This document shows, piece after piece, positions 1 to 64,000 of a stretch of 64,000 nt of DNA. A program made the translations under genes and the position numbers. Each line of letters begins with the position of its first letter. The first letter of the stretch is position 1. The DNA is from Lepraria neglecta (taxonomy: Eukaryota > Ascomycota > Lecanoromycetes > Lecanorales > Stereocaulaceae): positions 4,868,629 through 4,932,628 of the forward strand of contig CM065650.1 in the NCBI GenBank assembly GCA_033220425.1, read 5' to 3'. The notes under the pieces were generated by a model. That model was not told where the DNA came from and did not search any database. It worked only from the letters and a program-made list of their open reading frames with translations.

Positions 1-561
1 ATCCTTATTTTAAGTCTTAATATACTCTATTCCTTTTTCTATATCTATTATATTAAGATCTTTAATCCTTACCCTATATACTAGTACTCTATATATCTAT
101 ACTACCGCTTTGGCTTTCTCGCTGAAAACCGATATCTATCCTTCCTATTCTCTAAGCTTCGTCGCTTCTTCCTCTATAGCCGTAGTAATTACTATATCTC
201 TACTAGGTAGAGTTCTTGCTACCCTGATATCTTTAGTACTAATCTTATTATTTCTAATATATTTAATTAACTTTCTCTGCTAGCTCTTATAGCTCTTTTA
301 CTATATTTACTTTAGAAGCTTCTTTATCGTTTATCCTAACTATTATCTCTATATTTTTATTATACGGTATAGATAGAATTAGTACTCTACTAATAGAGGA
401 GGAAGGGGAGGAATAAGTAAACCGGTTATCTTAGAGCCTATTGGCCACTCCGGTCCATAATATAGTAGCTACGCTGCTTATTATATAGGATCCCGCTAGT
501 TAGTTCTTGATAATAGTAAGCTTTTCGTCTATAGCGTTATCTCTAGTAGTTATCTCTCTAG
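1..561 (-). pseudogene. LINE (Tad-like) ORF1, downstream part, RIP-damaged
   Basis: Read on the minus strand, this stretch gives a nearly continuous protein-like frame interrupted mainly by TAG/TAA. It includes a segment reading approximately RTLPSRDIVITTAIEEEATK, followed by EKAKAVV and a V-Y-R-V-R-I-K-D-L-N-I stretch. That pattern resembles the ORF1 (gag-like) protein of Tad1-type fungal LINEs, in which a L-x-S-G-D-I-x-I-x-T segment is followed by a G-V-x-x-H-x-I-R segment. The upstream half of the same frame lies at 11640-11848. The two halves join in frame across the Gypsy target duplication, so the Gypsy complex inserted into this coding sequence. It is not functional. The family assignment rests on motif resemblance only. 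Confidence 0.5.
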
Positions 562-1016
562 TGTTACGATTAGGAAACATAATCAGGGATGCGCTCAAGG
601 AGCGTAGCGCCCGTCATGGTTCGAGTCGACGAATTAGTATCCGACTCGAATAGACCCTGAAGGCTTGGCATGCTAAGCGATGAGCGCAATGAGCGTAGTG
701 TAATCAAAGCGATCATAATGATAAGCGCAATGAGCGCAGTGTAATCTGTGCGATCAAGAATGCTTGGCATGGATTTCGTATATCTATATATATAGAGCAC
801 TACTTACTACTTGGAGCATCGTGCTTAACTTCCTATTCAATTGTTTACTATATACGATAGATCTCTTAGGCTAGGCACTAAATATATATTATCTAATCAT
901 ATACCAGACCCGCTTAGCATCACTTGAAGCCTGCTTTATACTCTTGCCCGGTTATACCTCTATCCCTATTAAGAATAATCTATATACGATACCAGCACGT
1001 AACGTGGTTTGTAACA
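562..1016 (+). repeat. 5' LTR, subfamily A (455 bp)
   Basis: Begins TGTTACGATTAGG and ends TTTGTAACA (TGTTA...TAACA inverted ends). It is followed by the same leader (ctttgagcacccttaagg) seen after the LTRs at 30368 and 35490. It matches 11185-11639 and 30368-30822 in length and sequence. It contains the repeated gagcg/gcgct-rich segment characteristic of this family. Confidence 0.9.
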
Positions 1017-2879
1017 CTTTGAGCACCCTTAAGGATGAGTACTATACTAAGAGACCCTAGGGTACCTACCCTAAGCTCCTCAGGAGGAGGAAGCGGATAG
1101 AGACGCCCTACTATTAACGAAGGACTTAGTAGGTATATCAAGATAGTCTAGCCCGACTTATACTATAGAGAAAGAGACAAGCTCGAGGGATAGCTATCCT
1201 AGATATTACTGTATCTAAAGTTCTAAGGGGACCTTATACCTATATAGAGATATCCTACCTTCGCTATTACTTACTTATATAGAAGAGCCCAAAAGTAGGT
1301 TAATCTATTCCTAAAGAAGTATATAGAAGATAATAATAAAGACGGTAAGATCAAATAGTAGATAGAAAGTATAGCAATGTTCAGGCTTAAAATCCGCCGT
1401 ATATTCGGACTATCTAACAAGGTTAATATAGTAATATAAACTATTTAATACTTAACTTAGAAGAAGTCTATATTAGAGTATTTAACTTAGTTTTAGTAGT
1501 ATATAGCTAAGACTAACTAGGATAATAATATATTAATAACTATATACCGAAGAGGTCTAAAGGATAATATTAAGGACAAACTTATAAGGTTAGAGACTAT
1601 TCTTAATACCCTTAATAAACTAATCGAAGAAGTAATTAAAATTAATAATAAGCTATTCGAAAGGACTATAGAAAAGAGATATAACAGAGGAGTTAGCGGT
1701 ATAGAATACTTAAGCTTTTTCGCTAAATCGAAGAGCTACTATCTAGATTATAGAGAGAATAACCCCTACGGACTAAGGCTAATAGAACTGGACTTTACGG
1801 AGAAAAAAGGTAAGAGGCCTTATAAAGGGCCGCCTAGGGGCAAGAAGCAGTAAGGGGGCAAGAAATACTTACGTATTATAGCTATAGTAAACCGGGCTAC
1901 TTTACTAGAGATTACAAGTTGAAAAATATAGTATATTAACTATAACTAAACGTACTAGAGAAAGTATAAACCTAGGATAATATAGACGGTACGCCTAAGG
2001 AGATTCTACTAGTATAGGAAGAAGTTGAAGAAGATATTAGTTCCTAGTATAATAGGATAATATAAGAAGAACTTGATAAAGAATCCGAAAACGGCGATAA
2101 CGACTTTACGAGGAGGTTTAATGCTGATGTTAGGGAAAGATATTGAATAGATATTAGAAACCTAAATATTAGAGATAGTAGTAAGACTTAGAGAGATTCT
2201 AAGTCGGATAAGGATAATAAACTAGACCTAGAATAGAAAGAAGCCCTTAGCACGTTAGAAGCTGAATAGGAAGAAATATAACTACTAAGGGAACTGATAC
2301 CTATATCTACTATATCTAAGGAAAAGAAGAAAGAGGACTCTAAGGAATCATAATAGGAAGAAGAAGAACCGGATTACTAACTAGATCGAAACTACCGAGG
2401 ACACAAAGAAGTACTATAGGAAGAGTACGCTACACTCTATTATATATAGTATAGGACGCTAAGGAATATCAAGAAGGGACTAATAAGGGTACCTTACTAT
2501 AGATATAGCTTCTATTATAACTACAGAAGGAATAAATATCTATAGTACCTCGTAACTAAAAGGATCTACTAGTTCTTCCTAGGAAATAATATAGGTTAGT
2601 TAGAGCGCGTTAAGAAAGAAATAATATACTATCTATACGCGGAAAAGTGCTATCTTAAGGAATAGTACGCCTATTTATATAATAACTATACGGAATATAA
2701 GCAAGCAAAATCTGAAGTAGGATTCCTACTCCTACTACCGAAGTAGATAGAATCTATAGCAGGATTTCTATAGGGAAAAGAGTAATCCTTTATAGCAGGG
2801 GTAGCTATAAGGAGATCAATATGTTAACCCCCAAACAATATCTGTGTTCCGCGCAATACAATATATATATAAAGATACC
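1017..2879 (+). pseudogene. Gypsy gag region with mutated zinc knuckle
   Basis: This is the 5' leader followed by a Gag-like frame. Around 1540-1860 the frame matches the 36415-36735 copy (Y-R-R-G-L-K-D-N-I-K-D motif, then a K-R-P-Y-K-G-P basic stretch). At 1874-1918 the zinc knuckle reads YYSYSKPGYFTRDYK. This is a C-x2-C-x4-H-x4-C knuckle in which the Cys codons and the His codon have become Tyr codons, the change expected from RIP. An acidic, Glu/Asp-rich linker follows to about 2400. Many TAG/TAA codons interrupt the frame, so no Gag is made. Confidence 0.75.
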
Positions 2880-5838
2880 GGTAATTATTAATAGATAGCG
2901 GACCGTTACGATAATAGATTCTAGAGCTACTAGAAATTTTATTTTATAAGACTTAGTACGGATAACTAAAATACTAACTTAAAAAAATTATAATAGTATA
3001 ACCTCTAGATAGCCGATAGGTTAATACTATTAATAGGAAAGGTAGACGAAGAAATACTTTTATTACCTATTATAATTCGACGCTACTATAAGGAGATTAT
3101 CTTTAACGTCATTAGGATAGCTACCTATTATATAATTTTAGGAATACTTTAGTTAAAGAAGTATAACCCAATAATCAATTAGACTCGAGGAGTACTCAAG
3201 ATGGATTAATCCGGTAATATTACCAGGATTATACCTATATATTAGCAGCGTTTAATAGTAGATAAGAAGTTAAACCGAAGACTAGTCGAGGTATATATTA
3301 CCTTAGCTTCGTATAAGGACGGTACTAAAGAGTAGTCCGACTCTATAGTTACTAGTAGAGATTAGTAGGATAATAAAGTGAGAGTTAAGGGAGGAACTAA
3401 TATACCCTCTATCCCTTAGGAGTATAATAAGTAGGTATACTTATTCGAGGAAAAGACGAATACAGAAGTATTACCTAAATATCAGCTATAGGATTATAAG
3501 ATCGAACTCAAACCTGGTAAGCAACTAACATTTAGACCTATTTACGTATTATTAGAAAAGGAACTTAAAGTACTTTGCGGGTATATTAACGAGAACCTCA
3601 AAAAAGGATTTATTCAAGAATCTAAATTACTAGTAGGTTATCCTATCCTCTTCGTACTAAAAAAGGATAGAAGCTTAAGACTATACGTCGACTATCGAAA
3701 GTTAAACGATATTATAATCAAAAATAGATATCCATTACTAAATATAGGAGAGCTATAGGATTGGCTTAGTAAAGCAAAGATATTTACTAAACTGGATCTT
3801 AGAGGTATATATAATTTAATTCGAATAAAAGAAGGCGAAGAATAGAAAACTACCTTCTAAACAAGATATAGCTACTATAAGTATCTAGTAATACCGTTTA
3901 GATTTACTAACGCACCAGTAACCTGCTAAGCACTTATTAATAATATCGTACGAGTATACTTAGATCGAATAGCGATAGCGTATCTCGATAATATACTAAT
4001 TTATTCTAAGAACAAGAAAGAATATATCGAGTATATATAGGATATCCTTAGATACCTATTATAAGTAAGACTTCTTCTTAAACCGGAAAAGTACGAATTC
4101 TATAAGGAATTAGTAGAATTTCTAGGATTTATAGTTAGTATAAGAGGTATTAGTATAAGCCTAGACAAGATTAAAGCTATAGCTGAATAGCCTATACTAC
4201 AAAACGTTAAAGTAGTATAAAGCTTCTTAGGATTTACTAACTTTAACAGGAAATTCATCGAAGGCTACTCCAAGAAAGTACTACCTTTAACGGATATTAC
4301 GAAGAAAGATATCGGATTTATATAGGGGAAAGACTAATAGAAAGTATTCGATACACTAAAAAAAGCATATACGGATCTACTAGTACTCGGTACCTTTTAA
4401 TCAAACAAGCCAGCTCGTATCGAAACGGATATATTAGATCTTGTAATTAGAGTATACCTATATCAAGAAAAAGATGGAAAGTAGTATCTAGTTACCTACT
4501 ATTTAAGGAAGATATTAGTAGTAGAATAGAACTATAATATACACAACAAGGAACTACTTACCGTAGTATATACATTATAAAACTAGCGAGTATACGCAGA
4601 GAGCTACTCGGATCTAACTATCTTTATAGATTATAAGAACCTTCTTAACTTTATAATAACAAAGGAGCTAAATAGGAGATAGGTTCGATAGTTAGAACTA
4701 TTAGGTCAATATAAATTCAAGATAACCTATACCCCAGGAAAAGATAATAGTCGAGTAGATACCCTTAGTAGGCAATCGGACTATATAGAGGAAAAGAATA
4801 TTATAGAATAACTAATCCTAAAGAAGGAAGCGGACGGATCACTAGTACCATACCAGGTATTAGTAGCGACCCTTCGTATATCAGGACCTGATATAACTAA
4901 TAGGATCGTAAAGGCCTATAATAATAATATATTCGCAACAAATCTATAGAAGGATTAATAGGATTTAGTATTACTTAAATACCAGGATAAGGCCTACTTA
5001 CCTGATATATACGTTAAAGAAGTAATCAGGGATTACCACGACGACCCTTTACAAGGTTACCCTAGAGTATCTAAGACTATAGAACTCCTAGGATAAGGAT
5101 ACGCGGCGCCGAAGCTTCGAGCGCGCGTCGAATAATATATTAAAGAATGTATCCAGTACTAGTAGAATAAAGCGGTACGATACGCCAAGTACGGATAAAT
5201 ATAATTTGCGCCTATACTAGAGTTACTATAGGATAATATTATAATAGACTTTATAGTTAAACTACTACCTTTAAGGGATCCAGCTACGTAAGATATCTTT
5301 AATTCAATTATGGTTATTATAGATAAACTGACGAAGTATATAATTATAATACCATTCAAGGAAACCTATAAAGTAGATTAGTTAGCCTTCGTACTACTTG
5401 ATAAACTAATAAGGGATTATAGTATACTAAAGTCAATAATATCTAATAGAGATAAGTTGTTTACTTCTAACTACTAGAAGACACTTATAGCAGTAATTAG
5501 AACCAAACTCTAGATATTAATAGTATATCATCCGCAAATAGACGGATATATAGAACAAGCAAACTAAACGATAGAAGTATATTTAAGATATTACATAAAC
5601 TAAAAATAAGATAACTAGGTCTTACTACTTCTAATAGTATAACTAGCGTATAATAACAAAAGGTTAGACACAACGGGACTAACCCTATTCTTTGCTAACT
5701 ACGGAAAGAATACTAATATATTTCTGTAACTAAGAGAAGGACCTAACGCAGAAAAAGCCCTAGTTAAAGCTAAAGAGCTAAAGAATTTATATAAGGATAT
5801 ATAGAGGTCTATTAAGGGCTCGAATAGTAGGTTAAAGG
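2880..5838 (+). pseudogene. Gypsy pol: protease, reverse transcriptase, RNase H, integrase (first part)
   Basis: A retroviral-type aspartic protease motif lies at 2917-2940, reading DSRATRNF where the B element at 37770 keeps DSGATRNF; the active-site Gly has become Arg. RT follows. The Y-R-K-L-N motif is near 3694 and the catalytic box at 3981-4007 reads YLDNILIYS, so one of the two catalytic Asp residues (YLDD) is now Asn. RNase H-like sequence with a TDILDLVI segment lies near 4425. The integrase starts with a degraded HHCC region near 5035, followed by an I-I-D-F-I-V-K core near 5240. The frame is cut at 5838 by a 742-bp foldback element and resumes at 6581. Numerous TAG codons fall at Trp/Gln positions. 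Confidence 0.85.
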
Positions 5839-6580
5839 TACAGCCCGGAAAGATATAGGATGGTATGGGATATTGGCTCTCTTACCCATCCCGGGGTATA
5901 GTATAGTATCAAGGTCTAAAATCCCATACCATTAGTAGGAGGTATGGAATCTCAATGGGATATCCCACGGTATGGGATATTGGTGGGATTATCTAATAGT
6001 ACGGGATATTTTCGGGATATCCCAGTGGCGGATAAGATAAGACCTATACTTAGAATTTGTAGTCATTATTCTAGTTATTAAAACTTCAAATATTTTTTTG
6101 AATATTCTATAATTCTGTCACGAAATAGGTAATGGATCGATGAGATCTAATTGGTTGGTTGGATAATATATATATGTGTTGATTATTGTCTATACGGGGT
6201 TGTAGAATCTACTTATATACGGGCCTCAGCCCTAAATGGCTTGGCAGTAGAGATAGTCTATGACAAATTCTATATTTCCTACTAGAATATCCTATATTAT
6301 AGAATATTCAAAAAAATATTTGAAGTTTTGATGACTAGAATGATGACTAGAAATTCTAAGTATAGGTCTTATCTTATCCGCTACTGGGATATCCCGAAAA
6401 TATCCCGTACCATTAGATAATCCCACTAATATCCCATATCGTGGGATATCCCATTGAGATCCCATCCTATATCTCCTAAAAGATATGGGATTTAGGATCT
6501 TCTAATCCTATCCTATACCGGAATCCCATACCCAACCCTTGGGATATCCTATGGGATATCCTATATCTTTCCGGGCTATA
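5839..6580. mobile_element. 742-bp foldback element (hAT-like MITE), copy 1
   Basis: The element starts TACAGCCCGGAAAG and ends CTTTCCGGGCTATA. It is flanked by perfect 8-bp direct repeats gttaaagg (5831-5838 and 6581-6588). The uninterrupted sequence exists at about 40690 in the other Gypsy element, which confirms the empty site. Long inverted arms of nearly 300 bp (with a divergent patch inside) surround a short centre. A second copy of exactly the same length lies at 34639-35380. No transposase is encoded. An 8-bp duplication suggests hAT mobilisation; P and Merlin families also make 8-9 bp duplications, so the superfamily is inferred. Confidence 0.88.
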
Positions 6581-7020
6581 GTTAAAGGAATAAGTTAATA
6601 AGAAAAGAAAGAATATTCCTCAGCTAAAAGAGGGGGATAAAGTATACCTCCTAATAAAAAATATAAAGATAACGAGACTAAGCAAGAAACTGGATTATAT
6701 TAAAGTTAGACCATTCTTAATTAAACGGATAAAGGGACTAGTTAACTATAAACTCTAACTACTACCTGACGCCAAGGTATATCCGGTATTCTATATCTCG
6801 CTCCTGGAGCTAGTAGACTCTAGTATACCTCTCTAAGAAATATTTCATTATAATATTAAGGAAGAAATAGAGTACGAGGTCAAGAGGATCCTAGATAGAA
6901 GGAATTAGTTCTATCTAGTTAAATAGAAAGGGTATAACGAAACAGAAAATACCTAGAAACCTTTTAGGAACCTTGCGGGGAACTATAGGGAATATCTACA
7001 AGAGTTCTATTAGAAATAAG
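6581..7020 (+). pseudogene. Gypsy integrase C-terminus with chromodomain
   Basis: Resumes the pol frame after the foldback element. At about 6865-7019 it reads a chromodomain: a YEVKRILDRRN start, then F-Y-L-V-K-(stop)-K-G-Y and N-x-E-N-T-(stop)-K-P. The stops sit where W-K-G-Y and T-W-E-P Trp codons are expected (TGG to TAG). The C-terminal chromodomain places the element in the chromovirus clade. Its last codons overlap the end of the antisense ORF described at 6964-7475. Confidence 0.8.
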
Positions 7021-7475
7021 AGAAGACCAGTTAAAGCTCTCAGGGCCCTCTAGGCCGGCGGGGAGGTCGAACTACTTAGAGCCAATATTGAATATCAGAC
7101 CGTCGGGGGTACCGGAAGGAAACTTTTAGTCCCTCTCTAGCTCCTCGATATTCTGTAACTCGCGCTTAACTAGCCTCTTCTCTTTATTTTAGACGAGGTT
7201 AAATTATAATTAAAGGCGTATAAGTTTCGTCTACGTTTCCTTTATTTCTAACTAAGTATCGTCGCGTACTTTTTTAATATAATATATTTCATTAATAGAT
7301 ATAACTAGGTCGTACTTCTTTCCTATAGTAATATAGTTAGAATAATAATCCGAGCGAGCATCTACTATATACTATTTATAGCTCTTTGTATAGAGGGTAT
7401 AAGGACGTATTACGAATCTAGATAATTTACTAGAAAGTTCTTTACGGCGAATAACGGGATCTTTAGATTAGATAG
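6964..7475 (-). pseudogene. Antisense ORF downstream of pol, copy 1 (subfamily B)
   Basis: On the minus strand, opposite to gag-pol, a frame of about 170 codons runs from near the 3' LTR back into the chromodomain coding end. It contains RRKELSSKLSRFVIRPYTLY, a KKYDLVISINEIYYIKK segment, a charged helical stretch with the heptad look of a coiled coil, then TPDGLIFNIGSK and a C-terminus ending P-Q-G-S-stop. In-frame stops are almost all TAG/TAA at Trp/Gln positions, as expected from RIP. The same frame is present at 10627-11105 and 41071-41573. I do not recognise the protein family. The start codon is not resolved. Confidence 0.6.
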
Positions 7476-7539
7476 TTCAATAGGGTAGTATAAAGGATGG
7501 ATAGTTTCTCGGGACGAGAAATCTGGAGGGGGGAGCTAG

Positions 7540-7959
7540 TATTAGAACCAGGAGGTTCTGACAGGACTATCCTAGAGGATATAGTACTATAGATAGGACT
7601 AGTAGCTGAAGCGATGAGCGCAACGAGCGCCGTGCGCTTATGGCGCTCAGAAATAATGAGCGCAATAAGCGCCGTGCGCTCATAACGCTTATAAAGAGCT
7701 TGGTAGGATTTCCTATTGCTATATATAGGAGTACTTGCTTACCACTTGGAGTATCGTGCTCAACTTCTGTTTTCATCTAGTACTTACTATATACGATAGA
7801 TCTCTTAGGCTAGGCACTAAATATATACATCATCCGATTATATACCAGACCCGCTTAGTATACACTTGAAGCCTGCCCTATACTCTTGCTCTATACACCT
7901 CTATCCCAGTGAGAATCAATCCAATAAACGGACTACCGCACGCAACGTGGTTCGTAACA
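7540..7959 (+). repeat. LTR, subfamily B (3' LTR of the inserted B element)
   Basis: Begins TATTAGAACCAGGAGG (from TGTTAGAACC) after a purine-rich tract (ggaggggggagctag) and ends TTCGTAACA. It is 420 bp against 409 bp for the B LTRs at 35490 and 41647, and shares their gcgatgagcgcaacgagcgc segment. It is followed directly by ctaacgtttagacc, the RT sequence of the surrounding A element. Confidence 0.87.
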
Positions 7960-10680
7960 CTAACGTTTAGACCTATTTACGCATTATTAGAAAAGGAACT
8001 TAAAGTACTTTATAGGTATATTAATAAGAACCTTAAAAAGGGATTTATTCGGGAATCTAAATTACTAGTAGATTACCTAATCCTCTTTATACTAAAAAAG
8101 GATAGAACTTTATAGCTATATATTAACTACCGAAAGTTGAACGATATTATAATCAAGAATAGATATCTATTACTAAATATAGGGGAGCTATAGGATCAGC
8201 TCGGCAAAGCAAAGATATTTACTAAATTAGATCTTAGAGGCGTATATAATCTAATTTGGATAAAAGAAGGCGAGGAATAGAAAACTACCTTCCGAATAAG
8301 ATATAGCTACTATAAGTATCTAGTAATACCGTTTAGACTTACTAACGCACTAGTAACCTGCCAAGCACTTATCAATAATATTATATAAGTATACTTAGAT
8401 CGAATAGCGATAGTATACCTCGATAATATACTAATTTACTCTAAAAACAAGAAAGAATATATTATATATATATAGGACGTCCTTAGATACCTATTACAGG
8501 TGAAACTTCTTCTTAAACTAGAAAAGTACGAATTCTATAAGGAATTAGTGGAATTTCTAGGATTTATAGTTAGTACGGAAGGCATTAGTATAAGCCTAGA
8601 AAAGATCAAAGCTATAGCTAAATGGCCTACGCTACAGGACATCAAAGTAGTACAAAGCTTCTTAGGGTTTACTAACTTTAACCGGAAGTTCATCGAAGGC
8701 TACTCTAAGAAGGTACTACTACTAACAGATATTATAAAGAAGGATATTAGGTTTATATAGGGGAAGGACTAATAGAAGTCGTTTAATACGCTAAAGTACT
8801 CTATACCTTTTAGGCTAATATACCGGCCTATATCGAAGTAGATGCCTCGGACCTCGTAATCGGAGTATGCCTATATCAGGAAAAAGATGGGAAATAGTAT
8901 CTAGTTACCTACTATTCAAGAAAGATATTAGTAGTAGAGTAGAATTACGATATACACGATAAGGAACTACTTACTGTGGTTTATATACTTTAGAACTAGC
9001 GAGTATATATAGAGAGCTACTCGGATCTAACTATCTTCACGGATTATAAGAACCTTCTTAACTTTATAATAATAAAAGAGTTAAATAGAAGATAGGTTCG
9101 ATAGTCGGAACTTCTAGGATAGTATAAGTTCAAGATAACCTATATCCTAGGGAAGGATAATAGTCGAGCAGACGCCCTTAGTAGGCGATTAGACTATATA
9201 GAAGGAAAGAATATTATAGAATAACTAATCCTAAAGAAAGAAGCGGACGGATTACTAGTACTATACTAGGTGCTAGCTACGACCCTCCGTATATTAGGAT
9301 CTAATATAACTAATAGGATCGTAAAGGCCTATAATAACGATATATTCGTAACAAACCTACGGAAGGATTAGCAGGATTCAGTATTACTTAAATACCAGGA
9401 TAAGATCTACTTACCTAATATATATATTGAGGAAGTAATTAGGGATTACCATAACGACCCTTTACAAGATTACCTAGGAGTCGCTAAAATAATAGAACTC
9501 CTAGGACGAGGATATATAGCGCCGAAGCTTCGGATATGTGTTAAACGATATATTAAGGAATATATCTAATACTAGTAGAATAAGTCTATACGATATGCCA
9601 AATATAGACAAATATAATTTGTACCGGTTCTAGAGTTACTATAGGATGACGTTATAATGGACTTTATAGTTAAACTACTACTATTAAAGGATCCGGCTAT
9701 ATAGGATACCTTTAACTCAATTATAGTTATTATAGACAAACTAACGAAGTATACTATTATAGTACCTTTTAAGGAAACCTATAAGATAGATTAGCTAGTA
9801 TTCATACTATTAGATAGGCTAATTAGGGACTATAGTATACTAAAGTCGATTATATTAGATAGAGACAAGCTCTTTATATTAAACTACTAGAAGATACTTA
9901 TTAGAGTAATTAGAATAAAACTAAGGATGTTAATAGTATACTATCTATAGATAGATAGATAAATAGAACGTGCGAATTAAATAATAGAAGTATACCTTAG
10001 GTACTATATTAACTAGAAACAAGATAACTAGGTATTACTACTTCTAATAGTATAACTGGCGTATAATAATAAGATATCAGATATAACGAAGTTGATACTA
10101 TTCTTTACTAATTATAGAAAGAATGTAAATATATTTCTATAACCTAGGGAGGGACTAAATATAGAAAAGGCCTTAGGAAAAGTAGAAGAGCTAAAGAATT
10201 TATATAAGGATATATAAAGGTCTATTAAAAGCTCGAATAGTAGACTAAAGGAATAAATTAATAAAAAGAGAAAGAATATTCCTTAGCTAAAAGAGGGGGA
10301 TAAAGTATACCTCCTAATAAAAAATATAAGAACGATAAGACTAAGTAAGAAACTAGATTATATTAAGGTTAGACTATTCTTAATTAAATAGGTAAAAGGG
10401 CCTATTAACTATAAACTTAAACTTCCCCCTAACGCCAAAGTATATCCGGTATTCTATATCTTACTCTTAGAGCTAGTAGACTCTAATATACCCTTATAGG
10501 AAATATTTTATTATAATATTAAAGAAGAAACGGAGTTCGAGGTCGAGAGGATTCTAAATCAAGTTAATTAGAAATATCTAGTTAAGTAGAAAGGATATAA
10601 CGATATCGAAAATATCTAGGAACTACTTAAGAATCTTGTAAACTGCTAGGAACTTCTATAAGAGTTCCGGGAGCGTTATA
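7960..10680 (+). pseudogene. Gypsy pol 3' part of the outer (A) element: RT to chromodomain
   Basis: Starts inside RT at the same point as 3528 in the other copy and continues through RNase H, integrase and chromodomain. The RT box at 8416-8427 reads YLDN. Two short frames (7909-8115 and 8500-8760) are surviving RT pieces; the second contains the gypsy segment VEFLGFIVSTEGI and the following [15 protein letters not shown] motif. A degraded chromodomain (EFEVERILNQVN, then K-Y-L-V-K-stop-K-G-Y) lies at about 10522-10680. The 5' half of this A element is the gag/protease sequence at 1017 onward. Confidence 0.85.
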
Positions 10681-11105
10681 GAAGGAGGACTAATCGATTC
10701 TATCTAGGAAATCGAACTGCTCGGACGAGACGTTGAATATTAGGTTATTAGGAGCGCTTGGAGCGGACCTCTAGTCTTCCTCTAACTCCTTAATGTTTTA
10801 TAACTTATATTCTACTATCTTCTTCTTTTCGTTCTCTATAGTATTAAGCTACGCCTAAAGACGTATCAACTTAGCCAGTGTATCCTTTACTTCTATACGC
10901 AGTTCATTACGCTACTTTTCGATATGACGCATCTCAAGAGGTAATACTACAAGGTCGTATTTTCTACCACTACCTATATAGTTAGAGTACCTGTTAGATT
11001 CTTCACCTATAAGATACTACTTGCCGCTAGCAACGCAACGAGAATACGGCCGTATCACAAATTCGGATAGCTCGCTAGCCAGCTCCGTTCGACGGACGGT
11101 TGGCT
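10627..11105 (-). pseudogene. Antisense ORF downstream of pol, copy 2 (subfamily A)
   Basis: Minus-strand frame of about 155 codons in the same position as copies 1 and 3. It reads RRTELASELSEFVIRPYSR, then SNYIGSGRKYDLVVLPLEM, a charged helical segment K-D-T-L-A-K-L-I-R-L ... E-N-E-K-K-K-I-V-E-Y-K-L, and APNNLIFNVSSEQFDFL. Compared with the B copies the protein is clearly homologous along its length although many residues differ. Such divergence with a preserved frame and length suggests selection on the protein before RIP. In-frame stops are TAG/TAA only. The function is unknown. Confidence 0.65.
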
Positions 11106-11184
11106 TATTTGAACATTTAGTACAACGAGGTAGTATAAAGGATAGATGGTTTCTCAGGACGAGAAATCTGGGAGAGGGAGCTAA

Positions 11185-11639
11185 TATTACGATCAGGAAA
11201 TATAATCAGGGATACGCTCAAGGAGCGTAGTGCCCGTTATGGTTCAAGTCGACGAATTAGTATCCGACTCGGATAGACCCTGAAGGCTTGGTATACTAAG
11301 CGGTAAGCGCAATGAGCGTAGTACGATCAAAGCGATCATGATGATAAGCGCAATGAGCGCAGTGCGATCAGTGCGATCAAGAATGCTTGGCATGGATTTC
11401 GTATATCTATATATGCGGAGCACTGCTTACCACTTGGAGCATCGTGCTCAACTTCCTATTCAATTATTTACTATATACGATAGATCTCTTAGGCTAGGCA
11501 CTGAATATATATCATCTAATTATATACCAGACCCGCTTAGCATCACTTGAAGCCTACTTTATACTCTTGCCTGGTTATACCTCTATCCCTATTGAGAATA
11601 ATCTATATACGACACTAGCACGCAACGTGGTTCGTAACA
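11185..11639 (+). repeat. 3' LTR, subfamily A (455 bp)
   Basis: Begins TATTACGATCAGG (TG to TA), ends TTCGTAACA, and is preceded by a purine-rich tract (gggagagggagcta). Same length as 562-1016. The following tctgg matches the tctag before the 5' LTR except for one transition. Confidence 0.9.
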
Positions 11640-11848
11640 TCTGGCTAATTTTCTAACTTTATCTAGTACCGTTTAGATTCTAGGTTCCTGAATCATTTAT
11701 TCTATAAATGCTACTAGGGCTTATAATACTTCTTAGAGAGTGTTTAAGGGAGGTTTCTATCTATTAGTAATATAGTTTAACCCGGTATTTGCTGCTTGCC
11801 GTAGCATGATTGTATACTCCTTATAGTCTATAGGCATTTGGTCCTATA
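11640..11848 (-). pseudogene. LINE (Tad-like) ORF1, upstream part
   Basis: The minus-strand frame runs toward the Gypsy 3' LTR and reads, among others, V-R-K-L-A-R at its end. It joins in frame with E-I-T-T-R-D-N-A-I-D-E-K-L-T-I-I-K-N on the other side of the Gypsy complex (near 560-490). It therefore carries the N-terminal side of the ORF1 pseudogene listed at 1-561. It is cut on the other side by the LTR beginning at 11849. Confidence 0.45.
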
Positions 11849-12058
11849 TATCAGGGGCCTGGCTAGAGCGAGTCGATAGGGGTGTAGTATAACTAGAAGA
11901 ACATATCTAAGGAGAGAAGATAGATACATGAAGCCTGCGCGTCTTGGAGACGCGCCAAGCCGCTAGCCATGAGCGATGAGCAATGATCGAACGTTCGATA
12001 ACTATACTCTATACTACGCGTATCGGCAATAACAGTAAGCAAAGGCCAAGTCGTGACA
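11849..12058 (-). repeat. 3' LTR of minus-strand Gypsy (210 bp)
   Basis: Homologous to 17702-17905 plus 22799-22810. It holds the palindromic cgcgtcttggagacgcg and gatcgaacgttcgata segments and the uninterrupted site agtaagcaaaggccaag. That site is the empty target of the Copia element found in the other LTR. Just inside the element, ctacccccctcaag is the complement of a polypurine tract, which fixes this as the 3' LTR of a minus-strand element. Confidence 0.88.
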
Positions 12059-12089
12059 CTACCCCCCTCAAGTAAGTATCGTCCCTGAT

Positions 12090-15000
12090 GCGGAAGGTAA
12101 GACAACTATAGCCGACTCGGACTACCTAGTTTGTTTAGGTAGCGCGTATAGAAGTCGTCGACTATGTCCTAAGCGTTACTAAATTCGCCGCCGTCCGTAT
12201 AGTACTATTGGCGGTCCGGTTGTTGTTCGTTCTTCTATTAGACCCGGAATTATAGATAGCGGCCACGACCGAATAGTCTAGTATCCAAGATGTCGTCGAT
12301 CTCCTACTCTTCCTAGTTATCTACTATAACAGGTCTTAGCAGCTCTATTCGTTGACTAGGTAAAGGGTCTATAGATGCTTTTCTGATACAGGGCTGGATT
12401 TGGTCAACACCGCAGACTTCAGCTTAGTCAGTATTCAGCCCTATGAGCTTGCTTATCATGCTCATCCATTCCATAGAACAATCAACAATCTTTACCACCA
12501 ACACTACTATCATGAACACACAGGAAAACCTCGTATCATTTTCGTAGTAGGCTGGGGTAGAAGATATTATATATTTATATACTAGATAGGAATTCTAGGC
12601 GGTATAATAATCCAACTTTATCTGATACCTTAAACGGTCCTAGTATCTTGTCATCCAGTTTCCTACTCGGACGTTCTATACTTATATTCCGACTAGATAG
12701 GAATACTATATCTCCTTTATCGTATATAACGTTAGACTACTTCTTATTAGCTTAATCTATTATCCTCCTACGGCTTATAATAGATTACTTAGTTATAAAG
12801 TCTAAGACTCTCGTTATATAATCTACGATATTGTTCGCCTTAGTATACTAGATATACTTATAAGCCGTAGATCTAGTGTCTATAGGTAGAGAGAAAGATA
12901 TCTAAGGGTAGAAACCTTTATTAGTAAAGAAGGGAGTTATTCCTATAGTACTAGTAATAGAGTTATTATCTATAAATTCGGCTATAGGGAGAAGTCGGAC
13001 CTAATTATCTTATATATACGAGTAATACGTTCTTAGGTGACGCTCGATGTCTTAATTAGCCTATTCTATCTAACCGTTAGTTTCCGGATAGAACGCCGTA
13101 GATAGCTTGATATTAATCTTCAGTCGCTGATATAGTACCTTCTATACCAATAATACGAACTATAGCCCTCGATCGGAGATGATTAACTCTGGGAGACTAT
13201 ACGAGCGGAAGATATATCTTATTAGGATGTCGGCTATGGCTTCCGTAGATGTGCCTTGATCGATTATAATATATAGAGCGTAGTGGCGCTCTTTGGAAAG
13301 CCGATCCACGATAGTATATATAGTATTATACCCTTCTGAGACGGGAAGTCCAGTGATAAAGTCTATAGAGATATCTTACTAGTGTTGCTCCGGTACCGGT
13401 AAAGCCTATAATAGCCTATTATATTGGTCTCGAGGGGCCTTACTTCGTTGGTAGATATAGTAATTATAGATATAGTAAGTAATCTTATCTTTTATACTAC
13501 GCTACTAGAACTATCTCTTTACTAACTTAAGCGTCCTATTTCTACTAGGATGGCCGTATACGGGTTAGTTATAGCTTTCCTTGATTAGGTCTATATAGAG
13601 CTTAGCCATTACTAGAACCTAAAGACGATCCTTGTAGAAGAGTATATTATTATAACTAGAGTAATAATATAGGTTGATTATCTCGAATATCTAAGACGGA
13701 TCCTTCGCGAGGGTATTACGGATACGCCTATAGTCGTCGTCTTCCTTATTTACTAGTACTACCTTTATATATAGAGGTAAGTCTTTATTAGCTATCGCGT
13801 TAATCTATTCATCTAATATAGTATTATTACTACTACCCCCCTCTTTAAGGTCTCTATCCTTAGAGAATTTCTAAAAATACTCTAGAGATAGTAGAGTACG
13901 GTGTTAATACTTTCGACGCTCATCCTAGTTATTAATAGGGATTGAATTCGGTATACGCGTTAGGGCGTCTGCTTTACTATTAGATCTATTACTCCGGTAT
14001 ATAATTTTGAAGTTAAAATTAGCTAATTTCTCTGCCTATCAAGCTTGACGGCGTATTAGCTCCTTTATTTATATAAAATATTCAAGGCTCTTATAATCGA
14101 TGAATATTTGGATAGAGATATTAGTTAATTCTAATTCAGGACGCTAGTATTCTAGGTAGCGAATGATTGCAAGTAGCTTCTTATTGTAGATCTTATAGTT
14201 ATACTCTATAGGTAGTAGGTTCTTACTATAGAATATAACTAGATAGAGGGCTCCGTTATTGTCAGCTTGGGATAGGATACCGCTATTAATATAATTAGAC
14301 GAATCTATCTCTAGTACTACTAGTTAGGATCTATTATAATGCCGAAGCACTAGGGTACTAGTAACTATACTCTTAAGACGTTCGAAGGCCGCCTAATATA
14401 CTTTAGACTATTAGAATAGACAATCCTTTCTAGTAAGCGATACTAGTAGCTTAACTATTTTTAAGAAATCCTTAATGAATCGGCGGTAGAAGTTATAAAA
14501 CCTAACGAATACTTAAACCTCTTTTAGATAAGTTAGAGACTCCTAGTTAGTAATAACCTCGACTTTAGTAGGATCTATATATAGACCTTCTATTAATATA
14601 ATCAGGCCGAGGAAGGTTGTTTCTTAAATATAGAATTCGTATTTTTCGATATCTACTTATAATCCTATATCCCGAAGCTTCAATAAGACCTTTCGTATAT
14701 ATTCCTTATATTCTTTCTCTATCTTACTATAGATTAGGATATTATCTAGGTATACCTAGTAGAAGTCGTTAAGGTATTCAAAGAGAGTATCATTTATATA
14801 GTACTAATAGGACGTAGATCTACTAGTTAGACCAAATAGTAGGATATAGTATTTAAACGCTCCGAAGGAGGTGGTAAACGTTATGAGATCCTCGCTGTTT
14901 AGATATATCTAAAGTTTATTAAACGCGGCAATAATATCTAGCTTAGTAAGATATTTATATCTAATAATACAAGAAAGCGTTTCCTCGATAAGCGGTATTA

Positions 15001-15950
15001 GATAGTAGTTCCGAATTATAAAGGCGTTAAGTTTCTAATAGTCGACGTAGAAACGGAGGCTTCTATCATACTTTTGGATAAAAAGGACTAGTAATATATA
15101 GGGAGCTGTACTAGGTAAGATGAAGCCCTTCTTAAGATTATTGTCTAAGTATTCCTTTACCTTTTAGAGCTTAAATCCCGATATTAAATATAAATAACTC
15201 TAAGGGGGCTTCTTTCTAGGTTCTATCTCGATCTTATAATTATATAACTAATATAGTAGGAGTTCCTTAGCTTTACTCCGATTAAAGATATTAATAAGAT
15301 TATAGTATTCCCGAGAAAGCTTCTACTTGACTGTCCCCTCCGTTACTTCCGATACCTTATAGATCTAGTCTAGTATAGATCTATTCTAGATAGCCTTCTC
15401 TAACTCAGCTATTATTATAGAGAAGTATTAGATATCGCGCTTCTTTTGGTTCCTTATATATATATAGAATACGGTAGCGCTAATCTCGGCGATATCTAGT
15501 ACCTCTAGTTTCTTAGGTAGCGGAGGCGGATGATTCGTAGGAATATTTATTATCTTATCTACCTTCTCGGTAGGAGGCTTTATAAGAGCTTAGAGGGCCC
15601 TAATATAGTTATAGCGGCTAGGTAGGAAGATAATATAGTTATCTACTATATCTAGTAGGACCTTATACTTGTTCATCTATAGCTTACTAAGGATAATATA
15701 TTAGTTACCTAGGTTAGTAATAAGTATAGGTATAGTCGACTTAAGATAGTTATAGACCTTTATAGAAGGGTAAATAGTATAGGTAACAGGTTTCTTTCTT
15801 ATCTTGCTATTATATCTATAGAGGTAATATAGTTTAGCGAGAGGTATAGAGACGATATTAAGGTACTTAGAAAGTAGTTATACTTCTTTTTCATCAATGA
15901 ATGAATATATAGTAGTACTAGTATTAGTAAGGGCTTTAGATTAGTATTCT
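12090..15950 (-). pseudogene. Minus-strand Gypsy pol: protease, RT, RNase H, integrase, chromodomain-like end
   Basis: The RT box at 14741-14752 (minus) reads YLDN followed by I-L-I-Y-S. Upstream RT sequence (S-K-A-K-E-L-P-L then Y-N-Y-K-I-E) lies near 15150-15280, with RNase H and integrase toward lower coordinates. Near 12120-12330 the C-terminal segment reads ILDTRLFGRGRYLQFRV, then W-K-N-E-Q and F-S-N-A-stop-D-I-V-D-D-F-Y. This resembles the chromodomain-like tail of ascomycete Gypsy integrases. A patch at about 12395-12560 is much less mutated than its surroundings. The frame is broken by many TAG/TAA codons. Confidence 0.75.
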
Positions 15951-17701
15951 TTTCCTTGAGTAAGCAATATAATAGGGTATATAAATAATCTTCTACTATA
16001 TAGATTATAGATATCTAATAAGAATAAGAATAGTAGGTCCTTAAGGGCGACTTCCCTAAGGACTTCTAGTTTTCTAACTCCGAGTAGTCTTCTATCTCGC
16101 TGATATTACTAGGTACCTTTTCCTTATCTCCTTCGTCGGCTTCGCCTACTTTATTCTATATCCTTTAAACGGTCTCCTTCCTCTTCTTAGGATAGTCTAT
16201 AGTAAAATACCCTTCCTTATTATAAATATAGTATTACTTAGAGTCTTATAACTTAGTTAGAGGGGTATCTTAGTAAGGTAATATAGGACGGCGAGGTATA
16301 ATAACAACTATAGGTTTAATAGATTATTATTTTGTAAGGGGGATATATATAGGTAAGGCACGTCTAGCCGTAGCTAGGGTAGTCCGAGTTAACGAGCGTG
16401 TTAAAGCCGATACTATTCGCTTATACTTCTCGCTTATATAGCGCTATTAATTATCTACCTACTAATATAAGTCACTAATCTCCTTTAAGATATAGAAGTT
16501 ATAAGGGGTAGCTATAATCGCGTCTTATAGACGAAGGTTAACTTTATCCTTTAACTTATCGATTATAGTCTCCTTATCTAGCTCTAGGTAGTTAGTATAT
16601 ATACGGAACTAGGAGAAGAAGGTAGTAAAGGTATCAGTAGCCTTCTATCTTAGCGTCTTAAAACTACGGTATATATCATCCTTTTTATTCGGATTCCCTA
16701 TAATATTACTTAATATACTAAAGACTTCTTCCGGATTTATAAAGTACTTAGGATCATTTATTCGATAGACCTGGATATACTTTACTATAGTACCTCCTGT
16801 ATAAGAGATAATATAGATCGCTTAGGTAGCGTTATCCTTAAAGTAATCCTCGTTGATTATAAGCTTATTACGAATTCGCTAGGTCTAGTCCTTAATAGTA
16901 AGGTCGCTATCTATCTCGTAATATAGTAGTAGGTCAGGTACCTTTAGTATACAAGTCTTCGAACCGCTAACTATTAAACTTAGAGTCTCCTAGCGCTAGG
17001 GAGATCTATCTACTTATAATTCGGTAATACGTTCCTCCTAATAAGTATTCCGATCTTCTAGATCTATATTCTATAATTATAGTATTCGGACCTTCTCTTA
17101 AGCCACTTTCTTCTAGTATTAGGCCGATATAGTAGCGTCGTTGGCTTGATCAACCTTATTAACTATAGTACTCTATTCTTCGATATAAGAGAGGGCGGTA
17201 TTATACTCCTAATAAAGTTCGTTAAGGGATTATAGTAGCTGAGCCGGTTAGTACTTGGCCTAGTACTATAATTGCGATATATTACTAATATCCTATAGAG
17301 TCTCAGCATCTTTAGTACCGATAGACGCGTCTTAAGGGATAACTAATACGTATCGGTGTGCTTACGCTTATTGTAGGGTGTTGTCGCGCTATTACTCTAT
17401 ATCCTAGGGTAAGGATTCGCCTGGTTAGACTCATGCTATAGCGTATATAGTCGGTTGTTTTAGTATAGGGGTTTTTTTCTTTAACACGGTAACTCGTATT
17501 AGCTATAGGTAGACTAGTATACCGTTCTTATACTCCGCAGAGCTCTCTAGTAGTATAGCCTTAGTGACTGCTCCTGTAGTATAGACTTAGGGACCTTCTA
17601 CGTCGTTTGTTTATGCTCGCTGACCAGCTTATAAGCCCTGCCGTTTATTTAACCTCGCTAATAAGCGCATAAGGGCGGGATAAGGGTAAGATATGTTCTA
17701 A
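15951..17701 (-). pseudogene. Minus-strand Gypsy gag with mutated zinc knuckle
   Basis: At 16192-16233 the minus strand reads YYIYNKEGYFTIDY, a CCHC knuckle with Cys and His codons converted to Tyr. Further upstream in the element (toward 17650) lies the diffuse, stop-ridden Gag region ahead of the 5' LTR. No intact frame remains. Confidence 0.7.
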
Positions 17702-17905
17702 TGTCAGGGGCCTACCTAGAGTAAGTCGATAGGGGTGTAGTATAACTAGAAGAACATATCTAAGGAGAGAAGATAGATACATGAAGCCTGCGCGTCTTGG
17801 AGACGCGCTAAGCCGCTAGCCATAAGCGGTGATCGAACGTTCGATAACCATGTTCGATAACCATGCTCCATACTACGCGTATGGATACCAATAGTAAGCA
17901 AAGGC
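17702..17905 (-). repeat. 5' LTR of minus-strand Gypsy, larger fragment
   Basis: Begins TGTCAGGGG and matches 11849-12050. It is interrupted after gcaaaggc by the Copia element; the last 12 bp of the LTR are at 22799-22810. Confidence 0.87.
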
Positions 17906-18086
17906 TTTAGCATATATACTTGCTAATAAGTTCATATGAGAAGAACCATGTTCATTGCATGCTATTGCTAACTCTATAGAGTCGCGTGCAGAAAGTAAAT
18001 ACACTTTTCGTGCGTGAATACTACGCTAACCGCTTTAGGCTTAGTGTAAGGGGCACCGCTAGAGATTCCACCATATAATGCTAACG
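17906..18086 (-). repeat. Copia 3' LTR (181 bp)
   Basis: Runs from tttagcatatatac to ataatgctaacg and equals 22612-22792 apart from a few transitions. Its inverted ends are TTAGCAT/ATGCTAA. Confidence 0.85.
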
Positions 18087-18099
18087 CTCCTATTTGAAA

Positions 18100-19700
18100 T
18101 CGACGGCGGCGAGGTCCACTATAACATCTAAATCCCTATCCAATTACACTCGGAGATAGTCCAAGCTTATATCTAAAAGGGGAGAAGTCGTTTGGGGCAA
18201 TTGGTTTGGTTATTCCGTTAGTAACTATGTCTAAGGTATTGGCGTAATCGACGGTGAGTTCGCCGGTTTCTAAGACTATTTCGCGTACTAAATGGAACTT
18301 ATTGCGTATATGCTTTGTTCGAGTATAATTCACCGGGTTTATAGCAAGCTTGATCGCTGATTAGTTATCTCCTATCAGCCTTATAGGTATTAAGTCGTCT
18401 TTATTATAGCCCATTTTATTAAGCAGGGGCCCTACAAAGAGAGATTCTTTAGCGGCGTTTACTTAGGCCATATATTCAGCCTCTGCAGTTGAGTCGGTAT
18501 ATAGTATCTACAATTTGCTTGACTAGCTAATTGGTCTATTCTATAATTAAAAGACGTAGCCCGATATTATATAGGATATATCCTTATTATCTACCTATAA
18601 AGAATCCGTCCATCCAATAAGCTTACTACTAGGATTAACTCCTTCGGTAATATCTCCAGGTCTATAGCGGAGTCCAATATCAGTGGTTCCGGCTAGATAT
18701 TTAGTAATCCGCTTGGCGGCATTGAAATGCTCGGTTATAGGGTTATTTGAATAGCGTCCACATTTGCCAACTGCGTATACAAGATCCGGGCGTATTATAG
18801 TAACCAACCACTAGAGAGCACCTACTAGGGAACGGTAGCCTTCTGCTTCCTCCTCATTTACGGTATAGTCCTTTAGCGCCGCAGTTATATTATTACCTCT
18901 ATCTATAGGAGAGGTGACTGGATAGTAGTCCTCCATATCTAGCTGAGTAATCAGCTACTTAGCGTATATAGTCTGGTTAATATAGATAGTGCGATTAGGA
19001 CGATCCCGCATGATTAATATTCCTAGATACCAGTTAATATCGCTGAGGTGTTTCATTCGGAAGCGTCCATCTAACTGTATCTTGAATTCTGAGATCAATT
19101 GCTTGTTAGGGGCGTATATAAGTATGTCGTCCACGTAAATAGTAACTATTATACCATTCTTATAGGTGAAGATTAAGTAGTCCTTTATAAGTCTCGTATA
19201 CCTAATAGACTCTATAAACTCTCGAATAGTAGTATACTACTCGCGGGGAGACTATTTTAATCTGTATAGTACACGGCGGAGTCGGTAAGTATCGTTGCGG
19301 TTCCCATTGGTAAAACTATAGGGTTACTCGACCTATACTTCCTCTTTTAGGGATAACTCTAGGAAGGCGGTAATAACGTCTAATTACTCTATCTCGTAGT
19401 CGTACTTAGCGCAGAGGGCTATAAGCATTCTTACTATAGTTACTTTAGCAGTGCTTAAGAAGGTCTTATTATAGTTAATACCATAGATCTGCCTGAATCC
19501 TTTAACGACCTATCTAGCCTTATAGCGGGCGATATTTCCTTCCGAATCCAGCTTCAGGGCGAGGACCCACCGACCTGGCAAAGCCTTCCTGCCATTTGGC
19601 AGAGGTGCGGGTATATCCTATATTCCTATCTCTTTCAGCGAGTTGAGCTCTTCTTATAGGGCAGTTATCTATTTATCTTTATCTGGGCCCTTGAGAGTAT
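18100..19700 (-). pseudogene. Copia reverse transcriptase and RNase H
   Basis: The minus-strand frame contains the Copia RT motifs in order: K-A-R-stop-V-V-K-G-F near 19520; Y-D-Y-E-I-E-Q-L-D-V near 19400; TIYVDDILIYAPNK with YVDD at 19126-19137 intact; then L-G-I-L-I-M; and at 18595-18807 IRPDLVYAVGKCGRYSNNP followed by A-A-K-R-I-T-K-Y-L-A-G-T. RNase H follows: D-S-T-A-E-A-E-Y-M-A near 18490 and TRTKHIRNKFHLVRE near 18300. These are standard Ty1/Copia landmarks. A handful of TAG codons (for example after E-Y-M-A) break it. Confidence 0.88.
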
Positions 19701-21200
19701 TATTAATAGTAGCAGAGACGGAAGGAGTCTAATCGATAGTAACCTTGCAAGCTCTCGCGGCAAAGCCCTTCTTCTTATACTCCCTGATACTATAAAGTTA
19801 CTTATAGTTAGGCTTCTCCTGAGTACGGGTTCGTATAGGCTGTATATTTGGATCAGGAGATGGATCGGGTTCAAACCACTCGTCTTCAGAATTAGAAGAT
19901 AGTATAACTTCTTCTGCAGGCAATACGTTAGTAGCGTCGTCGACTACTTCAGTCTTAGTAGGAATAAGAGGTATATTAACAGTAAAGAACTACTAGGAGT
20001 CGTTTTCGTCGAACTCGTCCTCCCCCCTATTTCTTTATTATCGACAGAAGCGTCGAGTTCCTAATTAACCTATACAGAGAGAATTACCTACTTCCGTTCG
20101 AGATCCTAGAAGCGGTACTAGTTATTATTCTTCCTATAGCCTAGGAATTTGCATTTAATAGCCTTATTATCCAACTTCTTTAATAAAGGATTCGTATTAT
20201 AGACGTAGGCGATGTATCTAAATAGCTTAAGGTAGCTGATATTAGTATTATTACCAGTCTAGGCCCTATAGGGTATAGTAGACGAGTCGAGAGATAAGGG
20301 TGATCTATTCTTAGCATAGACGATATAGTTAATTGCCTCCCCCCATAGGGATTGGCCAAATCTACCGTCTCGAAGGATTGCCCTTATACAGCCAAATAGC
20401 GTCCGGAATGTGCACTCTGCAATTATATTCTGATTGGGCGTATATAGTATAGAAGGCTCCTATTGAATCCTACGATCCTTCAGGGTATCCTGGACCTCCT
20501 TATATACGTAGATAGCCTCGTTATTACTAGTAAAGCGACGTACTAGATAGCCCTGAGTAGCTATCTAGACTAGAAAGTGTCGAATTATAGTAGGAAGTTC
20601 TGACTTGCGCTTAAGTATATAGATCTAGACTATATCGGTAGCCTCGCAGATAAAGGAGATATAGTAGCGATATCCTCCCTTAGTAACCTTAATATAGCCG
20701 CCTCCAGCGATATCTAAGCAGATCTTAGCGCCCTTAACAGTCTCTCGCTTAGAGACGTCTTGTCGATAAGGGATACGATTATATATCTTAGCCATCTTCC
20801 CTATAGAGTATTCTTCGCATAGCTTATATGGAGGAACGTCCTTCTGGAGCTTATTAGCTATAACGGCGTCAATCCCAGTAGCAATTTTAGAAAGCTTCCT
20901 GACGTCTTGTATACCTAAATGGCCAAGGCGTCGGTGCTATTTATCCCAGGAAGCATGATTTGCTGGAGGCTTCTTAGAAGATCTCAGCGCTTGCGGGGGA
21001 TAAGTATACTTTAGGTCGAGCAAATAGCTCTTGCTAACGCGGGTGCCTGATAGTACGACCTTATTATCTTCGGAATTAATAATATTGAAGCGTCTATCCT
21101 TGATAGAGGCGTAGTAGCCCTTATCTTCCAGGGTTGCAATTAATAGAAGGTTGTAGTCTATATTAGGAACATGATGTATGCTACTAAGGCGGATGTATTC
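19700..21200 (-). pseudogene. Copia GAG-pre-integrase and integrase
   Basis: The GAG-pre-integrase motif HRRLGHLG is at about 20920-20945 (minus), preceded by a stop where Trp is usual. The integrase follows with C-L-D-I-A-G-G-G-Y-I-K near 20700, then T-P-N-Q-N-I-I-A-E, close to the usual T-P-x-Q-N-G-x-A-E, near 20430. The integrase tail reaches a K-C-K-F-L-G-Y-R motif near 20150. Acidic linker sequence leads to RT. Confidence 0.82.
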
Positions 21201-22600
21201 AGCCTTCCTATTAAGAATTCTTGGATATAGTATAGTACCGATCCCGAGGACCCTTAGAGCCTTGCTATCGATACTAGTAAGGGTCTTATTGCTTGGCTTA
21301 TAATCTTCGAACTTGGATCGATCCTATAGCGTATGTACGTCAGAGGCAGTATCTATATAGATGGCTTGTTCCTTTGGTGCAGACGTGATTGATGTATTGA
21401 TAACCTTGGTACTGAAGGACCTCGTAATACGGGCTGTTGACTGAGACGATTCTTTAGTACTCCTATTATATCTGGCAGAAGAGGCTTCCTTCTGTTTGTT
21501 TTCTATTAGTAGATCTTCCCTTCCCTTGGCTACTTCCTATTCCTTTGGACGTAGGTGCTTATGTAGATAGTAGCAGTAAGTGTCGCTGTGTCGATGTGAG
21601 CCGTAGCAGCTATAGGGAGGAGTTCCGAGATCCTTTCGATTACCTGGTTTAGTGTCTTTTGCAGTATCCTTCTTCTTCTTCCTCTGGTGCTATAGCTTTT
21701 CCGGCTTATCTTACTTTCTAAATCTAGCTGCTATAGCCTTAGACGTCTCTTCTTGGAGTTTAATACGCCGATCGTGTTCTAAGAGAGCGGTTGCTATATT
21801 GTCGATATCGAGTTCTTTTCTAGATACCTTTAACGCCTGGATTAACTGGAAAGTGTACGGTTTAAGTCCTTCTTTAAGTCCTATTCGGAAGAATAAGGAT
21901 AGCTACTAAGTAGGAAGCCCAACCCCTATATTAGCGAGGATAGTTTGTTGCTTCTTGATAGCCTCTGTGTATTCCTGAATGGATTTATAAGATAAGGACT
22001 CGATACGAGTAATTGTAGATAATGCTGTATCTTGTGTTAAGAGGTCAGAAGCGCTATACTGCTTCTTTAGCTTCTCCTATTGGGTATGGATAGTATCTAA
22101 GCCCTTAATATATTCTCTGGGACCTTCCTCAGTATAGAATACAAGCTGTGTAATACCTTTTCGGTTCTTCTTCTTCCAAGCCTTGGTATCTTTGTCCTAC
22201 TATATAAGTCTTCTCTGGTAGTCGTCTAATTAGGACTGTGTAGTAGCGACTGCGGGAACTGCAGAACTATTAGCAGCGGTATAAGCTGCTTGGTTTATAG
22301 GCTGGGGAGGTATATCTAGCAGGAGTTCTTCGCTACTGACTACCTCCTAGGTCTCGTTTATTTCAAATATTGCCTATATCTTATATTCAAACCTTGGCTA
22401 GTTCTTCGCCCCCTTTAGCTTCTCGATCTTATAGGTCGTAGACTCTATTATTAAACGTCCTGATCTTCTCTAGAGCGGGCAGATTATTATTTTGCCAATT
22501 GGTGTTAAGAAATATTAATACTCGGTGGAAGATAGTGTAGTATCACTTTACTGAGGGCCTGGAATTAATATTGATAGCTATCAACGGGTGCTGAACCCGG
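21201..22600 (-). pseudogene. Copia gag and protease region
   Basis: The knuckle at 21573-21614 reads YSCYGSHRHSDTYC on the minus strand. This fits C-x2-C-x4-H-x4-C with the first two Cys turned to Tyr by G-to-A changes. Upstream Gag includes the W-V-L and L-E-x-L-K-P-type helical segments near 21840 and the start region near 22480. Just inside the 5' LTR the + strand shows caacgggtgctgaacccggg, a likely primer-binding zone of a minus-strand Copia (inferred). Confidence 0.72.
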
Positions 22601-22611
22601 GCTTATAACCC

Positions 22612-22792
22612 TTTAGTATATATACTTGCTAATAAGTTTATATGAGAAGAACCATATTCATTGTATACTATTGCTAACTCTATAGAGTCGCGTGCAGAAA
22701 GTAAATACACTTTTCGTGCGTGAATACTACGCTAACCGCTTTAGGCTTAGTGCAAGGGGCACCGCTAGAGATTCCACCACATAATGCTAACG
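22612..22792 (-). repeat. Copia 5' LTR (181 bp)
   Basis: Pair of 17906-18086. It is followed by aaaggc, the duplicated target. Confidence 0.85.
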
Positions 22793-22810
22793 AAAGGCCA
22801 AGCCGTGACA

Positions 22811-24880
22811 CTTAGGAGGATCTTTCTTCTAATAACAGAATAGGTTTTAATGCCTTTTCAGGCAACTGATACCAAATCGGGTAGTCATGGGATGCTTGGC
22901 ATCAACCATCAAACTGTGGTTGAATCCGCTGCGCACTTCTTCGCAGTAATACCCCGCGCCACATACATCATATAATATCGAGAGGATTTCATAAGTTTTG
23001 GAGTCAATCATTAGCTTGCTTGCGTATCAAGAATTTTTAGAATCGGCCCATTTATGCAATAGTTATGAGTAAAAGAAGCGTTTTCGCCATGTTTTGCAGG
23101 CAGCGCAAGCTCGGTGGCAAATGCCAAGCATTGAGCTTGGCGCCCCGGACCCTGGAACATCAAAAGTTGAATGCGCACCGTAACTTCTTCGCAGCAATGC
23201 CCCACGCCACATACGTTGTGTGGTATCGGGATAATTTCATAAGTTTTGGAACCAAGCATGCGCTTTCCAAGGCCGTTCGAATTTTGAAATTTGGCTAAGA
23301 TTTAGCTAAGGAAAGCTTAAAAAACATATTTTTGCCTGCGGAGTTCCCTAAAGCTACCCCCGCAGCCGCCCCCGAAGCACTAATATACTAAATCCTTAAT
23401 AACTTTTGCCCTATTAGGATTAGGGCTTAGCTTTATAGGTATAAAATATACTATAAATAGATAGCTTTCTAATTCCGCTTAAATTTCCTAAATCGAGTAT
23501 AAAATAAGCGAGATATAGCCATTTTTATGGTAATCTTCTGTGAAGATTACGGGCACTCACTTGTATATAATAAGAGGCTGTAGCAGTTTTTCTAATACAA
23601 CACGTAGTATCTATTTTCCGGCGTTTGGGAGGCTAGAAACTACTGCATCGGCAGCCACTTCTGAAAGCCTAATTTGCGGTTTTTCCGAGCCCAAAAATTG
23701 CTATATTGGCATCTTGAAGGATATCCTGTCGAACACCTCAGGAATTGATTCTGCTTGTACCTGGAAAATGTGCAGCTTACCATGTGCCGTCACTTGCACC
23801 AGGCATACTGTAAACCCCACTAGTACCTAGTGATAAGCCCTTTCGGTTCCGTTCTGCATGCTTTTTCACCACTCTGATACTGTTGTCGAGGCAGTAGGGC
23901 ACAAAACGTTGAGGTCGTTGCGTGCTATGGCGCCTAGACGCCTCACCAAAGGTTGGCGCTTTGCCCCAGTTGGACCCATTATACACGCCTTACCATTCTC
24001 TTCTTAACAAGCTTCAAGATGGAGTTCTACGCGACCGCAAATATAGTGTTTGAGCCGAAATCTACCTTCTCGTCTCTCCTGAATCCTATCGGCTTGGAAA
24101 ACAGCAAGTGTTGATTGGCCCGAAATCTAGGCAGACCTGTCGTCTTCTAGACAGTCTTTTAGCCTTTTCCAACGCTGTGGCTAGCTGAGATGCGGCAAAG
24201 GATACCCACACACTTGATGATCGCAATAATATGTGACACATTCTCTAGGCTTGCATGAATCGGTTTCGCCAGTCCCACCCACCTGACCTTAATCAACTTG
24301 CAGCATTGGCTGATCGCCCAACTCCGCGCTCGGAAGACTGGGAGCCAGGTGAAGGGAATGGAACAATTGAGAATGTGGCTTGTCAATGGCAAGCTGAAAG
24401 GTCAAGGCTGAGGTCTCGTTCGGACTGACACCTGTTCCCGGACCACCCGGACCTCCCCGGTTGACTAGCGAGATACTAGCATTAGCTTCTCGCTTTTTCT
24501 TCCCAAGCTGGACATGTACATCAAACTGTCAAGCGGTGAGCTCTTTAATCCCTACCTTCATCTCTCTTCTTGCATGCTTGACACGCGACAAAGGGTAGCG
24601 GCATTGCGGTACGGCAAATGAGGGTCTACCCGGAAGCCCGGTTGTTGCTCCAGGGGCGGATGCTACAGCATTACTGAGATGCATCGAGCAGCAGACTTTC
24701 AAACTTAGGCACGTGGTTATTCCTGAGTCTTAATTGGTCAAAAGAGCAGTTACACGCCTGCTAATTTGCTAAATGTGTGAATGGAGAAGACAGCTATGAT
24801 TGCTAGCCGGACCTTCCTTCAAGCTAAAGATACGACCGAGATAGTTCGTCAAGATATAGGGGGGAAATTTACCAGCCGAG
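22811..24880. other. Weakly mutated intergenic sequence with a diverged 250-bp duplication
   Basis: Composition changes here from TpA-rich RIP sequence to ordinary sequence. Two related copies of a segment (ttcgcag-aat-cccc-cgccacatac, then atttcataagttttgga) occur at about 22938-23002 and 23189-23248. The first carries more A/T. Minus-strand sequence around 23540-23990 looks partly protein-like (I-F-Q-V-Q-A-E-S-I-P-E-V-F-D) but has stops, and I cannot name it. No gene is supported between 24000 and 24880. Confidence 0.4.
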
Positions 24881-24887
24881 GAATGTA

Positions 24888-26252
24888 TCACTACTTCCCC
24901 AACCCAGCGTCGACAAGGACAGCCCCAACAACTACCCTCAAAGCTTTTACAAGCCGTTCATCTGCATCGGTGTTTGGAACCAGAGTACTATCGGACGGAT
25001 TGGTAACCTCTTCACCATTCACGGCATCTATCGCGTTGAAATAGCCGATATTTATATCACCGGTATTGATGTCGATGTCAACATATCCCGTTCTCTTGAT
25101 CCCGTGAACTACTGTCAACGCCTACACTTCTCGAGGGCAAGGGGCTTGAAAAAAAGGAGCCTCACTGGTTGTGCGTTGTACTTTGCAAGGTACCTTCACG
25201 CATTTGGATCTGAAAGTGCCTTCTGGGTCAAGTCTATGACAGCGCCATCGAACTTCATGACTGCAGATCAGCGGTCTGTAGAATAATCTGACATAGAAAG
25301 CGATATCACTCACATCCTCAGTCCAGGTGATATCACCTTTTTGATCAAGGTCCTTGATCCTTGATTCCACACTGGAGATTATGTGTTCAAGCTAACAAAA
25401 TAATTAGCACTACAAACAGTCAGTCACATCAATTGTAGCTTACATCTTCTCTGCTCATATCCACGCCGAGAACCTAAGCCCATTTACGGTATGCAGCAAC
25501 GGACTGAGATTCGAGAAGATAACTGCTCAATCTCTAACAAAATCCTCAGGAGATATCTGGTCGCGGTCATCCATAGGCTGTATCCAATCTTTTTCGAAGT
25601 CTTTCGCAAAAGACTGCCTCAGTGTTAAATGGCATTGCTAAAACAGTTGAGATTGAAAATGAATGCTCTACCTTGAAAAAATACTTGAACATGGTGGGAA
25701 ATCCTAAACCCCAGGCATCCCCAAATGAGCCACCTCCTCTGCCCCCCGGGTTCACCAGAGCCAATTCTTAAGAGTGCCTGGAAATGCGAGCCTCACAGTG
25801 TCAAAAGTAGCGAAGGCAAACCAGAAACAATTCCTGTCGTAGAAATTGTACTTGCCACCCACTACGCTAACAGAAGATATGACTTTAGCCACATCAAACA
25901 GGCTAGGTTGCTGGGTCTTGCTCTCGAACGAGACGGAGGTCAAAGGAAGGGGCAATTCGTCCCATCCACGTGGGCTCTTTTCGTCACGGCGAATGGTGAT
26001 CACGTCGACAACCTTTTCGTTCATGCGCTCGACGTACACTCGTCCGCGTTCGCTAGTACTGCGATCCTCGACTATGAATTGACAATCCTCATGCATGTAT
26101 TTTGAGCCGAGATTCTTTACCCGAGTGAAACTTGGTACAAAGCAATTTGTGTAGACTTCCTTGTTGTTGATGAGGTTTTCGTACCATGATCCGACTTGCA
26201 GGTACTCCAGCTTTCCAGGGCCGAAAATAAGTGGCAACGAATCTTTACCCAT
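24888..26252 (-). pseudogene. Unrecognised minus-strand gene, several introns and/or frame breaks
   Basis: The first exon starts at the ATG at 26250-26252 and runs about 166 codons to a TGA at 25752 (MGKDSLPLIFGPGKLEYLQV ... DRNCFWFAFATFDTV). Downstream, other frames keep protein-like sequence: GGGSFGDAWGLGFPTMFKYF, a possible GTAGAG...CAG intron, then KDFEKDWIQPMDDRDQ, SYLLESQSVAAYRKWA followed by TAG, VLGVDMSRED, a GTAAG...TTAG intron, LEHIISSVESRIKDLDQKGD, and finally TGYVDIDINTGDINIGYFNA. One stop (A-W-A-stop-V) looks like TGG to TAG. The N-C-F-W-F-A segment recalls the N-C motif of permuted papain/LRAT-like folds, but that is weak. It may be a real multi-exon gene or a young pseudogene. 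Confidence 0.5.
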
Positions 26253-26470
26253 GGTGTCAAAAGATGTTGATGCAGACTTGTAGCTCACTGAAGAAGGTAA
26301 GAAGGAAGGCAGAAGAAACAGTGACCCTACTTCAGTATTTCACAGCCAGCACCTTCAAGAACCTCAGCGAACACCTTGCAGCTAGTAGAGCATCTAGCAG
26401 CAGACCCATCAGCAGACCTTGCTAGCATCTTACAGCACCTCAGAGAGCACCTCAACACCTCAAGCTAGGC

Positions 26471-26615
26471 ACTTTTTCAGCCAGCCACTTTCTTATCATT
26501 CAGCCAGCCACTTTCTCGCCATTCAGCCAGCCACTTTCTTATCATTCAGCCAGCCACTTTCTTGCCATTCAGCCAGCCACTTTCTTATCATTCAGCCAGC
26601 CACTTTCTTGCCATT
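26471..26615. repeat. 23-bp minisatellite, about six units
   Basis: The unit cattcagccagccactttctt ends alternately in at or gcc, giving a 46-bp higher-order period. It lies in the upstream region of the minus-strand gene starting at 26252. Confidence 0.85.
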
Positions 26616-26975
26616 AAGCAAGCCATATCTCTGCTCCTTAGCCATTAATATGCGCGTATTCACTAGCTTACATGCCGGAAAAGCGGACGAAAAGACCGAC
26701 GGCGTGAGCCGATGCCGTTGCCTAATGAACTCGGTTTAGCTCACGGTCTAGAACAGCTTGGGTAGCCATGTAGGTTTTTAGCTCCCTTATCGAACGCTTC
26801 GTTGTCGGTCTGCTCGGACCCTGCCGTCCTTGAGCACGCCTCTTCACTCTGGCGTCCTGCTCCTAGAACGAACTTCCCAGTTCAACTGTATCCAGACACC
26901 ATACGCCCATGTCTCATTGGGCGCCGCCCACGGTTGACCAACTCTAGCAGATGATGCCTGCGACATGAATCTGGT

Positions 26976-27191
26976 CTAGACTTCAGCCAAGAACCCCATT
27001 TGGAAGCTCAGATGATCTTTTGATGCAAGACGTCCTATAGCGGGCATGCTTGTTTTCCCTTGCTCTGTCAGAAGCATTATGCTAGGAGTACAGTCATCGT
27101 CTATAAAGAGCGAGCTTGAGTCTACCATCTTGTTGTTTCTTTCCTTCATCGCTGTATGGTCCAAAACATCTTTATATGACAGATAATTCAA
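26976..27191 (-). CDS. Small hypothetical ORF (71 aa), uncertain
   Basis: An ATG-started frame (MNYLSYKDVLDHTAMKERNN ... QMGFLAEV) diverges from the metalloprotease gene, with start codons 60 bp apart. It has no transmembrane segment or known motif. It could be the first exon of a degraded gene or chance. It is listed because it is not a shadow of another frame. Confidence 0.22.
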   Translation of the reverse strand: MNYLSYKDVLDHTAMKERNNKMVDSSSLFIDDDCTPSIMLLTEQGKTSMPAIGRLASKDHLSFQMGFLAEV

Positions 27192-27251
27192 TCCGATATA
27201 CTGGCTGAACTTCCCGAAAACTGGTGTGGCACGCCCTATCCTGGCTCAGAC

Positions 27252-28022
27252 ATGTCTACAGAAACACCTAGCACCAAGGAGATTCTTCTCCAAGCCACCG
27301 CTTCAGAGCTTGGAACTAAAGCTCTGGAAACTGTCAAGCTCTCAGAAGTCGCAGAAAAAGCCCCAGAAGCCACGAGCACTCTTCCGGACATTCCTCCATG
27401 TATCACGCAAGAGTCAACTCCTCAGAACCTCGAAAACGACCCTGCCGCCATCATGGTTGGTTTCCAATTCGACGTCCCACGCTGGAAGCCCGGTTCCGTA
27501 ATCAAATGGACCGCTTGGCGGATGGGATATGACTCTCAAGAAGATGCAGACTTCGCTGCAGTTCAGCTTAGCATTGCGGCCGAGGCATGGAATGAAGCTA
27601 AAGTTGGGGTCACATTCGAATATGTTTCTCTGGCAAAAGAAGCGAACTTCGTCATTTGTCACGGTGGCCCCAAGAGTACTGTTCTCGCCAGCGCCTACTT
27701 CCCAAACCAAAAAGACCTCAACTTTGTTTACGTCTATTCGTACGCCTTCAACCCAGGCTGGAAGGAAAACCTTTGGAAAGTGCTGACCCATGAACTGGGC
27801 CATGTTTTGGGCCTAAGGCATGAATTCGCTATGGATGCTGGAAAGATGTTTGAAGGTAGTGCTGTACAAGTCGGCGAGCGTAATCCTTATTCTGTGATGA
27901 ATTATCGCAGAGAGCCGCCAGAGCTGCAGCCTTCAGACGTTACTGCAACGACGGATTTTTATAAACTGCCGGTGGGAACGCAGATTTCGGGAACTGCTAT
28001 AGTGGATTATGTGCCTAGGTAA
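27252..28022 (+). CDS. Metzincin-type zinc metalloprotease
   Basis: A 256-residue intronless frame. Residues 180-191 are HELGHVLGLRHE, the HExxHxxGxxH zinc site with Glu181 as general base, plus the extra Glu seen in astacins. The Met-turn Y-S-V-M-N-Y is at 213-218 (Met216), about 25 residues further on, as in metzincins. The catalytic domain runs from about residue 70 (FQFDVPRWKPGSVIKW) to 256. The first 65 residues are Ser/Thr/Glu-rich and low in structure. No signal peptide or membrane segment is visible, so the product appears intracellular, unlike secreted astacins and matrixins. Codons are not RIP-damaged. It is the only clearly intact host-type gene in the 22.8-30.4 kb island. Exact family (M10 or M12A relative) is not decided. 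Confidence 0.82.
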   Translation: MSTETPSTKEILLQATASELGTKALETVKLSEVAEKAPEATSTLPDIPPCITQESTPQNLENDPAAIMVGFQFDVPRWKPGSVIKWTAWRMGYDSQEDADFAAVQLSIAAEAWNEAKVGVTFEYVSLAKEANFVICHGGPKSTVLASAYFPNQKDLNFVYVYSYAFNPGWKENLWKVLTHELGHVLGLRHEFAMDAGKMFEGSAVQVGERNPYSVMNYRREPPELQPSDVTATTDFYKLPVGTQISGTAIVDYVPR

Positions 28023-28780
28023 TATGGGATAAGTTCAAGGCTAGAAAAGTGCTACTCGAGTAGGAGATGGTCTAGTCTGGTTCTTTGGTGTCTTGGGGGT
28101 TAGGAAAATCAGAATGTCAGATGTACCTAGAGCTTTCTTTCTTTGTTCAGAGATGATTGATAATGAGTAAAATGGTGGTGCACTGCAAATGGACAGAAAT
28201 CATTCATAACTTCCTCTTGTGAGCATTTGGCTGTTCAATTCTAGAACAAAGATGATTAGGCTTAGGAAGGTTGTGCAGCGGAATTTTATTATCGAGTTTT
28301 CTAGAACGCAATTTCGACAGAGCAGAAGGCTTGGTCTACTCCTGCTTGGGCGACTCTGGCGCATGATCAGCTCAAACATCTTATGTCATTGTGCTGAACC
28401 CTTCTTGATTGGCGATGTTGTTGCATTTTAGATCTTGATCGTAAGGCAGTCCTAATCTGTCATCGCCTTTGTAGCGAAACCCTGACAAGTCTGTCTCTGT
28501 CTCTTCACGACTCATTGCACTCGAGTACACATTTTCCATAGCGTGATTATTGACTCCACAGTCACTTTGCTCTATATCCGTTGCACTCTCTTGGAAAAGC
28601 TGCGCTCAGTGTACTTATGCTTTGATATAAGAAGAGATTCGCCTTCAATTTTCCGCGATACGAGCCGTTCGCATAACGATGACCCTTATTCGAGTAGACA
28701 GCCCAGTAATAACGGGTGACCCATAAAGACGTGTGATGGTTGCGAATAGCTGCCGAACTTTTACTTTATTTCTGCAAGTG
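28023..28780. other. Intergenic, nothing recognised
   Basis: Ordinary composition, with no convincing frame, RNA gene or repeat. A 3' untranslated region for the metalloprotease probably lies at its start. Confidence 0.4.
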
Positions 28781-29386
28781 TGCGATTCTGCAACATCAGT
28801 ATGGCTCCATTTACCGGACATCGGTGCGACAAATTCTCCTAGCTCGCTTTCATCACTTATCAGGACGATATTAGACCCTTGTTCTCTCTTGTCAAAAAGA
28901 CGGCGATCCTTGAAATCCCCCCACTATCAGAAAGAGGGTGTAAGTCTCGGCTCAAGTGCGAGAGATTACAATGTGGGTCTTCTTCGCCAGTCATGTCATC
29001 CTCTGTCTCCTCAATCTCGAGTGTTTTTTTAATTCAACCAAATGCTCGCTTGCTTCTCTCAAATTGCACTAAATACTCTAAGACCTAAGACCTGGAATCA
29101 CAGAGACCCGGTGCTCCAGTAGCATTTGAATCAATTCAAGATTAACAGTCGACATTGCACATTAGATGAGCTGAGGTACCTTTGGATCTTTGGAGTCTCC
29201 ACCAACTTGGGCACCATTTTGTAGCAGATAGTTTCTCTTGTAGGCTCTCGTATTAGACAAAGCCTTATCGAAGTCAAGTGGAAGGTAGGCTAGCTCACTA
29301 TTTTCGGTGCTTGCGACGCTGTCTCGGATGACAGGGCTGTTCGAAAGCCGAGACGGCATGATTGAAAAGGCACTCTCGTCCGACAT
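28780..29386 (-). pseudogene. Possible minus-strand gene, ankyrin-like (remnant or multi-exon)
   Basis: The frame starting at the ATG at 29384-29386 reads MSDESAFSIMPSRLSNSPVI ... LPLDFDKALSNTRAYKRNYL and ends at 29162. Immediately downstream another frame reads STVNLELIQMLLEHRVSV, which resembles an ankyrin helix pair. Further on (about 28960-28740) another protein-like stretch contains GSNIVLISDESELGEFVAPM. N-termini ending in a Y-K-R-N-Y-type motif occur in fungal ankyrin and NACHT proteins. Splice sites were not resolved, so this could be decayed. Confidence 0.35.
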
Positions 29387-29399
29387 TTTGAGCGCAGGT

Positions 29400-30367
29400 G
29401 CTGACTTCTCAAGCGACTTTTCACGTTCTTTGGCTGTGGGAAGCTGTAGAAGGCCAACGAGGAGGTGTCATAGATGACACTTGATCCAGTAGTATATTTT
29501 GGTAGTCGCGAACAGACGTCTCATTCCAAACAAATTTTGACCGTGTTCTGAATCCAAAGTTCCCATCTCATATTTGGAGATCTTGTCGTCAAGGCTGGAT
29601 ATCATCAGGTCACCGAACTCAAGCTTGCGGCCCAGCTCCTACGAAAACGCGCTCTTATTGGGGTAAACGGCATAGCTCTGCTAATCTGACGACCAATCTT
29701 TTACTCCAAATATCGCTTTGTTAGTGTTTAAGCGGCCGAAAAGAGATAGGTTGGCAGCCGCTTTAAGCTGCCAGAGCACCGAAAACCCTCCACCGGATAC
29801 CCATATTAAAATAATCTTGGTTCTTTCCAACTTTTCGCGTATCCGGACCCCGCCTTAGCAAGCGCCCGCTTACTAAGGACTTAGCGGCCATATAGACGTA
29901 ATCCCTACGGAGGATGACACCAAAAGTCTTGAATTACGCTAGTACTGAATGCGACGGCGCCTCAGACCTTCAGTCCTACCGAAAATTTTGCCGCATCTAC
30001 AGCTAAATATCGATATAACACCGCCAGTAGAGTCAGGAATAGGGGCCAGAGGGCTTAGAGGGATACGTATCAGGTACTATATAGATAGGGAATTCCGTAG
30101 ACCATAGATGTTACTGTACCAATGGCTCCTCGCCGCCACGGTGGAGCAGCCAGGCCTGAAACTCAGCTAATTACTCCACCAAGAAGAAATCCTCGTAGGC
30201 ACAGTCCAGTCGCGCAGCTGAATAAGTCAATTATACAATTAATCATTAAAAGTCCACGCCGTATATATTATTCGCCTTCTATAGTAGCTCTCTCTACTCT
30301 AGAAGAGACTCTAAGCCTTAAAATACTCGCTAAAGATAGCTATTTAGTTAATTATCTAATAGCGTAG
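29400..30367. other. Intergenic with a gradient into mutated sequence
   Basis: Nothing firm is recognised. A short frame at 30122-30367 (MAPRRHGGAARPETQLITPP...) runs into the LTR and is Arg/Pro-rich; it may be the start of a gene cut by the LTR insertion at 30368. Confidence 0.3.
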
Positions 30368-30822
30368 TGTTAGGATCGAGAACCGTGACCAACGATACGC
30401 TCAAGGAGCGTGGCGCCTGTTATGGTCCGAGTCGAACGAGCTAGTATCCAACTCGGACTAGATCCTGAAGGCTTGGCAGGTTAAGCGATAAGCGAACGAG
30501 CGAGGCTCGCTCGGTACGATTATAAAAGATGAGCGCAACGAGCGTAGTACGATCGGTCGCTTATAGAAAGCTTGGTGGGATTTCCTATACGCATATATAC
30601 GGAGTACTACTTATCGTTTGGAGTATCGTGCTTAACTTATCTATTGTACTTGATTATATATAATAGATCTCTTAGGCTAGATACTAAATATATATTATCT
30701 AATTATATATTAGACCCGCTTAGTATTACTTAAAGTCTACTTTACCCTCTTATATATAGCTAGTACCTCTATCTCTATTAAGAATAATCTATATACGATA
30801 CTAGTACGTATAGTTTGTAATA
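30368..30822 (+). repeat. LTR, subfamily A (455 bp) with a fragment of Gypsy leader
   Basis: TGTTAGGATCGAG...TTTGTAATA (CA to TA at the end), the same length as the other two A LTRs. It is followed by Gypsy leader ctttaaatacccttaaggat, which resumes at 31364-31549 after a LINE fragment. The rest of that Gypsy is absent, and DIRS-like sequence follows instead. Confidence 0.87.
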
Positions 30823-30842
30823 CTTTAAATACCCTTAAGGAT

Positions 30843-31363
30843 TGATTGATTGATTGATTGATTCATAAGGCCCCGGTTCACCCTCCTAGGGGCGAACTAT
30901 GCGCTTATTATGTAATCTATCTAACTACGACTCGGCCAATCAGACCTCGCCGCCGTCTCAATCATCGTGTTACTTCCCTATGGCCCAGTGGCATAGCTTG
31001 TTCTACGCTCCAGTCCCTTTTTGGTGCTCGTATCGTTCTAGTTGACATCTGCCCCCGCGATCCAGTTGTTTTGGTCCTCGTCTAGGGTCTTATACTGCCC
31101 TAAAAGCCCTGTTTGCCTCATGAAAATCGCTGCTTTTGCTTCTCTTGATTCCCTCGTGTTATATTGCAGAATAGTTAGCTGATCGGTCCGTTCTACTATT
31201 AACTAAGTTGGCTATTAACGATTTCCATAGTTATATCCTCTTGGCCGTTATTGTCTTCTTCTAAGTCGCCTCCTCTTCTTTTCTTACCGTCGTTTCTAAG
31301 TAGCGACTAAGATCTCGTTCCTATTCTCTTAGAGGGCTGTGATACTATACTATTACTATTCGC
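30843..31363 (-). mobile_element. LINE 3' fragment with AATC-type tail
   Basis: A 521-bp insertion is flanked by a perfect 17-bp duplication taaatacccttaaggat (30826-30842 and 31364-31380). The left end is (TGAT)n on the + strand, so read on the minus strand the insert ends in (ATCA)n. A variable long target duplication plus a simple-repeat tail indicates target-primed reverse transcription (LINE or LINE-mobilised SINE). No diagnostic protein is left. An A-box-like tggcccagtgg at about 30981 on the + strand raises a SINE alternative, but the tail is on the other side. Confidence 0.72.
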
Positions 31364-31549
31364 TAAATACCCTTAAGGATAAATACTATACTAAGAGACT
31401 CTAGGGCTATTACCCTAAGCTCGTTAGGAGGGAGTAGATAAAGATACCTAATAGTTAATAAAGGACTTAGCAAATATATTAAGATAGTCTAGCTCGACTT
31501 ATACTACTAAGAAAGGGATAAGCTCGAGGGGTAGCTATTATAAATATTC
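31364..31549 (+). repeat. Gypsy leader fragment
   Basis: Matches 1020-1210 and 35902-36085 (aaggat-a-actatactaagaga-cct). It continues the element begun at 30368 and is cut at 31549 by DIRS-like sequence. Confidence 0.8.
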
Positions 31550-31859
31550 GCTATAGTAGGACTATAGGTTAGTATATCTCATAATCAGATACGGTTTCAG
31601 CTATACGCTATAACTATAGACTATAGCGAGAGATTCGTACTTCCTAAGAGTACTATTTATAAAGTATCCTACTAGTAGTTAGCTCTTTAGTCGAGTATAT
31701 CTCTTTTAGAGCTATAGTAGTTCTTTTTATAGCAATTAAGCCTATATATATATTCGTCCATCTATCCTTTCATCCTATCTATACTTATATTCTTCCCCTC
31801 TCTTTCTAAGTATAAATACCTTAGTATTACCTAGTTATAGCTATTACTATATATAAATT

Positions 31860-33130
31860 AGCTACCTCTAAGAAAGCCTCTAAGACGGCATCTAAAACCT
31901 CCTCTAAGAACTGCAAATAAGCCAAAATAGCCACTCCGAGGGATACTACACCCCCCCCCGAATTACAGGTATCTACTATCTCTTTGGGAACTATTAGCCT
32001 AAGCCTTATCGACGAAATATCTCCTTCTAGTTACTATAATTAAATTCGTAAGTTAAAATACTACCTAGCAGCGCTAAAGTACTAGCGCGATCACTAGGAT
32101 CGCTATTAAGTCTACAAGTTATATAGTTATCGTCGCCGTTATCGTTATTACTATTTATCTATTTCTAGTATAGACTTAGAGGAAGGGGATAGCCTAATAG
32201 TCTCTTTTAGGTATACTAAAGGTAAGAAACCCTTTCTTAGTCTTTATAAGCGCTATTATACTATTAATATTAAGTACTTTAAGTAAATCTTCTTTAGAAT
32301 ATTTAAAACGGAATATCTTATAAAGCTAGCCTATAACTATACTAATCGTATAGATAGTAATATAATCTAGGAGACTAACGGGTTAGTATACCTTCTATAG
32401 TGTTTCGAGGTATATAGCTAGGCCGGTTATTACTATACGTACTCTATAGTAAGTATATAGTTATAGGTAGCCCTTTTAGACTACCGCCTTCGCCTTGCGG
32501 AGCTATATATATACTATAAATTTAACTCTATCTACGTATACCATCACGTATTCGTTACTATACGCATCCTAAGTGGCTAGGATAATTTAGTAGCCTAGTC
32601 GATTGATAATAGATACTATTTAGACCTCTTAGTCCGAAGGATATCCGTATAAAGTAATACTAGGTTATATATAGGTGGTAGCGCCTCAAAATCCTCCTCT
32701 TCAGGCCTATTTACGTATAGATTATTTAATAGCGGCTACTATCCACGCGACCGCTACAGGTATCTTTATATCTATTCTATATATTAGTAAAGTTACCTAG
32801 CGAATACGTGCCCAAGGGCTAACCCGGCCTCGAATAACGCTAACTTAATACTACTAGCAAATCGAATTTCTAAGTCGGAATAACTCCTAGAGCACCCGCA
32901 GGTACCTATATCGCTACTATACGTAGCAGAAGGTTTTCTATACTTACTCATCGACCTATCTAATCTAGATCTACCCTATCAGGGCCTGTTGCGCGTTAAT
33001 AGTTAGTATAAATAGTTAAAGAATCACCCTAATCGAACCTTCGCCAAGACCCTAGCGGCTATTCTTCGGAAGGGGGCAAAAATCGGGTATAGAGGTATAG
33101 ACCTCCAACACCTTAGTTAAAACTACTAAT
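31860..33130 (+). pseudogene. DIRS-like gag/ORF1 region
   Basis: Begins with a Lys/Ser/Ala-rich segment (KKASKTASKTSSKN) near 31875. It continues with a protein-like frame containing GKKPFLSLYKRYYTINIKYF near 32225 and NTCPRANPASNNANLILLAN near 32805. It has no zinc knuckle and frequent TAG/TAA stops. Assignment is by position, directly before RT. Confidence 0.5.
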
Positions 33131-34638
33131 TAGTATATATAGTACTAGATATATTAACTGCGGACCTTTAAAAACAGCTTTAGTATAACTAGTTAACTCA
33201 AGTAGACCATCAAACGGAGCCCCGGTACGTCTATTTGCTACTAGGATTAGTTCCGAAGCACGATAGGGGTTAGAGACGTATTCATAACCTCTTATTTCTA
33301 TACGGCAGCTTAGTTAATAATAGTATACCTTACAATTAGGGCGCTCTAGAATATATAACATACGATAATACCGTGGATACACTACTATAACAAGGTCCAG
33401 GGGCTTAATTTATTAAGCGAGACCTGAAAGACGCCTTTTGTCATATTCTAGTAGCTATATTAGACTAGTAGCTACTAGGTTTCTACTATAATGGTTTCTA
33501 CTGGAAAGAACACTATCTACCCTTTGGTTTATATATAGTACTATTCCTCTTTAATCTGTTTACGAAGGCGATTAACTAGATTATAACCATACTATTACTA
33601 TAGGCTATAGTATTATACTATTTGGACGACTTCTTCGCTATTCTGGTACTATAAGCCGATACTATCGTATATAGCTATTAATTCGATCAAGTATATAATG
33701 AATTAGGCCTGTTAGTTAACTATTCAAAGGATGCGATAGGTATAAAAGCCGACTTTATGGGAATTGAATTCGATAGTATCCTTATATAGGTACGACTCCC
33801 TCTAGATAAGCTAGATAGGGCAAGAATTATAGCGCAAGGCCTCCTTAAAAGGCCTATAATCCTATATTCGGAGCTCGAGTTAGTAGTCGGTTTCCTATTA
33901 TTTACTACCAAAATTATAGTTCCAGGAAGGGCCTTCTTAAGGCGACTTTTTGACGTAATTCGGAGGCTAGTAGCTATCCTATATATCACCGTAGCTATAA
34001 GGGCTGATCTACTATAGTAGTATACCTTCTTAAAGGACTAGAATGGTCGCTACAGTGGGACTGTGGGTTAGTGTGTCTCATGATCAGATGCGGTTTCAGC
34101 CATGCGCCATGACTATGGGCCATAGCGAGAGATCCGTGCTTCCTGAGAGCACTATTTGTATGAGCATCCCACCAGCAGTTGGCTCTTCAGTCGAGTTCAT
34201 CTCTTTCAGAGCCATAACAGTTCTTTCCCGCCCACCCGCACCTTATACATAGCCTATATATAGCCTATCTACACTCCAGGTCTATGCCGCCTAGGCATGG
34301 GAGTTTTCTAGCGCTGGGGCACCTGTTGTAGCCTTTCTAGGCCTGCTAGCCCTGGCGTTAGACCGCCCAAGCATCTATTTACATATCCACTTGTGCCGGT
34401 GTGTATAGCTTCAGGAGTGAGAACACTAACCTTAAACTACTACGTCACGTCGTTAGTTAACTATTATAGCATATATAGACTGACGCCTCGGGGACGCTTG
34501 GTATAGAGGGCTACATTCTTAATTACCTAGCCCATTTGTACTCGGTCCAGGACGTCTTTAGCATACTAATTACTATACGCTATCTTCGTAAAGATATATA
34601 ATTCAAAGAAATAAAGGCTATTCTTCACGCGATTCAGC
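33131..34638 (+). pseudogene. DIRS-like reverse transcriptase and RNase H (first part)
   Basis: RT motifs in order: GLVPKHDRG near 33240 with R-R-I-H-N-L; EYITYDNTVDTLL near 33350; FIKRDLKDAF near 33410; H-Y-L-P-F-G-L near 33510; Y-L-D-D at 33619-33630 with both Asp intact; ADFMGIEFDSIL near 33750; PGRAFLRRLFDVIRRLVAIL near 33920. The RNase H motif H-I-stop-T-D-A-S-G-T-L-G-I is at 34470-34505, with the stop in place of Trp. An insertion at 34047-34430 separates RT from RNase H, and the foldback element cuts the frame at 34638. Confidence 0.78.
34047..34430. mobile_element. Short unmutated insertion sharing sequence with the DIRS left end
   Basis: The insert separates D-W-N-G from the RNase H start and is clearly less RIP-mutated than its host. 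Its first ~210 bp match the DIRS left end at 31550-31760 (same order, here with C/G where the other has T/A). The motif ggttagtgt (34066-34074) and the end acactaacc (34423-34431) are inverted. It may be a solo terminal repeat of the same or a related family. No target duplication was found. Confidence 0.5.
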
Positions 34639-35380
34639 TATAGCCCGGAAAGATATGGGATGGTATGGGATATTGGCTCTCTTACCCATCCCGGGGTATA
34701 GTATAGTATCAAGGTCTGAAATCCCATACCATTAGTAGGAGGTATGGGATCTCAATGGGATATCCCACGGTATGGGATATTGGTGGGATTATCTAATAGT
34801 ACGGGATATTTTCGGGATATCCCAGTGGCGGATAAGATAAGACCTATACTTAGAATTTCTAGTCATTATTCTAGTCATCAAAACTTCAAATATTTTTTTG
34901 AATATTCTATAATTCTATTACGAAATAGGTGATGGATCGATGAGATCTAATTGGTTGGTTGGATAATATATATATGTGTTGATTATTGTCTATACGGAGT
35001 TGCAGAATCTACTTATATACGGGCCTCAGCCCTAAATGGCTTGGCAGTAGAGATGGTCTATAATAAATTCTATATTTCCTACTAGAATATCCTATATTAT
35101 AGAATATTCAAAAAAATATTTGAAGTTTTGATGACTAGAATGATGACTAGAAATTCTAAGTATAGGTCTTATCTTATCCGCCACTGGGATATCCCGAAAA
35201 TATCCCGTACCATTAGATAATCCCACTAATATCCCATATCGTGGGATATCCTATTGAGATCCCATCCTATATCTCCTAAAAGATATGGGATTTAGGATCT
35301 TCTAATCCCATCCCATACCGGAATCCCATACCTAACCCTTGGGATATCCTATGGGATATCCCATATCTTTCCGGGCTATA
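34639..35380. mobile_element. 742-bp foldback element (hAT-like MITE), copy 2
   Basis: Runs TATAGCCCGGAAAGATATGG to CCATATCTTTCCGGGCTATA, flanked by perfect 8-bp repeats gattcagc (34631-34638 and 35381-35388). Almost identical to 5839-6580, so both insertions are recent relative to their hosts. It is rich in gggatatccc and tatgggat motifs. Confidence 0.9.
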
Positions 35381-35489
35381 GATTCAGCTATAGTTAGAAC
35401 GACTCCGGGGATCTAAATTAACCCTTTATTACGATAATAATACCTATATCTATAGGCTATATAAATCCTCGATCTATAGACTAGCTATA

Positions 35490-35898
35490 TGTTAGAACCA
35501 GTGGTTCTGATAGAACTGTCCTGTAGGACATAGTACTATAGACAGGACTAGTAGCTGAAGCGATGAGCGCAACGAGCGCCGTGCGCTCATGGCGCTCAAG
35601 AATAATAAGCGCAATGAGCACCGTGCGCTCATAACGCTCATGAAGGCTTGGTATAGATTTCGTATGTCTATATATACAGAGCACTGCTCACCACTTAGAG
35701 CATCGTGCTCAACTTGCTATTCAATTGTTTACTACATGCGATAGATCTCTTAGGCTAGGCACTAAACATATATCATCTAATCATATACCAGACCCGCTTA
35801 GCATCACTTGAAGCCTGCTTTATACTCTTGCCCTGTGCACCTCCATCCTAGTGAGAATCAATCCACAGAACCGTCGGTACGCAACACGGTTCGTAACA
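35490..35898 (+). repeat. 5' LTR, subfamily B (409 bp)
   Basis: TGTTAGAACCAGTGGTTCTG ... TTCGTAACA. It begins with a small palindrome (agaaccagtggttct). Confidence 0.92.
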
Positions 35899-36179
35899 CT
35901 TTGAGCACCCTCAAGGATGAGTGCTACACCAAGAGACCCTAGGGCACCTACCCCAAGCTCCTTAGGAGGAGGAAGCGGATAGAGACGCCCTACTATTAAC
36001 GAAGGACTTAGCAAGTATATCAAGATAGCCCAGCCCGACTTATACTATAGAGAAAGAGATAAGCTCGAGGGATGGCTATCCCAGGTATATTTATATCTGA
36101 AGTTCCAAGGGGACTTGATACCTATTCAACGATATCCTACCTTCGCTATTACTTATTTATATAGAAGAGCCTAAAAATA

Positions 36180-36804
36180 GGTAGATCCGTTCCTAAAGAA
36201 GTATATAGAAGATAACGACGAAGACGGCGAAATTAAATCATAGATAGAGAGTATAGCTATATTTAGACTCGAAATCCGCCGTATATTCAGTCCGTTAAAC
36301 GAAGTTAATATAGTAATATAAACTATTTAGTACTTGACTTAAAAGAAGTCTATATCGGAATATTCGACTTAGTTTTAGTAGTATATAGTAAAGACTAACT
36401 AGGATAATAATATATTGATAACTATATACCGAAGAGGTCTTAAGGACAATATTAAAGACAAGCTTATAAGGTTAGGGATTATTATTAATACCCTAGATAA
36501 ACTAATCGAAGAAGTAATCGAAATTAACGACAAGTTATTTAAAAGGACTATAGAGAAAAGGTATAACGGAGGAGTTAGTAGAATAGGACGCTCGAGCTTT
36601 TTTACTAAATCGAAGAGCTATTACCTAGGATATAAAGGAGAATGCGACCCTTACGGATATACGCTAATAGAACTAGACTTCACGGAAAGGAAGGGCAAGA
36701 GGCCTTATAAAGGGCCAGCCAGGGGCAAGAAGTAGTAAAGGGGTAAGAAAATACTGACGTATTATAGCTATAGCAAACCGGGCTACTTTACTAGAGACTA
36801 CAAG
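36180..36804 (+). pseudogene. Gypsy B gag with mutated zinc knuckle
   Basis: A surviving open stretch at 36415-36735 (106 codons) reads ITIYRRGLKDNIKDKLIRLG, ends with K-R-P-Y-K-G-P-A-R-G-K-K, and is followed by a stop. The knuckle at 36760-36804 reads YYSYSKPGYFTRDYK, with Tyr in place of the metal-binding Cys/His residues. Confidence 0.8.
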
Positions 36805-37739
36805 TCGAAAAACATAGTATATCAATCGCAGCTAAATATACTAGAGAAAGTATACACCTAGGACGATATAGACGACACGCCTAAGGAGATTCTACTACTA
36901 TAGGATAAAGTTAAAGATATTAACTCCTAGTATAATAGGATAATATAAGAATAATATAACTACGAATCCGAAAGCGAGGACGAACTTATAGAGGACGTTA
37001 ACTTATAAGCTAAGAAAGACTTAGATAGTAAAGATAGTAGTAGTACTTAGGAAGAATCCGAGCAGGATTAGGAAGAAGGGATAGACCCAGAGTAGGAAGA
37101 AGCCCTTAGTACGTTAGAAGCTAAGTAGGAAAATATATAACTACTAAGGGAATCAATACCTAGATCTACTATATCTAAGGAAAAAGAAGACTCTAAGGAA
37201 TCACGACAGGATAATAAGAAACTAGATTATTAACAAGATCGGAATCATCGAGGATATAAAGAGTTACTATAGGAAGAATATACTACGCTGTACTATATAT
37301 AGTATAGTACGCTAAGAAGTTATAGAAAGGGACTAGTAAAGAAGGCTTACTATAGCTAAGACTTCTACTATAACTATAAGAGAAATAAATACGAATTTCA
37401 TCTAGTAATAAAAAGGCTTTACTAGTTCTTCCTAGGAAATAATATAGATTAGTTAGAATATATCAAGAAAGAAATAATATACTATCTATATATAGAGAAA
37501 TACTATCTAAAAGAATAGTACGCCTATTTATATAATAACTATATAGAATATAAGAAAGAAAAATCCGAAGTAGGATTCCTACTCCTAATATATAAGTAGA
37601 TAGAATCTATATCCGGATTTCTGCAGGGAAAAGAGTAATCCCTTATAGCAGGGGTAGCCATAAGGAGATTAATATATTAACCCCCAAATAATATCTGTAT
37701 TCCGCGCAATATAATACATATATAAAGATACTAATAATT

Positions 37740-40700
37740 GTTAACGGATAGCGGACCGTTGTGATAATAGATTCTGGAGCTACTAGGAATTTCATTTCAC
37801 GAGACTTAGTACGAATAACTAGAATACTAACTCGAAAGAAGCTATACTAGTATAACCTTTAGATGGCTAATAGGTTAATACTATCAACAGGAAAGGTAGA
37901 CGAAGAGATACTTTCGTTACCTATTATAATTTAGCGCTACTATAAGGAGATTACCTTTAATATTATTAGGATAGCTACCTATTATATAATTTTAGGAATA
38001 CCTTGGTTAAAGAAGTATAACCTAATAATCGATTAGGCTCAAGGAGTACTCAAGATAGATTAATCCGGCAATATTACCAGGATTATACCTACGTATCAGC
38101 AGCGTTTAATAGTAGATAAGAAGTCGAACCGAAGGATAGTTAAGGTATATATTACCTTAGCTTCGTATAAGGACGGTACTAAAAGGTAGTCTAACTCTAT
38201 AGTTACTAGTAAAGATTAGTAGGATAATAAAGTAAGAGATAAGGGAGGAACTAATATACTCTCTATCCCTCAGGAATATAGTAAATAGGCGTACTTATTC
38301 AAGGAAGAGATAAATATAGAAGTATTGCCTAAGTATTAGCTATAGGATTATAAGATCGAACTCGAACCTGGCAAGTAACCAACGTTTAGATCTATTTATA
38401 TATTATTAGAAAAGGAACTTAAAGTACTTCGCGGGTATATCGACGAGAACCTCAAAAAGGGATTTATTCGGGAATCTAAATTACTAGTAGGTTATTCTAT
38501 CCTTTTTATACTAAAGAAGGACAGAAGCTTATAACTATATATCGACTATCGAAAGTTAAACGACATTATAATTAAGAATAGATATCTATTACTAAATATA
38601 GGAGAGCTATAGGATCGGCTTAGTAAAGCAAAGATATTTACTAAACTAGATCTTAGAGGTGTATATAACCTAATTTGGATAAAAGAAGGCGAGGAATAGA
38701 AAACTACCTTCCGAACGAGATATAGCCACTATAAGTATCTAGTAATACCGTTTAGACTTACTAATACACTAGTAACCTACTAAGCACTTATTAATAATAT
38801 TATATAAGTATACTTAGATCGAACAGCGATAGCGTACCTCGATAATATACTAATTTATTCTAAGAATAAGAAAGAATATATCGAGTATATATAGAATGTC
38901 CTTAGATACCTATTATAAGTAAAACTTCTTCTTAAACCAGAAAAGTGCGAATTTTATCGACAGTCGGTAGAATTCCTAGGATTTATAGTTAGTATAGAAG
39001 GTATTAGTATAAGCCTAGAGAAGATTAAGGCTATAGCGGAATAGCCTATACTACAGAACGTCAAAGCAGTACAAAGCTTCTTAGGATTTGCCAACTTTAA
39101 CAGGAAGTTTATTAAGGGCTACTCTAAGAAGGTACTACTACTAATAGATATTATAAGGAAAGATATCGGGTTTATATAGGGAAAAGACTAATAGAAATCA
39201 TTCGACACATTAAAGAAAGTATATACGGATCTACTAGTACTCTATACCTTTTAAGTAAACGAGCTAGCTTGTATCGAAACAGATATATTAGATCTAGTAA
39301 TCGGAGTATACCTATATTAAATGAAAGACCAAAAATAGTATCTAGTTACCTACTATTCAAGGAAGATATTAGTAGTAGAATAGAATTATAATATATACGA
39401 TAAGGAACTACTTGCCGTAGTATATATATTATAGAACTAGCGAGTATACGCAGAAAGCTACTCGGATCTAACTATCTTTATAGATTATAAGAACCTTCTT
39501 AACTTTATAATAATAAAAGAGTTAAATAGAAGATAAGTTCGATAGTTAGAACTATTGGGTTAATATAAGTTCAAGATAACCTATACCCTAGGAAAAGATA
39601 ATAGTCGAGTAGACGCCCTTAGTAGGTATTTAGACTATATAGAAGAAAAGAATATTATAGAATGACTAATCCTAAAGAAAGAAGCGGACGGATCGCTAGT
39701 ACTATACCAGGTATTAGCTACAACCCTTTGTATATCAGGACCTAATATAACTAATAGGATCGTAAAGGCCTACCATAATGATATATTCGTAATAAACCTA
39801 CGGAAGGATCAATAGGATTCAGTATTACTCAAATATTAAAGACAAGACCTACTTACCTAATATATACGTTGAAGAAGTAATTAGGGATTACTATAACGAC
39901 CCTTTATAAGGTTACCCTAGAGTATCTAAGACTATAGAACTCCTAGGACAGGGATACGCGGCGCCGAAGCTTCGGGCACGCGTTGAATAATATATTAAAG
40001 AATATATCTAGTGCCAGTAGAATAAGGCGGTATAATATACTAAATACGGGCAAATATAGTTTACTCCTATACTAGAGTCACTATAGGATAATATTATAAT
40101 AGACTTTATAGTTAAGTTACTACTATCTAAGGATCCAGCTACGCAGGACACCTTCGACTTAATTATAGTCATTATAGATAAACTAACGAAGTATATAATC
40201 ATAATACTATTCAAAGAAACCTACAAAGTAGATTAGTTAGCCTTCGTACTACTCGACAAACTAATAAGAGATTATAGTATACCGAAGTCGATAATATCCG
40301 ATAGAGATAAGCTATTTACGTCCAACTACTGGAGAATACTAATAGCAGTAATTAGAACTAAACTCTAGATATCGATAGTATATTATCTATAAACTAATAG
40401 GTAAATAGAACGTGCTAATTAAATAATAGAAGTATACCTGAGATATTATATGAACTAGAAGTAAGATAACTAGGTTTCACTGCTTCTAATAGTATAGTTA
40501 GCGTATAACGACAAGAGGTTAGATATAATAGGCCTAATACCATTCTTTACTAACTATAGAAAGAATATAAATATATTTCTATAACTAAGGGAAGGGCCTA
40601 ATATAGAAAAAGCCTTAGTTAAGGCTAAAGAGCTTAAGAATTTATATAAGGATATATAAAGGTCTATCGAAAGCTTAAATAAGAAGTTAAAGGGATAAGT

Positions 40701-41127
40701 TAATAAGAAAAGAAAGAATATTCCTTAGCTAAAAGAGAGGGATAAAGTATACCTCCTAATAAAAAAAATATAAGGATAACGAGACTAAGCAAGAAACTAG
40801 ATTATATTAAGGTTAGACTATTCTTAATTAAACGGATAAGAGGACCGGTTAACTATAAACTCTAACTTCCACCTGATACTAAGGTATATCTAATATTCTA
40901 TATCTTACTCCTAGAGCTAGCAGACTCTAGTATACCTCTCTAAGAAATATTTCATTATAACGTTAAGGAAGAAACAGAGTACGAGGTTAAAAGGATCCTA
41001 GATAGGAGGAATTAGTTCTACCTAGTTAAATAGAAAGGGTACGACGAAATAGAAAGTACCTGGGAACCTCTTAGGAACCTTGCGGGGAACTATAGGGGAT
41101 ATCTCTAAGAGTTCTATCAGAAATAAG
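37740..41127 (+). pseudogene. Gypsy B pol: protease to chromodomain
   Basis: Protease D-S-G-A-T-R-N-F begins at 37770 (active site kept). RT Y-R-K-L-N is near 38555 and the catalytic box YLDN is at 38835-38846. RNase H is near 39290. The integrase HHCC zone is near 39885, with core I-I-D-F-I-V-K near 40100 and Y-S-I-P-K-S-I-I-S-D-R-D near 40275. The chromodomain at about 40972-41127 reads EYEVKRILDRRN, Y-L-V-K-stop-K-G-Y, E-S-T-W-E-P-L; W in the last motif survives. Numerous TAG/TAA codons occur. Confidence 0.86.
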
Positions 41128-41573
41128 AGAGGACTAGTCGAAGCTCTCAGGGCCTTCCAGGCCGGGGGGGAGGTTGAACTACTCGGAACCGACGTTGAAT
41201 ATTAGATCGTCAGGGGTACCAGAAGGAAGCTCCTTATCCTTCTCCAATTCCTCTATATTCTATAATTCGCGCTTAATTAACTTCTTCTCTTCGTTTTAGA
41301 CAAGGTTAAATTATAATTAAAGGCGTATAAGTTTCGCCTACATTTCCTTTATCTCCGACTACGTATTATTACGTACTTTCTTAATACGATATATCTTATT
41401 AATAGATACGACCAGGTCGTACTTCTTGCCCGTAGTAATACAGTTAGAATAATAATCCGAACGCGCACTAACTATATACTACTTATACCCCTTCGTATAC
41501 AAAGTATAAGGACGTATTACAAATATAGATAATTTACTAGAGAGTTCTTTGCGACGAACGACGGGGTCCTTAG
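41071..41573 (-). pseudogene. Antisense ORF downstream of pol, copy 3 (subfamily B)
   Basis: The minus-strand frame reads RRKELSSKLSIFVIRPYTLY, then S-D-Y-Y-S-N, TTGKKYDLVVSINKIYRIKK, a charged helical stretch (N-E-E-K-K-L-I-K-R-E-L) and TPDDLIFNVGSE, ending P-Q-G-S-stop inside the chromodomain coding end. About 168 codons with only TAG/TAA interruptions. Homologous to copies 1 and 2. Confidence 0.65.
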
Positions 41574-41646
41574 ATTAGGTAATTCGACGGGGTAGTATAA
41601 AGGATAGATAGTTTCTTAGGACAAGAAATCTGGAGGAGGGAGCTAG

Positions 41647-42055
41647 TATTAGAACTAGTGGTTCTGACAGAACTATCCTGTAGGATATAGTACTATAGAC
41701 AGGACTAGTAGCTGAAGCGATGAGCGCAACGAGCGCCGTGCGCTCATGGCGCTCAAGAATAATAAGCGCAATGAGCACCGTGCGCTCATAACGCTCATGA
41801 AGGCTTGGTATAGATTTCGTATGTCTATATATACAGAGCACTGCTCACCACTTAGAGCATCGTGCTCAACTTGCTATTCAATTGTTTACTACATGCGATA
41901 GATCTCTTAGGCTAGGCACTGAATATATATCATCTGATCATATACCAGACCCGCTTAGCATCACTTGAAGCCTGCTTCATACTCTTGCCCTATACACCTC
42001 CATCCCAGTGAGAATCAATCCACAGAACCGTCGGTACGCAACACGGTTCGTAACA
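41647..42055 (+). repeat. 3' LTR, subfamily B (409 bp)
   Basis: TATTAGAACTAGTGG ... TTCGTAACA, pair of 35490-35898, followed by the duplicated target ctata. Confidence 0.92.
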
Positions 42056-42370
42056 CTATAGCCCTACTAAGGGATATAGCTATGCTTATAGCTAGATATA
42101 ATATCTACTTGATTCCGGAATAGATCCCAATAGGGGCCAACCAACTGGCTAATAACCTCTCGCGATTCCGGTATCGAAAAATCGCTGACAGATACCCTTA
42201 GCTAGGTTACCTAGCTATATCTCCGCTGTGTCAGGGCGGGACCTACTATAATCTTGGTATAGTCAGACCGTATTACTACGAGAAGCCGCTTGACTCCTAT
42301 AGTAGGGGTTAGTAACGAAAACCCGAAAAACGTATACTATACTAACGCAGTTATATATTACCTATTATAT
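42056..42370 (+). pseudogene. DIRS-like RNase H, last part
   Basis: Reads LLRDIAMLIARYNIYLIPE, stop, I-P-I-G-A-N-Q-L-A-N-N-L-S-R-F-R-Y. This is the A-D-x-L-S-R end of retroelement RNase H. It completes the frame left at 35388-35489. Confidence 0.65.
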
Positions 42371-42825
42371 ATTTAGGGGGATTACGCCTCCCTTCCCAGC
42401 GACGGTGAACTTATTAGCCGGTTAGATAGTAGATCTCTCTAAAGTCTTGGGTAATTCCCGTCTACCCTCTACAGTCTTGGTTCACTGGAATTATTTCCTA
42501 GGGCTGCATTTTTACCGCGGCCCGCGGATTTTCTAGCACGGGGGGTTCCCTGGAATTCATTTCGACCCGTTCACTGGAATTCCCTTTTGTAGTCGGATCC
42601 GGCTCAAACTTCAGGGCTGGCCAGGATGGGATCGAACCTATCCAGTCGCTGAGTTAGAGAAGATTCGGCCTTTAGGGTATCGTTGAGGAGTACGTGCAAA
42701 CGTATCGAGTCGAGGTGGCCCCCCCCCATACCGGGCCGGATTCCGCTTGATTCATCCAACATTCATCCAACATCTATTAAATATCGATCGATACTATAGA
42801 GCAATCATTAAGTACTAAAGCGATC
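42371..42825. other. Junction region before the first satellite array
   Basis: Mixed, less mutated sequence with three ctggaatt-type motifs (42487-42580), a cccccccc run and no coding frame. The string aaagtcttgggtaatt near 42440 recurs at 57493 (aaagtcttgggcaatt), the start of another unmutated block. Confidence 0.4.
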
Positions 42826-43570
42826 TAGGTAGCCGGCAAACTACTGCCGGGGCTACCCTTTACCTAGGATATCCAGGTAAAGGTCCTCAGCGGATTCTAC
42901 ACTGGCTATTAACTTAGATCCCTCTCTATCTCGCTAAGGAGTGGTCCGTTTTTCAATCCGAGGACGGAATCAGAATAGCCTTGATTAGCCAGTGCTAGAG
43001 GTGGCCGGCAAACTATTACCGGGGTCACCCTTTATCTAGGATATATAGGTAATGGTCCTCAGCGGATACTACACTGGCTATTAACTTAGATCCCTCTCTA
43101 TCTAGCCAAGGAGTAGTCCGTTTTTCAATCCGAGGACGGAATCAGAATAGCCTTAATCAGATAGTGCTAGAAGTGGCCGGTAAACTACTACCAGGGCTAC
43201 CCTTTATCTAGGATATCCAGGTAAAGGTCCTTAGCGGATTCTGCACTAGCTATTAACTTAGATCCCTCTCTATCTAGCCAAGGAGTGGTCTGTATTTCAA
43301 TCCGAGGACAGAATCAGAATAGCCTTAATCAGATAGTGCTAGAAGTAGCCGGTAAACTACTGCCAGGGTTACCCTTTACCTATACTATTAAGGTAAAGGT
43401 CCTCAGCGGATTCGGAACTGGCTATTAACTTAGATCCCTCTCTATCTCGCCAGGGAGTGGTCCGTTTTTCAATCCGAGGACGGAATCAGAATAGCCTCGA
43501 TTAGACGGTGCCAGAGGTGGCCGGCAAACCATTGCCGGGTCTACCCTTTACCTAATATATCAAGGCAAAG
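42826..43570. repeat. 172-bp satellite array A (five units)
   Basis: The landmark gcc-ggc/t-aaac occurs at 42832, 43004, 43176, 43348 and 43520, an exact 172-bp period. Each unit carries three short inverted repeats: ccggcaaa...ttgccgg, cctttacct...aggtaaagg, and ccgt...acgg around tttttcaatccgagg. The last unit switches to a different 3' sequence shared with array B. Confidence 0.95.
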
Positions 43571-44000
43571 GTTCAAAGCAGAATCAGCTAGCTATCAACT
43601 TCAATCCTACTTGATTTATTAAGGAGCTATTTAGTTTTTATCCTGAAAATTAGAATAGCCGGAGTTAGGTAGTACTACAGGATTTTTGTGTAATATATAC
43701 CCGCCCCGCGGTTACCTCGATATAAGCTTCTTTTCAAATCTATTCTCTTCTTCTTAATACTCTCTATCTTCTTACTAAATCCTTTAAGCCCTTTCTATAT
43801 TAGTGAATCAGTTTCTTCGACCCTCTATAGCTCTACCGCCACCTACTACCTAGACTATAGCGACCGGCGCTAATATAGTCGGCACCTAGTTGAGCGACCT
43901 GAGATTAAGCGGCGCCCCTTAGTATAGCCCTACTCCAGGCCTGGCTGGACCGCCGGCCATCTGGCCGCAGGTAGCTTTATATACCAGCGAGGCTCAGAGG
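43571..44000. repeat. Conserved spacer after array A
   Basis: Almost the same sequence follows array B (54540-54990), including tattaaggagctatttagtt, a pyrimidine-rich cttcttaatactctc part and aggcctggctggaccgccgg. No coding frame is supported. Confidence 0.8.
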
Positions 44001-44009
44001 CAGAGGTAA

Positions 44010-44530
44010 GATAGATATTGCTTGCTTACCTCCTTACTTGCTTGCTAGCTTGCCTGTATACTTACTTACTTACCTACTTGCCTGCTTGCCTGCTTGCTTG
44101 CCTGCCTGCTTGCTTGCTTACCTGTATACTTACCTGCTTGCTTACTTGCTTACCTGCTTGCCTGCTTGCTTGCCTGCTTGCTTGCTTGCTTACTTGCCTA
44201 CTTGCTTGCCTGCTTGCTTACTTGCTGGCTTGCTTGCCTGCTTGCTTACTTGCTGGCTTGCTTGCTGGCTTGCTTGCTGGCTTGCTTGCTTATTTACTTG
44301 CTTGCCTGTATAATTACCTACTTGCTTGCTTACTTGCCTGCCTGTATACTTACCTGCTTGCTTACTTGCTTACTCGCTTACTTACTTGCTTACCTACCTA
44401 TATACTTGCTTACTTACTTATTTGCTTGCTTGCTTACTTACCTACTTATTTACCTACTTACTTACTCGCCTACTTGCTTACCCGCTTACTTACCTACTTA
44501 CTTACCTCCTTACTTACTTTCTTCCTTCCC
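44010..44530. repeat. (CTTG/CTTA/CCTG)n tract A
   Basis: About 500 bp of 4-bp units. Mixed CTTG, CTTA, CCTG and CTGG units suggest an original CTTG/CCTG array whose TpG became TpA. The long Leu/Ala/Cys-rich frames here are repeat artefacts. Confidence 0.93.
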
Positions 44531-44549
44531 CCTCCTTATATACTAAGGG

Positions 44550-44729
44550 CTAATTATCTAGTAGATAGTAGATATTAGATAGTAGATATTAGATAGTAGA
44601 TATTAGAAGTAGGAATAGATAGTAGATAGTAGATATTAGAAGTAGGAATAGATAGTAGAAGTAGGAATAGATAGTAGATAATAGATTAGAGTTAGAGTTA
44701 AAAGATAGTAGATAGTAGAAATTAGAAAT

Positions 44730-44762
<33 letters not shown>

Positions 44763-47740
44763 TTAGAAGTAGGAATAGATAGTAGATAATAGATTAGAGT
44801 TTAAATTTAATAAAGGAATAATATTAGAAGATAAGTTATTAAGAATTATAAGAAAAAGAAAAAGAAGAAGAAGATATAGATAATAAAGAAGATACTAAAG
44901 AGAAATATATTTAAAATTAAACTAAAGAGTTAAGATATTAGATTATAATAAAATATTAATAAGAATTAAGAAATATTTAAGCTAAATTTTAAATAAAATT
45001 AGAGTTAAAAGCTTAGGATTAGGGTTTAGAAAGATAAAAGAGTTAGAATTAGAATTTTAGGATTAAAATTTAATAAAGAGGTTAAATTAAAGAAAAATTA
45101 TAAAAAGAATAAAGATTAAATAAAGAGGAGCTAAAAAAGAATTTAGGAGTTATAGAAAAGATTTAAAAATAATAGATTTATATAATTTAAATTTAGAGGT
45201 TAAATTATATAAATTAAAAGATAAGTAATTAAATAAATAGATATTAGATAGAAGTTTTAGATTTAAGAAATAGATTAGTATAGAGAGGTATTAGGGTTTA
45301 AGAGTTTATAGAAAATAATAAGTATAAAAGACTAAATATAATATTTTAAATAATAAATTAAATAGAATAGATTATAGATTTAATTAATTATTATAGAAAT
45401 TATTAAAAGAATATAAAAAAGGAGATAAAGGAGGTAAATTTAGAAAAGATTTAATTTAAATAATTTTATTTTAAGTAGGAAAAGGGATTATAATATTAAT
45501 AAATAATTAAGAGATTAAATATAAATAATAATAATTTAATAAGTAATTAAATAGTAGTTTATAATAAGTTATTTATTTATAAATTTTATTTATTTAAAGA
45601 ATATAAATAATTTAAGTAAAAAAGAAAATTTTATAATAAGATTAAAAGAGAGTTAAGATTAAGTTATTTTATAAATAATTAGATTAAATATAATTAGTAA
45701 TAAATATTTTTAGAATATTAGATAAGTTAGTAGATATTAGTTTTATTAGAAGTAGAAATAAAAGAAAGAGAGTAGATAGAAATAGAAATAGAAATTAAAG
45801 GGGAATAAATAGAGATAGAAATAGAAATAGAGAGTAAATAAGTAGAAATAGAAATAAAGGGGGAATAGATAGAAATAGAAAGAAAAGGGAAGTAGAAAGA
45901 AATAGAATTAGAGAGGAAATAAATATAGAATTAAAAAGAATAGAAAAATAGAAGTAAAAATAAGATATATAGAGGAAGAAATATTATTTAAATAAAGATT
46001 ATAAGTTTAATATATTTTTTAAAGAATAGATAGATAAGTATATATATATATAAATCGAGAGAAAATAATTAATAATAAGAATTAAATAAAAAAGAATATA
46101 AAAAGAAATTAAAGTAGATAGAGTTTAAAAAGGATTAGAAAAAGGAAAAAAGAAGATTTTTAATAAAAGAAGAGAAGGTTTTAGAGATATAAATTAATAG
46201 AGATATAAATTAATAGAAATTAAGATTAAAGGGTAAAATAATAGAAAGGATTTAGAATTATATAAAGAAGAATTAAATTAAAGAGAAAGAATTATTTATA
46301 AAATAGAAGTTATTAGAGGTTAAGAATTTTTAATAGAGTTTTAGTAGATTTTAGAGGTTATAAGATTAGATTTATTAAAATCAGGGGATTTTTAAAAGAG
46401 AGATTTAGTTTTAGGGATTAAGAGGGATTTTTTAAGGGGTTAAAGGATTTTTAGTTATAAAGGATTTTTAAAGAGGTAGAGTATTTATAGAGAAGGGGTT
46501 TAGGGGTTTTAAAGGGTAGAAGTATTTATAGAGAAGGATTTTAGGGGTTAGAAGGTAGGAATTATATTTATAAGAAAGGATTAGAGGGTTTTAAAAATTA
46601 GGATTATATTTATAGAGAAGGGTTAGAGAGTTTTAGAGGCCGGGGTTATATTTTAGGGTAAGAGTTAGGGTATTTAAGGGGCCGGGATTATATTTATAGA
46701 GTTAGGATTATAGGTATTTAGAGGGCCAGGATTATATTTATAGGGTAAGAGTTAGGGTATTTAGAGGGCCGGGATTATATTTAGAGTAAGAGTTAGAGTA
46801 TTTAGGGAGCCGGACCGGATTTATAGGGTAAGAGTTATAGGTATTTAGAGGGCCGGGATTATAAATATTTAGGGGAGTAGAAGTATTTTTAGGGTTATAT
46901 AATAGAAGATTTATAGAGTTAGTAAATATTTAAGGGAGTAGAGTTATTTTTAGAGGTATATAATAGAAGATTAGTAGAGCTAGTAAATAATTAAGGGGAG
47001 TAGAAGGGATATAAAAGAATATTTAGAGGGTTAGGAAATATTTTAAGGGAGTAGGAGGGATATAAGAGAATATTTAGAAGATTAGGAAATATTTAAGAGG
47101 AGTAAGAGGTTTTTAGGATTATATAATAGGATATTTATAGAGGTAGGAAATATTTAGAGGAGTAGAAGGGAAATAAAAGAATATTTAGAGGATTATAAAA
47201 TATTTAAGGGGAGCGGGAGGGATATAAGAGAATATTTAGAGGATTAAGAAATATTTAAGAGGAGCGAGAGGGTTTTAGGGTTATATAATAGGATATTTAG
47301 GGGAGAGGGAGGGATAAGAGGATATTTAGAGGGTTAGGAAATATTTCGGGGGAGCGGGAGGGTTATTAGAGGGTTTTAAAGGTTAGAAGTATTTATAGAG
47401 AAGGGTTATAGGTTTTTAGAGGGTATTAGTAATTAGTATTAGTTTAGAGAGTAGAAGTATTTTTAGGGTTAGGGTTTAAAGGGTTTAAGAGATAGGGTTT
47501 AGAATAAGAATTTAGTAGAAGTAGAGGTAGGAATAGAAGTAGGAGTAGAAATAGAAGTAGAAGTAGAAATAGAAAAAATTAGGGTTAGAAGTAGAAGTAG
47601 AAGTAGAAGTAGGAGTAGAAAAAGGAGTAGAAATAGGAGTAGAAGTAGGAATAGGAGTAGAAATAGGAGTAGAAGTAGGAATAGGAGTAGAAATAGGAGT
47701 AGAAGTAAAAATAGAAGTAGGAATAGAAGTAGAAATAGAA
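44550..47740. repeat. C-free tract A, opening with a gatagtaga minisatellite
   Basis: From 44560 to 44810 gatagtagatattagaagtag-type units repeat. After that, about 3 kb has almost no C on the + strand while G stays common in AG, GG and GA. Remaining C residues are mostly in gccgg, agcgg and agct. TTAGGG-like words are frequent (46660-47480). Large parts match tract B (56520-57480) almost base for base. No coding capacity. Confidence 0.85.
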
Positions 47741-47763
47741 TTGGGAGCGGGAGCGGGAGCGGG
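47500..47763. repeat. Hexamer array, mutated to the left and intact at its right end
   Basis: Units ggagta, gaagta, gaaata and ggaata end in gggagc three times at 47745-47763. The variants are explained by C-to-T and G-to-A changes of ggagcg. The Leu-rich minus-strand frame across it is an artefact. Confidence 0.85.
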
Positions 47764-48430
47764 TTGGTTATTACCGCGGGCGGTGGGGCAGGGTCAGCGG
47801 GCCCCGCTCGAGGACTTGGACATTTTCGCCATCTCGAGCCGGCCAAAAAGTCGGGCGGATCCCTTCACTTTGTAGACGAAAAAGATGCGCATTTCCCTTC
47901 CGATTCCAACCATGCCATCCTGAGCAAAAACCAAGCCGGATCGACCACGTTATGGATGATTCCATGGCAGGAAAATGTTGATGTTCATCCTCGGGTAGGC
48001 TAAGCGGCGGGCCGGCGATACTTAAATCCTGCCGGCCAATCGACCAGCGTTTAAACGATATAGCGTATTCTATTTGGCGCTATATCGTTTAAACAGCATC
48101 TCATTGGCCTGAAACTCGTAACCCTACGCGTATTAATATTGAACGTCAACACGTCACCTATTTATTTATATCAGGGGGACTCTACATATCCGTATATCCT
48201 ATCCGATATATACGATCGAATCACCTACGCGTATCCGGATCGCGCTATCGGTTAATCCCTCCTGCCCCGGGACCCGCCATTACCTCGCCAACAATACTGG
48301 GAAATTAACCACTTCGCAGAATTCCCCCCCCCGAAACTTGCGTATCTTTCGCGAGCTTTTTCTAGTCCTATCATTATAGTCGGTTAACCACCTACGCTAA
48401 TATCACCAGTCGCTATAATAGGTCGACCTC
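47764..48430. other. Unmutated intergenic block with a strong hairpin
   Basis: Composition switches abruptly to GC-rich at 47764. A short frame (47764-48003) has no recognisable domain. The block leads into the large pseudogene. Confidence 0.45.
48049..48094. repeat. Perfect 17-bp inverted repeat (hairpin)
   Basis: GTTTAAACGATATAGCG (48049-48065) and its exact complement (48078-48094) are separated by 12 bases. It has no U-tail and is far from a gene end on the left, so a terminator role is not supported. It could be a cruciform, a protein-binding site or a transposon end. Confidence 0.85.
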
Positions 48431-51400
48431 TAACCACAGCCGCTGAGAAGAGGATAAAGAACGCCGCCCGGTAATATTAGTAGCGCCAGCGATAAAAGCG
48501 GACCTGGCAGCAGGAACGAGTAACTCGCCTACAGCAGGACGCGCTTATCAAGGAACTACAGCAAGTACTCCGCGGTCGCCTACCTCCCCCTTCTCCTCCT
48601 TCTTCTTCTTCCCCTCCGACTATACCGCAGCAAGTATCGGCTCCGTTACCCCGGCCGTCGGTTCCGATAGAGAGCCAGGGCCCCCCGAGCGAACTCTATA
48701 GGGACGAGAACCCGCTACGAACCCCTCCCGCGAACCGGTGGTCTATTTAATTACCCTGTCCCTACCCTCCCGAGAGCTCGACGAAGAAGAAGGACGATAG
48801 CTACTACTTGACGGTATATATCTTGTATAGGTCCCCGACTCCCAATAGGGAGAAGATCCCTGACAGGCTGGGTTCGAGGGGATCGGAATCTGGTATCAGG
48901 CCAACTCTACTACCCTAGATAAGCCGTTACGCGACCTTTGGCCCGATTTCCCTAGCTATCTAACTTTCACCCTGAGCCGAAAGAGGTAAGACGTTACTTA
49001 ACAGGATTATACTCGAGGCGATAACGTACTTCTCGGGCGCTGATTGGCCTATTATAGTCCAGAGTAGGCAAATCGCCCACCCTATCGGTTTCCCCGCCTT
49101 TTTTACAGGTACTAGACGATACCCCAGCTTTTTCCTTCTTCCCCCCTAACCGTACGACGTATATTAATGATTTTTTATCTTCCAGGACAGATTTTCTTAC
49201 TAGCCGCGATTCCTTTACTATAGGCTGTAAAGTAAAGCCCTAAGAGGAACGACGAGCTACCAGACGAGCGACGTAACGCAACTACAACAGGGATAATACT
49301 ACCAGACGTACCGGCCCCTCTAATATTACCGCCGAACCAGCTCCCTTCAACTAAGGACCGGAATCCCCTCCTGGTCGGCCTCGCCATCTATCACCCCCGA
49401 ATAGCTCCCTTCTTCAGCAGAATCCTACCGCTAGCGAGCCTGCCGCCCTCTTTGATCCTACCGCAGAGGATAATAATCACCCCCGTATCAATCGAGTCAC
49501 CTGTAAACAGCCTACTGCTTCCTCTCCTAGATCTAGTCGCTCTTAACCTAAAGCTCCTTCGACCTCCAGTACCGTAAATAACATTCTACTATCTACAGGG
49601 ACCGATACCCGCTCTCAGTCTATAGATCTGTCTAGTAGAAGTAACAGCCTGAATCGGATCATCGAGCAGGACATATCCTATACACTAAATATCAGCCAGG
49701 GTCCAGGAGTTAATAATAATAAGAATACCCTATATCCTATCCCCTAACTCTAACCGCGTTCCTCTACAAGCGCCTCGTTGCTAGTAGCCTCTTTAACGTC
49801 AAGGGTTACCGCAGTCCGTATCCCTCTTTCGACGTCAACGTTAACTTCAGTTAATATCCCCTCCTATTCAACGTTTTTAAGACCAACGGTAGTGACCTAT
49901 ACCTTACTATTAGATGACGATGATAACGACAACGACGACGATAACGACGACTACGCGCCTGACCACGATAATCCTCTCGAGTCTCGCTCGGCTGTTTCCG
50001 GGCTATCCGATCTAGATAGGTATAATAAGTCCGCAGTATCGCTGGAGGATGATCTCTCAGAACTCAGCCTGTCTAACGAAGCTCCTAATCCTATAGCTAC
50101 CGCGCAGGACTGCCTGGACCGCAGCTAGGCGCCTCTCTGCACGTACAGTAAGACTGCCACCTCGACTATATCCTAAATGCTTAATTAACTAACTAACTGA
50201 CTGACTGACTAATCACGTATCTATAGGGAACGACTATATCGGCAGCAACGGAGCACGCTCGTTAGCCGAATACACCGACTATCTCAACGAATATCTCCCT
50301 AGGACCCCTTTTCCTCTGCAATCCGGTATATATCTACGTCGCCGAGGTCAGTATAACGATTTCCGAGCGGTAGACTGGCAGGAACTCCTAGGAGGCCGCA
50401 GTAATGGCGATGTCCCGGAACAGGCTCTTAGCATCGCCAGGTCCGCAGAGGCCTTCGAACAGGCCAAGCAGAGGACTGACCCTTAGGTCAGGCGCAGTTA
50501 CGACGTAGATAGCTTTATAGCTAGGGTTACTATACTGGCAGTCCACCGGAAGGGCTTCAGACTTGCCTACCGCCCGCCTTACCTTAGGACTATCACCTAA
50601 GACCCTTACGTCATGTTCCGGTCGAGACGGATCTATAAGACTAAACACCTCCGCCTCAGGTATAGCGTTAGTAGCGCGGGCTTTAACTACGAATATTATA
50701 TCTTCTTCCCTCGGATAACTCGCGCGAAGAAACAGCAGAAGAACTATAGCTACTATCTTAGTAGTAAATTACAGTAAATCTAGATCGACGATATCATCCT
50801 CCCTGCGCTCCGATCGACCTGTGATACCCAAGTCTATACTCGTTATCCCCGTAGCTTCGAAGATACTAACTATAAGGCCCACGTGAGGCAGGAAGTTTAT
50901 AATCTGCTACCTAGCCAAGCTATAGACGTGTCTTACCCGATCCCCTCCTAAGATCTAGATGCCTTTTGGAGAGAGGTATACCGTAAAGCCGACGATCGCC
51001 CTCTATTCAAGAACCCCTTTCTGATCGTCCAGGGCTACGACCTCAAGATCTATACATCTCGCCCGTCTCCCGCCTAGGCTTATAAAGATTTCCTTACCTA
51101 CCTCGAAGACTGTTTCAATTTCCGCGAGGAATACTTCCTACCCGGAGACTATTAGTTAGACTTTAGGGTAGAAGATACCCCGGTCGGTAATACCTCGCAG
51201 GCCATTACCCTTCTACGCAAACCCAGTTACCTAGAGTATTAGGCCGAAGCCTTTCACGACCCCTCCCGATATACTACTAGCACCAAGGAGGCGAAATACC
51301 CTTGGTTCTGGACCCGGGATACCGGCTCTATATCTGTCGCGGTCCTAGCTAATAACTACCTCCACCGAAAGTGCAGGATCGTATATCCCAAAGTATACAA

Positions 51401-53540
51401 TCTTATCAAATATCTGTTCAATACGCCCCTGAAGAAATACGGGCCTTTCCAGAACCCGTATTTCGAAGCTCTAGGGTTCAGCCAGTCGAATCTCGACCGC
51501 TGGTACAAGGCCAATCACAAAGGGTTATTATCCGCACGTCGGCGGAAACACGAGCAGCTCGTCCGTTAATACAACACGACCAAAATCCGGCTTCAGGCGG
51601 CCCTGAAGTCCGCCGAAGACACCACTTATCGTCCGCTACAGCCCTAGCGCCGCAACCAAGGAGTAGTACTATTACTACTACCTGACCTCAGCGATTACGC
51701 ACTCGATAACCCTCCCACGTCGGATAACGAGACCTGCTTACCACACAGATCCGATAACGAAGCGCCCGCTCCCGCGCCCAGGCGTGTACCCCCGGTCGCT
51801 CCGGAGTATAAAGCGGCCAACTTCGGGGCCCGACAGGAATACCGAATAGACTTGACGCGGTTTCGAAATATGAATTTCGATATAGTTGACGGCGACGGCG
51901 ACGGCGACGGATCCGCCCTAAGCCCGATATTAACTAGAGTTAACGATCACCCCCGCCCTTACCGTCGACGTGTACCGTATTTCCTATATTAGATCCTGCC
52001 TACTACCGAGGTTCTCCAGTTTATCGCCGCGACTACTAACCGCTAGCTCCTGCACCTCGAGGTTATTATAATACGCCTGGAGGGCGGAGTTGGGGACCTT
52101 ACGCCGATGACGTAGAAGGACGAGCAAATGCATAGGGTAATGGTTATGGCTATTGTCTATACCCTGGCGCTTAGCTTTGGAGGCGACGATCCCCGGATGT
52201 TCCTGTATCGGCCATTGTGGAGGGACGACTGGACGATAAGCCGCCTATAATACAATAACCACGAAGACGACGGGACCCCTACGGTACGACTAGGGCTAGG
52301 ATATCGTCGCTCCGTGGACACGTACGGTATAGTCTAGGTCCGGGCCGATCTCATCCGATGGTTGCCCCTACCTTACTTCTCCCAATACGCACTTAAGAAC
52401 CTTAGGCTCTCCCAAGATAATAACGCCTTTTAGAAGTCCTTCCGCAGACCCTAAATCGCTAATCTCCTAAATAAGGAACATTATTTCTACCGTCGTTGGC
52501 GTAAGTATTATAAGACGCATATAACAGTACGGCGGGCGTACAAGCCGGTAGAACGCTGGGTGAAACGTATACTAGATCTCGCCGCGCAACTCGTCGTCAA
52601 GGAATATAATCTAGAAGTATTTAATATCCTCGCCAAGCGCTGCTACATCGCGAAAAAGGACTAGAAGGCGGCCGTTTAAAGCCGTAATATAGGACCCTGC
52701 CCCCTTCAAGACGAGTAGCCCTCAAAGGCGGAGCAGAAGGAATACTTTCTGGCATAAATAGACGAGGACTCGCGAAACGGTTTCTATATGCTCACGCCCG
52801 GGTTAGTGACCCGGATTACGGGGGCCAGGCCCTATATCATTCATGCGAAAGCCCCGGGCTCCAACGGCAAAGGAGCCGTCTTCGCTCCCTACCACAGGTC
52901 AGGACTATAGGAGGATCGGGTCCGCGCACTCTTCGGGTTCGACGAGCCGGAGTTAGAGGGTAGGAGGCGTAAATAGGAGTGATACAAATTCCGTACCCTC
53001 GTTAAACAACTCTGGACCATTTTCGACCAGACCTTTGAATATATCCTGCGTCAACCCGACTGGACGTATTATCTCGGGCGCCACGCCTCTAAACTAATAC
53101 TAATCATCCCCTAATACGACGCTGACTACCTCTCGTGCATCTAAAAGGCGAAGGACGGCAATACTGTAGAGACACGATAGAAAATCAACGGGATACCGAT
53201 AGTCCAGCGAACTAACTGGCTGTCCTACCGTCTCGAGGAGGAGTACTATAAGTTCGTCTATCGGGTAGACCGCGCGGTGAACAACAAACTAACGCAGAAG
53301 GCGATCAGGGATATCCTTCGAGACAGCCCCTTGCAAACCTTAACTAATACTAACAGCCGTACAGCTAAATATCCTCGTGGCGTATTCTATAACCTGGACC
53401 TGGATAGTTTAGACAACACCTTTTATAAGGCGGAGATATACTATATACTAGCTGAGGAAGATAGTAGGGAGGATGCTGGAGAGGTGGAATCGGAACCCGA
53501 AGAGGGAATACGGGACGATTCGTTATCGTTAGACGAGTAG
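48430..53540 (+). pseudogene. Very large uncharacterised fungal gene, killed by RIP-type stops
   Basis: Several frames join into a protein of perhaps 1,600 residues. The 5' part is Pro/Ser/Arg-rich. Residues near 49910-49990 form an Asp/Asn run. A GT...AG intron at 50148-50226 (79 bp; donor GTAAGA, repeated ctaac/ctgac branch-like words) joins two frames exactly. From 50227 to 53540 one frame holds over 20 TAG/TAA stops, nearly all at plausible Trp/Gln sites. Landmarks include DAFWREVYRKADDRPLFKNP, LIKYLFNTPLKKYGPFQNPY, SNGKGAVFAPYHRSG and a Glu/Asp-rich C-terminus. I do not recognise a named domain. C and G remain frequent, so mutation is lighter than in the retroelements. Confidence 0.6.
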
Positions 53541-53760
53541 ATACGGTAGAATCAGAGGGTTCAGAGGTCGCGCCTCTGTGTATATATATGTGTGTATATA
53601 TATACGCGCGCGCGTATGACGCCCGAAGTAGTCTATATTAACTAAAGTTAACGTTACTCGCTCGCCGTACCCTTTGAAGCCTATCTCGGTGCCGGTCGAT
53701 ATAGATATCTGGTATTTATTTGTAAGGGCCCAACACGTCCATGTTAAACCCTAAGCCGGT
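53541..53760. other. Intergenic with alternating purine-pyrimidine tract
   Basis: Directly after the pseudogene stop, 53577-53618 is a run of (TG), (TA) and (CG) dinucleotides, a sequence type able to adopt Z-DNA. The rest shows nothing specific. Confidence 0.6.
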
Positions 53761-54535
53761 ACTAGAGGTGGCCGGCAAACCATTGCCGGGGTCACCCTTT
53801 ATCTAGGATATATAGGCAAAGGTTACCTTATCTAGGATATATAGGCAAAGGTCCTTAGCGGATGCTGCACTGGCTATCAACTTAGATCCCTCTCTATCTC
53901 GCTAAGGAGTGGTCTATTTTTCAATCCGAGGACGGAATCAGAATAGCCTCGATTAGACAGTGCCAGAGGTAGCCGGTAAACTACTACCGGGGTGACCCTT
54001 TATCTAGGATATCCAGGTAAAGGTCCTCAGCGGATTCTCTACTGGCTATCGACTTAGATCCCTCTCTATCTCGCCAAGGAGTGGTCCGTTTTTCAATCCG
54101 AGGACAAAATCAGAATCGCCTTAATTAGACGGTGCCAGAGGTAGCCAGTAAACTACTGCCGGGGCGACCCTTTATCTAGGACATCCAGGTAAAGGTCCTC
54201 AGCGGATTCTGCACTAGCTATCGACTTAGATCCCTCTCTATCTCGCCAAGGAGTGGTCCGTTTTTTAATCCGAGGACGGAATTAGAATCACCTCAATTAG
54301 ACGGTGCCAGAGGTAGCCGGCAAACTACTGCCGGGGTGACCCTTTATCTAGGACATCCAGGTAAAGGTCCTCAGCGGATTCTCTACTGGCTATTAACTTA
54401 GATCCCTCTCTATCTCGCTAAGGAGTAGTCCGTTTTTTAATCCGAGGACGGAATTAGAATCACCTTAATAAGATGGTGCCAGAGGTAGCCGGCAAACCAT
54501 TGCCGGGGTCACCCTTTATCTAGGATATCAAGGCA
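53761..54535. repeat. 172-bp satellite array B (five units)
   Basis: Landmarks are at 53771, 53972, 54144, 54316 and 54488. The first interval is 201 bp because of a 29-bp internal duplication (accttatctaggatatatag...), the others 172 bp. It ends in the same modified unit as array A. Confidence 0.95.
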
Positions 54536-54990
54536 AAGGTTCAAAGCAGAATTAGCTAGCTATCCACTTCAATCCTACTTGATTTATTAAGGAGCTATTT
54601 AGTTTTTATCCTGAAAATTAGAAAAGCCGGAGTTAGGTAGTACTACAGGATTTTTGTGTAACATACACCCGCCCCGCGGTTACCTCGATATAAGCTTCTT
54701 TTCAAATCTATTCTCTTCTTCTTAATACTCTCCGGTCTATACTCTTCTTACGAACCCCTTTAAGCCCTTTCTATATTAGTGAATCAGTTTCTTCAACCCT
54801 CTATAGCTCTACCGCCACCTACCACCTGGACCGCGGCGACTGGCGCTGATATAGTCGGCACCTAGTTAAGCGACCTGAGATTAAGCGGCGCCCCTCAGTA
54901 TAGCCCTACTCCAGGCCTGGCTAGACCGCCGGCCATCTGGCCGCGGGTAGCTTCATACACCAGCGAGGCTCAGAGGCAGAGGTAAGATAG
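54536..54990. repeat. Conserved spacer after array B
   Basis: Collinear with 43571-44000. Confidence 0.8.
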
Positions 54991-54993
54991 ATA

Positions 54994-55192
54994 TTGCTTA
55001 CTTACCTCCTTACTTACTTGCTAGCTTGCCTATATACTTACTTACTTGTCTACTTGCCTGCTTGCCTGCTTACTTGCCTGCTTCCTTACTTACTTACTTG
55101 CTTGCCTATATACTTGCCTACTTACTTACTTACTTACTTGCTTGCTTGCCTGCTTACTTACCTCCTTACTTACTTTCTTCCTTCCCCCTCCC
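54994..55192. repeat. (CTTG/CTTA)n tract B
   Basis: Shorter version of the tract at 44010. Flanked by the same gaggtaagatagatattgctta on the left and ctaagggctaat on the right. Confidence 0.93.
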
Positions 55193-55214
55193 TATATTCT
55201 AAGGGCTAATCATT

Positions 55215-55775
55215 TATTTAACTCTATCTAGCTACCTGAATTCGGTCGTTGATATATCGGAACGGGCGAGCTATGAGGCCTGTAGCACATTGAATCCTAC
55301 GGCGCGCGCCATAACCGCCCACAGCGCCGCGCTGGTATGCAGTAACCTGAACAGCGCCAGCCAAGATAACGCCGGCCTCGCCCAATGGCACGCAGTAGGG
55401 ATAGCCCGGGCCGGGCAGCAGTATTATATCTACAGCAGCACATTCGATCCGGCGGATTACCTAGCCTCGTCCCCACCCCCGCGGCTCTCCAGCCAGCCTG
55501 GCTGTATTAATGCCGAGTATATTATCCGGTTGATGCGGACCCCCCAATCGACCACCTATCCGGCTATCAGAGGGGTGCAAGGCCATCCGGTCCGGGGGCG
55601 TGGCCTGACTGTGGCCGACATATGGATTACAGGGAGCGGGAATACGAGGCAGCAATATATAGGGGAGGGTGCCCGGTTTATTTACGAGGTAGCTAGTGGG
55701 CGTGCCGGTATCTCGGCTACGGGGCCGATAATACCTAATGCTGCAGGATATAATTGGGTACAGGCGACCTGGTAA
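55215..55775 (+). CDS. Unmutated partial exon of an unrecognised protein
   Basis: Open from about 55215 to a TAA at 55773-55775 with no ATG in frame at its 5' side, so it looks like the last exon or 3' remnant of a gene. It reads ASYEACSTLNPTARAITAHS, GLAQWHAVGIARAGQQYYIY, YIIRLMRTPQSTTY and ends GYNWVQATW. It is GC-rich with intact Trp codons, in contrast to the C-free tract that starts right after it. The segment W-H-A-V-G followed by Y-Y-I-Y-S-S vaguely recalls the His/Asp end of Ulp1-like proteases, but no Cys box is visible. It is absent from the equivalent place in cassette A. Confidence 0.4.
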   Translation, partial: YLTLSSYLNSVVDISERASYEACSTLNPTARAITAHSAALVCSNLNSASQDNAGLAQWHAVGIARAGQQYYIYSSTFDPADYLASSPPPRLSSQPGCINAEYIIRLMRTPQSTTYPAIRGVQGHPVRGRGLTVADIWITGSGNTRQQYIGEGARFIYEVASGRAGISATGPIIPNAAGYNWVQATW

Positions 55776-55789
55776 CGATTACTATAGAA

Positions 55790-55950
55790 ATAGTCGATAA
55801 ATAAATAATAAAAGAATTATAACTTATTACTAGAATAATAGATACGAAAAGGAGGAAATAGTTAAACTTTTTATAAAGAATAATAGATGATTAGAATTAG
55901 AAATTAGATATTAGATATTAGATATTAGAAGTAGAAATAGATAGTAGATG

Positions 55951-55990
<40 letters not shown>

Positions 55991-56326
55991 AGTAGGAATA
56001 GATAGTAGATATTAGGAGTAGGAATAGATAGTAGATATTAGATATTAGATAGTAGATATTAGATAGTAGATGTTAGAAGTAGGAATAGATAGTAGATAGT
56101 AGATATTAGAAGTGGGAATAGATAGTAGATAGTAGATATTAGAAGTAGAAATAGATAGTAGATAGTAGATATTTGTGGTAGGAATAGATAGTAGATAGTA
56201 GATAGTAGATATTAGATAGTAGATGTTAGAAGTAGAAATAGATAGTAGATAGTAGATAGTAGATATTAGATAGTAGATGTTAGAAGTAGAAATAGATAGT
56301 AGATAGTAGATATTAGAAGTAGGAAT

Positions 56327-56371
<45 letters not shown>

Positions 56372-57485
56372 AGTAGAAATAGATAGTAGATAATAGATTA
56401 GAGTTAGAGTTAAAAGATAGTAGATAGTAGAAAGTAGAAATAGATAGTAGATAGTAGATAGTAGATAATAGAAGTAGGAATAGATAGTAGATAATAGATT
56501 AGAGTTAGAGTTAAAAGATAGAGTTTAAATTTAATAAAAGAATAATATTAGAAGATAAGTTATTAAGAATTATAAGAAAAAGAAAAAGAAGAAGAAGAAG
56601 ATATAAATAATAAAGAAGATACTAAAGAGAAATATATTTAAAATTAAACTAAAGAGTTAAGATATTAGATTATAATAAAATATTAATAAGAATTAAGAAA
56701 GATTTAAGCTAAATTTAAATAAAATTAGAGTTAAAAGCTTAGGATTAGGGTTTAGAAAGATAAAAGAGTTAGAATTAGGATTTTAGGATTAAAATTTAAT
56801 AAAGAGGTTAAATTAAAGAAAAATTATAAAAAGAAAAAGGATTAAATAGAGAGGAGCTAAAAAAGAATTTAGGAGTTATAGAAAAGATTTAAGAATAATA
56901 GATATAATTAAGAAAATAGATATAAAAGATTTATATTATTTAAAATTTAGAGGTTAAAGTATATAAATTAAAAGATAAGTAATTAAATAAATAGATATAA
57001 GATAGAAGTTTTAGATTTTAAGAAATAGATTAATATAGAGGTATTAGAGTTTAAGAGTTTATAGAAAATAAGAATTATAAAAGACTAAGTATAAAGAAGT
57101 AAAGGAGTAAATATAATATTTTAAATAATAAATTAAATAGAATAGATTATAGGTAAAATTAATTATTATAGAAATTATTAAAAGAATATAAAAAAGGAGA
57201 TAAAGGAGGTAAATTTAGAAAAGATTTAATTTAAATAATTTTATTTTAAGTAGAAAAAGAGATTATATATATTAATAATTAATTAAAAGATTATATTTAA
57301 ATTATTTTAATTTAATTTAGAATCAAGAGGTTATTAATATAATTTATTTTTTATATAATAAATAATATTTAGGGTTAAGAATATTAATTATATTTATTTA
57401 AAGAATATAAATAATTCGAGTAAAAAAGAAAATTTTATAAATAATATTAAAAGAGAGTTAAGTTTAAGTTATTTTATAAATAATT
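55790..57485. repeat. C-free tract B with gatagtaga minisatellite
   Basis: The minisatellite (55890-56515) is longer than in tract A. From about 56520 the sequence parallels 44800-45700 closely. C on the + strand is almost absent until 57485, where GC-rich sequence starts abruptly. Confidence 0.85.
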
Positions 57486-57589
57486 AGACTCTAAAGTCTT
57501 GGGCAATTGGACTCTGCCCCCGCTCCTTTTTTCCCGAATCCGACTCAGGGGCTCGGTCGGGGGGAAATCCGACTCAGGGTCAGGCGGGA

Positions 57590-57735
57590 AATTCGACTGA
57601 GCCCCCCGGCAATTAACCCGCCAAGTATTAATCCGACTGAGCCCCCCCCGGCGATCGACCCGCCAAGCATTAATCCGACTGAGCCCCCCTGGCGATCGAC
57701 CCGCCAAGCATTAATCCGACTGAACCTCTTACCCC
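57590..57735. repeat. About 46-bp tandem repeat, three units
   Basis: The unit is built on ccgactgagcccccc and gcgatcgacccgccaag and lies upstream of the OrsD-type gene. Confidence 0.85.
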
Positions 57736-57795
57736 CTACAGGCCATCTATAGATACCACCAATAGGGTAATTAGACTGAACCCCTCTCGACGCGG

Positions 57796-60700
57796 TTGAC
57801 GGACCGATTATCAATGATCCTGAAACCCCCTCTCGTCCTATCTTCGCGGACGCGTACGCGCGCGTTGATATCCGCGTGCGCGTTGATGTCCGCGTGCGCG
57901 TTGATGTCCGCGTGCGCGTTCGCGTCCGCGTCCGCGTGTCTAACAGTCTATCCGGCTATAGATAATAACTGTTTAATAAAGAGAGATACTGTTAGGGGAG
58001 AGTCTGTCTATCTAATAGAGATGATGCCTGACGGAGTTATCGAATGTTTTGAATACTATACCCCGTTTCGCGTGGTGATTTGCACGCGCTGTCAAGGCGG
58101 TGTTCCTAACCCCGGGCTCAAGGCCCATCTGAAGCGCTTCCATCCGGACCTTCTAGCAAGCCGCCGTCAGGCCGTCTTACAGTATTTTACTAACGAGGTC
58201 TCTCTGGCGCTGAGCGAGGACCTGCTATCCCTGCTCCCGCGATCCCTGGACGCGCCTATCCCCCATATTCCCGTCTTCAAGGACGGACTACGATGTCACC
58301 GGTGCGATTCGACCACCCCGCGTCCCTATATAGGCCGCTCCGAGGAGAATCTCAGAAGGCACTGCGGGAGCGCTCATAACTATACCAAGTACCGAGGACG
58401 GGGGCGGCCAAGCGTCGCTAGCGTCAGGAACCGAGGATCAGAATCAGATCCATGGCACCGCGATATTCGCTGCCAACGGCTATTCACCGCGGGTACCGGC
58501 AGCTTCTTCCTAGAAATCATTGAACCTGCTACAACTGCAGCAGCGGCGGCTGCGGCTGCCCACCCTCCAGCTCAGAACCCGCCGGGTATCCCCGCGGAGA
58601 TCGAGATAGGTACCGAGACTGTATACACAGCGAGGATCCAGCAGCGCGTACGAACCCAGCTACAGACGATCGCGACGGCGCAGCAGCAGCAGGATCATCT
58701 AGGTATCCTCGCCCCGGCCGATCGGACCGAGGCGAATCCCTGGCTCCGGATCACGCGGTGGGCCGAATTCCTCAAGGGCTACGAGCTACGGAAGATCCTG
58801 CCTCTGGTCGACCCCCTCGACCGACCGAGACGATCCTGCGCGAATTCAGCCAGAGCCTGGATCGGATTATCGAGGAAGCGCGCGCCTCGGTCCTGACGGA
58901 ACGGATCAATATCTTCGATCAGACCATGATCAATATGTTTACCGACCACGCAACCAAGGCGGGACGACCGCTAACCACGCAGCTCCGAGAAGGGACGTAC
59001 CGGGAGTACAAGAACGTATGGAAGCGCCTGCTGTGCTTCGTATATCGGTGCTTCTTATACCGGACCGCGGATCCTGAAGTCTGGACCGCTATTGCCGCCG
59101 TCGAGGATCTTGATACTGATAGTATATCGAGAGACGAGGCTAATCCGACCTTTCCGTTTATCCTGACGCGGAATCAGTATACCGGACTACGGCGGAGTAT
59201 CCGCGAGGCCTATACGCTGGTCGGGCTTCAGGGCCGAGAGGGCGTTACCGTAGAAGCGTTGAATGAGCGCCGTCAGAAGCTGGACCGAGTCCTCGCGCGG
59301 CTATGTATGGCGCTGCTGGAGCATATCCTGCCCCAGAGTATCTACCAGTCCACCGTCGTCGGGTTCCTAGCGATCCTAGGGATCGACGAGAAGCAGGTAC
59401 GGAGCTCCTCCCTCTCTTCCCTTCTCCTACCAACTAATCTCTACCGTTCCCCCTAACCCCCCGGCCCTGCTGATCCAAGCTCGATAGGGTCGTTTCTACG
59501 ACGCCTGCAATTACACCCCAACCCTATCCGCCTTTGTCAAAATCACCCAGCTGCTTACTATTCAGGCGAGCGTCTACGCCGAGGAGGCCGGTAAGGTGGA
59601 GCACGCCGCTGATATGCTTCGCGCCTACCGCGCCCGCTGCCTGCTTCGGGACGGCCATACGCCGTTTGGCTGGATTCTCACCTTGCGCTCCCAGGGTAGA
59701 CGGATTCGGAACAACACGACGAGCGCCGGCTATATCACGTGGGCGGATGATCGGTCTAGTCTCACCTTCAAAGATATCACCCTGGATATTAAAGCATTTC
59801 GGGGCTTTCTACATCAGCAAACGGAGGCCCTCTGCGCCGAGCTAAGCGAGCTCTACCTACCGCAGCCGCACGAGCCGAGTATCCCACGGTTCGATCTCGG
59901 TAAGCTGAGGGATAACCCCGCTAACGCTCAAACCGGCTGGTCCTTCCTGCAGGAGCCGCAGAACGATCTGGCTCGGTGGCAGGAGTGGCTTATTAATCGC
60001 GTGCTGGACCAGCGCATACTACGCGAGCAGTTCTTCCAGTCAGAGCGGCGCGTCGCCGGTCAGCCACCGAAGGATCCTCAATGGCAGGTAGCCCGCGTCC
60101 GACAGTATCTGGAGCTCCTTCGACGGTTTCTAACGCGGCTATCGATGCTAATCTTTATCCTCGGCGGGCAGCCCGCGAGGGGGACCGAGCTATTCAGTCT
60201 GCGATACCGCAACACCTTCCACGGCGGTTATCGAAACATCTATATCGAGCAGGGTCTGCTAGGATTTGTCACCCTGTACCATAAAGGCTACTCCATCGGC
60301 GGATCCCTGAAGATTATCCATCGATATTTACCCCCGGCGCTCAGCCAGGTCGTCGTTCAATACCTCGTCTTGGTTCTACCCTTCTCCCAGCAGCTCAGCC
60401 GTCTTGTCTACGATCAGCCTGAGGATTCGGCGTTCCTCTGGGCCAGGGCGGAGACGACGTGGGACCCGAGCCAGCTGTCCCACTTCCTGCGGCAGGAATC
60501 CGCGCGGGAGCTCCAGGTGCCGCTGGCGATCTCGTCCTGGCGCCACACCGCTATCGCTATCTCGCGCGAGTTCATCCCCAAGGGGACGTATTTCGATCGC
60601 GAGGCCGACAGCGAGACGAGTCAAACCCTTGACCGGCAGGCTTGCCATTCGAACAACACGGCCGGTACGATATACGGGCGTCTGGTCCAGGACGGTGATG

Positions 60701-61254
60701 GGCAGATCAGGGAGTTTCGCGAGCGATATCGCCGGGTTAGCCTACTATGGCATACGCTCTGGCTGCAGGAGGCGCCCTCGGAGCCCTCGGAGCCCCCGGT
60801 GGAGGAGCAGCCAGCCGAGGAGCCCGCTCAACCATTACAGGAGGACCGAGGTGAAGATTCAGTAACTATTGGATCGGTAGGACGATCGGATAGCGTACCG
60901 CCTGGAGATAATTCAAATCTCTCGGCGGAGGGTCCTATAAGTACCGCCGACGGTAGGTCCTACTTCCCAGGTATAGACGGGTCTGAACGTCTCGAGACAA
61001 GTCCTGAGCCCCGGGGTAGAAAACGACCCGCTCCGACGGATTCTCTCCCCCAGTTACGAGAGCCTGCGATAGAGCCAGCCGATCTCCCTCCGCCAACCGC
61101 CATATCAGCGCCGGCGACGCCGTCTCTACCGATAGACTTACAACAGCAGCAGCTCCTCCAGCAGCATTTACACCAGCAGTCACTCCTATTTCAGCAGCAT
61201 CAGCAACAGCAGCTACAGCTCCTTATTCAAATCATGCAGCATAGGAAGAGCTAG
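57796..61254 (+). pseudogene. OrsD-zinc-finger / recombinase-like protein without helicase domain
   Basis: Likely starts are ATG 57814 or 58021. Two Cys/His clusters (58081-58146 C-T-R-C...H-L-K-R-F-H; 58294-58377 C-H-R-C...R-R-H-C-G-S-A-H) match the OrsD (DUF3505) type. The frame then breaks near 58815: P-L-V-D-P-L-D-R-P in one frame continues as P-T-E-T-I-L-R-E-F-S-Q in another, a one-base shift. A GT...AG intron at 59397-59487 (91 bp) joins L-G-I-D-E-K-Q to G-R-F-Y-D-A-C-N-Y in phase. The second part contains GGQPARGTEL (60162-60191), IIHRYLPP and WRHTAIAISREF (60535-60573). This layout resembles the N-terminal half of fungal telomere-linked RecQ helicases. No helicase motif follows; the protein ends in an acidic linker and a Gln-rich tail. 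It may be functional if the frameshift is a sequencing error. Confidence 0.62.
57850..57945. repeat. 18-bp CpG-rich tandem repeat
   Basis: The unit cgcgttgatgtccgcgtg is repeated about four times and then degenerates into cgcgtc repeats. It is unmutated in spite of its many CpG. It is translated in the first exon as an S-A-C-A-L-M repeat if the upstream start is used. Confidence 0.8.
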
Positions 61255-61338
61255 TGTATCCTCCGTCTAGGAGGCGGTGAAATACAACAGGAAGTAGTCT
61301 ATATAGCCTATTTATCGATCCCCTCGTTTCCGCCGCCG

Positions 61339-61970
61339 CTATCTCGCCAAGGAGTGGTCCGTTTTTCAATCCGAGGATAGTATCAGAACGGCCTCGATCA
61401 GCCGGTGCCAGAGGTAGCCGGCAAACCACTGCCGGGGCCACCCTTTACCTAGGACATCCAGGCAAAGCTCCTCAGCGGATTCTACACTGGCTATCGACTT
61501 AGATCCCTCTCTATCTCGCCAAGGAGTGGTCCGTTTTTTAATCCGAGGACGAAATCAGAATGGCCTCGATTAGACGGTGCCAGGGGTAGCCGGTAAACCA
61601 TTGCCGGGTCTACCCTTTACCTATAATATTAAGGTAAAGGTCCTCAGCGGATTCTACACTGGCTATCGACTTAGATCCCTCTCTATCTCGCCAAGGAGTG
61701 GTCCGTTTTCCAATCCGAGGACGGAATCAGAATCGCCTTAATTAGACAGTGCCAGAGGTGGCCGGTAAACCACTGCCGGGGCGACCCTTTATCTAGGACA
61801 TACAGGTAAAGGTCCTCAGCGGATTCTGCACTGGCTATCGACTTAGATCCCTCTCTATCTCGCCAAGGAGTCGTCTATTTTTTAATCTAAGGATAGAATT
61901 AGAATAGCCTCGAATAGATAGTACTAGAGGTAGCTACTAAACTATTGCCGAGGTTACCCTTTACCTAGGA
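61339..61970. repeat. 172-bp satellite array C (about four units)
   Basis: Landmarks at 61417, 61589, 61761 and 61933 are 172 bp apart, preceded by a partial unit starting ctatctcgccaagg. It starts 85 bp after the stop codon of the OrsD-type gene. The last unit fades into the C-free tract at about 61970 with rising T/A substitutions. Confidence 0.94.
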
Positions 61971-64000
61971 TATTAGATATTAGAAGAGTAGTAAGGATTT
62001 AAGAATATAGTAAAGCTATTAGTAATTATATATATATATTAATATAATTAGATTAAGCTATAGTATAGATAGAGTAAAATATATATTAGGAGGTAGAGGT
62101 AGTAGTAGTTAGTAAGAGGTTTTATTTATTAGTAATAGTAGTTAGATAGGAGAGTAGTAGTAGATATTATAAAAGTAGTAAATAGTTAGATAAGGAGAGA
62201 GTTATATTTATTAGAGAGATAGTTTAAATTTAATTATTTTATAGAATAGAAAGGTTTAAGAGAGAGGGTAGAAAGTTAGAGTTAGAAATTAAATTAATAG
62301 TAAATTAGTTATTATAGAAAATAGATTAGTAGAGTAGTTAATAATTATTAAGTAGAGTAGAATTAATTAGTAGTAAATTAAATATAGAGAGTTTTTTCGA
62401 AGGTTATTATTAAAAGGTATTAACTTTATTAGAATAGAATATATATAGAAAGAGAAGTTTAAGTTTTAGTTTTTTAAAAGAGAGTTAGAATTATTTTATT
62501 AAAATAGAAGAGTAAAAGAAGATTATTTAAAGATTATTATAGAGTTTTAATTTATAGATTAAAAGGTATAAGATTAAATAGGAGAGTAGAAAGTAGTAGA
62601 AAGTAGAATTAAATAATTAGTTAAATAGATATAAGATAGAAGTTTTAGATTTTATAGATATATATTAATATAGAGGTTAGATAGTTAAAGAATTAATTAT
62701 AAAAGACTAAGTATAAAGAGAGTAAAGGAGTAAATATAATATTTTAAATAATAAATTTAATAGAGTAGATTAGGGATAATTTAATTATTATAGAAATTAT
62801 TAAAAAGAGTAAAAGAGGAGATAGAGGAGATAGATTTAAAAAAGATTTAATTTAGAGTAAATAAAAAAGAGGATAATAGTATTAATTAATAATTAAAAGA
62901 TTTAATTTAAAGAATTTTATTTAAAGTAGAAAAAAGGATTATAATATTAATTAACTAGGAGATATAATTTAAATAATTTTAGAGTAATTTAGTATTACGA
63001 GGTTATATTAATAAGTAATTAGATAGTAGTTTATAATAAATAATTATTTATTAAATTAATAGTTATAAAAAGGATAGGGTTATATTTATTTAAAGTATAT
63101 AAATAATTAGGGTAAAAAAGAATATAAATAAATAGATTCAAATAAAAAAGAAAATAATATAGATAATATTAAAAGAGATTAGAATTTAAGTTAGAGTTAT
63201 AATTAATTTTAATAAATAGTAGATAATTAGATTTAATATAAATAGTAATAAATATTTTTAGAATATTTAATAAGTTAGTAGATTTAGGGTTTAAATATAT
63301 TAATTAGAAGAGAGAGAATAGATTTTTAGGTTAGGAAAAATAAAGGTAGAAAGAAAAGAAAAGAGAGTAGATAGAAAGAGAAAGAGAATAAATAAAAATA
63401 GAAATTAAAGAGGAATAAATAGAAATAGAAATAGAAATAAAGAGTAAATAAATAGAAATAGAAATAGAAATAGAAATAAAAGGAGGATAGATAGAAATAG
63501 AAATAGAGAGGAAATAGATATAGAATTAAAAAGAGTAGAAAAATAGAAGTAGAAATAAGATTTAGCGAGGAAGAAATTTTATTTAAATAAAGAGTATTAG
63601 AAGATTAAAATTTTAAATAGAGAGAGAGAGATATATATATATATATAGAAATAGGGAGAAAGGAATTAAAAGTAATAGAGATTAAATAAAAATAAAAATA
63701 AATAAATTTAATTTAAAAAGGGTTAGAAAAAAACAAGATTATTAGTAAAAGAAGAGAAGGTTTTAGAGATAATAATTAATAGAAATTAAGATTAAAGGGT
63801 AAAATAATAGGAAGGATTAAGAATTATATATAGAAGAATTAAATTAAAGAGAAAGATTAATAGAAAAAGGAATAATTATTTATAAAAAGGATTTATTAGG
63901 GGTTAAGAATTTTTAAAGGAGTTAAAGTAGATTTAGGGGTTATAAGGATTTTTTAGAGAGTTAGAGAATTTATAAAGAAGGATTTTAGGGGTTAGAGGGT
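61971..64000. repeat. C-free tract C (continues beyond the window)
   Basis: Again almost no C on the + strand. Parts resemble tract A (63340-63640 against 45760-45980; 62630-62760 against 45230-45360). No spacer or (CTTG)n tract precedes it, so this cassette is a variant. No coding capacity. Confidence 0.82.

Follow-up and report, generated by a model that had tools for sequence, protein, structure and literature searches.

An antisense gene beside the 3' LTR of a RIP-inactivated Ty3/Gypsy family in Lepraria neglecta: a putative Zn2Cys6-like coiled-coil regulator with candidate targets in its own LTR

Host elements and their genomic setting

The window analysed here is the terminal 64 kb of contig C5 in the Lepraria neglecta genome (42.0 Mb, 11 contigs). 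It contains members of a retrotransposon family whose LTR pairs, 5-bp target duplication and integrase domains identify it as Ty3/Gypsy. As judged by eye, element A2 (35490-42055) is a single insertion with CTATA at both flanks (35485-35489 and 42056-42060), bounded on the + strand by a 5' LTR (35490..35898) and a 3' LTR (41647..42055), which share 98% identity in a comparison of 300 nt. An Integrase_H2C2 domain (PF17921, E 2.2e-06) was matched in a pol piece on the + strand (9372..9566), and SH3_Tf2-1 in a piece of the genomic copy L071. No Pfam match was obtained in the four other pieces tested, including two window pieces expected to lie in RT, so that the domain matches fall short of proof of the Ty3/Gypsy gene order.

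Three further LTRs lie on the + strand, of B type (562..1016), of A type (7540..7959, adjoining antisense ORF A1) and again of B type (11185..11639, adjoining antisense ORF B1). The stretch from 562 to 11639 begins with a B-type LTR and continues with an internal region and an LTR of A type, a partial pol of B type and a second B-type LTR. This arrangement suggests a single composite insertion and a recombinant element that carries two antisense genes; its flanks, TCTAG (557-561) and TCTGG (11640-11644), differ by a RIP-type change. The window also carries two copies (5836-6570 and 34636-35378) of an element of about 730 bp, 96% identical over 300 nt, whose 170-nt inverted arms are separated by 182 nt; one copy sits inside the pol of A1.

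RIP produces transitions only, and its mark is visible in the three element stretches examined, with (CA+TG)/(AC+GT) values of 0.31-0.36 as compared with 0.57-0.92 in three other stretches. The TA/AT index separates them less well (about 1.5 in elements, 0.94-1.49 elsewhere). A different pattern was observed towards the contig end, where the + strand is almost free of C while G is kept (44800-47700, 55900-57000 and 62000-64000), with a GC skew of 0.87-0.97 in five 1-kb bins of these blocks. Such strand asymmetry does not match RIP, which would hit both strands. If the contig end were a chromosome end, the + strand would form the 3' overhang, and these blocks may stem from deamination of subtelomeric DNA left single-stranded by resection. 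Each is shortly preceded by an array of a 172-bp tandem repeat (42827-43572, 53828-54540 and 61339-61975; 3.7-4.3 copies each).

Antisense frames between pol and the 3' LTR

On the - strand, between pol and the 3' LTR, three broken copies of one frame were found where the preliminary description had placed them, each starting 5 to 10 codons beyond the end coordinate given there. From codon 1 to the TAA stop, they span 7491-6964 in A1 (528 nt), 11136-10627 in B1 (510 nt) and 41598-41071 in A2 (528 nt), and codon 1 reads ATA in all three. Further copies were collected with P0001, an intact relative described below, in a genome search that scored 150 of 417 candidates and gave at least 163 matches, so the copy number is a lower bound. 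The copy set comprised 113 loci (110 from the genome and the three window copies) and was built without L001-L009, which repeat window copies or the same loci with other bounds; after six duplicates were dropped, 107 unique copies were aligned.

At codon 1, 34 copies have ATG, one has GCG and the other 72 have ATA, into which RIP converts ATG. The stop falls at codon 176 in 105 of the 107 copies, and the flanks are kept on the pol side in 104 and at the polypurine tract/LTR edge in 105. The 3' LTR and the start codon are separated by 48 bp, and transcription of the antisense gene is accordingly expected to start within or close to this LTR. Internal stops number 714 (408 TAG, 284 TAA and 22 TGA), and for 676 of them a fitting source codon (CAA, CAG, TGG or CGA) occurs in the same column of another copy. 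The claim that all interruptions are RIP-type TAG or TAA was thus nearly right, the exceptions being 38 stops without such a source and the 22 TGA codons.

At its 3' end, the frame overlaps the end of pol (6964..7091 on the + strand in A1), as previously stated. Two pol-frame stop columns compete, present in 78% and 89% of copies and represented in A1 by 7017-7019 and 7089-7091, which makes the overlap about 12 or about 42 codons long; codons 1-133 lie outside it with either stop. The chromodomain reported at this place corresponds to a chromodomain-like stretch recognised by eye in the pol frame, and the pieces tested gave no Pfam match for it.

Codon-level selection

Because RIP yields transitions only, selection was assessed by counting transversions alone, in 28 pairs of copies with non-overlapping tree paths. 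Over codons 1-133, transversions at codon positions 1, 2 and 3 numbered 123, 86 and 254 (p 1e-22), and the ratio of nonsynonymous to synonymous changes relative to expectation (N/S) was 0.31 in the antisense frame. The five remaining frames gave 0.53-1.80, the two further antisense frames standing at 1.30 and 1.80 and the three sense frames at 1.08, 1.73 and 0.53. The value of 0.53 might suggest a sense gene, a reading that was rejected in favour of a shadow of the antisense third positions. N/S fell to 0.15 in codons 28-62, the cluster region described below. For codons 1-133 it ranged from 0.28 to 0.36 over ten choices of pairs (bootstrap 0.20-0.38), and a control beyond the stop gave 1.54. 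When only distant pairs were retained, the mean increased to 0.40 with 9-11 pairs and to 0.49 with 2-3 pairs, an increase for which saturation would account.

The part that overlaps pol shows no constraint, with N/S of 1.10 and no codon-position bias (30/31/39), a result that counts against selection on the antisense tail in this genome. Outside the overlap, N/S is far below 1, as the preliminary description had anticipated for a conserved protein. The antisense frame is real and protein-coding. An ORF that is accidental or driven by the overlap was ruled out by the transversion test outside the overlap; an antisense RNA alone leaves the codon-level constraint unexplained, and the same constraint rules out a functionless passenger gene.

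Relatives in other fungi

One copy, its stops replaced by X, was searched against 5.8 billion proteins and gave three relatives. The best of them, P0001, is an intact protein of 174 aa with 52% identity over 99% of the query. Its best match in the present genome is 55-56% identical, and it is therefore no copy of this genome. Profile searches extended the set to 30 and then to 125 relatives (120 listed), and 124 proteins were used overall. Since P0001 and the likewise full-length P0004-P0006 carry the frame intact, its conservation at the protein level, claimed earlier from the window copies, is borne out. The named hosts are Lasallia pustulata and Stereocaulon virgatum among Lecanoromycetes, and Cytospora mali and Pyricularia oryzae, whose proteins match at E 4e-7, among Sordariomycetes. 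The Stereocaulon virgatum protein is a 66-aa product without the cluster, and the Lasallia protein bears a UniRef label that reads, in shortened form, Zn(2)-C6 fungal-type domain. No Botrytis name occurs among the relatives listed, most of which are nameless, and with the search patterns used no relatives were found in databases of viral contigs and genome contigs.

In P0009 and P0031, the read-through of the upstream polypurine tract is nearly identical to that of the copies studied here, so the place adjoining the LTR is not peculiar to this genome. The N-terminal extension of P0052 is likewise an upstream read-through, with a repeated peptide of W-A-P-W-A-L type that may reflect tandem repetition within the adjoining LTR of a different element. 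Within the present genome, 14 of the listed matches (e.g., C3:3836515-3836790) align with P0001 only from residue 1 to about 82-97, in an open frame of about 210 aa, and perhaps represent a diverged subfamily that kept the cluster and has another C-terminal part.

A Zn2Cys6-like cluster and a predicted coiled coil

Codons 31-60 of the frame (7312..7401 in A1, 10957-11046 in B1 and 41419-41508 in A2, all on the - strand) contain six codons that read TGT, TGC, TAT or TAC in all 107 copies, in agreement with the protein alignment. These Cys/Tyr codons are among 15 of 133 columns in which every copy has one residue or its RIP products. Seven copies keep all six Cys, 15 have six Tyr, and less damaged copies show Cys at the places where Tyr had been noted. 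The motifs F-V-I-R-P-Y, K-Y-D-L-V and L-I-F-N-V of the preliminary description are readable; the first two are RIP-damaged Cys motifs with Tyr in place of Cys. That description recognised the frame and missed the nature of the protein, since the change of Cys to Tyr by RIP had hidden the cluster.

The six Cys are arranged as C-x2-C-x6-C-x8-C-x2-C-x6-C. Zn2Cys6 proteins have the spacing C-x2-C-x6-C-x(5-12)-C-x2-C-x(6-8)-C, which is found in both the database relatives and the genomic copies. All six Cys are present in 52 of the 124 relatives, spaced 2-6-8-2-6 in 42 of these and, by a greedy pattern match, with a spacer off by 1-2 residues in the other ten. Another 11 of the 124 have Cys or Tyr at each position without being all Cys, and 61 lack the cluster pattern, those inspected starting within or after the cluster. 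Profile HMM searches of the protein do return Zn_clus (PF00172), but below the Pfam cut-off: the best score was 17.9 bits (P0005) against a gathering threshold of 21 bits, and nine of the 52 six-Cys members reached E 0.1 or better (best E 0.0033).

A profile of 19 natural cluster-plus-coil segments searched against PDB sequences placed PUT3 first (E 0.007). The full-length profile retrieved PUT3 at E 1.6 amid unrelated matches, and P0001 alone retrieved nothing relevant from the PDB sequences. Foldseek searches of the PDB gave 21 matching chains for the P0001 model and 19 for the model of the Lasallia protein P0026. As assigned from their names, 19 of the former and at least 18 of the latter are presumably Zn2Cys6 proteins, each match being weak and none significant alone. 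Superpositions on 1pyi, 2erg and 1cld gave 1.4-1.7 A over 32-35 residues, with 1.4 A over 35 residues on PPR1. A fold search of BFVD gave 13 matches, none significant. In the alignment with PUT3, the loop before the third Cys is less basic in the antisense protein.

A long helix is predicted downstream of the cluster, covering codons 66-127 in the P0001 model (7111..7296 on the - strand in A1), with a block pLDDT of about 89-98 in the models. The distance from the last Cys to a NIxELE motif was measurable in 51 database proteins (not in 73 of the 124) and in all but 3 of the 107 copies. It is 54, 61, 68 or 75 residues in 46 of the 51 relatives (55 in four others and 65 in one), and 54 (95 copies), 61 (1) or 68 (8) in all 104 measurable copies, these lengths not being independent events. 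The case for a coiled coil lies in these length steps of seven and in the long helix: under selection, a coiled coil would be expected to gain or lose residues in full heptads. By comparison, the arm before the cluster varies freely among the shorter starts (28, 30, 31, 32, 33, 39 or 42 residues), and is net positive in 18 of 19. The tail after NIxELE, counted in the 94 of 124 database proteins with a measurable motif, is net negative in 92 (mean -5.9) and contains 10.6% F, W and Y. A disordered, acidic and aromatic-rich tail suggests the kind found in activators.

Taken from sequence and model, the best reading of the antisense protein is a Zn2Cys6-like cluster followed by a coiled coil. Such a protein would be expected to bind zinc and DNA, and probably dimerises.

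Half-site units in the LTR

Between the LTR edge and a TATA-like box, the LTRs of this family carry a unit of two direct and two inverted half-sites, GRNNGC n GRNNGC n GCNNYC n GCNNYC (n 2-4), in up to three tandem copies whose hexamers vary by subfamily. In the window, units and boxes lie at 682-755 and 784 (left B-type LTR), 7616-7690 and 7719 (A1), 11305-11378 and 11407 (B1), 35565-35639 and 35668 (5' LTR of A2), and 41722-41796 and 41825 (3' LTR of A2). In each of these five LTRs, 28 bp separate the end of the last unit from the box, but three of them match this unit only at three substitutions. Since the units lie upstream of the box, in the 3' LTR they have the box on one side and the start codon of the antisense gene on the other.

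At up to two substitutions, the unit was found in the LTR of 72 of the 107 copies, against a mean of 0.65 (maximum 3) in 20 shuffles, and in the ORF body of none of the 107. As the pattern was derived from the same LTRs, this enrichment is a description rather than a blind test. Over the whole 64 kb, the unit occurs four times at up to one substitution, always in LTRs, and seven times at up to two, six of them in LTRs. In the 37 copies that have a box, the unit stands at a median distance of 28 bp from it, with quartiles of 28 and 69. Of 55 units, 32 have identical direct half-sites and 23 identical inverted ones. The half-site hexamers co-vary with the loop residues of the cluster by subfamily; this was rejected as independent evidence because it is not separable from shared ancestry. 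The units are a candidate target of the antisense protein.

Possible functions of the antisense protein

Probably, if far from certainly, the antisense protein regulates the LTR of its own element as a Gal4-like dimer. The RIP-inactivated Ty3/Gypsy family would carry, between pol and the 3' LTR, an antisense gene of about 175 codons for a regulator composed of a basic arm, a Zn2Cys6-like binuclear cluster, a long coiled coil serving as dimer interface and an acidic, aromatic-rich tail. The dimer would most likely bind the four-half-site LTR units, which stop 28 bp short of the TATA-like box, and the bound dimer would raise transcription of the element's own RNA, perhaps also of the antisense gene. 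An activating sign is favoured by the tail. More broadly, Gypsy elements across Pezizomycotina could carry such an activator-and-target pair, an antisense Zn2Cys6 coiled-coil dimer and matching arrays of LTR half-sites that diversify together between subfamilies, a generalisation on which we are close to undecided and lean slightly against.

Several alternatives bear on different parts of this proposal. That the units have nothing to do with the protein, being host-factor sites or functionless slippage repeats, is compatible with any of the other readings and seems to us doubtful, though of some weight: 9-bp repeats can come from slippage, the pattern was drawn from the very LTRs in which it was counted, and left and right half-sites often differ in their letters. 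Against this, both half-site classes, direct and inverted, are retained together even where subfamilies differ in their hexamers, and the window LTRs show a single distance to the TATA-like box. That distance, fixed in all five, also speaks against a selected Zn2Cys6-like coiled-coil protein with a target other than the LTR, such as RNA or protein partners (with roles in packaging, nuclear import of the integration complex or choice of insertion site) or host genes. We consider this unlikely, the acidic aromatic tail and basic arm fitting a transcription regulator, while the less basic loop before the third Cys and the inseparable co-variation of cluster and half-sites leave room for it. Roles of this kind have been proposed for plant antisense ORFs (PMC7264820).

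Regulation of the opposite sign was considered by analogy with HTLV-1 HBZ, which has the same layout of an antisense gene starting in the 3' LTR and encoding a DNA-binding-type domain and a coiled coil (PMC8156140). The protein would then be a repressor or latency factor that lowers sense transcription driven by the 5' LTR and so holds the element in a quiescent state, which we hold to be rather improbable; the sign is unreadable from sequence, and the acidic aromatic tail suggests activation. That the frame is an accident kept by sense codons, composition or an antisense regulatory RNA is scarcely credible. It does partly overlap pol and lacks antisense constraint there, but its codon-position bias and low N/S outside the overlap, together with intact relatives elsewhere that have the same six Cys, argue against it.

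Known antisense genes and significance

Regulators of the Gal4/PUT3/PPR1/LEU3 type share with the antisense protein the spacing of the six-Cys cluster, an acidic tail and, as predicted for the latter, two short helices and a long helix after the cluster, and the structure and profile matches, although weak, are uniform. The antisense protein differs in falling below the PF00172 cut-off, in its less basic loop and in being carried antisense by a retrotransposon. Typical Zn2Cys6 members are also far longer, and the Gal4 half-site is CGG as compared with the candidate GRNNGC.

An antisense gene in a fungal Gypsy element has a precedent, which the preliminary description, aware of no named fungal family with the present frame, had not mentioned: brtn of the Botrytis element Boty lies between pol and the 3' LTR (Zhao et al. 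2011, Virology 417:248, as cited in PMC7264820, PMC4227169 and PMC8365987). By its description, it resembles the present gene as a single extra antisense gene at the same place in a fungal Gypsy element, and no zinc cluster is named for BRTN in the accounts given by these citing papers. Boty gag-pol is described with a CHROMO domain (PMC4227169), whereas the present family has only the chromodomain-like stretch seen by eye. No paper describing an antisense retrotransposon gene as Zn2Cys6 was found in a literature search made largely among freely available papers.

In plants, Retand, Grande and RIRE2 have an antisense ORF between pol and the 3' LTR that is kept across species (PMC11963269, PMC7264820). 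DNA binding is predicted for its TRP28 domain, as for the present protein; the plant ORFs differ in their domain (PF04195), their non-chromovirus lineage and a pol-to-LTR region of 2.9-6.6 kb. HTLV-1 HBZ, an antisense protein expressed from the 3' LTR and acting on LTR transcription (PMC8156140), is likewise a retroelement protein with a DNA-binding-type domain and a coiled coil; it differs as a bZIP protein without zinc cluster, and the analogy implies no homology. According to a 2020 review, antisense accessory genes have no clear similarity beyond SMC-like and transposase-28 domains and no known function (PMC7264820).

The present family illustrates how RIP hides genes, since changes of Cys to Tyr and of Gln to stop mask it from standard domain searches. 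We know of no other retroelement family with the fungal Zn2Cys6 fold; if our reading is true, this would be the first. It would also be the third independent antisense gene of DNA-binding type beside a 3' LTR, after HTLV-1 HBZ and the plant TRP28 ORFs. The proposal would link an antisense accessory gene to a DNA-binding fold that is well understood and to candidate targets within the same element, which makes the function of such genes directly testable. It would also mean that mobile elements can carry a fungal transcription-factor fold, from which new regulators might arise, along with binding sites dispersed through fungal genomes.
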